Shown here: positions 1 through 46,394 of the stretch, one piece after another
How positions within the stretch are numbered: position 1 is the first letter of the stretch
Layout of the letters: every line of letters starts with the position of its first letter
IMG/VR virus record: IMGVR_UViG_3300032053_007138
Location: 1 to 46,394 of that record
Length of the DNA stretch: 46,394 nucleotides
Source of the DNA: a virus
Strand: one strand, 5' to 3'
Made by a program: the position numbers and the translations under genes
Notes under the pieces: generated by a model
The model's database searches: none
What the model was told of the DNA's origin: nothing
What the model saw: the letters and a program-made list of their open reading frames with translations, nothing else

Positions 1-160
1 GCCCTTCATGGGGCCATCGTTACTCTCGTATAAAGAGCCCAAAGAGCTCAAAAATCCTCAAATAGTTGAGCCTGAACAGAGAACCCACTGCTGGGAGTGC
101 GGTGGGAAACTGAATATCCGCGGAGTCTGCGTGGTATGCGGTGAGGACAATAACGACTAA
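1..160 (+). CDS. Zinc-ribbon protein, 3' end only (copy 1)
   Basis: The last 52 codons of a gene that begins before the window, ending in TAA at 158-160. The fragment carries a CxxC...CxxC zinc-ribbon tail (CWEC and CVVC). It is nearly identical in DNA to 37056-37215, the end of a complete 140-residue gene, with three base differences that change Ser to Ile and Asp to Gly in the protein. Similarity stops right after the stop codon. The function is unknown; a small metal-binding accessory or regulatory protein is likely. Confidence 0.8.
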   Translation, partial: PFMGPSLLSYKEPKELKNPQIVEPEQRTHCWECGGKLNIRGVCVVCGEDNND

Positions 161-172
161 AAAGGAGAAAAA

Positions 173-499
173 ATGAAAGTCAAACTGACGCACATGGCAG
201 TAGACGCATCTATTTACGAGACCGTGGCGGCGTACGCCCGGGCCCTCGGTTACAGGCCCCGGGTGTTCTTTGAGAAGGCCGCACTCTACGCCAAAAATCA
301 CCAGCTCAACAAGGAATGGCAGGAAATTTTTAACCTGACCGCCGAGGCGTCCCCCCGCACCCACGACCTGGCGAAGGACTGCGCCCGTCAGGCTGCGAAG
401 GCTGAGAAGATGCCTCCGGACCCCGTGTCAATAGAGCCTGAGATCGATCTCGCTCAGCTCCCCGAGGAGCCCACGGTCAATGACATTTTGGATCTATAA
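173..499 (+). CDS. Small hypothetical protein, possible ribbon-helix-helix N-terminus
   Basis: 108 residues, with the strong ribosome site AAGGAG just before the ATG. It follows the zinc-ribbon gene by 12 bases. The N-terminus has a short beta-like stretch (MKVKLTHMAVD) followed by two predicted helices (ASIYETVAAYARALG and RVFFEKAALYAKNH), the spacing expected of an Arc/CopG-type fold. The C-terminal 45 residues are acidic, Pro-rich and probably disordered. The gene in the same place after the other zinc-ribbon copy (37231) has a similar strand-helix-helix outline, so the two may be diverged counterparts. I recognise no specific family. Confidence 0.65.
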   Translation: MKVKLTHMAVDASIYETVAAYARALGYRPRVFFEKAALYAKNHQLNKEWQEIFNLTAEASPRTHDLAKDCARQAAKAEKMPPDPVSIEPEIDLAQLPEEPTVNDILDL

Positions 500-513
500 C
501 GAGGAGGCGTAAC

Positions 514-774
514 ATGAGCTTTCAAATGCGCGAAGAGATCCAGGAGCTCTATAAAAAAGAGCTACGATCATACACACAGGCGGAGCGCGACGAGTACTTA
601 CACGCCCTCAAAATTTTCACGAGGAACAGAATATGGAACACGCAGACAATCGAGGAGTTGAAGTGGATAGCCGCACAGACTGTGAAGATTTCGTTAGAAG
701 CTGTGCCTGGTGTGGCGCAATCTGGACCGGTACTGGTTGGGGACGTGGACATATCCGAAGCGGTGCTAAAGTAA
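514..774 (+). CDS. Small hypothetical protein overlapping the next gene
   Basis: 86 residues, starting at an ATG behind GAGGAGG. The first 50 residues are charged and helical (MSFQMREEIQELYKKELRSY). The last third overlaps the zinc-finger gene at 633 in another frame, and there the low-complexity sequence looks like out-of-frame reading of that gene. Either the two genes truly overlap by 142 bases, or a frameshift joined a helical N-terminus to the downstream zinc finger. The function is unknown. Confidence 0.5.
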   Translation: MSFQMREEIQELYKKELRSYTQAERDEYLHALKIFTRNRIWNTQTIEELKWIAAQTVKISLEAVPGVAQSGPVLVGDVDISEAVLK

Positions 775-827
775 CGCACGGTATATGCCCTACCTGCAGG
801 GCAGATCCAAAACTCATGGCAGATTGA
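633..827 (+). CDS. Small zinc-finger protein
   Basis: 64 residues with CAWC and GICPTC spaced like a treble-clef or ribbon zinc site; the phrase V-T-H-G-I-C-P-x-C is common in small phage and bacterial zinc-finger proteins. The start is chosen at the ATG after AGGAACAG. It lies inside the 3' part of the 514-774 reading frame. The cysteine pattern makes this frame the better-supported one from about 690 to 827. The exact role is unknown. Confidence 0.65.
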   Translation: MEHADNRGVEVDSRTDCEDFVRSCAWCGAIWTGTGWGRGHIRSGAKVTHGICPTCRADPKLMAD

Positions 828-829
828 GG

Positions 830-864
830 TTGACAATCTTAATATTGTCCGTCTATATTAGTGC
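830..864 (+). promoter_or_regulatory. Sigma70-type promoter with overlapping palindromic operator
   Basis: TTGACA at 830-835 and TATATT at 854-859 with an 18-base spacer. The inverted repeat GACAAT (832-837) / ATTGTC (844-849) overlaps the -35 box. Transcription should begin about 6-7 bases after the -10 box, at or next to the ATG of the following gene, so its mRNA is probably leaderless. The palindrome is a likely operator for that ribbon-helix-helix protein. This promoter could also drive the sugar cassette downstream. Confidence 0.7.
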
Positions 865-1080
865 ATGGCTGAAACTCACCGTGGACCTGGCAGGCCCCCT
901 TTCACTGACGAGGGGTACCACTCCAGGATATCAATAAGACTCCCCTCCTCAGACATAGCCGTCCTCAACGTGCTCACCCACTCGGTGAGCACGTTTATAC
1001 GTGAATCCATTTCAGAACGACTGGAGAAAATCAAACATGACTCTCATGCTAAGCGTGCTGCTGCTCCTGGCGGCAGTTAA
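865..1080 (+). CDS. Ribbon-helix-helix DNA-binding protein
   Basis: 71 residues. After a basic, Pro-rich arm (GPGRPPF) comes RISIRLPSSDIAVLNVL and then VSTFIRESISERLEKI, the strand-helix-helix pattern of CopG/Arc-type repressors. No Shine-Dalgarno sequence precedes the ATG, and the -10 box ends five bases before it, so translation is probably leaderless. It stands first in the run that leads into the sugar cassette and sits beside a palindrome over its own promoter. Autoregulation is likely but inferred. Confidence 0.75.
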   Translation: MAETHRGPGRPPFTDEGYHSRISIRLPSSDIAVLNVLTHSVSTFIRESISERLEKIKHDSHAKRAAAPGGS

Positions 1081-1228
1081 CTCAGTCGCCCTGGGGTTCG
1101 TACTGAAGAGGCTCTATCGTAGAGAGTCGACTACGGTGACTCAGACTATTGGCACTGACGTACAATCTAAAGTCATTTATCTGGACGCCCGGCACGAAAA
1201 AAACATAGACTTTGACGAGGAAGTATGA
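1037..1228 (+). CDS. Small single-span membrane protein
   Basis: 63 residues if started at ATG 1037 (an in-frame start at 1001 would add 12 residues). Residues about 2-21 form one hydrophobic helix (LMLSVLLLLAAVNSVALGFV), followed by a basic KRLYRR stretch and a polar tail. The basic residues after the span suggest the C-terminal part is cytoplasmic. It overlaps the previous gene by 44 bases and the NeuB-like gene by 4 (ATGA), so it is translationally coupled. The function is unknown. Confidence 0.65.
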   Translation: MTLMLSVLLLLAAVNSVALGFVLKRLYRRESTTVTQTIGTDVQSKVIYLDARHEKNIDFDEEV

Positions 1229-1989
1229 GATTAATTCTTGACCCGGGCTCAAGTCACGGGAACGATTGGGCTAAATTTCAAGAGCTGGTTAAGCTGTGCG
1301 AAGAGTGTCACGCCGAACTGAAATTCCAGCTATTCGAGCAATCCCCAGGAAATCTACCATGCAACCGTAATTTTTTTGCACTCGCTGTGGAGCTTGGACG
1401 GGCTAAAGGGGTGTCCGTGTTCGCTTCTGTGTGGGACAGAAATGCGGTAGACATCCTCGAGCAGTTAAAATGCAAAACTATTAAGATTGCCTACGGTCAA
1501 CGCCACAATGCGGATTTAGTTAACTATGCTGTACGCTCTAAACGCGAGATAATAGTTTCGTACGACTGGATGGACACTCCTCGTAGAGACGTGACTCCAA
1601 TTTTCTGCATTCCAGAATACCCCGTGCACTACTTAATAGATTTCAACGAAGTGTTCAAACGGTTCACTGGGTTTAGCGATCATTCGCTTGGTATCTCACA
1701 GACTATAAAGGCAATTCAAATGGGAGCTCAGATAATCGAGAAGCACATCGTGCCCGAGAACCCTTTCATTTGCCCTGATGCGAAATTCGCGCTATCACCT
1801 TCACAGGCTAGGAAGTTATATGAGCATATTAGTTCTGGGGGCCAAGGGGCGAGCAGGATCCCGCTGGTGCAGTATCCTCAGCAGGCTGGGCCAGAAAATC
1901 AAACGAGCGGACCTGGAGTGGGAGCAGACGCTGGACACACGGGGAGTGGACCGCGTCGTGTTGGCGACCCCCACCTCGACTCACTATAG
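1225..1989 (+). CDS. NeuB-like nonulosonic acid synthase (short form)
   Basis: Resembles the TIM-barrel domain of sialic, legionaminic or pseudaminic acid synthases, which condense phosphoenolpyruvate with a hexose-derived sugar. Visible motifs are DPGSSHGND (6-14, at the place of the family's EIGxNHxGD), KFQ (33-35), FASVWD (66-71), KIA (87-89), FSDHSLG (150-156) and IEKH (171-174). The two histidines match the metal ligands of NeuB. The family is usually about 340-350 residues and ends in a SAF (antifreeze-like) domain; here recognisable sequence ends near residue 203. The last 50 codons read through the next gene in another frame, Gly/Pro-rich and unlike protein. It may have lost its stop codon, or the active form may be short. 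The exact product is not determined. Confidence 0.8.
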   Translation: MRLILDPGSSHGNDWAKFQELVKLCEECHAELKFQLFEQSPGNLPCNRNFFALAVELGRAKGVSVFASVWDRNAVDILEQLKCKTIKIAYGQRHNADLVNYAVRSKREIIVSYDWMDTPRRDVTPIFCIPEYPVHYLIDFNEVFKRFTGFSDHSLGISQTIKAIQMGAQIIEKHIVPENPFICPDAKFALSPSQARKLYEHISSGGQGASRIPLVQYPQQAGPENQTSGPGVGADAGHTGSGPRRVGDPHLDSL

Positions 1990-2437
1990 ATATATAAAGT
2001 TTTTCGCAGCCAAGAATATCCCGATACTCTGCGAGAAACCCGCGTGCACTGCGAGTAATGAAATACTCCAGCTCCAAAAGACCGTAAAAGTTGACTTTAG
2101 AGTGGTCTGCAACTGGTCATACGTTTTACCTGATAGACTGCTCCCTGAGAAGAACGAGATCATATACAGAAATCAAACGTCCGGTAATGACGGTCTCGCG
2201 TGGGACTGTATACAGCTGATTTATCTGTCGGATGATTACAAGTGCGACCTGGGTGTGGGAGTCCCTTGGGATATCACCATCAACGGTGTGACGATCACTC
2301 CGAAAATGATTGAGGACTCGTACACTAAAATGATGGCTGACTGGCTGCGACACCCGGAGAGACTCTGGAGTATGGAGGACGCGGTGAGACAGATAATCAA
2401 GTGCGAAGGGTTTATCAAACTCAAATCTCAGGAGTGA
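1820..2437 (+). CDS. Gfo/Idh/MocA-type NAD(P)-dependent oxidoreductase (compact)
   Basis: 205 residues from ATG 1820. The Rossmann fold starts at once with LVLGAKGRAGSRW (4-16), then VLATPTSTHY (47-56), and the family's EKP motif appears as CEKPA (71-75), where the lysine takes part in catalysis. Typical members have about 330 residues; the C-terminal sheet domain is reduced here. It overlaps the NeuB-like frame by 170 bases. Relatives oxidise or reduce sugar nucleotides and often sit in nonulosonic acid clusters. The substrate is unknown. Confidence 0.75.
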   Translation: MSILVLGAKGRAGSRWCSILSRLGQKIKRADLEWEQTLDTRGVDRVVLATPTSTHYRYIKFFAAKNIPILCEKPACTASNEILQLQKTVKVDFRVVCNWSYVLPDRLLPEKNEIIYRNQTSGNDGLAWDCIQLIYLSDDYKCDLGVGVPWDITINGVTITPKMIEDSYTKMMADWLRHPERLWSMEDAVRQIIKCEGFIKLKSQE

Positions 2438-2439
2438 CT

Positions 2440-2643
2440 ATGGGATTCATACAAAAAGGAGCGGTAGTTAGACTAAATTCTGGTGGGATTGATATGACTG
2501 TAGAGAAAGTGGGAGCCACGCCGGACTCTATGTTATCTAGTACTGTAGTAGGAGTGGATGTGCGTACTGTGTGGATGAACAAAAACAATGACGTATGCCG
2601 TGGAAAATTTGATATAGACGAAATAACAATTGTAAAGGAGTGA
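2440..2643 (+). CDS. YodC-like (DUF2158) small protein
   Basis: 67 residues from ATG 2440, two bases after the oxidoreductase stop. The pattern F-x-x-G-x-x-V-R-L-x-S-G-G-x-x-M-T-V-E is the signature of DUF2158/YodC-like proteins, small beta-barrel proteins of unknown function. A longer frame beginning at 2401 has no better ribosome site. It is probably a passenger in the operon, not a sugar enzyme. Confidence 0.65.
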   Translation: MGFIQKGAVVRLNSGGIDMTVEKVGATPDSMLSSTVVGVDVRTVWMNKNNDVCRGKFDIDEITIVKE

Positions 2644-2645
2644 CT

Positions 2646-3269
2646 ATGCTCGTCTGTTTAATACAAGCCCGCTCCACGTCCACCAGATTCCCGGGTAAAT
2701 GTTTTGCTACCGTACACGACGGTATGAACTCTCTGGACATGATTTACAGAGTAGTCTCCCCTGTGGTGCCCACGTGGTTCATTGTACCCGAGGACGACCG
2801 CGACATCATCGAGCACCTCGACAAAGTAAAAAATTACACGTACATGACAGGGCCGTTCGAGCCGCTCAAACGCTATATAAAATGCGCCACTGCTCTCAGA
2901 GCCACGCATATTATCAGGCTCACAGCGGACTGCCCGTTTCTGGACGTGGCTGAGTTTCACTTCATGGTGGGCATGCTACAGACCTACAAAGCTGATTTCG
3001 TTTCGAACGCGAATCCTGAGAAGCGTCACAGCGTCGACGGTTCCGATGTAGAAATAATGAGTATGCGCTGCCTGCAGTGGCTGGATACGTACGCTCAGCC
3101 GCCCGATAGAGAGCACGTCACAGCTCACGCTTACAAGAACCCAAAGTACATGGAGAAAGAGAAACTCACCACGGTGTACTACCAGCCCCTGATTAACTAT
3201 AATAAATTGATCAAGACTTCTATCGATACCAAGGAAGATCTGGATAGATTGACGGCAGCATGTGTATAG
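2646..3269 (+). CDS. SpsF-like cytidylyltransferase
   Basis: 207 residues from ATG 2646; GTG 2640 is a weaker in-frame alternative that overlaps the previous stop. The nucleotide-binding signature IQARSTSTRFPGK (6-18) and the acidic TADCPFLD are typical of SpsF/NeuA-type enzymes that activate sugars with CTP. In this cassette it would make the CMP-activated form of the acid sugar. At 207 residues it is somewhat shorter than usual SpsF proteins. It overlaps the methyltransferase start by ten bases. Confidence 0.8.
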   Translation: MLVCLIQARSTSTRFPGKCFATVHDGMNSLDMIYRVVSPVVPTWFIVPEDDRDIIEHLDKVKNYTYMTGPFEPLKRYIKCATALRATHIIRLTADCPFLDVAEFHFMVGMLQTYKADFVSNANPEKRHSVDGSDVEIMSMRCLQWLDTYAQPPDREHVTAHAYKNPKYMEKEKLTTVYYQPLINYNKLIKTSIDTKEDLDRLTAACV

Positions 3270-3895
3270 ATAGGCAAAACCCCACAGGGGACTACTACAA
3301 AAACCGTGACTTTCTGATACAGCAAGAGAAGGACATGTTCGCTCGCTGTGCGGGAGACCGCGGTGTGTACCTGAACCTCGGCTGTGGGTCACGACTGCTG
3401 CAGAACTTCATAAACGTAGATAGATATCATGACGCCCCTGGTGTACTCAGGAACGACATCACCGAACTCCCGAACATTGTTAATGGCTCTGCTGATCTGA
3501 TTTTCTCAGCGCACTCTCTGGAGCACGTGAGACACAGGCTCACTGTTAAAACTCTGAGACGCTGGAGTGACGTGCTGCGTATCGGAGGGGAACTGTGGTT
3601 GAGTATGCCGGACCTCGATCTATGCTGCCAGGCACTCCTCGCCAATAAACATGATTACAATCTACGTAAATGGCTTAAACGTACGATCTATGGTTATCAG
3701 GCTCCAATGGGTTTACCTGACGATACTGAGATTGACGATCCCGGGCAGTACCATCTGGCTGGGTACTCAGCAGACGAAATGGAAATCATGCTCATCAACG
3801 TAGGCATAGAGATTCATTGGAAATACGTATATGACGGCTATGGATCTCCTTCTTTCTTTATCCTGGGGTTAAAACATGGTATATCCGGCAACTAA
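3260..3895 (+). CDS. Class I SAM-dependent methyltransferase
   Basis: 211 residues. Motif I is YLNLGCGSR (37-45), followed by the acidic ribose-binding region INVDRYHD (51-58). LIFSAHSLEHV and LRIGGELWLSMPD match the later motifs of small-molecule methyltransferases. It lies between cytidylyltransferase and aminotransferase with overlaps on both sides, so it probably methylates the same sugar. The site of methylation cannot be told from sequence. The Asp after NV fits the usual motif II position. Confidence 0.8.
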   Translation: MCIDRQNPTGDYYKNRDFLIQQEKDMFARCAGDRGVYLNLGCGSRLLQNFINVDRYHDAPGVLRNDITELPNIVNGSADLIFSAHSLEHVRHRLTVKTLRRWSDVLRIGGELWLSMPDLDLCCQALLANKHDYNLRKWLKRTIYGYQAPMGLPDDTEIDDPGQYHLAGYSADEMEIMLINVGIEIHWKYVYDGYGSPSFFILGLKHGISGN

Positions 3896-5045
3896 TCCGT
3901 ACTGGCAGAATAAGGCTGAGATGGTGCTCCTCGATAACTGCTGCACTATGAGTAAACGCGTGCAGTCGTATGTAGAGGGCGTGTACTCTCCTCTGGTCAA
4001 AGAGGGAAGAGGTAAGAATTTGATAATGGTGGATGAGGAGAGGAAATTCGACACAGTGTCTGGACTCGGGAGCAACTTATGGGACTGCACCAATAACTTT
4101 TCTCTCGAATGTGTAGAGATGGTGGAGCTGGCTGAGCTCATCCTCACCCGTATCCCCTATCACCACAAGCTCAAGTTTACTAAGACGGGGAGCGCAGCGT
4201 GTGAGGCTGCAGTACGCTACGCTCGTGCATATACTAAAAGAGAACGTATCGCTTATACGGGATATCACGGTACTTCTAACGTCTTCGTAAACTGCACTCC
4301 ACCCGCCCTCGGTACTGTGTACGAGAAGAGCCAGAAATTTGATACGATGGAAGAACTTATAGCGTTCGTGGAGTGCAAGCCCGGATTAGCGTGCGTCATA
4401 GTAGAACCTTTAGAGTTAGACCCTGTAGGCATGGAGGACCGGTTAAAGAGACTCCAGGCTGCGTGTAGAGCTGATGGGTGCCTCATGGTGTTCGATGAGA
4501 TTATCACGGGCTGGAGGTTCTTGAATTTCACTGTAGCGAACCGCTGCGGTATATACCCGGATATCTCGGTGCTCGGTAAAGCGCTCGGTGGGGGCTACGC
4601 GCTGGGGATCGTAGCTCTCACTAATTGCATAGCTGAGGGCTCCAAAGGGGTATTTATTTCGAATACTCACAACGGTGAGCAGTGCGCACTCAGAGCTGCT
4701 ATAGACATAGTAAAGAAAACTACCGACGAGCACATTTACCGTATGTTTGTGAAGTCCCGTGTCTTTCAGGAGCACGTAAACGCTATCAAGCCGGAGTGGT
4801 TCCAGTTAAAAGGGTACCCGGCACGGTACGTGTGGGAGTGCTCCTCAGATGACATGAAGGCTTTAATCTGGCAGCAGATGTATATCAAAGGCACTCTCTG
4901 TGGCACGGCCCTATTTCCGAAACTCTCATGGGACACAGCAGACTATGCACTCATTGAGCGAGATTTACGAAACAGTATTGAAGAGATTGAGAAAGGAGCG
5001 ACACTCCATGGCATCAAGCCAAGACCCTTCTTCCTCCGAACCTGA
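3876..5045 (+). CDS. Class III PLP-dependent aminotransferase (GSA-aminotransferase-like)
   Basis: 389 residues. TGSAACEAA (104-112) is the phosphate-binding turn, FDEIITGWRF (206-215) holds the Asp that contacts the PLP nitrogen, and VLGKALGGG (232-240) contains the Schiff-base Lys235. The fold is that of glutamate-1-semialdehyde aminomutases, whose relatives often act in nonulosonic acid and other surface-sugar clusters. It would transfer an amino group to a keto-sugar, for example the product of the dehydratase at 5178. The classical PseC/LegC aminotransferases belong to another class (DegT), so the exact step is uncertain. It starts inside the end of the methyltransferase gene. Confidence 0.82.
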   Translation: MVYPATNPYWQNKAEMVLLDNCCTMSKRVQSYVEGVYSPLVKEGRGKNLIMVDEERKFDTVSGLGSNLWDCTNNFSLECVEMVELAELILTRIPYHHKLKFTKTGSAACEAAVRYARAYTKRERIAYTGYHGTSNVFVNCTPPALGTVYEKSQKFDTMEELIAFVECKPGLACVIVEPLELDPVGMEDRLKRLQAACRADGCLMVFDEIITGWRFLNFTVANRCGIYPDISVLGKALGGGYALGIVALTNCIAEGSKGVFISNTHNGEQCALRAAIDIVKKTTDEHIYRMFVKSRVFQEHVNAIKPEWFQLKGYPARYVWECSSDDMKALIWQQMYIKGTLCGTALFPKLSWDTADYALIERDLRNSIEEIEKGATLHGIKPRPFFLRT

Positions 5046-5178
5046 TTGGGCAGGTATTCTTGCAGCCTCTATCGAAAAGCCTAAAGAAAATGAAGCGACG
5101 TATAATCCAAACGATGCTCCCGGTATCGTGCCTTTCGTGGATCGCGGTACTGATGGACCTCAACTCGCGGAGTACTGA
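5008..5178 (+). CDS. Small acidic hypothetical protein
   Basis: 56 residues starting at ATG 5008, behind AAAGGAG at a proper distance, overlapping the end of the aminotransferase by 38 bases. It ends in a TGATG overlap with the next start, so translation is coupled. The sequence is Ser/Pro/Asp-rich and lacks recognised motifs. A longer frame from 4900 has no ribosome site. Confidence 0.5.
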   Translation: MASSQDPSSSEPDWAGILAASIEKPKENEATYNPNDAPGIVPFVDRGTDGPQLAEY

Positions 5179-6119
5179 TGTCTAAGTATTTCATCACTGG
5201 ATCGGGAACTCTCGCTACTGAGCTCATAGCTCAGCTATATGATACAGCAGAGCGCATAGTAATCTATTCGAGAGACGAGGGCAAACATGCTCTATTAAAA
5301 GAGCGTTTCCCTGAGGGACCCCCAAGCGCTATGCGTTATAGGATAGGTGACATACGCGACCACGAGCGTATGGTCATAGCTATGAAAGACTGCGACACAG
5401 TAATACACACCGCGGCGATGAAAAGAATCGAGGTCTGCGACACAGAGATTTACGAGTGCATGAAAACTAATATCATAGGCTCGTACAACGTGGTGAGAGC
5501 ATGCGCTGAGGTTGGTATAAAGAAAGCCATGTTCATCTCTACTGATAAAGCGGCTGGCGGAGCGGTAGGGGCCTACGGGATCTCTAAGCGTTTCGCTGAG
5601 GAGTTGTTCGTACAGTCCAATAACTACAGCGAGACTGCGTACGCTGCGTGTCGGTACGGTAACATCAGGGGCTCCCGGGGATCTGTACACGGTTACTGGG
5701 AGCGACTAGCTGCTGAGGGTAAACCGTTGACCGTGACTCACCCTGATATGACTCGGTGGTTCTGGGATATAAAAGACGCAGCTCGGTTCGTACTGGATAG
5801 ACTGGTACACATGGAGCGTGGGGTGACGTACGTACCTAAAATGCCCTCCTATAAAATGATGGACGTGGCACGTGAGTATTCTCAAGATATCGTAATCACA
5901 GGGCTACGCTGCGGGGAGAAACTGCACGAGTGCATGATAGACGAGAACGAGTCTACACAGACCTACGAGACCGCGGACTACTATGCCATATACCCATACT
6001 CGCACCTGTGGGGTACTGTCAAACCAGACGGTGTGAGAGTGCCTGCAGGATTCACACTAAAATCCTGCAACCACATAATATCTGATCTGTTTCTGAAAAA
6101 TGAGGGACTAGCGCCATGA
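5178..6119 (+). CDS. PseB/CapD-like NAD-dependent sugar dehydratase/epimerase
   Basis: 313 residues, an extended short-chain dehydrogenase. The NAD-binding loop is TGSGTLA (7-13), a variant of TGxxGxxG, followed by GDIRD (57-61) and HTAAMKRIEVCD (77-88). The catalytic region is STDKA (121-125) with YGISK (133-137), matching the Asp-Lys and Tyr-x-x-x-Lys set of the UDP-GlcNAc 4,6-dehydratases PseB/FlaA1. These enzymes commit UDP-GlcNAc to pseudaminic or legionaminic-type sugars. It is probably an early step of the cassette, soluble in the cytoplasm. A C4/C5 epimerase role is the main alternative. Confidence 0.82.
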   Translation: MSKYFITGSGTLATELIAQLYDTAERIVIYSRDEGKHALLKERFPEGPPSAMRYRIGDIRDHERMVIAMKDCDTVIHTAAMKRIEVCDTEIYECMKTNIIGSYNVVRACAEVGIKKAMFISTDKAAGGAVGAYGISKRFAEELFVQSNNYSETAYAACRYGNIRGSRGSVHGYWERLAAEGKPLTVTHPDMTRWFWDIKDAARFVLDRLVHMERGVTYVPKMPSYKMMDVAREYSQDIVITGLRCGEKLHECMIDENESTQTYETADYYAIYPYSHLWGTVKPDGVRVPAGFTLKSCNHIISDLFLKNEGLAP

Positions 6120-6568
6120 TAAAACTCAGAGAGGTCACGTCAGCAGATTACAGATTTCTATACAGTCTCTTGGCTCAGAGAGATTCTACCATAAACATCT
6201 CTCATAAACGGATGCCTACCTATGAGCAGCACGTGCAGTATCTCTCACGTAGCCCGTATTTGTGGCACCGTATAATCACATTGAGTGATCTGCCGATTGG
6301 GATGTGCTACCGGACTATAGAGGGTTATGTGGGTATATTTTTGGATAGGACGTTTCAGGGATTCGGATACGGACCTACAGTTTTACAAATGATAATAGCA
6401 GAGCATCCTCGCTCACGTCTAATTGCAAATGTAAACCCATCCAACCGACGCTCTATGAGGATGTTTCGCAAAGCGGGCTTTAAATTCATTCAGATGACTT
6501 ACGCTTTAGAGCCTCTTTGCGATAATACTGAGGGTCTTCCTTCAGATGCTCCCCAGCCACCATCTTAA
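6116..6568 (+). CDS. GNAT-family N-acetyltransferase (PseH-like)
   Basis: 150 residues. The acetyl-CoA loop is seen as RTFQGFGYGP, a variant of Q/RxxGxG/A, followed by the common tail pattern NVNPSNRRSMRMFRKAGF. Its size and layout match PseH and similar enzymes that acetylate the amino group of a 4-amino-sugar nucleotide. It overlaps the dehydratase stop by four bases (ATGA) and closes the rightward cassette. Its last 83 bases are overlapped on the other strand by a small late gene. Confidence 0.8.
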   Translation: MIKLREVTSADYRFLYSLLAQRDSTINISHKRMPTYEQHVQYLSRSPYLWHRIITLSDLPIGMCYRTIEGYVGIFLDRTFQGFGYGPTVLQMIIAEHPRSRLIANVNPSNRRSMRMFRKAGFKFIQMTYALEPLCDNTEGLPSDAPQPPS

Positions 6569-6665
6569 AGAAACCTTTTTCGTTCACGCGGCCAGCTTTC
6601 ACGGCTTTATAGGCAGGGTCGTGCTCTTTAGTCTCCTGAGACGCCCCATACTGTAGCTGATTCAT
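6486..6665 (-). CDS. Small late protein (DUF5661-like), antisense to the end of the acetyltransferase
   Basis: 59 residues, start CAT at 6663-6665, stop at 6486-6488. Residues 31-49 (GFFKMVAGEHLKEDPQYYR) resemble the C-terminal part of small phage proteins of the DUF5661 kind. It lies directly after the gene at 6666-6845 in the leftward late block and overlaps the GNAT gene tail to tail by 83 bases. The ribosome site is weak, so coupling to the upstream gene is likely. Confidence 0.6.
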   Translation of the reverse strand: MNQLQYGASQETKEHDPAYKAVKAGRVNEKGFFKMVAGEHLKEDPQYYRKEALKRKSSE

Positions 6666-6845
6666 TTACGGCCTAATCTTGCTGAGGGTACGGGCCAGCG
6701 CTGCACGCCTGCGCGTGGTAGCAGAGAACTTATCAGGGTGTGATTTTACGGAGCTCGCGAGCTCAGCAGTGCTCTCACCGTGACGTTTCGCTGTAGCTGT
6801 AAAACTACCAGGTTTTTTGATGGCACCCGCTATCCAATTCGCCAT
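6666..6845 (-). CDS. Small basic late protein
   Basis: 59 residues from ATG 6845, behind GGGAGG. The start MANWIAGAIKKPGSFTATAK is a phrase seen often in small basic proteins at the end of phage late operons. It is rich in Lys/Arg/Ala/Ser and has no catalytic motif. The role is unknown; it may be packaged with DNA. The start lies three bases from the stop of the preceding gene (6848). Confidence 0.65.
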   Translation of the reverse strand: MANWIAGAIKKPGSFTATAKRHGESTAELASSVKSHPDKFSATTRRRAALARTLSKIRP

Positions 6846-6847
6846 AG

Positions 6848-7057
6848 TCAACCTCCCATTTTCTGCATGGTACGTGATAATGCTGACATACGATTTTTCT
6901 TTTTAGACTGCCCGCTTTCGGATAGCGCGATCGCAATCGCTTGTTTCCTGTTTGTCACCACAGGCCCCGACTTAGTACTGCTATGCATGTTACCGGCCTT
7001 GAAATCACCCATACGTTTTGACATTATCTCACTCGTAGACATTCCTGGATACGGCAT
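6848..7057 (-). CDS. DUF6496-like small basic protein
   Basis: 69 residues. The central pattern SGPVVTNRKQAIAIALSESG matches the widely spread DUF6496 motif (K-S-x-x-P-V-x-x-R-x-Q-A-I-A-I-A-L-S-E). The C-terminus is basic. It is found in phage late regions and in many bacteria; the function is unknown. It lies between the last fibre gene and the small basic protein. Confidence 0.7.
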   Translation of the reverse strand: MPYPGMSTSEIMSKRMGDFKAGNMHSSTKSGPVVTNRKQAIAIALSESGQSKKKNRMSALSRTMQKMGG

Positions 7058-7065
7058 ATAGACTC

Positions 7066-8751
7066 CTAGTCTGTCATGTATGTGATCTGCATCGCGTAGT
7101 TGATGGATTTCTGAGCGCTGGCCGTCCAGCCACTCACTGAGTAATCAGCGGACGCATAGATGTACGCGTATATCCTACTCGCTGTGATAGCGAGAGCTCC
7201 AGCGCTCGATGCCCCCGAGTTATCAAAATGATGTGCTGGGTATGGATAAAACGGCATGTCAGATCCTGCCACGTTTCTGGGCGCTATCCCTGCTGGGAAA
7301 TCTGTAGTAGGCAGTGAGAACGTGGCCGCCGTAGATACGCCGTAAAACTGAGGCATATATAGCGTGCACTGTTTGCCGACTTTAACATATTGACAGGTGA
7401 TAGTAGTAGCGGTTCCTATTCCTTGCCAGTTCGTATCGAATGATCCTGTCTGATATCTATCCAGAGCAGCATTACCGGTGGCTGCGGTCTGGAATGTTAT
7501 AGAGTTCGCTGCTATAGCACCATTCACGGTAAATGCCTGAGACGGAGCTGATGTCAGTACTCCCACTCTATTAGCACTCACGTCCACGAACAGAGTATCG
7601 TTTACCGTGTCACCGTGGACGCTGAAATCTGACGTGCCGTCTGCGGTCTGATTAAACTGTGTCACACCCGCATAGAAATTGGTGGGTGAGTTGAATATGT
7701 TTATAGACCCAGCGGAGTACCCCTCGATATTTATGGCATTGAGACCATAAATATGCATAGCAGTTGACGTACCAGAAATGAAATGGTTCGCGTTGCTATC
7801 GAATATCAGTTTTGCACCTGAGTACAGTGCTACTGAGCCATACGCGAACACGTTACGAGAGAAATACGCGTCTCTATAGCGCTGTGAGGCGTTAGTACCA
7901 ATGTCATAGGACGCATCCGACTCAGGAGTGTGCCCTCTCGTGGTGATAGTACCACCGAGACGGATGATACCACTACCACCGCTCGCTATGATATTGAGTT
8001 CACCTAGTGCTGGGTTATAAATACTATTATTAGCATCATAAAAATTGATGCTACCCCCGATAGAGTTCATTACGACACCGCTGTCTATAGTGGCACTCTG
8101 TAACCACGCATGATGGTATTTATGAGTGGAATCTCCTACGACATAGCTATTGTTTAGCGCAGGATAGATATCGTGTGTCACGAGGTTTGAGTTCACACTG
8201 AGATAGCCGTTAAACGTAGCCGTGTCCGCGACGGTCATAGTGCCTGCGACGTACATGTTACCTGACATCGTAGCGGTACCGGCTACTCCAAATGCTCCGC
8301 CTATGTATCCCGAGCCTGCTGCACTCAATGCCCCGCTCACTACGAAAGAGCCTGCCACCTGAGCAGGAGCGTTTACACGTACCTGGGTGACTGCGTGCAG
8401 ATCCAGGTAATTCGCCTGGTCTGAGTTTACGTAGTTTCCTACAGCTCGGAACGCTACATGCCCCGCAGCGCTCACGAGAGCAGTCTCTACGGAGAGCTGG
8501 TTCATCCATACGTTGTTCCACGCTCCAGCTGCAGAGCCGAGATCGTAGGTGTCTGCGACAGATGGCAGGATAGTCTTGGACGTGAGAGCGTTGGAGAGTG
8601 TGAGTGTACCCTGGACGGTCGCGTCGTTCACGCGAATATCCTTGGTACCGTCAGAGACGCCGTTTACTACGTCCAGGAAGTTCTGGTTGACGGCGGTCGC
8701 GTACGCTGTGCTGGACTCTACGAATGTGTTGGTGCATACCGGATAACCCAT
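7066..8751 (-). CDS. Tail fibre protein with repeated beta motifs
   Basis: 561 residues starting behind AAAAGGAG. At least three copies of a tail-fibre repeat are visible, of the form D-x-Y-D/V-x-G-x-x-x-x-x-W/Y-x-x-x-W/Y: TYDLGSAAGAWNNVWM, SYVVGDSTHKYHHAWL and SYDIGTNASQRYRDAY. The rest is Gly/Ser/Thr/Asn-rich, as expected for a trimeric beta fibre. The C-terminal 120 residues differ and may form the receptor-binding or trimer-forming tip. It is the last large gene of the left late block. Confidence 0.75.
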   Translation of the reverse strand: MGYPVCTNTFVESSTAYATAVNQNFLDVVNGVSDGTKDIRVNDATVQGTLTLSNALTSKTILPSVADTYDLGSAAGAWNNVWMNQLSVETALVSAAGHVAFRAVGNYVNSDQANYLDLHAVTQVRVNAPAQVAGSFVVSGALSAAGSGYIGGAFGVAGTATMSGNMYVAGTMTVADTATFNGYLSVNSNLVTHDIYPALNNSYVVGDSTHKYHHAWLQSATIDSGVVMNSIGGSINFYDANNSIYNPALGELNIIASGGSGIIRLGGTITTRGHTPESDASYDIGTNASQRYRDAYFSRNVFAYGSVALYSGAKLIFDSNANHFISGTSTAMHIYGLNAINIEGYSAGSINIFNSPTNFYAGVTQFNQTADGTSDFSVHGDTVNDTLFVDVSANRVGVLTSAPSQAFTVNGAIAANSITFQTAATGNAALDRYQTGSFDTNWQGIGTATTITCQYVKVGKQCTLYMPQFYGVSTAATFSLPTTDFPAGIAPRNVAGSDMPFYPYPAHHFDNSGASSAGALAITASRIYAYIYASADYSVSGWTASAQKSINYAMQITYMTD

Positions 8752-8764
8752 TTGTCAACTCCTT

Positions 8765-9424
8765 TTAGAAACGTGCTTTCGGTGCGTAGCGACCTACTGC
8801 CTGGTTGTAGTAGTTTCGGACTACCGTATTCGTCCACACTGCTGTGTCCACTATAGTCTCGTCAATGAAACCGTTAAAACAATTGCTGAACGCTGCTACA
8901 TTAAATCCTATAGAGAACTGGTCTGGAGTGGTGCCCGAGCCATTACCTGCTGCCGCCGCGGACCCTATATAGCACCCGTTTATGTAGCCTACTACGTTCG
9001 TTCCGTCATAGGTCATGATCAGATTGGTCCATACCGTAGTAGGTATTGTGTAAAGGATTTCTGGACCCTGAGATGCTACATTATTTCTGTTTCTCAAGAA
9101 CCACAGGTAATTGCTGGTGCCGGATGCTCTGTAGTAAAGTTTGTACTCCACATCATTTGCATCATTACCTTTATACAGTATCGTATTATATGCTCCTGCA
9201 GTAGGAGCTGTCAACGGTTTCACCCAGGTAGATAGAGTAACATTTCCATTAGTTATTCCTAAAGTATTTGCTATAGACATGTACTGAGACGAGTTCCTGT
9301 ACAGGGCTACGCTATTACCAAATATCCCAGCCGGGTAGGTAGGCGTACCGTAGGCGGTTAGGTGATACGCCCCCATAGCGTCCACCCCGTCACCGTTGAG
9401 TCTATAGTAAGCTGTGTAAGCCAT
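8765..9424 (-). CDS. LamG/concanavalin-like fibre protein 1
   Basis: 219 residues from ATG 9424, overlapping the stop of the next gene upstream. The jelly-roll pattern of LamG_3-type domains is clear: VTLSTWVKP, then WTNLIMTYDGTNVVGYING, then NGFIDETIV. It is a paralogue of 9424-10128; both share YDGTN-x-x-GYING and a Gly/Ala loop before DxFxIG. Such domains bind glycans, so this is probably a receptor-binding part of the tail. Confidence 0.75.
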   Translation of the reverse strand: MAYTAYYRLNGDGVDAMGAYHLTAYGTPTYPAGIFGNSVALYRNSSQYMSIANTLGITNGNVTLSTWVKPLTAPTAGAYNTILYKGNDANDVEYKLYYRASGTSNYLWFLRNRNNVASQGPEILYTIPTTVWTNLIMTYDGTNVVGYINGCYIGSAAAAGNGSGTTPDQFSIGFNVAAFSNCFNGFIDETIVDTAVWTNTVVRNYYNQAVGRYAPKARF

Positions 9425-10128
9425 CAGAACGCCGCCTGTCCGTAAAACTGTCCTTTGGAGTTCTCGTAGTATTTGGCTACCTCGCCTGCGGTCCATGCCC
9501 TCGTGAAAACAAGAGTTTCGTCTATTTTTCCATTAATGAACTGACTACCTGGAACAGTATTTGTGCCTATAACAAAATTATCAGTAGCTACTCCTGATCC
9601 TGCACCAGAGGCTGCGGCGGGTCCAGCCACAAGTTTTCCATTTATATATCCATTTAAGTTTGTTCCGTCGTATACATATACCAGATTGTACCAATTACCT
9701 ATTGTTAATGCGGTCTGGAATGGGGCCTCAGTACTTGCATTATTATATCTTCCTCTTTGAAATAAAATAATATTTGATGTTCCACTAGTATAATAATATA
9801 TTATATTATAAGTTTTATTGGTATTTTCATTCTGGACTACTAATGAATAATATACCCCATTCGCCGGTGCCGTGGATGGGTTGTACCATATAGAAATTGT
9901 AGCTGTGGTTCCCAAAATTCCAAAATTATTTGAAATATAAAGAGACTGTGAAGAACCAGTAGTAAAACTTGCACAGTTAGAGAATTTTCCAGACACAAAT
10001 GGAACTGAATGTGTATTAGTTAAATTATACCCATTCCCACTCGAATCATTAGCATCTTCCAGCTTATAGTACGCCACGAGATTCGTCTCGTCGAACCAGC
10101 TCCCATTACTATGTGTCTCGTATGCCAT
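9424..10128 (-). CDS. LamG/concanavalin-like fibre protein 2
   Basis: 234 residues. Motifs are VAYYKLED, TISIWYNPS, WYNLVYVYDGTNLNGYINGK and NGKIDETLVF. It is a tandem paralogue of the preceding entry with the same fold. Bases 9700-10030 are strikingly AT-rich with many short runs of A and T, unlike the flanking late genes, which suggests recent arrival from another source. It probably binds a glycan receptor. The stop overlaps the next start. Confidence 0.75.
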   Translation of the reverse strand: MAYETHSNGSWFDETNLVAYYKLEDANDSSGNGYNLTNTHSVPFVSGKFSNCASFTTGSSQSLYISNNFGILGTTATISIWYNPSTAPANGVYYSLVVQNENTNKTYNIIYYYTSGTSNIILFQRGRYNNASTEAPFQTALTIGNWYNLVYVYDGTNLNGYINGKLVAGPAAASGAGSGVATDNFVIGTNTVPGSQFINGKIDETLVFTRAWTAGEVAKYYENSKGQFYGQAAF

Positions 10129-10131
10129 AGG

Positions 10132-11685
10132 TCACCTGTACGTGTTGTTCTTCTGGTACACATACAAACTCACATAAAGATCCGCGGGAGCAGTCGCCCC
10201 CACACTATCTATGTCCACGCTAAATGTAGTACCCATCGCCGCAGTAGTCTCTGAGTCTGCAGTCATGTTAATAGCCGACGCCGCTGTAGCCAGAGCGAGT
10301 TTAGTAGTAAACATCGTAGCCCCGGCTTTATTGATGTCCACCGTAGCCGTGTTCGCCTCGGTGCCCACTCTCGCGTCCGCACCGAAAACCTTCACCAATG
10401 TAGGAGCGTACCAGTGTCCCGCGATGTCGTTTGCTGCACCCAGAGTACCTGCGACAGCGAAATCTATAGACCGTGCTCTCTCACTGGAGTACTGATAACC
10501 CGTGTGTCCTGCGAGAGCGGCGTCACCGATCCAGTTGACAGTCACAGCGTCTGTAGACGCAGAGACCACACTCACCATGCCCATATAAATAGTAGCCGCG
10601 CTCCCGAGCCATTTGACCACAGAGGTACGATCATAGATGTACTGTTTATTGCCCGCAGACGCTGAGTCGAACACGTTTACAGAGTACGTCGCTGTCCTAT
10701 ACGCTTGACCTGTACTCCCCGCCATGGGCATCCAGTACGAGTTTGAGGTACCGGTGGCACCCGCAGCACCAGCTGTCCCTGCAGTACCAGTGATCCCCTG
10801 GACACCCGTGATGCCTCTGATACCCGTGATCCCGTATTGCCCCGTAATCCCGTACTGTCCGGTGATACCTATAGTGCCAGTAATCCCTTGGACACCTGTA
10901 ATAGCCTGAGCTCCCGTGATGCCTTGTATCCCAGTGATGCCCTGGAACCCCAATCCGGTGATCCCCATGGCACCAGTAATACCCTGAGACCCTCCGATGC
11001 CAGCTCCCGTAATCCCCTGCACTCCGGTGATACCCTCGATACCAGTGAGCCCCTGGAATCCTAGCCCAGTGATACCCTGCACGCCAGTGATCGCCTGAGC
11101 TCCCGTGATCCCGATAGTCCCCGTAATGCCCTGAGTACCCGTGATCCCGATAGTCCCTGTGGGGCCTTGTATCCCGTTTGCGCCTGTGATCCCGATGACA
11201 CCCGTAATCCCATACTGTCCCGTGATCCCAACCGTACCCGTAATCCCTATGACCCCTGTGGGGCCTTGGATACCGTTAGAACCGGTGATCCCGACCACAC
11301 CCGTGATACCGACGACCCCAGTGATACCGGGGCTCCCAGTGACTCCCATGATGCCTGTAGGGCTCGCTCCAGTGATACCGATGACGCCAGTGACCCCCAT
11401 GTACCCGGTGAGCCCTTGCATACCCGTCGCGCCCACGCCAGTGACGCCCTGGAGTCCCGTGACCCCATCTACCCCCGTAAATCCATAGGCCCCTGTGAGC
11501 CCGTACGCACCCGTCAATCCACGCACGCCCGTGACGCCCTGGATACCTGTGGCTCCAGCAGCTCCAGTGATACCCAAAGAGATGGTGTACTTCAGCCACT
11601 TGTTTTCAGTTTCGTAGTACTGATAGACAGAGCCGTTTATCGTGGTGTATAGTTGACCGCTGGTGGCGGATGTAGGGAATGACAT
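10132..11685 (-). CDS. Collagen-like fibre protein with Gly-X-Thr repeats
   Basis: 517 residues. Residues 1-35 are a small Tyr/Trp-rich head (SGQLYTTINGSVYQYYETEN). Residues from about 37 to 330 are almost wholly Gly-X-X triplets, mostly GITG, GVTG, GLTG and GPTG, so Thr fills the third position very often. The remaining 185 residues are a non-collagen beta domain, probably for trimerisation. Collagen-like stalks are known in phage fibres, and Gly-X-Thr collagen of Bacillus BclA is O-glycosylated. That makes this a candidate acceptor for the sugar made by this phage, by inference only. Confidence 0.82.
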   Translation of the reverse strand: MSFPTSATSGQLYTTINGSVYQYYETENKWLKYTISLGITGAAGATGIQGVTGVRGLTGAYGLTGAYGFTGVDGVTGLQGVTGVGATGMQGLTGYMGVTGVIGITGASPTGIMGVTGSPGITGVVGITGVVGITGSNGIQGPTGVIGITGTVGITGQYGITGVIGITGANGIQGPTGTIGITGTQGITGTIGITGAQAITGVQGITGLGFQGLTGIEGITGVQGITGAGIGGSQGITGAMGITGLGFQGITGIQGITGAQAITGVQGITGTIGITGQYGITGQYGITGIRGITGVQGITGTAGTAGAAGATGTSNSYWMPMAGSTGQAYRTATYSVNVFDSASAGNKQYIYDRTSVVKWLGSAATIYMGMVSVVSASTDAVTVNWIGDAALAGHTGYQYSSERARSIDFAVAGTLGAANDIAGHWYAPTLVKVFGADARVGTEANTATVDINKAGATMFTTKLALATAASAINMTADSETTAAMGTTFSVDIDSVGATAPADLYVSLYVYQKNNTYR

Positions 11686-11691
11686 ATTACC

Positions 11692-12540
11692 TCAAATTCT
11701 GTTTATAGTAGCTCTGAGCATAGCGTCGTTGTTCAGACTACCTCGAGCTTCGAACTTATCTGCTCTGAGCACATTCGTAGAAAACTCAGAAATGTGGTAT
11801 ATGAATTTTGATCTCGAGCATAGGTTGGTAGTCGTGTATATATCTCCGCCAAAAACGTCTATGGCTCCTGTTTGCCTGTAGAAGTTAAAACCCTGCCGAA
11901 CACCAAGAGACCCTGTACTACTATTGTATATTTTTCTCAAAAAACCGGACGGACTCAGGTTATACAAAACGTCATTGGTGGCGTAATCTACGTTGTATAC
12001 ACCCAATATCTTTGTCACATAATCCCACTCTGACGCCACGTTTCTGTTATACGTATTTATAACAGTGTAACCACCGGAACCGAGGGTGCATTGCTCTATA
12101 TACATGTCAGCAGAAGTACTGCCGTACAACAGATATATGTAGGTACTGTCACTGCTTATCACCCTATAATGCACAGTGCCCGAAGACACCGCTGTATAGG
12201 TGGACCCGTTCCACGTGTATCTGTAATAGTTCCAGTGACCAGACCCTATAGAGTCGGTGACTTCCACGTACGACCCGCAAACCCCTACAGTACCTCGAGA
12301 GACAATAGTAGGGTACTGACCCACTACTACTATTTCAGTTATCTTACTCATGTCCGAATCATTCAAAGCAATTAATCGTAACTGGTATTGCGGGGCATCT
12401 TTGTCGAGGATGCTGAACGTACCGTGACAATAGGTCCCGTCTGATACTATTCCTCCGCCCCCGCTTAGCGTCACATGTGCGGCAGCATAAGTAAAAGAAT
12501 AGCTGCACAGAAGGTTTATATCACTATAGAAAACACACAT
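11692..12540 (-). CDS. Putative fibre or baseplate protein of unknown family
   Basis: 282 residues from ATG 12540, which overlaps the stop of the collagen-like gene as TGATG. It is rich in Tyr, Ser, Thr and Gly with repeated short beta strands (for example YRYTWNGSTYTAVSSG), which suggests a beta-propeller or beta-helix fold. A frame beginning at 12639 would lie inside the upstream gene and is less likely. It sits between two collagen-like fibre genes and is probably part of the same fibre. No family is recognised. Confidence 0.6.
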   Translation of the reverse strand: MCVFYSDINLLCSYSFTYAAAHVTLSGGGGIVSDGTYCHGTFSILDKDAPQYQLRLIALNDSDMSKITEIVVVGQYPTIVSRGTVGVCGSYVEVTDSIGSGHWNYYRYTWNGSTYTAVSSGTVHYRVISSDSTYIYLLYGSTSADMYIEQCTLGSGGYTVINTYNRNVASEWDYVTKILGVYNVDYATNDVLYNLSPSGFLRKIYNSSTGSLGVRQGFNFYRQTGAIDVFGGDIYTTTNLCSRSKFIYHISEFSTNVLRADKFEARGSLNNDAMLRATINRI

Positions 12541-13913
12541 CACAGTTTCCTGTACAATAAATTCAGGCTGGCTATATCCACCCCAGGAGTCATACTGTTC
12601 ACCACTACTCGTACGATGTCTTCGGACGCCCCTGTCCATGCCATAGTCCCAGTACTTTTTATAGAGCTGGATATGTACATCCCGGTCGATCCTGAGTGCA
12701 GCCCAGTAAACAGCGTGGGATACCCAGTGTAGTTTGTTTTGTTCACTGTGAAAGACGCACTGGCAGTCTCCCCCAACAATACATTATACTTATATAAATT
12801 GTATGCGGTGGGCATCACGAAATCATAGAAAGACCCCGTTAATATACCGGACACTCCCCCTACCAAGTTCAGCGTGACGCACCCTGTGAACGCTGCGTTG
12901 GTGCCGTTGATACCCGTGGCTCCCACTCCAGTAAACCCATATGCACCCGTCACCCCCACCAACCCCGTCACCCCCACGAGCCCCGTCACTCCCTGAGGAG
13001 CTCCCGCGGGACCCGTCACTCCCTGCACTCCCTGCCCGGAGTCGAGGGCGATGAGAGTGATGCTGCCGCCGCTGATCATACCGGTTGTACCCTGTGGGGG
13101 GTACCACGACGTCCTCGAATAACAGCACGCGGTATACGATCCTGCCGGGAGGGGGTCTGTCACGAACGTTTGAAAAGGGCCCGGGTCGCCGATCAACTGT
13201 ATCTCAGTGCCAGTTTCTCCGTTGAATGAATAAAATGCGTACGTGTAGCTATAGAGAGGGGCATATTTCGCTTTGGCATAAAACACTGACATTACACGAG
13301 ACTTACTTGTTAGAGTGATCACAGTAGGCGATTCAGGCTGCAGCTGCACTCCAGTCCAGGTGAGATAACCAGTAAACTCATTCTGCACTATATTTTGGTC
13401 GGCACGCTGAGTAGTCGCTCCCGTACTAATATCCAGCCAGCTCTGAGAGCCTGTGTACCAAAAGTAAAGGATCTCGTCGCTCTCGTCCCAGAAGAACTCA
13501 GGCTGATCGGGAGAGGGTGTTTTCGGGAACTCACCTATTGTAAAGTTAGCGAGCCCCACGCCAGTAAACCCACCGGGTCCCGTGATACCTTTAGCGCCGG
13601 AGGACACGTCGATCCAGGATTTCGAATCCATGTCGTACGTGTACCAGATATCGTCTATCGTGTGGTGGTGGAGGTGCGGTACGCTGAGTACGTACGGCAT
13701 TACAGGACCCTCAGTAAAATTAGCGAGCCCTGTCACTCCTCTGACACCCGCCACTCCCGTAGCGCCTTTAGGCCCACCGGGGTCACCCGTGACTCCCTGT
13801 ATCCCTGTGGCTCCCATGCCGTGCGTAGCGAGGTAATTCAGATCAGCGTTGATTTTTATGGCATCGTTGACGCCAGCGTTGGTGAGAGGATAGTATGGGA
13901 GTCCTGTGATCAC
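12540..13913 (-). CDS. Second collagen-like fibre protein
   Basis: 457 residues. Gly-X-X triplet blocks lie at about residues 34-65, 112-122 and 295-345 (GATGIQGVTGDPGGPKG and similar), separated by beta domains. Two similar inserts of the form L-A-N-F-T-x-G are each followed by a Trp-rich patch (DIWYTYDMDSKSWID and EILYFWYTGSQSWLD), a tandem duplication within the protein. The C-terminal domain is rich in Thr/Ser/Gly. It is probably a branched or kinked fibre stalk. The stop overlaps the next start. Confidence 0.75.
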   Translation of the reverse strand: MITGLPYYPLTNAGVNDAIKINADLNYLATHGMGATGIQGVTGDPGGPKGATGVAGVRGVTGLANFTEGPVMPYVLSVPHLHHHTIDDIWYTYDMDSKSWIDVSSGAKGITGPGGFTGVGLANFTIGEFPKTPSPDQPEFFWDESDEILYFWYTGSQSWLDISTGATTQRADQNIVQNEFTGYLTWTGVQLQPESPTVITLTSKSRVMSVFYAKAKYAPLYSYTYAFYSFNGETGTEIQLIGDPGPFQTFVTDPLPAGSYTACCYSRTSWYPPQGTTGMISGGSITLIALDSGQGVQGVTGPAGAPQGVTGLVGVTGLVGVTGAYGFTGVGATGINGTNAAFTGCVTLNLVGGVSGILTGSFYDFVMPTAYNLYKYNVLLGETASASFTVNKTNYTGYPTLFTGLHSGSTGMYISSSIKSTGTMAWTGASEDIVRVVVNSMTPGVDIASLNLLYRKL

Positions 13914-14863
13914 TCTTTACCTACAGTATTGTTGAGTACAGATCCTAAAGCAGCTGCTCCACCGGCACCGATACCGGCTTTTATAATCCAGTCTGTGATA
14001 GCACTACGTGTCTGTTTATTGAGCAGCTCTTTACTCTGGTTCTGCCAAACATTTTGCACGTATCTATCTATAGTCTGTTTACCCTCTGGACTCGCATCAG
14101 TCCAAAACTTTTCTACTCCGTCTATCCACTGCTTAGTCACCAGAGGGAGTTTATCATATTTGCCAGTAGATTTCAGGTTGTCTATCAGATTCGGAGCGTC
14201 ATACTCGGTAATAGTCTTCCTGGTGATCTGAGTGGGTATCTTTTTAGTGATGTTTTCTATGCCCTCACCCGGGGATTTTTGCTCTGCCTGAAATGTTTTC
14301 TGAGTAGCTACCGTTTTCTTAGGCACTATCCCCTCTAACCTCTCAGGAATCTTATTAAGTAGCGGTTTCGCGAGAGCCCCACCACCCTTCGTGAGTCCCG
14401 CTATGAGCATGTCCAATAGAGCCTGTTTACCGGCTCCCGCTATCCCCGCCTCAGATCCAGCCTCTAACACAGACGGTAAAGAGGCTCCAGCTACCTGTGC
14501 GCCCTCTACGAGTAAAGGCGCTGCTTTGAGTCCGCCTGCGATAGCTCCACCAGCACCGCCACCAGCTGCCGCCTGAGCGGTGTACCCGAGCATTTTACCG
14601 CCCTCTTTTACATTTTGCTCTTCGGGAGTAGGAGGCTCGTAATCAGATTTCGCGAAGGGTATAGACTCTTTGAGCCCCTCACGCATAGCTTTAGATTTTA
14701 GGTTACGGTACGTCTGAGGGACGTCGAGGCCTCTACGTACAGAGCCACCTACCGCGGGGATTTTACCAATGATGTCGAGTATATCCCCGAACGTACCTGT
14801 GGTGCGCTGACCTACGCCAGGCTCTGATTTCTCTTTATCTTCTTTATCAGCTTTGAAACCCAT
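13910..14863 (-). CDS. Gly/Ala-rich putative DNA-ejection (internal virion) protein
   Basis: 317 residues. The N-terminal 25 are charged (KADKEDKEKSEPG). Residues about 92-120 are a Gly/Ala-rich hydrophobic segment (AQAAAGGGAGGAIAGGLKAA), with further amphipathic stretches and a hydrophobic C-terminal piece (AGIGAGGAAALGSVL). Such membrane-active Gly/Ala segments are typical of ejected internal proteins of short-tailed phages. In the second module the 773-residue protein at 40331 holds the same position and has the same character. The precise role is inferred from position. Confidence 0.55.
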   Translation of the reverse strand: MGFKADKEDKEKSEPGVGQRTTGTFGDILDIIGKIPAVGGSVRRGLDVPQTYRNLKSKAMREGLKESIPFAKSDYEPPTPEEQNVKEGGKMLGYTAQAAAGGGAGGAIAGGLKAAPLLVEGAQVAGASLPSVLEAGSEAGIAGAGKQALLDMLIAGLTKGGGALAKPLLNKIPERLEGIVPKKTVATQKTFQAEQKSPGEGIENITKKIPTQITRKTITEYDAPNLIDNLKSTGKYDKLPLVTKQWIDGVEKFWTDASPEGKQTIDRYVQNVWQNQSKELLNKQTRSAITDWIIKAGIGAGGAAALGSVLNNTVGKE

Positions 14864-14872
14864 ACACGCCCC

Positions 14873-16132
14873 TTAATCAGTGAGAGTGCCCGATACCCCG
14901 CCGATCCTTACCCGGTCACCCGTTTTGTGCCCAGCTTTTCTAGCCTCTGCCTCAGAAGAATAGTCAGCCTCTGCATTGATTTTGCCGTACGTACTCTCAA
15001 TGATCGCAGGGATATCCTCTGGTGTGACATTAGGGTTAGTGAGCGTCTGCATAAACGCCTTTTTACCAGCACGCTCGTCTGGCGTGTCAAACACGCTGTA
15101 CTTGAAGCCCTTCATACGCTCGATATCGTAGTCCGTGAGTACGCCCTTTTCTCCACCGTACGAGCGAGCAAGATTACTGACAGCTGTATTAAAGAATTGG
15201 TTGTAGTTTCTCACGTTGGCTTTAGTACCCACCGCGGCACCCGCCTCAGTCACTACACCACTCAGGCTACGTCCCTGAGCCGGGAGTTTCTCGCCGAGCT
15301 GTAGCACGAAGTCCAGAGATTTCTTAGATTGCTTTTTGGTAATATCGAACGTCTGCTGCTCTTTCTTACCAGCAGTCTCCACGTCTATCTGAGCTGCAGC
15401 AGCCGCAGCAGGTAACTTAGCCTCAGCCTCCGCGGCAGCAGTCTTCGCTTTACCGGGGCGTGTGATGTCCTCTATGCGAGACTCTTTAGCTCCCGCTGCC
15501 TCACCTACCGAGGGAGCGTTCGCTCCCAGTGCACCCTGCTCAGCCAGTTTACGCGCTCCTTCGAGGCGCTCTCCCGACGGCCCTATCTGAGATGAGGGCT
15601 GCATCACGTAATCGAGTATGCGCTCCTCACTCCAGTCCGGGTGAGCAGCTTTCGTAGCGTCATACTTTTTGTTGAAATCAGTGATACGCGGGTGACTCGT
15701 AGTCAGAGACTTCTCGAGCATCCTCGTAGTAGCGTCCTCACCGTGGTATTTTTTATACAGCTCTATAGCCTGCTTATCACGGGCGTCAGTGTCCTTTGTA
15801 GGCTTGGAGTACAGCGCCTGGAGTTCCGACTGGAAGTCTCCCTCACGCTGGGCTTTACCCATGCCCAGCTCACGCTCCATACTCTTGAGCCGATAATCTT
15901 TAGCTTTATCCTGCCCCTGGAGGTACGAAGACACTCCGGTGCCTTTACCGGATGTGGCGAGAGCCTCTATGAACGCAGCTATAGGCGCAGCAGCCTGCGT
16001 GCTTTCATCAGCTCCAGCGAGAGCGGAGTAGTCCTGAGGAGCGTACCCAGCGTCGGGTGCACCATATGGATTCGACCGAGGCTCCATCGCTGATGCTATA
16101 CCCAAACGGGCTTTACGGAACGGGTTATTCAT
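14873..16132 (-). CDS. Putative internal virion protein
   Basis: 419 residues, mostly helical and charged, with long Ala/Glu/Lys stretches (KAKTAAAEAEAKLPAAAAAA, about residue 230) that could form a coiled coil. No enzyme motif is seen. It lies between the ejection-type proteins, at the same relative place as the 526-residue protein at 42654. Together they resemble the helical ejection proteins of podoviruses. It ends in a small Gly/Asp-rich patch (GDRVRIGGVSGTLTD). Confidence 0.55.
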   Translation of the reverse strand: MNNPFRKARLGIASAMEPRSNPYGAPDAGYAPQDYSALAGADESTQAAAPIAAFIEALATSGKGTGVSSYLQGQDKAKDYRLKSMERELGMGKAQREGDFQSELQALYSKPTKDTDARDKQAIELYKKYHGEDATTRMLEKSLTTSHPRITDFNKKYDATKAAHPDWSEERILDYVMQPSSQIGPSGERLEGARKLAEQGALGANAPSVGEAAGAKESRIEDITRPGKAKTAAAEAEAKLPAAAAAAQIDVETAGKKEQQTFDITKKQSKKSLDFVLQLGEKLPAQGRSLSGVVTEAGAAVGTKANVRNYNQFFNTAVSNLARSYGGEKGVLTDYDIERMKGFKYSVFDTPDERAGKKAFMQTLTNPNVTPEDIPAIIESTYGKINAEADYSSEAEARKAGHKTGDRVRIGGVSGTLTD

Positions 16133-16143
16133 AGGTGCTCCAT

Positions 16144-16638
16144 TTAACTCTGATATTGGTCCATCATCCAGTTCGGAGTAGTATTCATGTTATACCCAGA
16201 TCGTATCGGATATTGCTGAGGAGAATACCAGAGCCCAGGATTTGTGGCCCCACCCGTGCTCGGGATAGGCTGTTGCATAGAGCCTGCGCCCTCACTGGGT
16301 CCAGAGATATTTGACTTCGACCCACCAAAAGTACCCCCCGCTGCCTGGTACGCATTAGCGCCTTGAGACATGGCATTCAAAATATCGGAGAAGTTATCTT
16401 TCACAGGACCTGGGCGTGAGGGCATGTCCACAGGTTTACCGGAGAGACTCATACCCGGGTGGCCCATGATGTTCCCCAGAGCAGCCATACGCTGAGCCTG
16501 GTAATCTCGCTCTTTTTGTTTACGCTCTGCGCGTGCGAGATTACGCTCGTAGTCAGCCATCTCCTGGTCACTCATGTCCTGCTTGTTTTTGTTCGCTGCG
16601 CTGGACGCCAGCGACAAAATGAGAGCGATAGGTATCAT
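16144..16638 (-). CDS. Small late protein with hydrophobic N-terminus
   Basis: 164 residues. MIPIALILSLASSAANKNK is a short hydrophobic start that could be a membrane anchor or a poorly cleaved signal. It is followed by a charged helix (QEMADYERNLARAERKQKERD) and a Gly/Pro/Asn/Gln-rich tail. It lies between two ejection-type genes and has no clear counterpart in the second module. The function is unknown. Confidence 0.6.
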   Translation of the reverse strand: MIPIALILSLASSAANKNKQDMSDQEMADYERNLARAERKQKERDYQAQRMAALGNIMGHPGMSLSGKPVDMPSRPGPVKDNFSDILNAMSQGANAYQAAGGTFGGSKSNISGPSEGAGSMQQPIPSTGGATNPGLWYSPQQYPIRSGYNMNTTPNWMMDQYQS

Positions 16639-16649
16639 ACTCTACTCCT

Positions 16650-18911
16650 TTATTTACCGAGACCAAACGGGTGCTGCCAAAAACTCTTGCTCAGAGGGTT
16701 GGCACAGTTGTCCCACCATGTCCCCTCTTTCTCAGTGCTCGTCACCTCAAACCCTACCTGTATACGGTTGTTGTTTGCGTCTACGAGGTAGGTCACGGTG
16801 CCTTTTTCAGTGAGCCAGTCCTGCTTCATACCGTCCCACGCGCCACGCTGAGTGCCATCTTCTTTGAGCACAGTGTACGAACCAGCGGGGACTACGGTAC
16901 CGTTGGTGCCCGTAGTATCTGCATTGAGTAGCACAGAGTGTCCACTCTCGTACGTGGTGAAATCTTTAGCTGTGACATTGATAGGATTCGCTTGGTCTTC
17001 CTCTAACTGCTGCGCAGCACTCTCATCACCCCATGACGCGAACATCGCAGTAATCTGCTGTTGGACCGCGGGGTCATCCATGTTCGTGATCTGTGCAGCA
17101 CGGTACTGATTCGTCATCTCTACAGAGCGTGCGAGCTCAGCCTCTGTCGCTCCCTGCTGTCCCATGAGATAGCTCTGATAGGCGAGAGGGTCGAGCTTAG
17201 ATATTGCTGCGAGAGCCTGAGGAGATAAAGGTTCTCCGTTTTTACCCATCAGGTAATATCGGTCAGCTTTCGCTTTTGTCACGAGAGCGTCAGCGTCCAG
17301 AATAGCCTGTTTATCCATGCGCCCCTCTTGGAGCTCGTTGTCGAGTATCATGAGAGTCTTCTTATTGGCCTCTGCCTCTTGCTCCAGCTGTAGAGAGCCC
17401 GCCTGCCATGTGCCGTCAGGTTTTCTATACCCTTTGACCCTAGCCTCTTCGATAGTAAGCCCCTGGCGCTGGATAGCATTTTGATCAGCCTGTAACTGCA
17501 GAGTACCCGCTACCAGGACTCCCGTGTTTGCATCGATATACCCATAGAGTTCGTCGGCAGTGCGCTTGTCGTCGTTGGAGAGAGCCTCGAGTTTACCTGT
17601 GATATACCGCCCGGTCTGTTTATCGTAGTATCCGTACAGCTCTTTAGCCTGGTCCTCATAGCTCTTCGCCTGGAGCCCAAACGCTTTCGCAGCGATCTCT
17701 CCAGAACCCATGACCACATTACCCTGATCATCTGTGTAACCATAGAACGAGTCATGCTGCATATCAACTTCACGTGCTTTCAGGTCTGCGATGAGGGCGT
17801 CATTCTCCAGGGAGCCTCTAATCTTCGCTCCAGTGACTGGGTTGACACCACCGTAGAGCGCGTCAGCAGCACGCTTGTCTTCTGCTGAGAGCAGCTCGTA
17901 CTTACCGGCGTGGTGTACTCCCTGGGCGTCAGTCCATCCCCAGAGCTCGTTTTTCTGATCTTGTATCGTGACAGCCGTGAGTCCGAGCTGTGCCGCAGCG
18001 ATCTGCACAGAGCCCATTACGTGCTGTCCCGTAGCGGGGTCTGTATAACCGTACACTCTCGCTTTATCTACGTCGATACCAGCTGCTGTCAAAGCGTCAC
18101 GGTTCGCATTGATCCTCTCGTTGCTCGCAATAGTCGCCAAAGAGATTCTCTCAGAGCTCGAAGCGTTGATATTAGCGATCGTGATACCAGTCTGATTACC
18201 GGCGGTCGCGATACCCTCTTGAGACGTACGAGAGAGCGAGTTCTCGTGTGACTGCCACGCGCGCTGAGCCTCAGCATCTGTGTACCCACGCTCAGTCGCC
18301 CATTTTCTAAACTCGAGATCGCTAGTAAACTGAGAGGCCTGGTTGCTTATCTGCTGCTCTCTGAGTGTGAGATCTGCGTATGTGAGTTCCTTCTGTACTC
18401 CGAGGCGCTCTGTCTGCTGTCCACCCTCGAACGCCTGAGCTCCCAGACGCTCACCGGTCTGTTGCTCGTTCTGTACTCCGAGCGTCTGTGCACCGTACTG
18501 TCTCTGTAGAGCTGCATTACGTGACTGCTCTGCTGCACCCAACTCAGCGATGTTTATCCCAGCGAGTCCACTCTGTAGGCTCTGCTGGCGCTGTACCTGG
18601 CCTATTTGAGATTGTTTGATCTCGATACCCGAGCCTGATAACCCCTGACCGCTAAACTGTCTCCTGAGAGCCTCTGCACGTATCTGAGCGTCCCTCTGAG
18701 ACGCAGCCTCTTGTCCAGCTCTCGATACATCGTACTGAGACTGACCCTGAGCGTTTTGCACCGGCTTCCAGGTCTGATCGAACAGTCCAGTACTAAACGT
18801 AGCGTCAGTACGTGGAGCAGCATACTCACCAGCAGAGTATGACTGATACATAGCAGTATTAGGGTTCGCTGCCACTGACGCACCGGACACACTCGTAGTA
18901 AATGTAGCCAT
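16650..18911 (-). CDS. Large DNA-transfer-type protein with seven YGYxD repeats
   Basis: 753 residues. The N-terminal 250 are Gln/Ala/Ser-rich helices (RRQFSGQGLSGSGIE) like the DNA transfer proteins of BcepC6B-type phages. The middle holds about seven copies of a short hairpin motif of the form Y-G-Y-x-D-x-x-T-G-x-x-V-x-G-x-L, each followed by a helix: VYGYTDPATGQHVMGS, LWGWTDAQGVHHAGK, LYGGVNPVTGAKIRGS, FYGYTDDQGNVVMGS, LYGYYDKQTGRYITGK, LYGYIDANTGVLVAGT and VKGYRKPDGTWQAGS. The 335-residue protein at 44247 has the matching position and a similar N-terminal style but lacks these repeats. It is probably ejected or part of the tail. Confidence 0.65.
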   Translation of the reverse strand: MATFTTSVSGASVAANPNTAMYQSYSAGEYAAPRTDATFSTGLFDQTWKPVQNAQGQSQYDVSRAGQEAASQRDAQIRAEALRRQFSGQGLSGSGIEIKQSQIGQVQRQQSLQSGLAGINIAELGAAEQSRNAALQRQYGAQTLGVQNEQQTGERLGAQAFEGGQQTERLGVQKELTYADLTLREQQISNQASQFTSDLEFRKWATERGYTDAEAQRAWQSHENSLSRTSQEGIATAGNQTGITIANINASSSERISLATIASNERINANRDALTAAGIDVDKARVYGYTDPATGQHVMGSVQIAAAQLGLTAVTIQDQKNELWGWTDAQGVHHAGKYELLSAEDKRAADALYGGVNPVTGAKIRGSLENDALIADLKAREVDMQHDSFYGYTDDQGNVVMGSGEIAAKAFGLQAKSYEDQAKELYGYYDKQTGRYITGKLEALSNDDKRTADELYGYIDANTGVLVAGTLQLQADQNAIQRQGLTIEEARVKGYRKPDGTWQAGSLQLEQEAEANKKTLMILDNELQEGRMDKQAILDADALVTKAKADRYYLMGKNGEPLSPQALAAISKLDPLAYQSYLMGQQGATEAELARSVEMTNQYRAAQITNMDDPAVQQQITAMFASWGDESAAQQLEEDQANPINVTAKDFTTYESGHSVLLNADTTGTNGTVVPAGSYTVLKEDGTQRGAWDGMKQDWLTEKGTVTYLVDANNNRIQVGFEVTSTEKEGTWWDNCANPLSKSFWQHPFGLGK

Positions 18912-18914
18912 TTT

Positions 18915-20840
18915 TTATCCTCGTCTCGATCTGAGATTGTACTCGAGTTCCAGCTCTTTAATCTTGAACGTCTGATTCAGTCCGGTGACGTAAAACTTGA
19001 ACTTGATAATCTTGCCCACTGCATTGGGGAGTATGAGCCGTGACCGTTTACTCGTCACTCCGCCGCCCCACGTACCGATACCCCATTTGAATGTGCCCCA
19101 CATGATACCGCCACCGCTCAGAGGGACCGTGCCCGTCTGAGTAGCTCCACCGAAATCTACCACCCAGTCCACGTATAGATTCCAGTTACCTGAGCATTCG
19201 TGCGTGATATACAAAATTCTAAAGACTTTGGTATTGTCACGGTGATCTACGTTGTATCCCCCGAAACTCACAGCTGAGCTGATCGCTGCAGTCCAATAAT
19301 AGGGTGCTACTGCGCTCCCGTCGAGCGTGGTGCCTTTATCCAGTGTATAAACGTAGCCGTCGTACCCGCCACCGTACAGTGTCCCGTCACTCACAGCGAA
19401 ATTGTTCACGGCGGGGGCTGAGAGCTTGGTCCACACTCCTAGTTTAGTAGTATCAGCCCTAATGAAGTCGAACACATAAAGCTTATTGTTTGTGGACGCT
19501 GTAGAGCCTACGGGTAGAGCCACCCACACTTTATTATCGTATGTTATAGAGGCTGACTTGGAAAGCAGCGAGGGAGCCCATGTTTTCACGTCAGTATCAA
19601 TATCATAGCTGACAGCATCAGCCGCGAAGCGACCGTACTCACTATCCGCTGACGATCTCGCCAGATCCTGCCCAGTAAATGCGTAGGCACCAGTACGATT
19701 GATGTAAAATAGCAAATTCTTAAAGAAAGCTTGACTCTTATCGGATATAGCGCTATAAGCGGCAGGAGATTTGAAAACGTACCAGTTGTCATCATCCTGT
19801 ACTCCAGTCGAGTCTGCGATGTACAGCAAATACACAGCACCGTTGCCGTGACCGTCATTTTTATGGATGACGATCGCGTTTCCGAAGGCTTCGAGCCCGG
19901 ATATCTGATAACCGTCACCTTTTTCGACCTCTATGAAGGAAGTAGAGGGCCATGTGTCTACTTGACCGGCGTCACTATAGTATATCCGGTACGGATGAGC
20001 AGAATCTCCCGCGGCGAACATGCGTCCTCTGTAATAAACCATGAATCTCGCTTTAGGGGGAGTCCCCTGGTCCAATAACGCAGGTACTATCAGTCCATAA
20101 TCTGGATTATTGTCGAGTACAGCACTCTGGAGACCCGAAAGCGCGGTCACCAGCCAGTATCCCACCTGAGTAGCCGCTGTAGTCCTGTATAATTGCATCT
20201 CATTCACGCCGTACGACGTGGGAGCCAGCGGTATGTCAGTGAGCATCACGTCGTTTCCTGCACTGACTACAAGCGACGTGATGATAGGGTAGTAGTCTGA
20301 CTCTACACCAGCAGAATTGAGATACGTGAGCGCGTAGTTATAGGTACCCGAGAGTGCAGCACCCGCCTGAGGGGTACCTACTGCGACTCCAGCGGGAGGC
20401 GTGATACCGAACCTAAAGAAATTGGTGCCGTCATACTGGTAAGGCTGAGCGTACCCGTTCCCGAAAACTACTTTATCGTTCACTCCGAGAATCTTTACGT
20501 CTACCCCCGCTGTGTACGCAGCAGTAGAGCCTGAGATTATCGAGAATGACGTACCGTTCTGGTACCAGTAAGAGCCTCCGCACGCTGCTATGAGGATCCT
20601 GTCACCTGACGGGTCCAAATAAGTGGAGAGACCGTCTACCGGTGCACTCGCTATCTGCACCGAATTGAATTTAGTATATCCACGTGCAGTACGTACCGCC
20701 CCGAACTCGTCGAACATCACGTTTTGACAATCGGGAGACGCATTCAGAGGCGTGCCGATATCGGTGACTTTCGAATTAAGTCCTGCGTCGAGTGTCGGGA
20801 GCCTCATCGAGACTCTATACTGTACAGGTGCGAATGCCAT
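18915..20840 (-). CDS. Tail tube / stabilisation-type structural protein
   Basis: 641 residues, all beta in character. The start resembles the large tail proteins that follow the adaptor in podoviruses: LPTLDAGLNSKV, then SPDCQNVMFDEFGAVRTARG. Later repeated strands (GGYDGYVYTLD, DNKVWVALPVGS) suggest a beta-propeller. It overlaps the stop of the adaptor gene (TAATG), as expected for consecutive tail genes. It is comparable in place to T7 gp12 or P22 gp10; which of these is not certain. Confidence 0.7.
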   Translation of the reverse strand: MAFAPVQYRVSMRLPTLDAGLNSKVTDIGTPLNASPDCQNVMFDEFGAVRTARGYTKFNSVQIASAPVDGLSTYLDPSGDRILIAACGGSYWYQNGTSFSIISGSTAAYTAGVDVKILGVNDKVVFGNGYAQPYQYDGTNFFRFGITPPAGVAVGTPQAGAALSGTYNYALTYLNSAGVESDYYPIITSLVVSAGNDVMLTDIPLAPTSYGVNEMQLYRTTAATQVGYWLVTALSGLQSAVLDNNPDYGLIVPALLDQGTPPKARFMVYYRGRMFAAGDSAHPYRIYYSDAGQVDTWPSTSFIEVEKGDGYQISGLEAFGNAIVIHKNDGHGNGAVYLLYIADSTGVQDDDNWYVFKSPAAYSAISDKSQAFFKNLLFYINRTGAYAFTGQDLARSSADSEYGRFAADAVSYDIDTDVKTWAPSLLSKSASITYDNKVWVALPVGSTASTNNKLYVFDFIRADTTKLGVWTKLSAPAVNNFAVSDGTLYGGGYDGYVYTLDKGTTLDGSAVAPYYWTAAISSAVSFGGYNVDHRDNTKVFRILYITHECSGNWNLYVDWVVDFGGATQTGTVPLSGGGIMWGTFKWGIGTWGGGVTSKRSRLILPNAVGKIIKFKFYVTGLNQTFKIKELELEYNLRSRRG

Positions 20841-21484
20841 TAGATCATCCCCAGTTCCACATTCCTGTACGAGTCCTCTTCCTTGACAACGCGATAGAAG
20901 TCACCCTCAGTTTTCTGTCTCCAGTACGTGTACGCACGCACCATAGCCTGGTCCCACTGGTTCTTATAGAACTGGGACTGATCTTTATTCTGGTCTTTAG
21001 CGAATGCACGGTACAGTGCGTAGTCCTGTATCATCACATGGAAGTAGGCGGGTACACAAAACCCTGAGGACACGTATGTGCCTGGAGGAATCTGTACTCC
21101 CCATACATTTAATGGAGCGGAGTACGACGGTATAGGCCATAGACCTATCTGATCGTCATACTCGTAGTAGTGCATCGAGCGACCTATGGTGTAGAGTCCA
21201 CCGTAGGCCACTCTCTGGAGAGCGTCGAGATCTGTGGTGTCGATCTTCTTAAGCTTTACACTATCCCATGTCAGTCTGTCAATGTAATACGCTGCGGGGC
21301 GTGTGTACATAGACTGAGCTGTGACGGTGGTGGTGCTAGTCTGAAACTGAGTGCACTTGATATTCAGAGCTATCTCTTGCTCTGCCTGTCCCATGTATCT
21401 ATATAACTCAGCATCAGTCCAGAAACCTGCTGTAGGTTCATAGAGCTGATCTCTGATGCTCAACAGCACGTCACTGGGAGTCAT
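20840..21484 (-). CDS. Head-tail adaptor / tail tube A-like protein
   Basis: 214 residues. The N-terminus VLLSIRDQLYEPTAGFWTDA followed by LYRYMGQAEQEIAL is the typical helical start of P22 gp4-like adaptor proteins, which join portal to tail. The rest is mixed, with a Tyr/Trp-rich middle. It lies immediately before the large tail protein. This is the best-fitting role; T7 gp11-like tail protein is an equivalent description. Confidence 0.7.
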   Translation of the reverse strand: MTPSDVLLSIRDQLYEPTAGFWTDAELYRYMGQAEQEIALNIKCTQFQTSTTTVTAQSMYTRPAAYYIDRLTWDSVKLKKIDTTDLDALQRVAYGGLYTIGRSMHYYEYDDQIGLWPIPSYSAPLNVWGVQIPPGTYVSSGFCVPAYFHVMIQDYALYRAFAKDQNKDQSQFYKNQWDQAMVRAYTYWRQKTEGDFYRVVKEEDSYRNVELGMI

Positions 21485-21487
21485 TTC

Positions 21488-21790
21488 TTACCCCTTCTTT
21501 TTAGCCATGCCAGCGATATACTCGAGACAAGCTTCCTGAGACGGGAACTCTTTCCCATCAGGAGCACAGAAAACTTTTTTACCAGCCACAGGGACGTCGT
21601 CATCATCTGGTAAATGGTTGATCTCCAACTTGACAGGTACTTCAAAACCAATGTAGTGGCCTTTGACATCTACAGCCTCATTCCTGTTGAGCGTTACTGT
21701 CTCCCCAGGTTTGATCAGGTAGCGCTTGCCATTAATTGTCTGGTCGTATACCTCAGTGTGCTTGTTCGTGAGAGTCGAGAGTCTACGCAT
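21488..21790 (-). CDS. Small late protein of unknown function
   Basis: 100 residues. It has a beta-rich first part (GKRYLIKPGETVTLNRNEAV) that resembles a small barrel and a C-terminal patch with two Cys (FCAPDGKEFPSQEACLEYI). The patch could hold a metal or a disulphide, but only two cysteines are present. It is separated from the next gene upstream by 60 bases holding two short hairpins. A virion or head-completion role is possible from its position. Confidence 0.6.
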   Translation of the reverse strand: MRRLSTLTNKHTEVYDQTINGKRYLIKPGETVTLNRNEAVDVKGHYIGFEVPVKLEINHLPDDDDVPVAGKKVFCAPDGKEFPSQEACLEYIAGMAKKKG

Positions 21791-21850
21791 AGTTGCTCCT
21801 CACCCCGTAGGGTGCATCACACACGCCGGAGCGTGGTTGACCGATAATGT

Positions 21851-22198
21851 TTACTGCGCTGTGTACACGTTCATGGTCGCACCATCTACCATAGCGATAG
21901 ACGCTGCCACCTTCATGTACTTGAAACCTTTAGCCATTGAAATATCACAGACGTACTGGGACGCTGCGGTACTCAGAGACACAGGCACCACACCACCACT
22001 GTAGCTATTGTAGTACAGGGGCAGGAGTTGCGCTGTAGTCGCTGTGTTACCTACACAGACACTCCAGTCAGCCGCCGTAGCGTATGAGCCTACCTGCAGG
22101 AAGATTGCTGTCGCTCCTTCGATCTCGACAGCGCCCCCGAAAGTAGCACCCGACACTACATCGGCACTCTGCTTCTGAAACCTCTGGTAACCGAACAT
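21851..22198 (-). CDS. Small putative virion protein (beta-rich)
   Basis: 115 residues, Ala/Val/Thr/Gly-rich, with beta-strand patterns and few charges, behind a good AGGAGG-like site. It follows the 91-residue gene by 12 bases. The composition resembles capsid decoration or tail-tube proteins. The phrase SYATAADWSV resembles TYATAADTSV in the two proteins at 23755 and 24281, but the likeness is short and may be chance. Confidence 0.6.
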   Translation of the reverse strand: MFGYQRFQKQSADVVSGATFGGAVEIEGATAIFLQVGSYATAADWSVCVGNTATTAQLLPLYYNSYSGGVVPVSLSTAASQYVCDISMAKGFKYMKVAASIAMVDGATMNVYTAQ

Positions 22199-22210
22199 AG
22201 TGCCTCCTGT

Positions 22211-22486
22211 TTATTCGCCGAACACGAATACGTTGAACGTGTCGCCTGCGGTGCATGTCGCAATAAGCAACATACCATTGGTGGCAGTACCGCCGGAAGC
22301 ACGGTTAAGCTGAGCATTGAAATTGGGCACCGCTGACGTAGCGCTGTACGCCATGACAGATCCACCGAGGATGACACTCAGGGGAGTTTGGATAGCACCG
22401 CTCGTAATCCCAGTCATAGTAGCAAGACCAAACGCTGCACGACGATCTCCGAACACTGTCTGAGTCCAATCACATGTGAGAGCCAT
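22211..22486 (-). CDS. Small putative virion protein
   Basis: 91 residues, uncharged and Thr/Ala/Gly-rich, opening MALTCDWTQTVFGDRRAAFG. It starts behind AGGAGGAT. It lies between the DUF115 gene and the 115-residue gene. Composition and position fit a head decoration or connector protein; the family is not recognised. Confidence 0.6.
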   Translation of the reverse strand: MALTCDWTQTVFGDRRAAFGLATMTGITSGAIQTPLSVILGGSVMAYSATSAVPNFNAQLNRASGGTATNGMLLIATCTAGDTFNVFVFGE

Positions 22487-22498
22487 AGCATCCTCCTA

Positions 22499-23659
22499 TT
22501 AGAAAAGTAACTTTGGTTTCGTAGGATCGCCCTTGACACAATCAGGTAGCATTTTGTGGTGCGAGTACATCGCCAGTAAATCCACCAGGGCCATTTGGAT
22601 TATCTGACGCATGTTGCCATTGGGGAAAGCCCCCAGTGTACCACCCTCTGTGCAGTTAATCATGAGCATGGGATTGTTCCCGTTGCCACCCATAGACTGA
22701 TGATTAAACCACGAACAGAAATTATTATACGAGGGCCACGTGTAGACCCTATTTCCAAAAACATCTGTGAGAGGTACTACACCCTGGAACTGCGCATCGT
22801 ACGGACTGTCCCATGAGTGGAACTTTCTCGTGTAGTCAAAAGCGAAGTCCGCTCCGATCATCACGATAGGCATTCCACCGAGTACAGCACGCGCATGATA
22901 ATACGCTGCTCCGAGTGCGTTCCCACCCACATTATAAAAGACCTCTAACGGACACAGTTTAGTGGACTGCTCCATGTACAGCATGTCCGGTACAGGACTA
23001 TTAAACCAGAGCACCCGGCCCTTCCAGCGGTCGACGAGCTCAGGCTTAGAGACTATACCCGCTATGAGTGTGGCGTCTTTGGTCGCATCCCAGTAGTATG
23101 ACTCAGGATGTTTCCCGCCTTGACTCATCTCAGGGATAGTGATATCCCCTGCGTCTAAATTGACATACCCATCACACGGTACATTCAGATCTGTAAAGTA
23201 CGCGAAATTATGCAGGCAGCTCACGAGACCGATCTCTTTAGGACGCCCCGCCAGATGGTGAGCATTCTTCTTAAGAGAAGGGCCTGAACCGGCCACTATC
23301 ACAGGCCTACACGCGTACTTCCCGTAATCCAGCATCGTGCTGTTATTGATCACGTCATGCGACTGAGCGTTGATACGTGTGTGGTCGAGCCATTTCGTCG
23401 CCCAATGAGACACAGTCACACTGTCGTTATTACACGACTGACCGTACAGGGACTCTTTAGGCTGAGGCGGCATATCGATCGTCTGCTGAAACGTGAGCAC
23501 CATGGGCACGTGAGTGCGCTTCATGATCTCTATCTGTTTCTGTAGCTCTGCGATCTGCCCCATGTACTGAGCAGCGACCGCGGGATCTACATTTACAGCA
23601 GCAGACATATCCACCATAGCTTTATCCACCACGTTCTCTGACACTACTACTTCGTCCAT
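22499..23659 (-). CDS. DUF115 / Maf-like glycosyltransferase-type protein
   Basis: 386 residues. Residues about 27-50 are a short coiled coil. The DUF115 core is clear: VIVAGSGPSLKKN (120-132), YVNLDAGD (165-172), GGNALGAAYYHARAVLGGMP (245-264), MIGADFAF (267-274) and NCTEGGTLGAFPNG (335-348). DUF115 includes the motility accessory factors (Maf) that attach pseudaminic, legionaminic or sialic acids to Ser/Thr of flagellin, and also MptE-like pterin enzymes. Its place among capsid and tail genes, in a genome that also encodes a nonulosonic-acid-like pathway, suggests it modifies a virion protein. That role is inference; the family call is firm. Confidence 0.8.
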   Translation of the reverse strand: MDEVVVSENVVDKAMVDMSAAVNVDPAVAAQYMGQIAELQKQIEIMKRTHVPMVLTFQQTIDMPPQPKESLYGQSCNNDSVTVSHWATKWLDHTRINAQSHDVINNSTMLDYGKYACRPVIVAGSGPSLKKNAHHLAGRPKEIGLVSCLHNFAYFTDLNVPCDGYVNLDAGDITIPEMSQGGKHPESYYWDATKDATLIAGIVSKPELVDRWKGRVLWFNSPVPDMLYMEQSTKLCPLEVFYNVGGNALGAAYYHARAVLGGMPIVMIGADFAFDYTRKFHSWDSPYDAQFQGVVPLTDVFGNRVYTWPSYNNFCSWFNHQSMGGNGNNPMLMINCTEGGTLGAFPNGNMRQIIQMALVDLLAMYSHHKMLPDCVKGDPTKPKLLF

Positions 23660-23663
23660 GCTA

Positions 23664-23722
23664 TCCCCCAGGTTAGATGTGATAATCGAGCCGGTACTGA
23701 CGATCTACTTAATCCTGGGGGA
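23664..23722. promoter_or_regulatory. Long inverted repeat before the DUF115 gene
   Basis: TCCCCCAGG (23664-23672) and CCTGGGGGA (23714-23722) form a perfect nine-base stem with a 41-base loop. It lies just upstream of the DUF115 start codon and after the gene at 23755. It could be an mRNA processing or stability element or a weak terminator. In the leftward direction the short T-run (GGCTTTTTCC) precedes the stem instead of following it, which argues against a simple terminator. Confidence 0.4.
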
Positions 23723-23754
23723 AAAAGCCGACCGCCAGCCCGTACTCGAATTCC

Positions 23755-24240
23755 TTATCTCAGCAATACAGCCACGGGACCAGACGCGGTACCCGCGAGA
23801 GTACCGAGAGCACGCAGCATAACGCCAGCAGCCACGATCTGTGTGAGCGAGCTGGTATATGTGTACACTCTGAACGCTCCACCACCGTCGACGATGGTGA
23901 GATTATCACCAGCGACCACAGCGTTCGCATCACAGTATGCGTCGCATACTCCACGTGTGCATACCCATGCGTACGAGCCTGCTGCGCATGTCGCATTGTG
24001 GAGGATACCCAAGAACGCGACACTGGTATCAGCAGCAGTAGCGTAGGTCTTGACAAACGAGTAACCAGACACTGCTGTCATGATCACGGGTGCGCCCTTG
24101 TTGGCGATACCACCGTCATTGTACGCATAGATATACTCACGACCGTCTGCGAGACGGCGAGTACCTACCTGTACGCTGGGTGTGGCGGTGACTGCCGAAA
24201 CCGATTCCTCGTTGATTAACTTGTAAGAAAACGTAGACAT
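23755..24240 (-). CDS. Capsid decoration-type protein, paralogue B
   Basis: 161 residues, almost uncharged and Ala/Thr/Gly/Val-rich. It aligns along its whole length with the 24281 protein: ATPSVQVGTRR versus ATPSVQLGTYR, EYIYAYNDG versus EYIYMYNDG, and the shared phrase SGYSFVKTYATAADTS. A highly expressed structural protein right after the major capsid gene is probably a head decoration protein. Cysteines are unusually many for such a protein (VCTRGVCDAYCDAN). The duplication is old enough for the copies to have diverged. Confidence 0.65.
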   Translation of the reverse strand: MSTFSYKLINEESVSAVTATPSVQVGTRRLADGREYIYAYNDGGIANKGAPVIMTAVSGYSFVKTYATAADTSVAFLGILHNATCAAGSYAWVCTRGVCDAYCDANAVVAGDNLTIVDGGGAFRVYTYTSSLTQIVAAGVMLRALGTLAGTASGPVAVLLR

Positions 24241-24280
24241 GATGAACTCCTATGTGTTAGGGAAATGACAACCCTTCCGA

Positions 24281-24763
24281 CTACCTCATGTAGACCATGC
24301 AACCAGCAGTAGCTGCTGCAGTGGCCAGATTCATAGCACGACCGATGACGCCTACTGAGAACACACGTGTGAGCAATGAGGTCATTGTCACTACTCGAGC
24401 GCTCCCACCGCCGTCAATGATACGCATCTTGTCGCCCACCGCTACTGCAGCGGAGATCACGTAAAGATTTGCGAACCCTCGAGTGGCTACCCAGCCGTAT
24501 GATGCAGCTGCGCACGTCGCAGCTACGACACCCGCAAACACGCACGACGTGTCCGCTGCAGTGGCATAGGTCTTGACGAACGAGTATCCAGATGTACCTG
24601 TGAGTATCACAGGGCACCCAGCATTCACAGCAGCGCCGTCATTGTACATGTAAATGTACTCGGCGTTGTTTTCCTGACGGTATGTGCCGAGTTGTACCGA
24701 GGGAGTCGCCGTGGTAGCGGTGACCGGCTCGATCTCGACTTCTTTATAAGAATGTACTGACAT
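24281..24763 (-). CDS. Capsid decoration-type protein, paralogue A
   Basis: 160 residues from ATG 24763 behind AAGGAG; a GTG two codons earlier is possible. It is a tandem paralogue of 23755-24240 with the same length and layout. Only the capsid terminator hairpin lies between it and the major capsid gene, which suggests separate tuning of its amount. Decoration or stabilisation of the head is inferred from position and composition. Confidence 0.65.
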   Translation of the reverse strand: MSVHSYKEVEIEPVTATTATPSVQLGTYRQENNAEYIYMYNDGAAVNAGCPVILTGTSGYSFVKTYATAADTSCVFAGVVAATCAAASYGWVATRGFANLYVISAAVAVGDKMRIIDGGGSARVVTMTSLLTRVFSVGVIGRAMNLATAAATAGCMVYMR

Positions 24764-24803
24764 CTTCACTCCTTGTTAAGGCAATGGCAACCTTGGGACT
24801 AAA

Positions 24804-24829
24804 GAGAGTGGGGACGAATCCCCACTCTC
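24804..24829 (-). terminator. Perfect hairpin after the major capsid gene
   Basis: An 11-base perfect stem, GAGAGTGGGGA (24804-24814) with TCCCCACTCTC (24819-24829). On the leftward transcript the loop is UUCG, a very stable tetraloop. It begins six bases beyond the capsid stop codon and is followed by a short T-run (TTTAG). It probably acts as a partial terminator or 3' stabiliser that raises capsid mRNA over downstream genes. Confidence 0.75.
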
Positions 24830-24835
24830 AATAGG

Positions 24836-25750
24836 TTACGCAGTCAGAGCAGAGAAACGACCCTGGAGACGAGGATTGTCTCCCGCAAGTAAACCAGCCC
24901 AATAGATCTTGGCAGTTGCGACATCCTGATTCACGGGCTTGATGAAGGGCTCAAGCTTGAAGTCACGCTTGGAGTGCGTGTACAGCTTGACATAGTCTTC
25001 ATTGACCATGAACAAGTAAGAGGTCGGGCAACGGTTGTCAACGATCACGGGCACTCCACGGAACGTCACGTTGGTCCAACCAGCGTCGGCGACTTTGGAG
25101 TCCATGAAGCGCTGCTGAGGCTGGAGCAGGCTGAAGTAGCTGTCCCAGATAGCCTGCGTGGTCACCATCAGGGTCGGGTGCACGTTTCCGATTGTGCACA
25201 GACCGAACAGGCTCTCCATCTTGGGGATGGTGAGTGTCGTGGTCGTGCTGTCAACCTGAGCGTCCCACCATGTGTAGGTCGAGCTATCAATACCACCGTA
25301 GGTACGGCTGGTGCTGATCATAGTCTGCAGGCCTACGAGAGCTGCTGCGGAAGTACCGGTGTACACGTCAGCACCCATGGTGTAAGCGAGGGACTTTTCA
25401 GCGAGCTGGACCTTGGACTTGACAAAGCTGACCTTAGCAGCGTCACCGCTGTTCTTCAGCTCATCGAGACCAGTGATCGTGATATTGCCGTAGTACTGTT
25501 TCCAGACGTATTCTGCCGACGTCACCTGGTCATTCGGTGTAGTCGAGAGAGTGTCTGCACCCACGTAGCTGCCAGCTGCGGAAGTCACAGCGTACGCTAC
25601 GGGCATGAGTACACGCTCTCCACCGTCAAGTTTTTCCTGCTTGTCACGCAGACGAGACAGGAGCACGTTGCTCCTGAAAATGTTGTCGACGAGCTTGGGC
25701 TTGAAATACTTCTCTGTAATGCTAGATATTTCGTTGTAAGTGAGAGCCAT
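24836..25750 (-). CDS. Major capsid protein (HK97-type)
   Basis: 304 residues from ATG 25750; the longer in-frame start at 25765 lies inside the HNH gene. Position after scaffold and before decoration proteins, size, and features such as LTYNEISSITEKYFKPK, an Ala/Thr-rich centre and the C-terminal GVPVIVDNRCP fit HK97-fold capsid proteins. Its ribosome site (GGAG) lies within the last codons of the HNH gene. A strong hairpin follows its stop. Confidence 0.78.
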   Translation of the reverse strand: MALTYNEISSITEKYFKPKLVDNIFRSNVLLSRLRDKQEKLDGGERVLMPVAYAVTSAAGSYVGADTLSTTPNDQVTSAEYVWKQYYGNITITGLDELKNSGDAAKVSFVKSKVQLAEKSLAYTMGADVYTGTSAAALVGLQTMISTSRTYGGIDSSTYTWWDAQVDSTTTTLTIPKMESLFGLCTIGNVHPTLMVTTQAIWDSYFSLLQPQQRFMDSKVADAGWTNVTFRGVPVIVDNRCPTSYLFMVNEDYVKLYTHSKRDFKLEPFIKPVNQDVATAKIYWAGLLAGDNPRLQGRFSALTA

Positions 25751-25754
25751 GATG

Positions 25755-26189
25755 TCAATCTCCAATGTTAAGATAGTGAATCATCTTCGAAAGAATGCTT
25801 ACGTCTTCTCTGGCCAAACCCAGGGCTGTGTTACATCGGTGACACAAGAGTCCACGAATCTCACCCGTCCTGTGATTGTGGTCAACATGAAAACGTCCTC
25901 TGCCTCCTGCTTCAGGAGCCTTACAGATTTTACAAACATTCCCCTGTTCAAGTAGTTTTGCATCATACTGCTCGGTAGTTAGGCTGTACTTCCTCAGATT
26001 GTGCTCCCTCGTACACTCCGGCGAACCCGAATAAGAGCCTTTTTTTGACTCATTCTGATAAGCCTTCTCACACTTCTTACACGCGCAGAAACGGTAGTCC
26101 TTTTTCTTGTACCTAGGACTGTTTCTATGCCTGAGAGAGAACGAGGACTCTGGCTTCTCTACCTTACACCTGACGCACGTTTTCATCAT
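25755..26189 (-). CDS. HNH endonuclease of the endonuclease VII-like family
   Basis: 144 residues. Zinc and catalytic residues are all present: C86/C89 (VCKIC), HVDHNHRTG (101-109), and C116/C119 followed by N120 (LCHRCN). YSLTTEQYDAKLLEQGNVC is the usual lead-in of endonuclease VII/HNH homing-type enzymes. An extra Cys pair set (CVRC, CACKKC) lies at the N-terminus. It sits between scaffold and capsid genes, a known type of place for free-standing homing endonucleases. Its 3' end supplies the capsid ribosome site. A packaging or resolvase role is the alternative. Confidence 0.85.
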   Translation of the reverse strand: MMKTCVRCKVEKPESSFSLRHRNSPRYKKKDYRFCACKKCEKAYQNESKKGSYSGSPECTREHNLRKYSLTTEQYDAKLLEQGNVCKICKAPEAGGRGRFHVDHNHRTGEIRGLLCHRCNTALGLAREDVSILSKMIHYLNIGD

Positions 26190-26221
26190 AACTACCTCCT
26201 GAACAGTAATATAGGTAGTTA
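26189..26221 (-). promoter_or_regulatory. Hairpin partly covering the HNH ribosome site
   Basis: TAACTACC (26189-26196) and GGTAGTTA (26214-26221) are a perfect eight-base inverted repeat with a 17-base loop. On the leftward mRNA the first arm begins with the scaffold stop codon, and the second arm holds the last two G of the ribosome site AGGAGG (26200-26195) and the A of the HNH start codon. It would restrict HNH translation unless a ribosome finishing the scaffold opens it. Confidence 0.6.
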
Positions 26222-27115
26222 CGATTGTATACCGTAGTCCTGTTGGACCAGTTTAGCTATCTGATCGTACCCCATCTCAGCGGTGTTCACAGGTGCCGCG
26301 GGTGACGCCCCACGAGATTTACCACCTGATACTACTCCCGCCTTCTTGGCAGCGGCTTGGTTCTCAGTAGCTTTCTTTATACCAGTAATCTCAGCGGACT
26401 TCGTGTGCGAGTCCCACATTAGATCACGGTACGCAGTCTCGAGTTTTACGCCTCCCAGTTCGTACGCATGCTTCATCACTTCTTTAGTCAAAGTGAGGCC
26501 GTTGGATGAGGGTGTGTCCCAATCATCACGGGCGTACTTTGACTTAAGAGATTCGACTTCGGCATGTATCTCCTGGTCAGCTTTCTCTTTCTGCTGCTCT
26601 TGCTGAGACTTCTCCCACTCTGCCTTCCAGCCCTTTAAGTCCTGGATCTCTTTAAGGAGCTCCGGGGGTATAGAGGACTGTGATGGTGCTGCAGTCGCTG
26701 TGGGCGCTGTGCCCGGTGTCAAGCTATCTTGATACCACTGCATGAGTTTCTCTCGGAACCCCGGATTCTTTTCGAACGCTGCCTCTAATTTCGCGTACTG
26801 ATCATACTGCTGGGACTTGCCGTTGAGTTGATCTTCACGCTGCTTTAGCTCATGCATTCTCTGAGAGTACGAGTATCCCTGCTGAGCCAGAGAGACCAGA
26901 TGGTTCTTGTCCTTGGGTACGATAGTTTGGTCTCGGAACTTGAGTTGCCATTCTTTCGCATTCCAATTCGGATCACCACCGACCGTCTGCTCAGACTTAC
27001 CTGCTGTATTTTCGGTGCCTTCACGGGGAGCTTCTTCTGTCTGAGTCTCTACGCCTGTAGGTTGCTCAGCATCCAAAATTTCCTGTGAAGTCATGTTCTC
27101 AGTTGCTACTGGCAT
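26219..27115 (-). CDS. Scaffold protein
   Basis: 298 residues, highly charged and Gln/Lys/Glu-rich. It has a disordered N-terminus with many Glu/Thr and a long helical middle (KGWKAEWEKSQQEQQKEKAD, about residues 160-180) likely to form a coiled coil. Basic residues and Gly/Ala occur near the C-terminus (AGVVSGGKSRGASPAAP), the usual capsid-binding end. It lies directly upstream of the capsid gene except for the inserted HNH gene. No protease motif is seen. Confidence 0.75.
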   Translation of the reverse strand: MPVATENMTSQEILDAEQPTGVETQTEEAPREGTENTAGKSEQTVGGDPNWNAKEWQLKFRDQTIVPKDKNHLVSLAQQGYSYSQRMHELKQREDQLNGKSQQYDQYAKLEAAFEKNPGFREKLMQWYQDSLTPGTAPTATAAPSQSSIPPELLKEIQDLKGWKAEWEKSQQEQQKEKADQEIHAEVESLKSKYARDDWDTPSSNGLTLTKEVMKHAYELGGVKLETAYRDLMWDSHTKSAEITGIKKATENQAAAKKAGVVSGGKSRGASPAAPVNTAEMGYDQIAKLVQQDYGIQS

Positions 27116-27177
27116 TTGTCATCCCTTTGGTGAGGTGCTCTCGCATTGCTCCCTGCAGCTTTCGCCCCAGGATTTAC

Positions 27178-27429
27178 TTAGTCAGCCATACAATCAAACG
27201 AGCCGTCTGAGCTGGGCGTTGCGCCGTTGCTCACTGAGGGCAGAGCGTTCGCCGGGTCACCCAGAGCTGCGGGGCTCATAGAGCGTCCCACGAAATTGGT
27301 CTCGGGAGAATCTAAAGGTCCACCCTTAGAAGCTCCGTTAGAACCGAAAGCATTGTTCATACTTTCTTTGTCCCCGCCTGTGCTCCATCCATCGTCGCCT
27401 TTGTAAACACTCTCTAAAGATCCACCCAT
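27178..27429 (-). CDS. Small hypothetical late protein
   Basis: 83 residues, Ser/Gly/Asp/Asn-rich and probably disordered, behind the strong site CAGGAGGTC. It lies between the Pro/Ala/Gln-rich protein and the scaffold; the following 62 bases (27116-27177) hold nothing I recognise. A minor head protein is possible. No family is recognised. Confidence 0.6.
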   Translation of the reverse strand: MGGSLESVYKGDDGWSTGGDKESMNNAFGSNGASKGGPLDSPETNFVGRSMSPAALGDPANALPSVSNGATPSSDGSFDCMAD

Positions 27430-27442
27430 ACTGACCTCCTGG

Positions 27443-27973
27443 TTATAGTATTACTGGTTGTTTGCTGACTGGACGCTGACCCTGTGACTGCCCGAACGGC
27501 TTGATATTTTTACCAGCTCCCATAGGAGTCTGGGTCATAGGTTTTGGAGCAGCCGGAGCAGGCACGGGAGCTGCCTGAGGCTGCGGTGCAGGGGCCTGTG
27601 CCACGGGAGCTGGAGCCTGAGGTGCAGCGGGAGCAGGTTGTGGTGCTCCAGGCGCAGCGGGAGCCTGAGCGTTAAAGGATCCTCTCTGCAAACTCGGAGT
27701 AGCCATCTCTTTGAGCAGACCCGAGAACGCTGTAGACATTCTCTGAGCGTTGGGTACTCCGCTTTGCTTCGCACTCTGTATAGTGATTCCAATAAGCTGC
27801 ATCGCTTGCATGATCGGATTCATCATCCTGAGTGCAGCCGGGTCACCCTGGGGAGCTTCTTGAGGTGCGCCCTGAGGACCAGCCATAGGAGCCTGAGGCA
27901 TAGCGGGAGCTTGAGGCCCTGCTGCCTGAGGCATCACATCCTGAGTGGGCGGGTACGCTGACATCTGTGGCAT
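27443..27973 (-). CDS. Pro/Ala/Gln-rich late protein
   Basis: 176 residues. Residues about 1-45 and 100-145 are runs of Pro, Ala and Gln (PAAPGAPQPAPAAPQAPAPV). Between them is a helical domain (MMNPIMQAMQLIGITIQSAK, about 49-68). The basic C-terminus ends KQPVIL. Such proteins often sit next to portal genes and are thought to be minor head or assembly factors. The function is not determined. Confidence 0.65.
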   Translation of the reverse strand: MPQMSAYPPTQDVMPQAAGPQAPAMPQAPMAGPQGAPQEAPQGDPAALRMMNPIMQAMQLIGITIQSAKQSGVPNAQRMSTAFSGLLKEMATPSLQRGSFNAQAPAAPGAPQPAPAAPQAPAPVAQAPAPQPQAAPVPAPAAPKPMTQTPMGAGKNIKPFGQSQGQRPVSKQPVIL

Positions 27974-27985
27974 AGGGGACTCCTT

Positions 27986-29971
27986 TTATTGTCCTGGTCC
28001 TACTGGTGCGGCACCCATCTGGGCGTACGCGTCAGGTCCTTGTGGTGCTGGTTGTGCTGCTGCTTGCTGTGCTGCCTGCGCAGCAGCGTCAGCTTGTTTC
28101 TTCTGATCCATACGACGCATGATCTCGTCTTTTTTAGGAAATTCCACTGCGTCTAGTAAAGCTTCTTGATCGATAGCTTGAGCCTGGTATAGCTGAAACG
28201 CGAGGTTACTCCTACGCTGCTTCATAAATGGCAGACTCGTACCCGCTTGCACCTCTACATCGAACTCACCTTTAGAAGGGGCAGTCTGCTGCCACTCAGT
28301 TACCGCTACATACTGCCGTGTAGACGGCGAGAACTGGTATTGTTTAGAATTAGCCACGTAGCGCTTGGTCGGGATCATCTCTTGAGAGTCAGGGAATTGA
28401 TCAGGATACGGATTACCTTGCTGCTGCTGTTCTTCACGGCTAAAGAAAATCTCATAGAACTCAGGCCACTCCTGTGCCCCTGTGATACGTACGACTCTCG
28501 GTGACGTATAAAACTGTAGCATCCGTGATGTCACCATATAACCGAGTTGTATTAGAGACGCTTGTAGATTTCGTTCCTTTAAACGTATACGAGTTTGGTC
28601 CGCATCCTGTAGAGACTGTATAGCGCTGGCTGCCGTGACCCCGGTAGGTGTACGCCCACGAGATGTATCGTGCACACCGCTCTGCTGATCTATGAGTCGC
28701 ATGAGCAGGTTATAGAACTCGAAAACTTCGTTTGGTAGCGCTGGGGCCTGCTCACGTCTGACCTCAGTACCACGTTTCTTAGGGATGATCATTCCCACCT
28801 GATTGGTGAGTGACGCTGGGTTGACTCCACTATCGTCGTCGATGATCCATACCGCATTGGTCATCCTATTGCACCAGTCAGTGATCGTCGCGCCGACCTT
28901 ATTAATCAACTTCTGGGTTTCCATGATGGGGCCGACTTCACCCTCACCCCAGAAACTACCAGGTATCACTGTGTCAACGAATCTCACGTACGGGAATTTT
29001 CCATCAGCGTATGGATTGTCTACAGCCTGCAGGAGTACACGGCTGTCAGGGAGCACGGTGATTACACGACCACGCGGATACTTTTTCTTTAGGATGACTT
29101 TCTGCTCGCCCGTAGTTTTGTCTTCGATAGCCTGCTCATCGAGAGTCTCGTCACGCACCCAGCACTCGAATACTCTCACGACCTTTAGTTGCCCTGCTGT
29201 AGATGACGTGTTCTTGTCAGCGTCACCATTGCTCTGTAATGGTATGTCCTGATCGTTAGGAGACTGTAGCGTGACCTCACCGCTGAAAGATTTGCTCGTC
29301 TGCTTCTCAGCCTTGGGGTCTGTAGCAGTGCGGGATCCAGTAATGTACTGGGCCTTGTCAGGGAATTTTACTTTTAGCTCAGACGTAGGCATCCATTTCT
29401 CTTCGATCACGAACTTAGCATCTGTGAAATCTGTAGCATCAGCGTCTACGTAAATATTACGGGGGTCTATACGTGTGCACTCTATATCCCCGATACCATC
29501 GAGCTCATCGTTCCACACACATTTCATGATACCCGCAGGGAATATGAGAGAGTCGAGTATGCTCGTAGTGAGTACGAGCTGCATGTTCCGCCTCTCCCAC
29601 CAGTTCTCTACTAATTTCTGCATAGTATCAGCGAACTGATAGTCGGACGGCTCCTGAGGATTGACATCGAAATCGGGACTCGCGTCCGTCATGATCGGAA
29701 GGATAGTCTGTACCGTAGCACGTATGATATTCATGGACGGGGACGCTTTATAGGATGGTCTGCGCCAGTCCCATTGTGCTCCCTGATACCATTTCAACCA
29801 TTTGTCCCAGTCCTGATCGTAATTTTTTCTTACCTGTTTTCCCTGTGTGTAAAGACGTACAGCCAATTTGAAATCAGGGTCCTGGTCACCACGTGAGTCA
29901 TCTCTAGGCACTACCCTTGGAGCATCCTGTGGTGAATTTATATCTCTCAAACCTTCAAACTGATCTGCCAT
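27986..29971 (-). CDS. Portal protein
   Basis: 661 residues, the size of P22-like portals. Telling parts are KWYQGAQWDWRRPSYKASPS near residue 62, a TVQTILPIMTDASPDFDV segment, and INKVGATITDWCNRMTNA in the stem/wing region. The C-terminal 40 residues are a Gln/Ala-rich helix (AAAQAAQQAAAQPAPQG), as in the P22 portal barrel. It forms the twelve-fold ring through which DNA is packed. It follows the pentamer tract and terminator at 29992-30101. Confidence 0.82.
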   Translation of the reverse strand: MADQFEGLRDINSPQDAPRVVPRDDSRGDQDPDFKLAVRLYTQGKQVRKNYDQDWDKWLKWYQGAQWDWRRPSYKASPSMNIIRATVQTILPIMTDASPDFDVNPQEPSDYQFADTMQKLVENWWERRNMQLVLTTSILDSLIFPAGIMKCVWNDELDGIGDIECTRIDPRNIYVDADATDFTDAKFVIEEKWMPTSELKVKFPDKAQYITGSRTATDPKAEKQTSKSFSGEVTLQSPNDQDIPLQSNGDADKNTSSTAGQLKVVRVFECWVRDETLDEQAIEDKTTGEQKVILKKKYPRGRVITVLPDSRVLLQAVDNPYADGKFPYVRFVDTVIPGSFWGEGEVGPIMETQKLINKVGATITDWCNRMTNAVWIIDDDSGVNPASLTNQVGMIIPKKRGTEVRREQAPALPNEVFEFYNLLMRLIDQQSGVHDTSRGRTPTGVTAASAIQSLQDADQTRIRLKERNLQASLIQLGYMVTSRMLQFYTSPRVVRITGAQEWPEFYEIFFSREEQQQQGNPYPDQFPDSQEMIPTKRYVANSKQYQFSPSTRQYVAVTEWQQTAPSKGEFDVEVQAGTSLPFMKQRRSNLAFQLYQAQAIDQEALLDAVEFPKKDEIMRRMDQKKQADAAAQAAQQAAAQPAPQGPDAYAQMGAAPVGPGQ

Positions 29972-29991
29972 AATAGTATATTACCCTCAGC

Positions 29992-30071
29992 TGAGATCAA
30001 TTGAAATGGTGTGACCTGACATGAGAAGACAGGGCCTGAAATGAGTTGAACTGAGTAGACATCATTTGATC
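29992..30071 (+). repeat. Phased TGANN pentamer array (16 units)
   Basis: Sixteen consecutive pentamers in one phase, beginning TGAGA TCAAT TGAAA TGGTG; ten are exact TGANN and the rest are one or two changes away. The tract lies between a hairpin and the portal start. Its TGA units are on the + strand, opposite to the neighbouring genes. It belongs to the same kind as the arrays at 35069, 35270 and 35891. Confidence 0.75.
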
Positions 30072-30075
30072 TCCT

Positions 30076-30101
30076 AAAGCCCGGGTGCAAACCTGGGCTT
30101 T
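30076..30101. terminator. Hairpin terminator between FmdB-like gene and portal
   Basis: AAAGCCCGGGT (30076-30086) pairs with ACCTGGGCTTT (30091-30101) across a four-base loop, with one G-U pair on the rightward RNA or one A-C mismatch on the leftward RNA. It overlaps the stop codon of the leftward FmdB-like gene and ends in TTT on either strand. It probably reduces read-through from the terminase genes into portal, or guards against rightward transcription. Confidence 0.6.
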
Positions 30102-30405
30102 AACTTTCTATATGATACTCCTGAGATATTTCGTGTAAGTCAGGATACTTAGATAACTCCGGTGCCGCGGCTTGTGGTTTCGAATCTCCAATCGGCACCA
30201 GCTCTCCTCCGGTCTCGATCTTATGTCGAGCACACATCTCTCTATCTGCTACACCCACCGTCATAAAATTCAGACGCGGTGCTGTGTATATCCGTGTCAT
30301 CGCTATGGTACACACAGGACAGATCTCTTCACGTCCTGATAGAGCAGCAGGCTTTATCACGTCGTGGGCGTCCCCACACATAGCGCATCGATACGGGTAA
30401 ATCAT
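30100..30405 (-). CDS. FmdB-like zinc-ribbon protein
   Basis: 101 residues. The N-terminus YPYRCAMCGDAHDVI, with C7/C10 and C29/C32 (ICPVC), followed by MTRIYTAPR, is the FmdB-type zinc ribbon common in phage packaging regions. The C-terminal half is acidic and unlike any family I know. It overlaps the preceding membrane protein gene (ATGA). It may assist terminase or portal; the role is unproven. Confidence 0.75.
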   Translation of the reverse strand: MIYPYRCAMCGDAHDVIKPAALSGREEICPVCTIAMTRIYTAPRLNFMTVGVADREMCARHKIETGGELVPIGDSKPQAAAPELSKYPDLHEISQEYHIES

Positions 30406-30560
30406 TTGGCTTTCTTTGATACTATTTGCATCTCATGTACGCGCCCACCAAAATATCCCAGTAGCGCAGTCACGATAGCCACGATGCCGGTGACTATGAT
30501 ATTTATAGCTGAAAGCATGTTTGGACCGACTTCTTGGACATGTTTTAGAGAGTCGACCAT
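30402..30560 (-). CDS. Small single-span membrane protein (holin candidate)
   Basis: 52 residues, start CAT 30558-30560 behind AAGGAGG, stop TGA overlapping the next ATG. Residues about 19-38 are one hydrophobic helix (INIIVTGIVAIVTALLGYFG) between a polar N-terminus and a Lys-rich end (VSKKAK). Size and topology fit a one-span holin or membrane-associated late protein, but no endolysin gene is nearby. It is the only protein of this kind in the late block. Confidence 0.6.
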   Translation of the reverse strand: MVDSLKHVQEVGPNMLSAINIIVTGIVAIVTALLGYFGGRVHEMQIVSKKAK

Positions 30561-30569
30561 AGTGCCTCC

Positions 30570-31964
30570 TTAAAGATCGTTGTACCAATCTAGCTGCTGT
30601 TTCGGTATCAGCTCTGCAGCCTGTGCTCTCAAAACTTTTGCTTTGCGCTCACCCGTGAGCCAGCTATATATGCCTACTAGTCCGTAGCGTACTTCATCAC
30701 AAACATCGTCTGCCCATGAGGTAGTCTTCAGATACTCCTCAGGCTTATTAGGATTGATCATCACGGATGGCACTGCTTCTTCATACTGAGTGTTGTATCG
30801 GTCTATATAGAAAACTTGTGGCTTGCCATTTCTCGCTTTGAACAGGTCCTGCATAATCATGCAGCCGTTTGCCCTAAAGTCGTTCGCCTGCTCGAACTGT
30901 ACGTCCTTCTTTTGCTTATCGTTCCAGAGCTCTGTAAACTCATCGATCGGCGCTCTCCATGTCAGCTCGTTAATCTTACTGGTAGTCCAGGCATCTCTGC
31001 CTACCCACACCGTCTTCGGGAAATATCCTTTAGTCGGCCTATGAGAACTGATCTGATCGTATATCTCTTTTGCATGGTCTCTGATACTCGTGAGTTTATT
31101 ACAGTACGTCATCATCCTGTGTATGCACCCATCTGGACTCACGTACCACAGCCCAAACGATGTGTGATGGCTCGCTCCGATATCCATACTGCCAAAGAGC
31201 CTCTGATGACTACTGGTCTCATCTATCTGGAACTCAGGCTCTAACATTAGATCCTTATTAAACTCTTGGAAGAAGCTGCCCTCCGCCAGGTCCCATGAGC
31301 CATCACGCCAGGCTCTACGCAAACGCTCAGGTAAAGAGTCCAAGTATGCAACGTACGCGGGGTCGTTGTCCGTGATCGCCGGGTTGTCATCAACTTTACT
31401 CTGGATGAAGATTCTGGTAGCGCCCGTTTGTGGGTCGTAGTACGTTTTTGAGTGTGCACAATCTACCCACCTCCGTTTTACCCAGCTATGGCCTTTACCG
31501 CCCGGGTTCGTGGTACAGAATACTTGAGGGATCAGAGTAGGGTCGGAGCTTCTTAGGGAGCCTAGTAACTTGAGGTAGTCTTCTTCGTTATCAAAAACGT
31601 CCGTGAGCTCTTCGATCAAAATCTTTTGATACTCTTGACCGAGGTACATGCCTACTGCTGACGGATCGCCCCAGTGACCGAGAGCTATTATCGCCCCACT
31701 CGGGAATCTGATTTCGGCAGGCATCGTAAAGATTTCTGCCATGCCGTGCATGAACACTCGGGCTTTAGATACCCAGTCTGCCAGGTCTTTGAAGCTCTTA
31801 CGTAGAACCAGTCCTCTGAACCGAGGGTTTGAGATATACTCAGGCTCTATCAGCCAAGCCATACCGCAGGCAGTCTTACCGCCACCTCTCGCACCACCGT
31901 ATAAGAGTTCTCTTTCAGAACGTGCGAGGGCCGCTTCTTGCCGTGGGAAAGGTTCCCACTTCAT
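30570..31964 (-). CDS. Terminase large subunit
   Basis: 464 residues. Walker A is GGARGGGKT (23-31), and the Walker B region is ILIEEL (115-120), with Glu at the usual Asp position. The coupling motif is CTTNPGG (150-156). The nuclease domain begins with SMDIGAS (Asp261) and has later acids (GRDAW, WADDVCDE). It is the ATP-driven packaging motor and cuts the DNA. It overlaps the small subunit stop by four bases. Confidence 0.92.
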   Translation of the reverse strand: MKWEPFPRQEAALARSERELLYGGARGGGKTACGMAWLIEPEYISNPRFRGLVLRKSFKDLADWVSKARVFMHGMAEIFTMPAEIRFPSGAIIALGHWGDPSAVGMYLGQEYQKILIEELTDVFDNEEDYLKLLGSLRSSDPTLIPQVFCTTNPGGKGHSWVKRRWVDCAHSKTYYDPQTGATRIFIQSKVDDNPAITDNDPAYVAYLDSLPERLRRAWRDGSWDLAEGSFFQEFNKDLMLEPEFQIDETSSHQRLFGSMDIGASHHTSFGLWYVSPDGCIHRMMTYCNKLTSIRDHAKEIYDQISSHRPTKGYFPKTVWVGRDAWTTSKINELTWRAPIDEFTELWNDKQKKDVQFEQANDFRANGCMIMQDLFKARNGKPQVFYIDRYNTQYEEAVPSVMINPNKPEEYLKTTSWADDVCDEVRYGLVGIYSWLTGERKAKVLRAQAAELIPKQQLDWYNDL

Positions 31965-32329
31965 ACTACCGGGGATCCGACGGGGAGTTTATTGGGGAGT
32001 CTTATCACGCCTTCGATCTTACCTGAGTGCTCGATCTCCTGCTTGTCAGACCACCCGAAATTCTTTAGGGCGAATATCTGGAAAGAGGGGTTCTTTACCT
32101 GCTGAGCCTGCTCCTCATAATATTGGGCTACTTTGAGGCGTGCCCATTTTACAGTGCCCGAAAACTCACCCTTCTTTTCATAGGAAAGCAGAGCGTCACG
32201 GTCCTGAAAACCGAGAGCCAATGTTAGCCCTGACATGGATTTCAAAGAGCTGGTATTGAAATAGTCTTCAATTGCTTTTCGAAGTTCTTTAGCACTACGC
32301 CACAACGGAGGCCTACCAACTTTAGCCAT
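31961..32329 (-). CDS. Terminase small subunit
   Basis: 122 residues from ATG 32329 behind GGAG; a GTG two codons earlier is possible. The pattern GRPPLW, then LRKAIEDYF, then LTLALGFQDRDALLSYEKK, then IFALKNFGWSDKQEIEHSG is that of small terminases found beside P22-type large subunits. The N-terminal helices bind the packaging site on DNA. It is the first gene of the leftward late block. Confidence 0.85.
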   Translation of the reverse strand: MAKVGRPPLWRSAKELRKAIEDYFNTSSLKSMSGLTLALGFQDRDALLSYEKKGEFSGTVKWARLKVAQYYEEQAQQVKNPSFQIFALKNFGWSDKQEIEHSGKIEGVIRLPNKLPVGSPVV

Positions 32330-32335
32330 GATCAC

Positions 32336-32431
32336 CGCTCCAACTGAATGGGTTGGGTGTGCACCCCGGAGGGTGACTCACCGATAAAAATGTAGGATTA
32401 TTGTCAATTTAGTCGCGATATACCTCAAATG
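32336..32431 (-). promoter_or_regulatory. Late-block leader with palindrome and TTGACA box
   Basis: This 96-base gap separates the terminase genes from a sigma-like gene transcribed the same way. It holds TTGACA on the leftward strand (32407-32402) and the perfect palindrome GGTGACTCACC (32372-32382). No good TATAAT lies 16-18 bases from the TTGACA box, so if this is the late promoter it needs an activator or another sigma factor. The palindrome could be an operator. Confidence 0.45.
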
Positions 32432-33028
32432 TCAGCATAAAGATGCTTGTAGAGCCTGAAAATCCCTGTAATCCTGTCTAATACCTGCCAAAAGCCCGTG
32501 CACGTTTTGACGGCTGACACCCATTAGATCCGATAATTCCCGCACTTCATACGTTCGCAGTAACCGCATTACACGCAGTTTTGCCTTCCATGAGTACACA
32601 TGACCCTGACTGCACCAGCGCAAGAACGCGTGTACGTCCATGCGTGCATCTGCGTACTCATACGCGCAATCGTACTCACCGATGGTCTCGTGCAGATCTA
32701 CCTCACGTTCGTCCCGTAATATTGCACGTTCGTCCAACGATATGAGATGATCGTACCATCGATCGACTTTGCTTTGATTGATGACCTGCAGCATGCTTCG
32801 GTCCAGGCAAAATCGGATGTAGCTCTCGATCGTCGAGCCGTGACGGCTGTACGACCGCAAAATCCCCGCCACGCGTCCTTTTACATACCAAATATCTAAT
32901 AATGACCTTATTTCATCGTCCATCAGCGATATCCCGCGTCGTTGTAGTATCCATCTAGCGTATCCTATCAAATCGTTGTAGTTTACACGCATAAACTCAC
33001 GATCCGTTATGCCAGGATAGTAGGTCAT
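32432..33028 (-). CDS. Sigma-factor-like protein (leftward)
   Basis: 198 residues. A region 2-like helix block (TIESYIRFCLDRSMLQVINQ and DRWYDHLISLDE) is followed after an acidic linker by a helix-turn-helix of the region 4 type (YEVRELSDLMGVSRQNVHGL). Overall it resembles small phage or ECF sigma factors, though similarity is weak. It lies just upstream of the late block on the same strand, so it may turn on late genes. The start is behind GGAGG. A transcription factor of another kind is possible. Confidence 0.6.
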   Translation of the reverse strand: MTYYPGITDREFMRVNYNDLIGYARWILQRRGISLMDDEIRSLLDIWYVKGRVAGILRSYSRHGSTIESYIRFCLDRSMLQVINQSKVDRWYDHLISLDERAILRDEREVDLHETIGEYDCAYEYADARMDVHAFLRWCSQGHVYSWKAKLRVMRLLRTYEVRELSDLMGVSRQNVHGLLAGIRQDYRDFQALQASLC

Positions 33029-33085
33029 GTGTCCTCCGTGGGTATGTGGATTGGGATGTTGATAAGATATATTATGTCCGACTCA

Positions 33086-33121
33086 TTTACAAGTGTTGAC
33101 AATGGTGTGTATATTAGGGGT
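33086..33121 (+). promoter_or_regulatory. Promoter for the rightward sigma-like gene (leaderless)
   Basis: TATATT at 33110-33115, with TTTACA at 33086-33091 (18-base spacer) or TTACAA one base later (17-base spacer). The transcript should start at about 33122, exactly the ATG. No Shine-Dalgarno sequence at a usable distance precedes this ATG, as AGGGG ends only one base before it. The element has the same TATATT-AG form as the promoters at 830 and 33771. Confidence 0.55.
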
Positions 33122-33676
33122 ATGAGACACGAGTATTTGACTCCAGTTACGTGCAAAAAAATATACCGTTTAACGAGGCACATCTGCCGCACGGACTACG
33201 GGATCGGAGATGAGGACGCGGCAGATATTTCGCAGGCTCTATTACTGGATCTCTTCAGGAAACGAGCCTGGGAGCGATACCCGGTAAGATTTGAGAGTTT
33301 GAGTTGGGCCAGTAAATGGATCCATTACGCCATCCAAAGGTGGTGTAGAGACCAAGGGCGGCAAGATCACGCTACGGAGTCACCGCTGTATGCCCCTGAA
33401 ACCCCTCAGGAGCCTATTAAAAGGTCGGACTACGAGACAGAGCTCCGTAAGATACCCCCAGCCTCCGTACCGATCCTACAGCTCAAACTATACGGGTACG
33501 CCGATAAGGAGATTCTGGGCGTGACTGGTATGCATAGAGACCTATACGACAAGACGCTCTTTAAGATGCGCTCCATACTCCGAGAGCAGTACCCAGGACT
33601 CAAAGCGCAACGCGCATGCACAGGTAAGCAGCCTCATTCCGACACTCCAGTATATGCACCTCCCCTCTGGGCCTGA
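33122..33676 (+). CDS. Sigma-factor-like protein (rightward)
   Basis: 184 residues from ATG 33122, which coincides with the expected transcript start; in-frame starts at 33029 and 33074 are alternatives without good ribosome sites. Region 2-like helices: EDAADISQALLLDLF and SWASKWIHYAIQRWCRDQGR. Region 4-like helix-turn-helix: VPILQLKLYGYADKEILGV and HRDLYDKTLFKMRSILRE. It is divergent from the other sigma-like gene and stands at the head of the rightward regulatory region. Likely a phage-specific transcription factor. Confidence 0.6.
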   Translation: MRHEYLTPVTCKKIYRLTRHICRTDYGIGDEDAADISQALLLDLFRKRAWERYPVRFESLSWASKWIHYAIQRWCRDQGRQDHATESPLYAPETPQEPIKRSDYETELRKIPPASVPILQLKLYGYADKEILGVTGMHRDLYDKTLFKMRSILREQYPGLKAQRACTGKQPHSDTPVYAPPLWA

Positions 33677-33713
33677 CCCCAATCCTGCTGTAATACCAAA
33701 ACCAATACAATAC

Positions 33714-33725
33714 CTAGTATACTAG
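33714..33725. promoter_or_regulatory. Perfect palindrome CTAGTATACTAG
   Basis: A twelve-base perfect palindrome in the gap between the sigma-like gene and the promoter at 33771. Ribbon-helix-helix dimers bind sites of this kind, and the next gene encodes such a protein, so it may be its operator. The rest of the gap has a G-run (33741-33753) and nothing else I recognise. Confidence 0.45.
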
Positions 33726-33770
33726 AAGGCTATTTTTCTGAGGGGGTAGGGGGGCACTCTTTATCGAGAC

Positions 33771-33816
33771 TTGACAAGCTGTGTGTTTTGTAGTATATTA
33801 GGTTATCGGAGGTGAT
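33771..33816 (+). promoter_or_regulatory. Consensus promoter and near-perfect ribosome site
   Basis: TTGACA at 33771-33776, a 17-base spacer, and TATATT at 33794-33799. The ribosome site GGAGGTGATC (33808-33817) is complementary to ten bases of the usual 16S rRNA 3' end, but lies only one base from the ATG at 33819 when counted to its end. This is the strongest promoter seen in the window and drives the rightward regulatory genes. Confidence 0.8.
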
Positions 33817-33818
33817 CT

Positions 33819-33986
33819 ATGAAAGAGACTCTCACTATCAGCATTGACGTAGAGCTGGAGAAGAGACTCAGTGATGCAGCCTGGAGAGCTCGGCTTAACA
33901 GGTCTGCTTTCATGAGCAAAATTCTACGAGAAGGCGTAGAGCGTATCGAAAAAGAAAAAGCCGATCAGGCAGTACCAGCTGCTTAA
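33819..33986 (+). CDS. Ribbon-helix-helix (CopG/Arc-like) repressor
   Basis: 55 residues: the strand TLTISIDVE, helix 1 EKRLSDAAWRARL, the turn NRS, and helix 2 AFMSKILREGVERIEKEK. This is a full, compact ribbon-helix-helix protein, comparable to Arc and Mnt of P22. It is transcribed from a consensus promoter with a palindrome upstream and a hairpin or operator downstream. It probably controls early genes on both sides. Confidence 0.85.
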   Translation: MKETLTISIDVELEKRLSDAAWRARLNRSAFMSKILREGVERIEKEKADQAVPAA

Positions 33987-33994
33987 CCGGCTAC

Positions 33995-34026
33995 GAACTA
34001 TGGGCTCCTAGAATATACCATAGTTC
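33995..34026 (+). promoter_or_regulatory. Nine-base inverted repeat after the repressor gene
   Basis: GAACTATGG (33995-34003) and CCATAGTTC (34018-34026), perfect over nine bases with a 14-base loop. No T-run follows, so it is a poor intrinsic terminator. It may be an operator or an mRNA processing site between the repressor gene and 34057. Confidence 0.5.
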
Positions 34027-34056
34027 TGATTAAAAAGCAAGATAACAAGGAGAGCT

Positions 34057-34563
34057 ATGGGCAAGCTCCAGTCCTACCTGCACGTCTTATCTGGTGTAGA
34101 TTACTTCGACAAGACTTTTGTCGGAGATACCAGACCTCCACTCAAGAACTGGGACCATTTAATAGGCCTCTGCTTCAGTCATACCACTAAGGCTGGTTTC
34201 CTCAAGAACACGTTCTGTGTAGAGCGCGTGTCGGATCCAGATTTTCGGCGCGTGTGGTCAGTTATCGGTGGTATGGGTTTCACCGACGCCCCTAAAAAGA
34301 CTGAGGTCCTGTACAAAGTCGAAGAGCTACGTCGACGTATACCTACCAGCCTGCAGTTCTGGATCGCCTGGTGGCATGACAATCATATCATTCCCCACAA
34401 GTACAACTCAATCGACTCTATAATCCCACACACGACCAAACGATTCCAGGAGCTCTGGGATGACTCCAAACGGTTCCCTGAGGCCTACTGGGAGTCCAAA
34501 CGTCAGCACCTCGAACGTAAGAAAACCAAAAAGGAGGCAGCATGCTTGACCGAGACTTGGTAG
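34057..34563 (+). CDS. Hypothetical early protein
   Basis: 168 residues, start behind AAGGAGAG. Aromatic-rich (FWIAWWHDNHIIPHKYNS) with a Lys/Arg/Glu-rich helix near the C-terminus. No motif I recognise. It overlaps the next gene by 22 bases. It could be a host-takeover or DNA-metabolism protein, but nothing in the sequence shows that. Confidence 0.7.
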   Translation: MGKLQSYLHVLSGVDYFDKTFVGDTRPPLKNWDHLIGLCFSHTTKAGFLKNTFCVERVSDPDFRRVWSVIGGMGFTDAPKKTEVLYKVEELRRRIPTSLQFWIAWWHDNHIIPHKYNSIDSIIPHTTKRFQELWDDSKRFPEAYWESKRQHLERKKTKKEAACLTETW

Positions 34564-34736
34564 CCCGACTCCGTGCAGCAGGTACCGGTAATGCTATTCA
34601 TGTGGATGATGATGTAGCCTCAGTCTACACGCTGTACCACCGAAACGAGACGTCTGTGTGTAGTTACGATGAGGTGGACTGGGATTTGAGCGACGAGGAG
34701 ATCGCTCAGTGGGTAGATGGACGAGAATGTGAGTAG
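34542..34736 (+). CDS. Small acidic hypothetical protein
   Basis: 64 residues behind AAGGAGG at seven bases. It is strongly acidic (WDLSDEEIAQWVDGRECE). Such small acidic early phage proteins often bind host enzymes or mimic DNA, but there is no specific evidence here. It is the last gene before the operator-bearing promoter at 34762. Confidence 0.65.
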   Translation: MLDRDLVARLRAAGTGNAIHVDDDVASVYTLYHRNETSVCSYDEVDWDLSDEEIAQWVDGRECE

Positions 34737-34761
34737 CAAACACTGTACCAGCTATTTTCAC

Positions 34762-34807
34762 GTTTGCAAAGATAGTTTGATACGAATGTTTGCGAAGATA
34801 GTATATT
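34762..34807 (+). promoter_or_regulatory. Promoter with two direct-repeat operator boxes
   Basis: GTTTGCAAAGATAGT (34762-34776) is repeated as GTTTGCGAAGATAGT (34788-34802), 26 bases apart; the second copy runs into the -10 box TATATT (34802-34807). TTGATA lies at 34777-34782, 19 bases upstream of it. A protein bound at both boxes would cover the promoter. The sequence between the boxes holds ACGAATGT, also found in the promoter region at 36674. Confidence 0.65.
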
Positions 34808-34834
34808 CATAGCGGACATAAATAAAGGAGGTCT

Positions 34835-35062
34835 ATGAGTGTCACGCTATCTGAGGTTCGACAATCATTGAGTATCGATTGGTTATTCATGAACGATGCT
34901 GCCGATAAGTCAGGCATTCCACGCAGGACTCTTCAAGGTAAGTGCGATAGAGGCTACTTCGAGCAGTACCAGAGGCAGGTGCCGTGGCCTACCAAGACCG
35001 GGCATTCCTGGCAGCTTCACAAATCCTGTCCAATATTCCTAAATCAGGAGGTGAATAAATAG
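34835..35062 (+). CDS. Small protein with helix-turn-helix-like segment
   Basis: 75 residues behind AAAGGAGG. Residues about 16-38 (WLFMNDAADKSGIPRRTLQG) resemble a helix-turn-helix in which ADKSGIPRRTLQ is the turn and recognition helix. It is transcribed from a promoter with paired operator boxes and could be their ligand. It is followed by 337 bases without a gene, filled largely by two pentamer arrays. Confidence 0.6.
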   Translation: MSVTLSEVRQSLSIDWLFMNDAADKSGIPRRTLQGKCDRGYFEQYQRQVPWPTKTGHSWQLHKSCPIFLNQEVNK

Positions 35063-35068
35063 AACACG

Positions 35069-35208
35069 TGAGATGAATTGACTTCGTTTGAGGTGAGGTG
35101 AGGTGACGTGAGGAGAGGTGAGGAGAAATGAAGTGGCCCGATATGAGGTGACATGGCCGGGCGTGAACTGAGGTGATCTGACCTGATCTGACCTGATCTG
35201 ACCTGAAA
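35069..35208 (+). repeat. Phased TGANN pentamer array (28 units)
   Basis: Twenty-eight pentamers in unbroken phase; about 20 begin with exact TGA and nearly all have G at position 2. It includes TGAGG repeated three times and an alternation of TGATC and TGACC. Because five and three share no factor, TGA falls in every reading frame about every 15 bases. It lies between 35062 and 35400, where no gene is seen. Confidence 0.85.
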
Positions 35209-35269
35209 TGTCTCTTTATCTTTACTCCAGCGATAGTCAGTCGTGAGAGTAAATAGAAAATGAGTTACC

Positions 35270-35379
35270 TGAAGTGGTATGGACTGACATGGAATGACGT
35301 GATATGATGTTAGTTGACGTGACGTGAATTGAATTGCGCTGGATTGATGTGGATTGACGTGAAATGAACTGAAATGATT
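35270..35379 (+). repeat. Phased TGANN pentamer array (22 units)
   Basis: Twenty-two pentamers in one phase, TG in 21 of them and TGA in most. It ends 20 bases before the start at 35400, next to the ribosome site AAAGGAG. It is separated from the array at 35069-35208 by about 60 bases of ordinary sequence and is not in phase with it. Confidence 0.85.
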
Positions 35380-35399
35380 TCTTTTTCAAAGGAGAAACG

Positions 35400-35897
35400 A
35401 TGTCTAAATTACACACGAGTAGCGCAGTGCTGCTGCTCGAAAAGTTTTTGAAGGATCAACCGGACGGCAAGCAGTTCACGTTTGCTGAGCTGAACGTAGC
35501 AGCTGGTCGAGATGTGAAGACCGATCGATTTATTATAGCCAGTGTGATTCGTATACTAGCACGGCACCATGACCGGGTACTCCGATCGATACGCGGTATC
35601 GGCTATGAGATCGTGAAGCAGGAAGAGATCGTAGACGTATCTGTGGCGCTTCGCAAGAGTGCCAAGAACAAAATCGTGAGAGCCTACGACGTGACCAGCA
35701 CGGTAGACGTCAGCAAACTCTCGCAAAACGATCTCGCTAAATACCTCAAAGAGCAGGCCAAAGTCGGCACCTTGCTTACCGTTTGTAAAGTGATTGATTC
35801 TCGTAAGCTTTTAAAGAAAGGAGCAGATAATCTATCGATTCCTACCGAAGGATCTGTGCTGGCATTGATCGTGAATAAAACCACTGGACCTGAATAG
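35400..35897 (+). CDS. Hypothetical early protein with winged-helix-like N-terminus
   Basis: 165 residues behind CAAAGGAG. Residues about 8-70 (AVLLLEKFLKDQPDGKQFTF ... RSIRGIGYEIV) have the helix-helix-wing outline of winged-helix DNA-binding domains. The C-terminal part is basic, then beta. It is flanked on both sides by pentamer arrays and followed by the 196-residue gene. A DNA-binding role is likely but not proved. Confidence 0.65.
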   Translation: MSKLHTSSAVLLLEKFLKDQPDGKQFTFAELNVAAGRDVKTDRFIIASVIRILARHHDRVLRSIRGIGYEIVKQEEIVDVSVALRKSAKNKIVRAYDVTSTVDVSKLSQNDLAKYLKEQAKVGTLLTVCKVIDSRKLLKKGADNLSIPTEGSVLALIVNKTTGPE

Positions 35898-36005
35898 GAA
35901 GGAGCTGGCTGGATAAGAGTTGGGGTGAAGTGGTCTGGGCTGATATGGGCTGAGCAGACAGGAGCTGTGCGGAGTAGACAAGAAGTGACAGGAAATGATT
36001 TGACT
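35891..36005 (+). repeat. Phased degenerate TGANN pentamer array (23 units)
   Basis: Twenty-three pentamers in one phase starting within the last codons of the 35400 gene. Position 2 is G in all 23 and position 3 is A or G in 22, giving the consensus (T/A/G)-G-(A/G)-N-N. It ends about 20 bases before the start at 36026. Confidence 0.8.
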
Positions 36006-36025
36006 ACTAACAAAGGAGCTACAAA

Positions 36026-36616
36026 ATGGATCCGAAAAGCTGTACTATGATGTTGGTCGGCGTGACACCTCTGCTGATGAACCGAGGCGACTTCCAGTTG
36101 GAGGATGACTACAAGACCAAGTATACCAAACAGCGCGGAGAAACCTACTTGGAGTTTGAGGAACGCATCTGGCGTGAAAAAGTGCACTCGAACTCAAAAG
36201 GTGAGGTAGTGGCCATCGCTGAGTGGTTCAAACAGTCGCTGGTAAACTCTCAGCGCCAGTCGAACCATCCTATCAAGAGTCCTGGTGGCCGCAAGGCTAC
36301 AGACACGATGAAACCTTTCTTCATAAGCGGCGTCCTGTTTGAGGACTCGTTGGTCATGAACGGGAAAGGGCCATTCACCAAGGACACCGTGCTGCCTTAC
36401 AAGGCTATGTGCAAGATACCGTCCACCGGCGGAAGTGTGCCTGTGATACGGCCTATGATGGATAAGTGGTCGGTCACTGTATCCTATACAATCCTCGACC
36501 AGGCTATATCCGAGGCCATGGTGCGTGAGTGCCTGGAGTGGGTTGGCTTATACAGCGGGATCGGAGATTACCGGCCTCAGAACGGTGGAACATTCGGACG
36601 GTTCACAGTAAAATAA
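36026..36616 (+). CDS. Conserved-looking early protein of unknown function
   Basis: 196 residues behind AAAGGAGCT. It opens with a beta strand ending in GVTPLLMNR and ends with GLYSGIGDYRPQNGGTFGRF, a Gly-rich pattern that I associate with a phage family of unknown function. The fold might be RAMP/Cas7-like or single-strand-binding, but I cannot support that from sequence alone. It lies after three pentamer arrays and before an operator-rich promoter. Confidence 0.65.
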   Translation: MDPKSCTMMLVGVTPLLMNRGDFQLEDDYKTKYTKQRGETYLEFEERIWREKVHSNSKGEVVAIAEWFKQSLVNSQRQSNHPIKSPGGRKATDTMKPFFISGVLFEDSLVMNGKGPFTKDTVLPYKAMCKIPSTGGSVPVIRPMMDKWSVTVSYTILDQAISEAMVRECLEWVGLYSGIGDYRPQNGGTFGRFTVK

Positions 36617-36673
36617 ATGTGCTGAGGTGGACGCAGCGTGGAGACTGGAGATCGCCAAGTGACCTGCAACAAT

Positions 36674-36749
36674 CGTGCCATAAATCTACACGTTTGTGGC
36701 ACGAATGTGAAATAAACTGATACATTCTTTCACGAATGTGTTATTATAT
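36674..36749 (+). promoter_or_regulatory. Operator-rich promoter region before the zinc-ribbon gene
   Basis: It contains the inverted repeat CGTGCCA (36674-36680) / TGGCACG (36697-36703). Two copies of CACGAATGTG (36700-36709 and 36731-36740) lie 31 bases apart, about three helical turns. The -10-like TATTAT (36742-36747) follows the second copy directly. The core ACGAATGT also occurs at 34782-34789. It is probably the promoter for 36793 onward, repressed by a shared regulator. Confidence 0.65.
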
Positions 36750-36792
36750 GAGTGTGGGTAATTTAGCCCACAAAATCCTGGGGAGGTTGGTT

Positions 36793-37215
36793 ATGAAAAA
36801 ATTTTACTTGTGTAGCGAAGGCGTAGAGCGCGAGTGCCAGGGCGAGAAACTTGAAAGAATGATTGCCGGGGCTATGTCGTGCAACGGCCCGTGCGCTAAA
36901 TATCGACCCGCGCGTAAAAATTGCTGGGGAGCAACCCAAAAAGGTGAGTTTGTGTGGCACTGCACTGAGAACGGAAACTCACATGAGATCTCACGCACGG
37001 CTACACGCGATGAAATTATGGCTGAGTTAGAGGCTGGTAAAGAAATTCCGACCTCGCCCTTCATGGGGCCATCGTTACTCTCGTATAAAGAGCCCAAAGA
37101 GCTCAAAAATCCTCAAATAGTTGAGCCTGAACAGAGAACCCACTGCTGGGAGTGCGGTGGGAAACTGAATAGCCGCGGAGTATGCGTGGTATGCGATGAG
37201 GACAATAACGACTAA
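36793..37215 (+). CDS. Zinc-ribbon protein (copy 2, complete)
   Basis: 140 residues from ATG 36793 behind GGGAGG. A longer frame from 36736 would start upstream of the ribosome site and is not preferred. It has Cys at 7, 15, 30, 34 and 44, and a C-terminal ribbon with C118/C121 and C131/C134. It is the complete version of the partial gene at position 1. Its function is unknown; multiple metal sites and a regulated promoter suggest a regulatory or nucleic-acid-binding role. Confidence 0.75.
   Translation: MKKFYLCSEGVERECQGEKLERMIAGAMSCNGPCAKYRPARKNCWGATQKGEFVWHCTENGNSHEISRTATRDEIMAELEAGKEIPTSPFMGPSLLSYKEPKELKNPQIVEPEQRTHCWECGGKLNSRGVCVVCDEDNND
37056..37215 (+). repeat. Near-identical long repeat of bases 1-160
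   Basis: It matches 1-160 with three substitutions in 160 bases and no gaps. Similarity ends right after the TAA stop. The distance between copies is 37,055 bases. Confidence 0.95.
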
Positions 37216-37230
37216 AATTCAGGAGTAAAA

Positions 37231-37440
37231 ATGCGTAAAAATAAACGGGTCTCTATCACGCTGGATCAGTCAGACTATATCGAGTTCTCGTGCTACGCAA
37301 TATCCAACGGTTTCGCCGTGCGCGGCGCAATACGCATCGCATTAATGCAGTGTATAAAACGCGACGGACTGCGCCTCGCGATCAATGAGTTCGCACCGAC
37401 GGCTGAGCGAAGAACATTGGAATCAAAGGAAAAAACGTAA
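37231..37440 (+). CDS. Small ribbon-helix-helix-like protein
   Basis: 69 residues behind CAGGAG. The strand RVSITLDQSDY, helix IEFSCYAISNGF and then RGAIRIALMQCIKR follow the ribbon-helix-helix order. It occupies the same place after the zinc-ribbon gene as 173-499 in the first copy. The stop overlaps the next start (TAATG). A DNA-binding role is likely, its target unknown. Confidence 0.6.
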   Translation: MRKNKRVSITLDQSDYIEFSCYAISNGFAVRGAIRIALMQCIKRDGLRLAINEFAPTAERRTLESKEKT

Positions 37441-37664
37441 TGAAACACGACGTCATGCACATCGACATCAATACCAGTATTTTGCTGCCGTTCAAAAAGC
37501 ACTGCAAAAATCGTGGGTATAGCACGCTCAAGCGCGCTATCGAGTACGCCATGCTTGACACAATGATAAACGCCAGGATCGATACATGGATACACCAGTT
37601 TTCCGATGTTGACAAACTCAACGCGACTATAGACATGTTTAACAAAGGAGATAAACATGGCTGA
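37440..37664 (+). CDS. Small ribbon-helix-helix-like protein 2
   Basis: 74 residues. It has the strand VMHIDINTSIL, helix LPFKKHCKNRG and helix LKRAIEYAMLDTM, the same outline as the preceding protein, so the two may be a tandem pair. Translation is coupled through the TAATG overlap. The function beyond probable DNA binding is unknown. Confidence 0.55.
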   Translation: MKHDVMHIDINTSILLPFKKHCKNRGYSTLKRAIEYAMLDTMINARIDTWIHQFSDVDKLNATIDMFNKGDKHG

Positions 37665-37788
37665 GGAACCAGCATGGTGGAGATTTTTAGACGGGCTGTT
37701 TACCGTGGGCTTAACCGTACTGGAGTGTAAAAATGTTAACACTAAATCAGAGACTCGGCACGTCAACAGCACGGTGGGCGCTCAATAA
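37657..37788 (+). CDS. Very small hypothetical protein
   Basis: 43 residues, start ATG 37657 behind AAAGGAG, overlapping the previous stop by eight bases. The start AEEPAWWRFLDGLF could be an amphipathic helix with a short hydrophobic run after it. It overlaps the start of the next gene by 56 bases. Reality is supported mainly by the ribosome site. Confidence 0.4.
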   Translation: MAEEPAWWRFLDGLFTVGLTVLECKNVNTKSETRHVNSTVGAQ

Positions 37789-37948
37789 TTTGGAGCGTGC
37801 CATGGCCGATAAAATGCTGGCTATGGATATGCTCACGGCAGAGGCTCTGGTGGAGGAGCGTGAGCGGCTCTACGCGGAGTATTGTGAGCTGCGATACGCT
37901 CACGAGTCGCTGTGGGATGAACTCACAGTTGTAGAAAATCAAACATAG
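37733..37948 (+). CDS. Small helical hypothetical protein
   Basis: 71 residues behind GGAG, almost all helix (RALNNLERAMADK and LVEERERLYAEYCELRY regions), likely a coiled coil. It is the last rightward gene; the tailspike gene on the other strand ends 12 bases further, with no terminator visible between them. Confidence 0.55.
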   Translation: MLTLNQRLGTSTARWALNNLERAMADKMLAMDMLTAEALVEERERLYAEYCELRYAHESLWDELTVVENQT

Positions 37949-37959
37949 TTTCTATACGA

Positions 37960-40326
37960 TCATTCATTGCTTTTATATGTGATCGCCCACGCAAAAATGT
38001 CACCGTTTGCTACTGTCATTGGAATATAACCCTGTAATGTATTCCCCACTACGGTAGTAGGCGGTAAAATCTTAAATTTTGTGTAATCTCCATTGTTAAT
38101 GCAAATTACGCCCGGGAAAAATCCTCCTATATTTACAGACGGTAGTACAGGTGGCGTGCTGTCTCCATCGCGTGTACTCATTGCACGTAGTGTGCACGGC
38201 CACCACATCGAGCCGGGATTTGTTACATCGCCGAAATCATTAATAATATCCGCATGCCAAGCGTACGCCGCAGGCACAGTTATCTCGTAATACGATCCCC
38301 CGCCAGTCGTCACCGTTAGTTTGCCCATCCAATGGACTGTATCTCCAGATTTTGTAAATTTACACGCGAGAGTACCACACGCACCCACGTCTGTAATCAC
38401 TGTGCAAGCGACTTTTTTAAGTATTGAGTAATCAGGTCCATTTATTGTACCTACATTTGTCAATGAAACAACTGCGTTTGCTGTAGATGTCGTCGGAAAC
38501 GCAATGTCGCGTGTCGCCCAAGCCACGTAATCTGTAAGATCGCAGGGGTCTGCGCTTGTGGTTGTTGATCCATGATATTTTTTCAGTACCTCCAGGTTTT
38601 TAGCAAAGTATAAATTATCGCGGGCAATGAGTCCTGCATAAAATCCATCCCAGGTGTCACCGTTGCCGATTTCCCCTGCCTCTCCAAATTTGCAGGTTGT
38701 CTGATCATACAAATTTGTAAATACAGTTTTCACTAGTGTACTGGTGACAACATCCGATTTTATGCCTTGCACTGTAATATTTTTAATCGACGCCGTGCCC
38801 GCTGTAGAGGCTCCTGCAATCGTAATCACCGGAGTGATACCATGAGTAACAACTCCGTTTATTGTTACATTTATCAAATGGTTGTTAGTTGTTGTGGCGG
38901 CAGAATTATCGAATCGAATGCCTTTATCATTTGTACAGTTTGGCAACGCAGCTTCGATCAATACATTAGTAATTACAGTATCCGCCATATGTATGGTGTC
39001 GGTGTTTACCATGTCAATAGCCATCGTTGTATGGCCAAAACCGTGAATGTTAGACAACATACTATTAGTAACGCTGAGATACAGCCCTGTAGTTCCAAGA
39101 TAAGTTTTTATTCCGTCGGCATACAAATTGTAAACATCGGTTATTTTGCAGCCGATGCCTGTCGTAACTGTCAAAACGTTCCGCAAGGAAACGTCATAGC
39201 AACTTGAAATTATTAATGCATTTCCTCCGGCACCGGTAAACCCAACATTCTCTATATGTAAATTATGGCAACCGGTAAAGGTAAGATCCGCTGCGCCGCG
39301 TGTGATATACGAGCCATACTGATAACTCGTACCAACACGTGTTGGAGCATTATCTCCTATGATAGATAGACCAATTTCGCTTGAAAATGTTGTAGCGGCT
39401 GTGCACGCATATCCACGATTGCGCAACCGCACTATACCCCCGGTAGAAACAATTGATACAATAGCATAGGCCAAATCCTCGGATGTAAACCACTCTGGAC
39501 GGACATAATCACACGTTAGTTGAGGGTAATAAGCAAAACCTTGAGGCACAAAATGTACAGTGTAATCGTTCTCCTCAATTATCGGCTTGAGCTGCGGATT
39601 GATATTATATCCAGTCCAATCGAGGCACGCCGACGGCTCCATAATAACTTGTGATACTGGGTTTATAGTTGCAGTGAGCTTATATAACCCCGCACAAATC
39701 TTAATGGGTAATAACTCGGGGTGCCCCGTATCTGACGCATAGGCATCAGCGTATCCGATCGCGGTATGCGCATCTGTCGCACCATCAGCCAAAGCACCAA
39801 ACCATCGTATGTCAACAGCACCATCAAATTGTCTCATCCATCGGCCTGTGGCGGTATCGGTGCTCTTGATGTTAATGCCTTTGTCGTCAGTAGTCGTGGA
39901 CGCAGCTTGCCACAGGAATACCCCACCACCTTGATCTCCTGGGGTCGTGTACCCGGCGACAATTACTGCGTATGCTGAGCCACCGGTTAATGCGCGAAGC
40001 GCAGCAATATTGTCCACGGAAACGACTTGTGTACCCCCGGCCCCGGAGCCCTGTATGTCGTCGATCGTCCACATCGTGTTGCCACTCGCATCGGTCAACA
40101 TAAGTTTATATGAGTATGTTGCACCCAGCCACACGCCCGTGGCGGGTACGTATCCGCCCGCGTCGAGTATTACGGGGTTAGGGTTGGCGACAGTGGCGGC
40201 TTTAGTGGTATAGGTAGCCTGTGCCGTGGTTGTGTTGGCCTGGTAACTGTAAAGCTTGCCCCCGGCGAGCGGACGTCCGTCCATGTCAAAAAATTGCTGG
40301 CGAGGGACTGGAGAGAGTACGGCCAT
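37960..40326 (-). CDS. Tailspike with head-binding domain and beta-helix
   Basis: 788 residues. The start VPRQQFFDMDGRPLAGGKLY, then a small beta domain to about residue 95, is a typical particle-binding domain. WFGALADGATDAHTAIGYAD (around 175) is the pectate-lyase-3 entry sequence and is followed by a long run of short-strand beta-helix rungs (IENVGFTG, ISSCYDVSLRNVL, NLYADGIKTY). It probably cuts or binds a host surface polysaccharide. It replaces, in the second module, the fibre set of the first. The C-terminal 150 residues may form the trimer tip. Confidence 0.82.
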   Translation of the reverse strand: MAVLSPVPRQQFFDMDGRPLAGGKLYSYQANTTTAQATYTTKAATVANPNPVILDAGGYVPATGVWLGATYSYKLMLTDASGNTMWTIDDIQGSGAGGTQVVSVDNIAALRALTGGSAYAVIVAGYTTPGDQGGGVFLWQAASTTTDDKGINIKSTDTATGRWMRQFDGAVDIRWFGALADGATDAHTAIGYADAYASDTGHPELLPIKICAGLYKLTATINPVSQVIMEPSACLDWTGYNINPQLKPIIEENDYTVHFVPQGFAYYPQLTCDYVRPEWFTSEDLAYAIVSIVSTGGIVRLRNRGYACTAATTFSSEIGLSIIGDNAPTRVGTSYQYGSYITRGAADLTFTGCHNLHIENVGFTGAGGNALIISSCYDVSLRNVLTVTTGIGCKITDVYNLYADGIKTYLGTTGLYLSVTNSMLSNIHGFGHTTMAIDMVNTDTIHMADTVITNVLIEAALPNCTNDKGIRFDNSAATTTNNHLINVTINGVVTHGITPVITIAGASTAGTASIKNITVQGIKSDVVTSTLVKTVFTNLYDQTTCKFGEAGEIGNGDTWDGFYAGLIARDNLYFAKNLEVLKKYHGSTTTSADPCDLTDYVAWATRDIAFPTTSTANAVVSLTNVGTINGPDYSILKKVACTVITDVGACGTLACKFTKSGDTVHWMGKLTVTTGGGSYYEITVPAAYAWHADIINDFGDVTNPGSMWWPCTLRAMSTRDGDSTPPVLPSVNIGGFFPGVICINNGDYTKFKILPPTTVVGNTLQGYIPMTVANGDIFAWAITYKSNE

Positions 40327-40330
40327 GATA

Positions 40331-42652
40331 TTACCTCTTTTTGTTAATGGAGCCTATCGTGGGCTGAGTGGTTGTCTGATTCACATAACGGGCTATCTGG
40401 CTCGCGAGTATCGGGATTATTTTTTGTGCCGCTGGGGTACCCGCGACTCCTATCGCTTCCGTGGCTAACCGAGGACTTGTTAATGCTGCCAAGGCAAGCC
40501 AGTGTGGATCTTTAGTGCGATAGTACCCTGTGCCAGCCACTCCAGCGATTAGTGCTGGAGCCAACGCATGATTGATTTCTGGCAATAATCGAGGAGATCC
40601 TTTAGGCCCTAATTGTCGCGCCGTATGTGCAAATTTTGCTTGGTTTACAAAATCGGTACCGAACTGTTTATCAAATACGGCCAATCGGCTTGAGAATAAT
40701 TTTGCCGTTTTGTTCACGGCATTAATAGTTTCCACTAATCTCTGAGCAACTGCGGGTTGCACATCGATGGCATTACCCAAACTTCTCTTTATTGCAGATA
40801 TTGCCCCCATTTTCTGGGCTAATATGCGCATGTTGTCCACATAATCTTGTCGTCCCGATGATTGCGCTGCTCGCTCTATCGCAAACCGCGTTTCTCGCGC
40901 GGCTTGAGTCAGTAGTCGTAGGTATGCGGGTGCTGCCGCGTTATTGTAGGCAGCTTTACCCTCTTCCTGTAAAGTTTTCTTTAGTTCAATAGCGAGTTGG
41001 GTGCTTATATCCGGAGTTTCTGTAATAAGATCGAAATTTGCTTTTGCGGGTGTAGAAGCCGATTTTGATTTAACAGGCATTTCCGCGTCCGAAAGTATAT
41101 TAGTTTCTTTTGGAGGATTTACTATACCATATTTATCTTCAAAATCATAACCCGGCATTAACATATCATCCACATTCGCGTTCCCTGCAGCAGCTCGGGG
41201 ATTTTCTACTTTATCCTGCCGATACTGTTCCCACGCTTTGTTGTGTCTCTCAATATTTTTTTCATAGGCTGCCACATCCGCGTTAAATTCGTCTATCGTC
41301 ACTCCTGGCGGTAGATGGTTTCGTGCATATGCTATTTGTTGCTCTACAGTCCCGGAAGGATTAATCGCTTCTGGTATGACTACAGGAGCTGATGGTGGAG
41401 TAGGTTCCGTAGCATTCACTTTAGGTGTAGGGGTACTTGATTTAGTTACTGGTTCCCTTGTTGCCCATTCCCTAAATGCGTTCGTTATTTGGTCCTCATC
41501 AGTTAAATCCGCCATAAATGCGTCAGCTTGAGCATGAGGGTCCATTCCTTTAGGCGAGGGTTTCATTTGAAAAACGGATGTTGTCCCAGTTGGGACATAT
41601 TTTTTCAGCCACATTTCAGCCGCTTTTACCGTCGCTTCTTCTGATGGAGCTTTTGCTCCTCGATCAACTATAGCTTGCATAAGGTTGCGAGTTTTGTCTA
41701 TGTTTACAAGACTGTATATTCCTTTTGCCGCAGCGTCTGCAGCGGCCTTTTCGGGTATTGGCTGAGACGCCGTGCTCAATATGTTTGCAGCTATATTCCC
41801 TTCTTGTCTTGATGCTGCACGTATTGCTGCAGCATTCACTGGCGGAGCTAATGGTCCAGTTATAGGCACGGCACCTATTTTAGCTTTACCTATTGCGTCT
41901 AACAACTCTCGAACGGCTCCTCCATATTTTTGCATGGCTTCTAACGGAGTTTTAGTTATTTGTGCCAACGCAGGCCCAACTATTTTACCTATGCCCATTT
42001 GTGCCGGGCCAATCGCTCCCGCGATTGCTGCCTGAGGGACTACGTCCGCGATCGTGTGAGCATACGTCATAGGGTTAGATATGCTGGTAGGCGCATTTAA
42101 TAGGCTATGAGTCCCCTCTGCAGCTCCTACGCCTCCTGCACCTGCAGTAGCAAGCCGACCAATTTTGGCCACTGTGCTTGCGCCTTTTATGAGCCCTGCA
42201 GCTTTGGCTCCCAGCATAAATAACGCATGAGCTCCACTACCGGGGGTCAGGTAGGATAGCACATTACCCGCAATTGTCCCAACAGGATCCCCTTGAGCTC
42301 GCTGAGCATCATTGTTTTTCTCTTGAGCCATGTTTTCGGACATTAGCTGTGGAAAACTCTTTTTATTTGCATCATTTGGTTGATTGAAATATGTGCCAGC
42401 GCTTGAGGCCAATGCATTAATCGGACGATCTGCCCCCAGTACAGCTCCACTGGCAAATGCTCGTGCTGCGGGGCTCGTGATGCCGCTCATAGCTGCGGAG
42501 CCAGCTGTTTCCAGCATTGATGGGGGTTTAACCGGCTCCTGCACACCGACTTTGCCCGCTATCATTTTGTCAATAACTATTTTTATTTCCGGTTGACTCA
42601 TCTCATCCGGAAAATTCATCGGCTCGTAGCCTTTGATGTAAATACGCTGCAT
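40331..42652 (-). CDS. Large Gly/Ala-rich DNA-ejection-type protein (second module)
   Basis: 773 residues. Residues about 50-230 hold several Gly/Ala-rich hydrophobic segments (ARAFASGAVLGADRP, AGLIKGASTVAKIGRLATAG, AAIAGAIGPAQMGIGKIVG). The rest is long charged helix. Same place in gene order as the 317-residue protein at 13910. It is likely ejected with DNA to form part of the membrane channel. It also ends with Gly/Pro/Ala-rich helices. Confidence 0.6.
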   Translation of the reverse strand: MQRIYIKGYEPMNFPDEMSQPEIKIVIDKMIAGKVGVQEPVKPPSMLETAGSAAMSGITSPAARAFASGAVLGADRPINALASSAGTYFNQPNDANKKSFPQLMSENMAQEKNNDAQRAQGDPVGTIAGNVLSYLTPGSGAHALFMLGAKAAGLIKGASTVAKIGRLATAGAGGVGAAEGTHSLLNAPTSISNPMTYAHTIADVVPQAAIAGAIGPAQMGIGKIVGPALAQITKTPLEAMQKYGGAVRELLDAIGKAKIGAVPITGPLAPPVNAAAIRAASRQEGNIAANILSTASQPIPEKAAADAAAKGIYSLVNIDKTRNLMQAIVDRGAKAPSEEATVKAAEMWLKKYVPTGTTSVFQMKPSPKGMDPHAQADAFMADLTDEDQITNAFREWATREPVTKSSTPTPKVNATEPTPPSAPVVIPEAINPSGTVEQQIAYARNHLPPGVTIDEFNADVAAYEKNIERHNKAWEQYRQDKVENPRAAAGNANVDDMLMPGYDFEDKYGIVNPPKETNILSDAEMPVKSKSASTPAKANFDLITETPDISTQLAIELKKTLQEEGKAAYNNAAAPAYLRLLTQAARETRFAIERAAQSSGRQDYVDNMRILAQKMGAISAIKRSLGNAIDVQPAVAQRLVETINAVNKTAKLFSSRLAVFDKQFGTDFVNQAKFAHTARQLGPKGSPRLLPEINHALAPALIAGVAGTGYYRTKDPHWLALAALTSPRLATEAIGVAGTPAAQKIIPILASQIARYVNQTTTQPTIGSINKKR

Positions 42653-42653
42653 G

Positions 42654-44234
42654 CTATCTCCTAATGAAAGTCCCGGTTGTTGGATCGTACTCTAACTCGC
42701 CTTTTGGAGTAGCCGATGTTTTACGTGTTTTTGTTTGAGGCCTTACCGGGGCTATAGTCGGTGTAGCTGGAGCTGCCGCAGCATTATTTATTTCCTGTCC
42801 GTCAGTAAGTTTCTCCCCTGTAATTTTTTCCCATAGCGCCGGAGTTTGTTTTAAAAATTCATCGTCCCGGGCCGCCAATTTGCCGTACAATCCGCCTTGT
42901 CTATAGACAGTGTATTTACGGGAGTTCACACCATTTATAATCTGAGCCACACCGGCCCGCATTTGGGCGGGAGTGGCATTCTTTGGCAACAGTCGCTCAG
43001 CTAATGCCAACTGCTCATTTGTCGGTGACGCGTTCCCACCTGCAATCGCTTTGGCAATATCTTCGATGCTCGCCGTATGTGCGGTGAGGAATGCCGCGAC
43101 CTCGGGATTACCCGCCGCATAACCTGACACGGTGATCAGTTTATTCAGACTGGGTATGCCCCCCCTCTCCATGTCGTTCGCTGCCTGTAACAGTACCGGC
43201 ATTTGTTCGCTTACGACGTTCATTACCTGTAGTTGTCGCTGTGTTTTATCATTATTCCAATACGCTCGCTTCCCTTTTAGCGCTTGTAAAGGAGTCTCGG
43301 GGTGCAGTTCGTTCCATCGCTGCAATACCTGTATACGCGCCTTAGCTCCCTCAACTCCCCGGGTAGTCAAGTCGGACATCCCCGGATCGGCGTGTCCGTT
43401 CTCTATTTCTTTAATGTACGCTTCCACATTAAACGATTCCGCAGGAGTGCCTGAAGGTCCAAATATTGATTTATCGGGCTTAGGTTCGGCTTTATGTTTA
43501 TCATCTAACTCTTTATGCATTTCATCCCATTGTGCCTTTATACCTAACTTTGCAGTGAAATAATCAGCTACACGTTGTACATCTGTAGGGTCCACGGGGT
43601 TGTAGTTTGGTACTTCCAGCCCTGTCTTTATAGCTCCATTCGAGCCAAAATCATTTAATCGCTTGGTGTCGGCATCCACTAGTTGCAAGTATTTGGCTCG
43701 TACAACAGGGTCCTGTATCTTAGCCGCGTTGGCGTACATCCCCGCCGCAGCGTCGTAAGAGTTAATCACCAGGTCGTGCTGTTTCTGAGAATATTCAACT
43801 TGCTTCTGCAAATTTTCTTGCAAATGTAAATCAGCTGCAGCCGCCAATGATTTTTGTTCGGCGTTTGCTTTATCTTGTGCCGTAAAGTCTGCCGATTGTT
43901 TCATAGCCAATTGTGGATCGATGCCATATAGTTTTTGGAGCATAGTAGTGCGCTCCATTGGATCCGTCAACGCGGTAGGGTGCTCATTATAAACTTGAGA
44001 CACAGCCGCATCGTGGGCTTGTTGCCTGGCTATAGCCGTTTCCTTCATCGCGTACTCTTTTTCGTAGTCGCGATTACTCCGTTGTTGTGCCTGGGCTAGC
44101 GCGTTAGTGTGTGCCCGTGTCGCGTTGATATTACCTATAGTGGCAATACCTTCCATATTCTTAAGGGCATCGCCAATGTAAATACCATTCTGAAGTTGTA
44201 CCGCTTGTGGCAGTAGGCCGGAATCTATAGGCAT
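42654..44234 (-). CDS. Internal virion-type protein (second module)
   Basis: 526 residues, mostly helix, rich in Ala, Gln, Lys and Asp (NALAQAQQRSNRDYEKEY). Near residues 385-440 it has a region like EDIAKAIAGGNASPTNEQLA followed by AERLLPKNATPAQMRAG. It corresponds in place to the 419-residue protein at 14873, where a similar phrase (QFFNTAVSNLARSYGG) sits before the C-terminus. A core or ejection protein is likely. Confidence 0.55.
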   Translation of the reverse strand: MPIDSGLLPQAVQLQNGIYIGDALKNMEGIATIGNINATRAHTNALAQAQQRSNRDYEKEYAMKETAIARQQAHDAAVSQVYNEHPTALTDPMERTTMLQKLYGIDPQLAMKQSADFTAQDKANAEQKSLAAAADLHLQENLQKQVEYSQKQHDLVINSYDAAAGMYANAAKIQDPVVRAKYLQLVDADTKRLNDFGSNGAIKTGLEVPNYNPVDPTDVQRVADYFTAKLGIKAQWDEMHKELDDKHKAEPKPDKSIFGPSGTPAESFNVEAYIKEIENGHADPGMSDLTTRGVEGAKARIQVLQRWNELHPETPLQALKGKRAYWNNDKTQRQLQVMNVVSEQMPVLLQAANDMERGGIPSLNKLITVSGYAAGNPEVAAFLTAHTASIEDIAKAIAGGNASPTNEQLALAERLLPKNATPAQMRAGVAQIINGVNSRKYTVYRQGGLYGKLAARDDEFLKQTPALWEKITGEKLTDGQEINNAAAAPATPTIAPVRPQTKTRKTSATPKGELEYDPTTGTFIRR

Positions 44235-44246
44235 GTGACCTCCGTA

Positions 44247-45254
44247 TTATGCGTAGGGTGAGCCGGAATTCGGCTGATAATGATAATTAAGATCTACGCC
44301 GTTTTGCTGTTGATAATTTTGACCGTAGTTTTGGGACTGTCCATACGCGGACGGCGCATTATTTTGCTGTATAGCTCCACTCCCGCCACCCCCGCCGCCC
44401 ATACCGCCCATACCACCCATACCCGAAATATCTGAGCCAGTTTTGGCTTGGGCGTTACCGATGTTCTCGGCAGTCTTTGTGCCTAGATTTCCTATTGTCA
44501 TCTGATATCCAGCGTTCACATTGCCGAGTCCCAGTTGTAAATTAGCTATATCGGAACCAGTCTGATGCCGCAATGTAGCTAAATTATTGCCCGCCGCTTG
44601 CCCGGTAGAGGCCATGCCAGCGAGTTGATTGAACTGGTCACCGCGCTGCTGCTGAGCGTTCAGGAACTGGTTCCAGCGGAATCCACGATCGGTAGTATAC
44701 TTATTCCGTAAAAAATTCCGTGTGTCTTGGAACTCATTCTGTGACTGCTGCCGATTAGCCATGTATCGGCTGTACGCGTTGCCGTATTCCGACGACGCCA
44801 AATTACCGCTATATCTCGCAAGAGCCTTTTGGGTTGCTCCAGACAGTTGTAGCCCCCGTGACGCTGCTCCACCCTCAATTGCCGCTTGGCCCTGTTGCTG
44901 ACGGAACTGGTAGCCAGGGTCCTGTTGGAAATTAAATTGCTCGGGCGTGAACGTGCCGTAATCGGGCTGCTGCTCCGTCTCGGTATACGTTTGGGGATCA
45001 AAATATCCCTGATTAGATAAGTCATTGAGCCGTGTCCATTGTGCCGTGCCTTGATCGTAATATGGCTGCTGGAACCCTTCAGCCTCTTTGCCGTATTGGG
45101 TGACTGTACCAGTTGCTTGGCCGATGGATTTTTGTAACTCTCTCCGGGCTTTTTTAGCGGCTCCATAGCCAATCAGAGCCTGTATAATTGAGCTGTTGGT
45201 CTGTGCGCCATTTTGGATTATTGTACCAGCTATTTGTGCGGATCCTGCACCCAT
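44247..45254 (-). CDS. DNA transfer-type protein (second module)
   Basis: 335 residues. A hydrophobic N-terminal helix (SIIQALIGYGAAKKARREL) is followed by FQQDPGYQFRQQQGQAAIEG, AASRGLQLSGATQKALARYS and EYGNAYSRYMANRQQSQNEF, a pattern well known from DNA transfer proteins of BcepC6B-type phages. A Met/Gly run (GMGGMGGMGGGGGGSG) and a Gln/Asn/Tyr-rich tail close it. It matches the N-terminal third of the 753-residue protein in style and place. Confidence 0.7.
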   Translation of the reverse strand: MGAGSAQIAGTIIQNGAQTNSSIIQALIGYGAAKKARRELQKSIGQATGTVTQYGKEAEGFQQPYYDQGTAQWTRLNDLSNQGYFDPQTYTETEQQPDYGTFTPEQFNFQQDPGYQFRQQQGQAAIEGGAASRGLQLSGATQKALARYSGNLASSEYGNAYSRYMANRQQSQNEFQDTRNFLRNKYTTDRGFRWNQFLNAQQQRGDQFNQLAGMASTGQAAGNNLATLRHQTGSDIANLQLGLGNVNAGYQMTIGNLGTKTAENIGNAQAKTGSDISGMGGMGGMGGGGGGSGAIQQNNAPSAYGQSQNYGQNYQQQNGVDLNYHYQPNSGSPYA

Positions 45255-45748
45255 TAGTTGCCTCCTCCGTAGTCCTTGACATAGTGTATATCGTAATTCA
45301 ACGTCCCGATGACATACCCGGATTTCTCTAAATCATCTTTATACCTCATGCACAGACATGTTTCGGTGTCGGTGGCTGCAAAAGGCACTTCTGCCACGCA
45401 TCCGCGACAGGCCACGACTCCCAAGTCGTGATGATCCTGTCTCACCGTGCGATCCTTGTTAGCACACACTACGTCATACTTGACATTGTGCCACAGCTCG
45501 TAAAGAAGTTTCTCATAAACATCGTTAGTAAGCAATTTCGCGTTGTGGTCTTGCATTATGTAAACATCTTCGTCATGTACTAAATTCCGGGCTTTATTCC
45601 GACTATTTGCTTCGCTGAGCCGTCGATTACCCGGGATAACATCAGTAGCACATATAACAACAGTTCCAGCCACTGTTTGAGACAGTATAGAGGCCAAAAC
45701 GGCGCTATGTATCTCGGTGCCGGTGGCAATAGGAATGTATATGTTCAT
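45254..45748 (-). CDS. Glycosyltransferase-2-like small protein
   Basis: 164 residues. The strands IYIPIATGTEIHSAVLASIL and GTVVICATDVI, then SEANSRNKARNLV and YIMQDHNAKL, follow the order of the GT2 nucleotide-sugar-binding half; DHN sits where the DxD motif would be. It is much shorter than a full GT2 enzyme. It overlaps its neighbours on both sides. It may be an enzyme fragment or a minimal transferase working with the two adjacent genes. Confidence 0.5.
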   Translation of the reverse strand: MNIYIPIATGTEIHSAVLASILSQTVAGTVVICATDVIPGNRRLSEANSRNKARNLVHDEDVYIMQDHNAKLLTNDVYEKLLYELWHNVKYDVVCANKDRTVRQDHHDLGVVACRGCVAEVPFAATDTETCLCMRYKDDLEKSGYVIGTLNYDIHYVKDYGGGN

Positions 45749-46257
45749 TTCACCATTTTATGATATTGTAAATGAGTCACCATTTTATGATATTGTAGAT
45801 GAGTATACCCCGCGACATCAAATAATCTTGGTTTATACTCCTCACAAGCATTCGCTATTTTCCACATTCGTCCACGCTCCAAATGAGCTTGTGGATGATC
45901 GTTATAGTACACGGTAAGCGCGTCTCGAATCGTTATCCATGGAGCTGTGTCTGGACTATAGAGCACTGCCTGATTTCGCTCTGCATCTTCCCATTGACAA
46001 GCGAGATCAGGTATCGTAAATGTCTCAATCGGATACGCGTCCCAATCCCACCACATTGCGGGTGCCTGGGTAGACAGCAGCCCCACACGAAAAATATCGC
46101 TCTGTGCTTCAGCACTCATTTTGCCTTCTGTGGGTTTCTCAATGAGTATATATTCATGCCCGTTTTTAACGCACCAAGCATACACTTTCACCATACACTC
46201 GTGTATGACTTCAGGCAACTTAGTGCCGTCGAGAACTCGGTATTGGAAAATGTTCAT
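45745..46257 (-). CDS. Putative glycosyltransferase-like protein
   Basis: 170 residues. NIFQYRVLDGTKLPEVIHEC is followed by MWWDWDAYPIETF, a DxD-like metal motif in the setting seen in capsular or mannosyl transferases. The C-terminus ends with the nine-residue block THLQYHKMV twice, from a 27-base tandem duplication. It overlaps the upstream partial transferase (TAATG) and the downstream gene (ATGA). The family call is tentative. Confidence 0.5.
   Translation of the reverse strand: MNIFQYRVLDGTKLPEVIHECMVKVYAWCVKNGHEYILIEKPTEGKMSAEAQSDIFRVGLLSTQAPAMWWDWDAYPIETFTIPDLACQWEDAERNQAVLYSPDTAPWITIRDALTVYYNDHPQAHLERGRMWKIANACEEYKPRLFDVAGYTHLQYHKMVTHLQYHKMVK
45750..45803 (-). repeat. 27-base tandem duplication
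   Basis: Two adjacent copies of a 27-base unit, 45750-45776 and 45777-45803, differing at one base. It adds nine residues in frame at the C-terminus of the 170-residue protein. One mismatch shows the event is recent. Confidence 0.9.
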
Positions 46258-46394
46258 TATTTTCCATGCCCCACCACATTATCGCAGTCACAGTACACCG
46301 GGATTCCTGCCCGTTGTGCCTGCAAGCAAAACCCGATATCCTCGCCAAGTTCATCCGCCTCGTCGCCGTTGTCGATTACCCCGCGCCGAAACCA
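46257..46394 (-). CDS. Glycosyltransferase family 2-like protein, 3' end only
   Basis: The last 45 codons of a gene that continues beyond the window. DELGEDIGFCLQAQRAGIPV followed by YCDCDNVVGHGK matches the end of GT2-like domains (E-D-x-x-F-C-x-R-x-x-x-A-G-I and a late His). It is the third transferase-like gene in a row, upstream of the ejection proteins of the second module. Confidence 0.7.
   Translation of the reverse strand, partial: WFRRGVIDNGDEADELGEDIGFCLQAQRAGIPVYCDCDNVVGHGK

Follow-up and report, generated by a model that had tools for sequence, protein, structure and literature searches.

A predicted Maf-like nonulosonate transferase encoded between the capsid and adaptor genes of uncultured P22-like podoviruses

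Maf flagellin glycosyltransferases are built from a Rossmann-like N-terminal domain, a central Maf_flag10 domain, which is Cst-II-like, and a helical C-terminal domain (PMC11339370). The canonical enzyme, 666 aa long in PDB entry 5mu5, is found in a flagellin or flagellar gene setting. The DUF115 core fold of the central domain is also seen in MptE, the archaeal 6-hydroxymethylpterin diphosphokinase (8sd5), and MptE-like proteins are annotated in uncultured Caudovirales phages. Among phages, mycobacteriophages are known to have glycosylated virions (PMC12363180, PMC12619734, PMC11652166), and O-glycosylation is described for those of Che8, Corndog and Myrna (work of Freeman 2023, summarised in PMC12363180 and PMC12619734); the available text of these accounts mentions no DUF115 enzyme or nonulosonate pathway. 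In viromes, 126 neuB hits have been listed (PMC3877843). Our literature search, which took in few subscription journals, found no report of a DUF115 transferase together with nonulosonate synthesis in a phage.

Here we analyse an IMG/VR virus record of 46,394 nucleotides (the window) in which the gene at 22499–23659 (− strand, ATG start) encodes a DUF115 protein of 386 aa, predicted to be a Maf-like nonulosonate transferase. It resembles Maf in its PF01973 domain, which corresponds to the central Maf_flag10 domain, in having Maf as its best structural match, and in the nonulosonate pathway present in the same genome. However, the phage protein is far shorter (relatives are mostly about 335–390 aa) and is without the full N- and C-terminal domains, and its gene lies in a viral late block between capsid and tail genes, with no flagellin. 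As it has neither the three-domain build nor the flagellar setting, we do not file it as a canonical Maf. The likeness to the mycobacteriophages would be that a phage uses its own transferase on its own capsid or tail proteins; the window phage differs in that it also encodes donor synthesis.

The DUF115 protein and its place in the late block

The 22499–23659 protein belongs to the DUF115/PF01973 superfamily, matching PF01973 (DUF115/MptE-like) over residues 114–275 with 53.9 bits, above the curated cut-off of 34.6. A PHROGs search gave no usable family, and single-sequence searches found nothing in GenBank phages (tblastn), viral contigs or PDB chains; relatives were reached via the capsid protein only (66 loci). 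An alignment of 33 viral homologues yielded an AF2 model with a pLDDT of 90.6 and a pTM of 0.84, the single-sequence prediction having a pLDDT of 29. Three motifs, GxGP(S/H)L, FHxWxSxYD and N(C/A/S)(T/S)EGG, are kept in all 33 homologues, which puts the DUF115 observation beyond chance. A hydrophobic C-terminal (L/I)(L/M)F end (LLF, ILF) was seen in 32 of the 33, resembling a docking or assembly signal.

The earlier note had suggested a structural comparison with Maf and MptE, and this comparison, a whole-fold search with moderate scores, placed Maf closer. In Foldseek against the PDB, Maf 5mu5 ranked first (E 1.1e-9, 313 columns), with a moderate TM-score of 0.45 by query length, followed by MptE 8sd5 (E 2e-4, 224 columns) and then by the sialyltransferase ST8SiaIII (E 6e-4). 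The match to ST8SiaIII is weak in fold, and a sequence relationship of the phage protein to ST8SiaIII or Cst-II is undetectable. When the alignment profile was searched against PDB sequences, Maf was the only significant match (E 1.5e-4). In the viral structure library, the best matches were uncultured Caudovirales phage proteins annotated as MptE-like but assigned no function, with TM-scores up to 0.76 at 10–15% identity. The Pfam family name and the second rank of 8sd5 would suit an MptE-type pterin diphosphokinase, a reading which we regard as extremely improbable: the Maf match is both better and longer, Maf alone is recovered by profile, and the conserved gene company is that of sugar biosynthesis, with no pterin gene seen nearby. 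An MptE would be a short single-domain protein with the archaeal HPPK as its best match, which does not describe the phage protein. We judge the 22499–23659 product to be a predicted, virus-specific Maf-like nonulosonate transferase for virion proteins.

The position of the gene among capsid and tail genes, as described in the earlier note, was borne out: within a − strand late block, the major capsid protein gene lies on one side of it and the head-to-tail adaptor gene on the other. This block comprises terminase subunits (terminase at 30570–31964), a P22-like portal (27986–29971), the major capsid (head) protein used as position marker (24836–25765; phrog_9953, E 1.5e-61), an SU10-type adaptor (20840–21484) and an internal virion protein (18915–20840), all on the − strand. 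Past DUF115 towards the adaptor, the − strand ORFs follow in the order 22211, 21851, 21488 and then the adaptor itself. The late block, along with a depolymerase-like tail spike (37960–40326) and a protein of DNA-ejection type, indicates a short-tailed P22-like phage. A search of the window for terminal repeats found none. On the + strand, the ORF at 33029–33676, whose start adjoins the − strand block, shows a weak resemblance to sigma-70 region 2 (E 0.007) and is possibly a phage sigma-like factor.

PF01973 is carried by 35 of 50 capsid relatives (34 of 50 over the cut-off), again between the capsid and adaptor genes. Scanning viral contigs with the DUF115 alignment gave at least 179 relatives (80 kept), and a scan of 84,980 cellular genomes gave a single one, on a 3.5-kb contig (L226:1-3494) in an Actinomycetota MAG with no prophage context. 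The 91-aa neighbour follows the DUF115 gene there too, hence this contig is itself viral in character and the family as a whole viral; the MAG offers a weak host hint. Divergence of DUF115 correlates with that of the portal (r 0.85), NeuB (0.84), cytidylyltransferase (0.84) and capsid (0.74), and its tracking of portal and capsid points to a vertically inherited core gene. Judged from these sequences, the DUF115 gene is no stray insert: a large lineage of uncultured P22-like podoviruses has it as a core gene.

Donor pathway genes and their inheritance with DUF115

The earlier note had also claimed a donor-type pathway in the same virus. Its genes are present on the + strand at 1225–6568, and across relatives they are gained and lost with DUF115. 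The first is a NeuB-family synthase (1225–1989; PF03102, 90.1 bits), a short form without the SAF domain, which retains the GxSDHS and EKH metal-site motifs and has pseudaminic acid synthase 8h2c and SpsE 1vli as its best PDB matches. It is followed by a Gfo/Idh/MocA oxidoreductase (1778–2437; PF01408, 34.5 bits) conserved in both subclades, a cytidylyltransferase which is a CMP-sugar synthetase candidate (2640–3269; PF02348, 30.2 bits against a cut-off of 22.6; PDB 6oew, E 4e-12), and a methyltransferase (3260–3895; PF08241, 23.9 bits) which is not generally conserved, being present in one other record of our matrix. The run continues with a conserved class-III aminotransferase (3876–5045; PF00202, 63.3 bits), a PseB-like UDP-GlcNAc 4,6-dehydratase (5178–6119; PF02719, 229 bits; PDB 2gn4, a UDP-GlcNAc C6 dehydratase, E 6.8e-53) and a GNAT acetyltransferase (6116–6568; PF13302, 32.9 bits) found in the window's subclade only (G000, G001, G055, G058, G071 and G126).

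Compared with the canonical pseudaminic/legionaminic pathway, the dehydratase, NeuB and cytidylyltransferase are present, the aminotransferase is of class III rather than DegT, the GNAT is confined to one subclade and MocA is extra; no PseG/NeuC-type hydrolase was found. The other subclade arranges the five-enzyme core differently: its dehydratase, MocA, cytidylyltransferase and aminotransferase genes form one run and NeuB lies apart, near terL. Both NeuB and the remaining pathway genes are kept despite their separate sites. The NeuB proteins of the window's subclade (window 1225–1989; L132, L152 and L261–L263) are about 190–255 aa and have no SAF domain, which is retained by many relatives of the other subclade, hence the sugar substrate may differ.

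NeuB was detected in 18/51 and 16/39 records, many of them fragments. Cytidylyltransferase and dehydratase occurred in an identical set of 19 of the 48 long records, all DUF115-positive, and in none of nine DUF115-negative records. Five genes (NeuB, cytidylyltransferase, PseB-like dehydratase, MocA and class-III aminotransferase) were all present in 12 of 14 DUF115 records of at least 33 kb. One exception, G063, looked like a DUF115 phage lacking the sugar genes, but its contig breaks off within the fibre gene, and these genes would come next. A Fisher test on DUF115/pathway co-occurrence gave p of about 0.002–0.005; however, most records are fragments and are related by descent, so neither this value nor the counts are independent evidence. 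A reverse test, with contigs picked by cytidylyltransferase alone, added 20 new records of the lineage, with DUF115 in 17 and NeuB in 19; of the three without DUF115, two end before its place and the third is G097. NeuB alone is not diagnostic, as 491 viral contigs have relatives of it and several unrelated phages carry NeuB without DUF115. In G122 (L449:2819-5461), a phage of 64 kb whose capsid protein is related, two DUF115 paralogues directly follow the capsid gene and NeuB is located elsewhere.

The second exception is G068, the one near-complete DUF115 phage that lacks NeuB: its cytidylyltransferase and dehydratase are lost as well, and of the aminotransferase only a remnant is left. Beside its terL, which is NeuB's place elsewhere, are genes for a ParB-like protein, an FkbM methyltransferase and a Tet/JBP oxygenase (L265:8427-10509), possibly reflecting a switch to a DNA modification route. 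The oxygenase, the DNA methyltransferases of some relatives and the existence of virus-encoded DNA glycosyltransferases (cited in PMC12619734) could be read as signs that the DUF115 protein glycosylates modified phage DNA. We consider this very unlikely, since Tet/JBP and C5-cytosine methylase were each detected in one of 48 records and the window has neither.

Retention of DUF115 in G068 without these three sugar genes would also fit a structural head-completion protein that keeps a transferase fold in degenerate form and catalyses nothing, in which case the nonulosonate genes would serve another end. The fixed late-block place, the single copy per genome and the (L/I)(L/M)F end, which would suit a docking peptide, agree with such a role. 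Sister phages without DUF115 (G031–G037 and G044) speak against it: their terminase, portal, capsid, adaptor and internal virion protein are shared with the DUF115 phages, yet they have no DUF115, neither of the flanking families and none of the pathway genes. Phages that still build the same capsid and portal have lost DUF115 along with the sugar genes. As the invariant motifs also include one of nucleotide-binding type, GxGP(S/H)L, we hold a purely structural role to be unlikely and retain that of a transferase.

In our reading, no other single observation speaks as strongly for DUF115 acting jointly with the donor genes as the gene order of an unrelated phage, G119, whose terminase belongs to another family (Terminase_3) and whose portal is barely related to that of the window lineage. 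On one strand it carries, in an unbroken run, terL, NeuB, dehydratase, aldo-keto reductase, cytidylyltransferase, class-III aminotransferase, DUF115 and portal. Its DUF115 protein of 477 aa is homologous to the window family along the full length of the domain (hhalign 98.7%, E 4e-16), has the NCTEGG motif in common with it, and finds Maf as its only PDB match (E 8e-7).

Candidate acceptors on the virion

DUF115 is flanked by small proteins which are candidate acceptors. Upstream are a head-region protein called decoration-like (23755–24240, − strand, family A2) and its paralogue (24281–24769, − strand), which is 54% identical to the 23755 ORF in A2 and has the same HMM match set; both are related proteins of about 160 aa. 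No Pfam or PDB identity and no clear PHROG was found for this family. Downstream is a Thr-rich protein of 91 aa (22211–22486, − strand, family A3; Thr 14.3%, DEKR 7.7%), a candidate acceptor or helper. The upstream family adjoins DUF115 in 73 of 74 records, with a median gap of 51 nt, and the downstream family in 71 of 74, with a median gap of 12 nt. Ser and Thr together make up 20–21% of the flanking proteins versus 16–17% of the capsid, adaptor and internal protein, and charged residues 11–12% versus 17–23%.

The earlier note had favoured collagen-like fibres as acceptors. The Gly-X-Thr collagen-like ORFs were confirmed, with 15.7% Thr in 10132–11685, but among DUF115 phages such repeats were found in the window and a small number of relatives, each belonging to the window's subclade. 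None were found in the other subclade, which keeps DUF115 and the pathway; the fibres are therefore not the general or main acceptor, being absent from most DUF115 phages, and may be an extra acceptor in the window phage. The closest relative has a third 23755 homologue (L002:3897-4409), which itself bears Gly-X-Thr collagen-like repeats and so ties the flanking family to them. Co-conservation, composition and joint loss with DUF115 lead us to propose that the flanking proteins would be better acceptor candidates than the collagen-like fibres.

The sugar could instead be placed on the host surface, for example against reinfection. Phage-encoded surface modification is known in temperate phages (background in PMC12619734), and the depolymerase-like tail spike implies that surface sugars matter to this phage. 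We nevertheless find this improbable in view of the late structural block location, the co-conservation with two particle-region protein families, and the single relative in cellular genomes, itself outside any prophage context. Moreover, among window ORFs of at least 190 aa no polysaccharide polymerase, flippase or other glycosyltransferase family was matched.

Proposed role of the transferase

With moderate confidence, we favour the explanation that the DUF115 protein transfers a phage-made CMP-nonulosonate to Ser/Thr of virion proteins, likely the products of the flanking genes. A Maf-related gene beside the shell gene and the near-constant presence of sugar-synthesis genes suggest that these phages probably sugar-coat their own particles. 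The dehydratase, MocA oxidoreductase, aminotransferase, NeuB and cytidylyltransferase would make a CMP-activated nonulosonic acid late in infection, and the DUF115 enzyme, whose presumed substrates are translated on either side of it, would attach this sugar to Ser/Thr either before the head is assembled or as it forms. The acceptors would be the 23755–24240, 24281–24769 and 22211–22486 products rather than the collagen-like fibres. The coat may serve in shielding from host factors, in stability in water, or in attachment.

If true, the glycosylation system would be self-contained and would differ in kind from that of the mycobacteriophages, would be carried out by small transferases without the flagellar Maf domains, and would account for neuB genes in viromes. 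The proposed role would replace the pterin-kinase name which databases wrongly put on the viral DUF115 family, and two new small acceptor candidates are named. More broadly, we give even chances to a widespread uncultured podovirus lineage having a complete, self-contained system for nonulosonate protein glycosylation within its morphogenesis, which would have evolved apart from flagellar Maf, would be found also in at least one unrelated lineage, and would place sialic-acid-like sugars on capsids.
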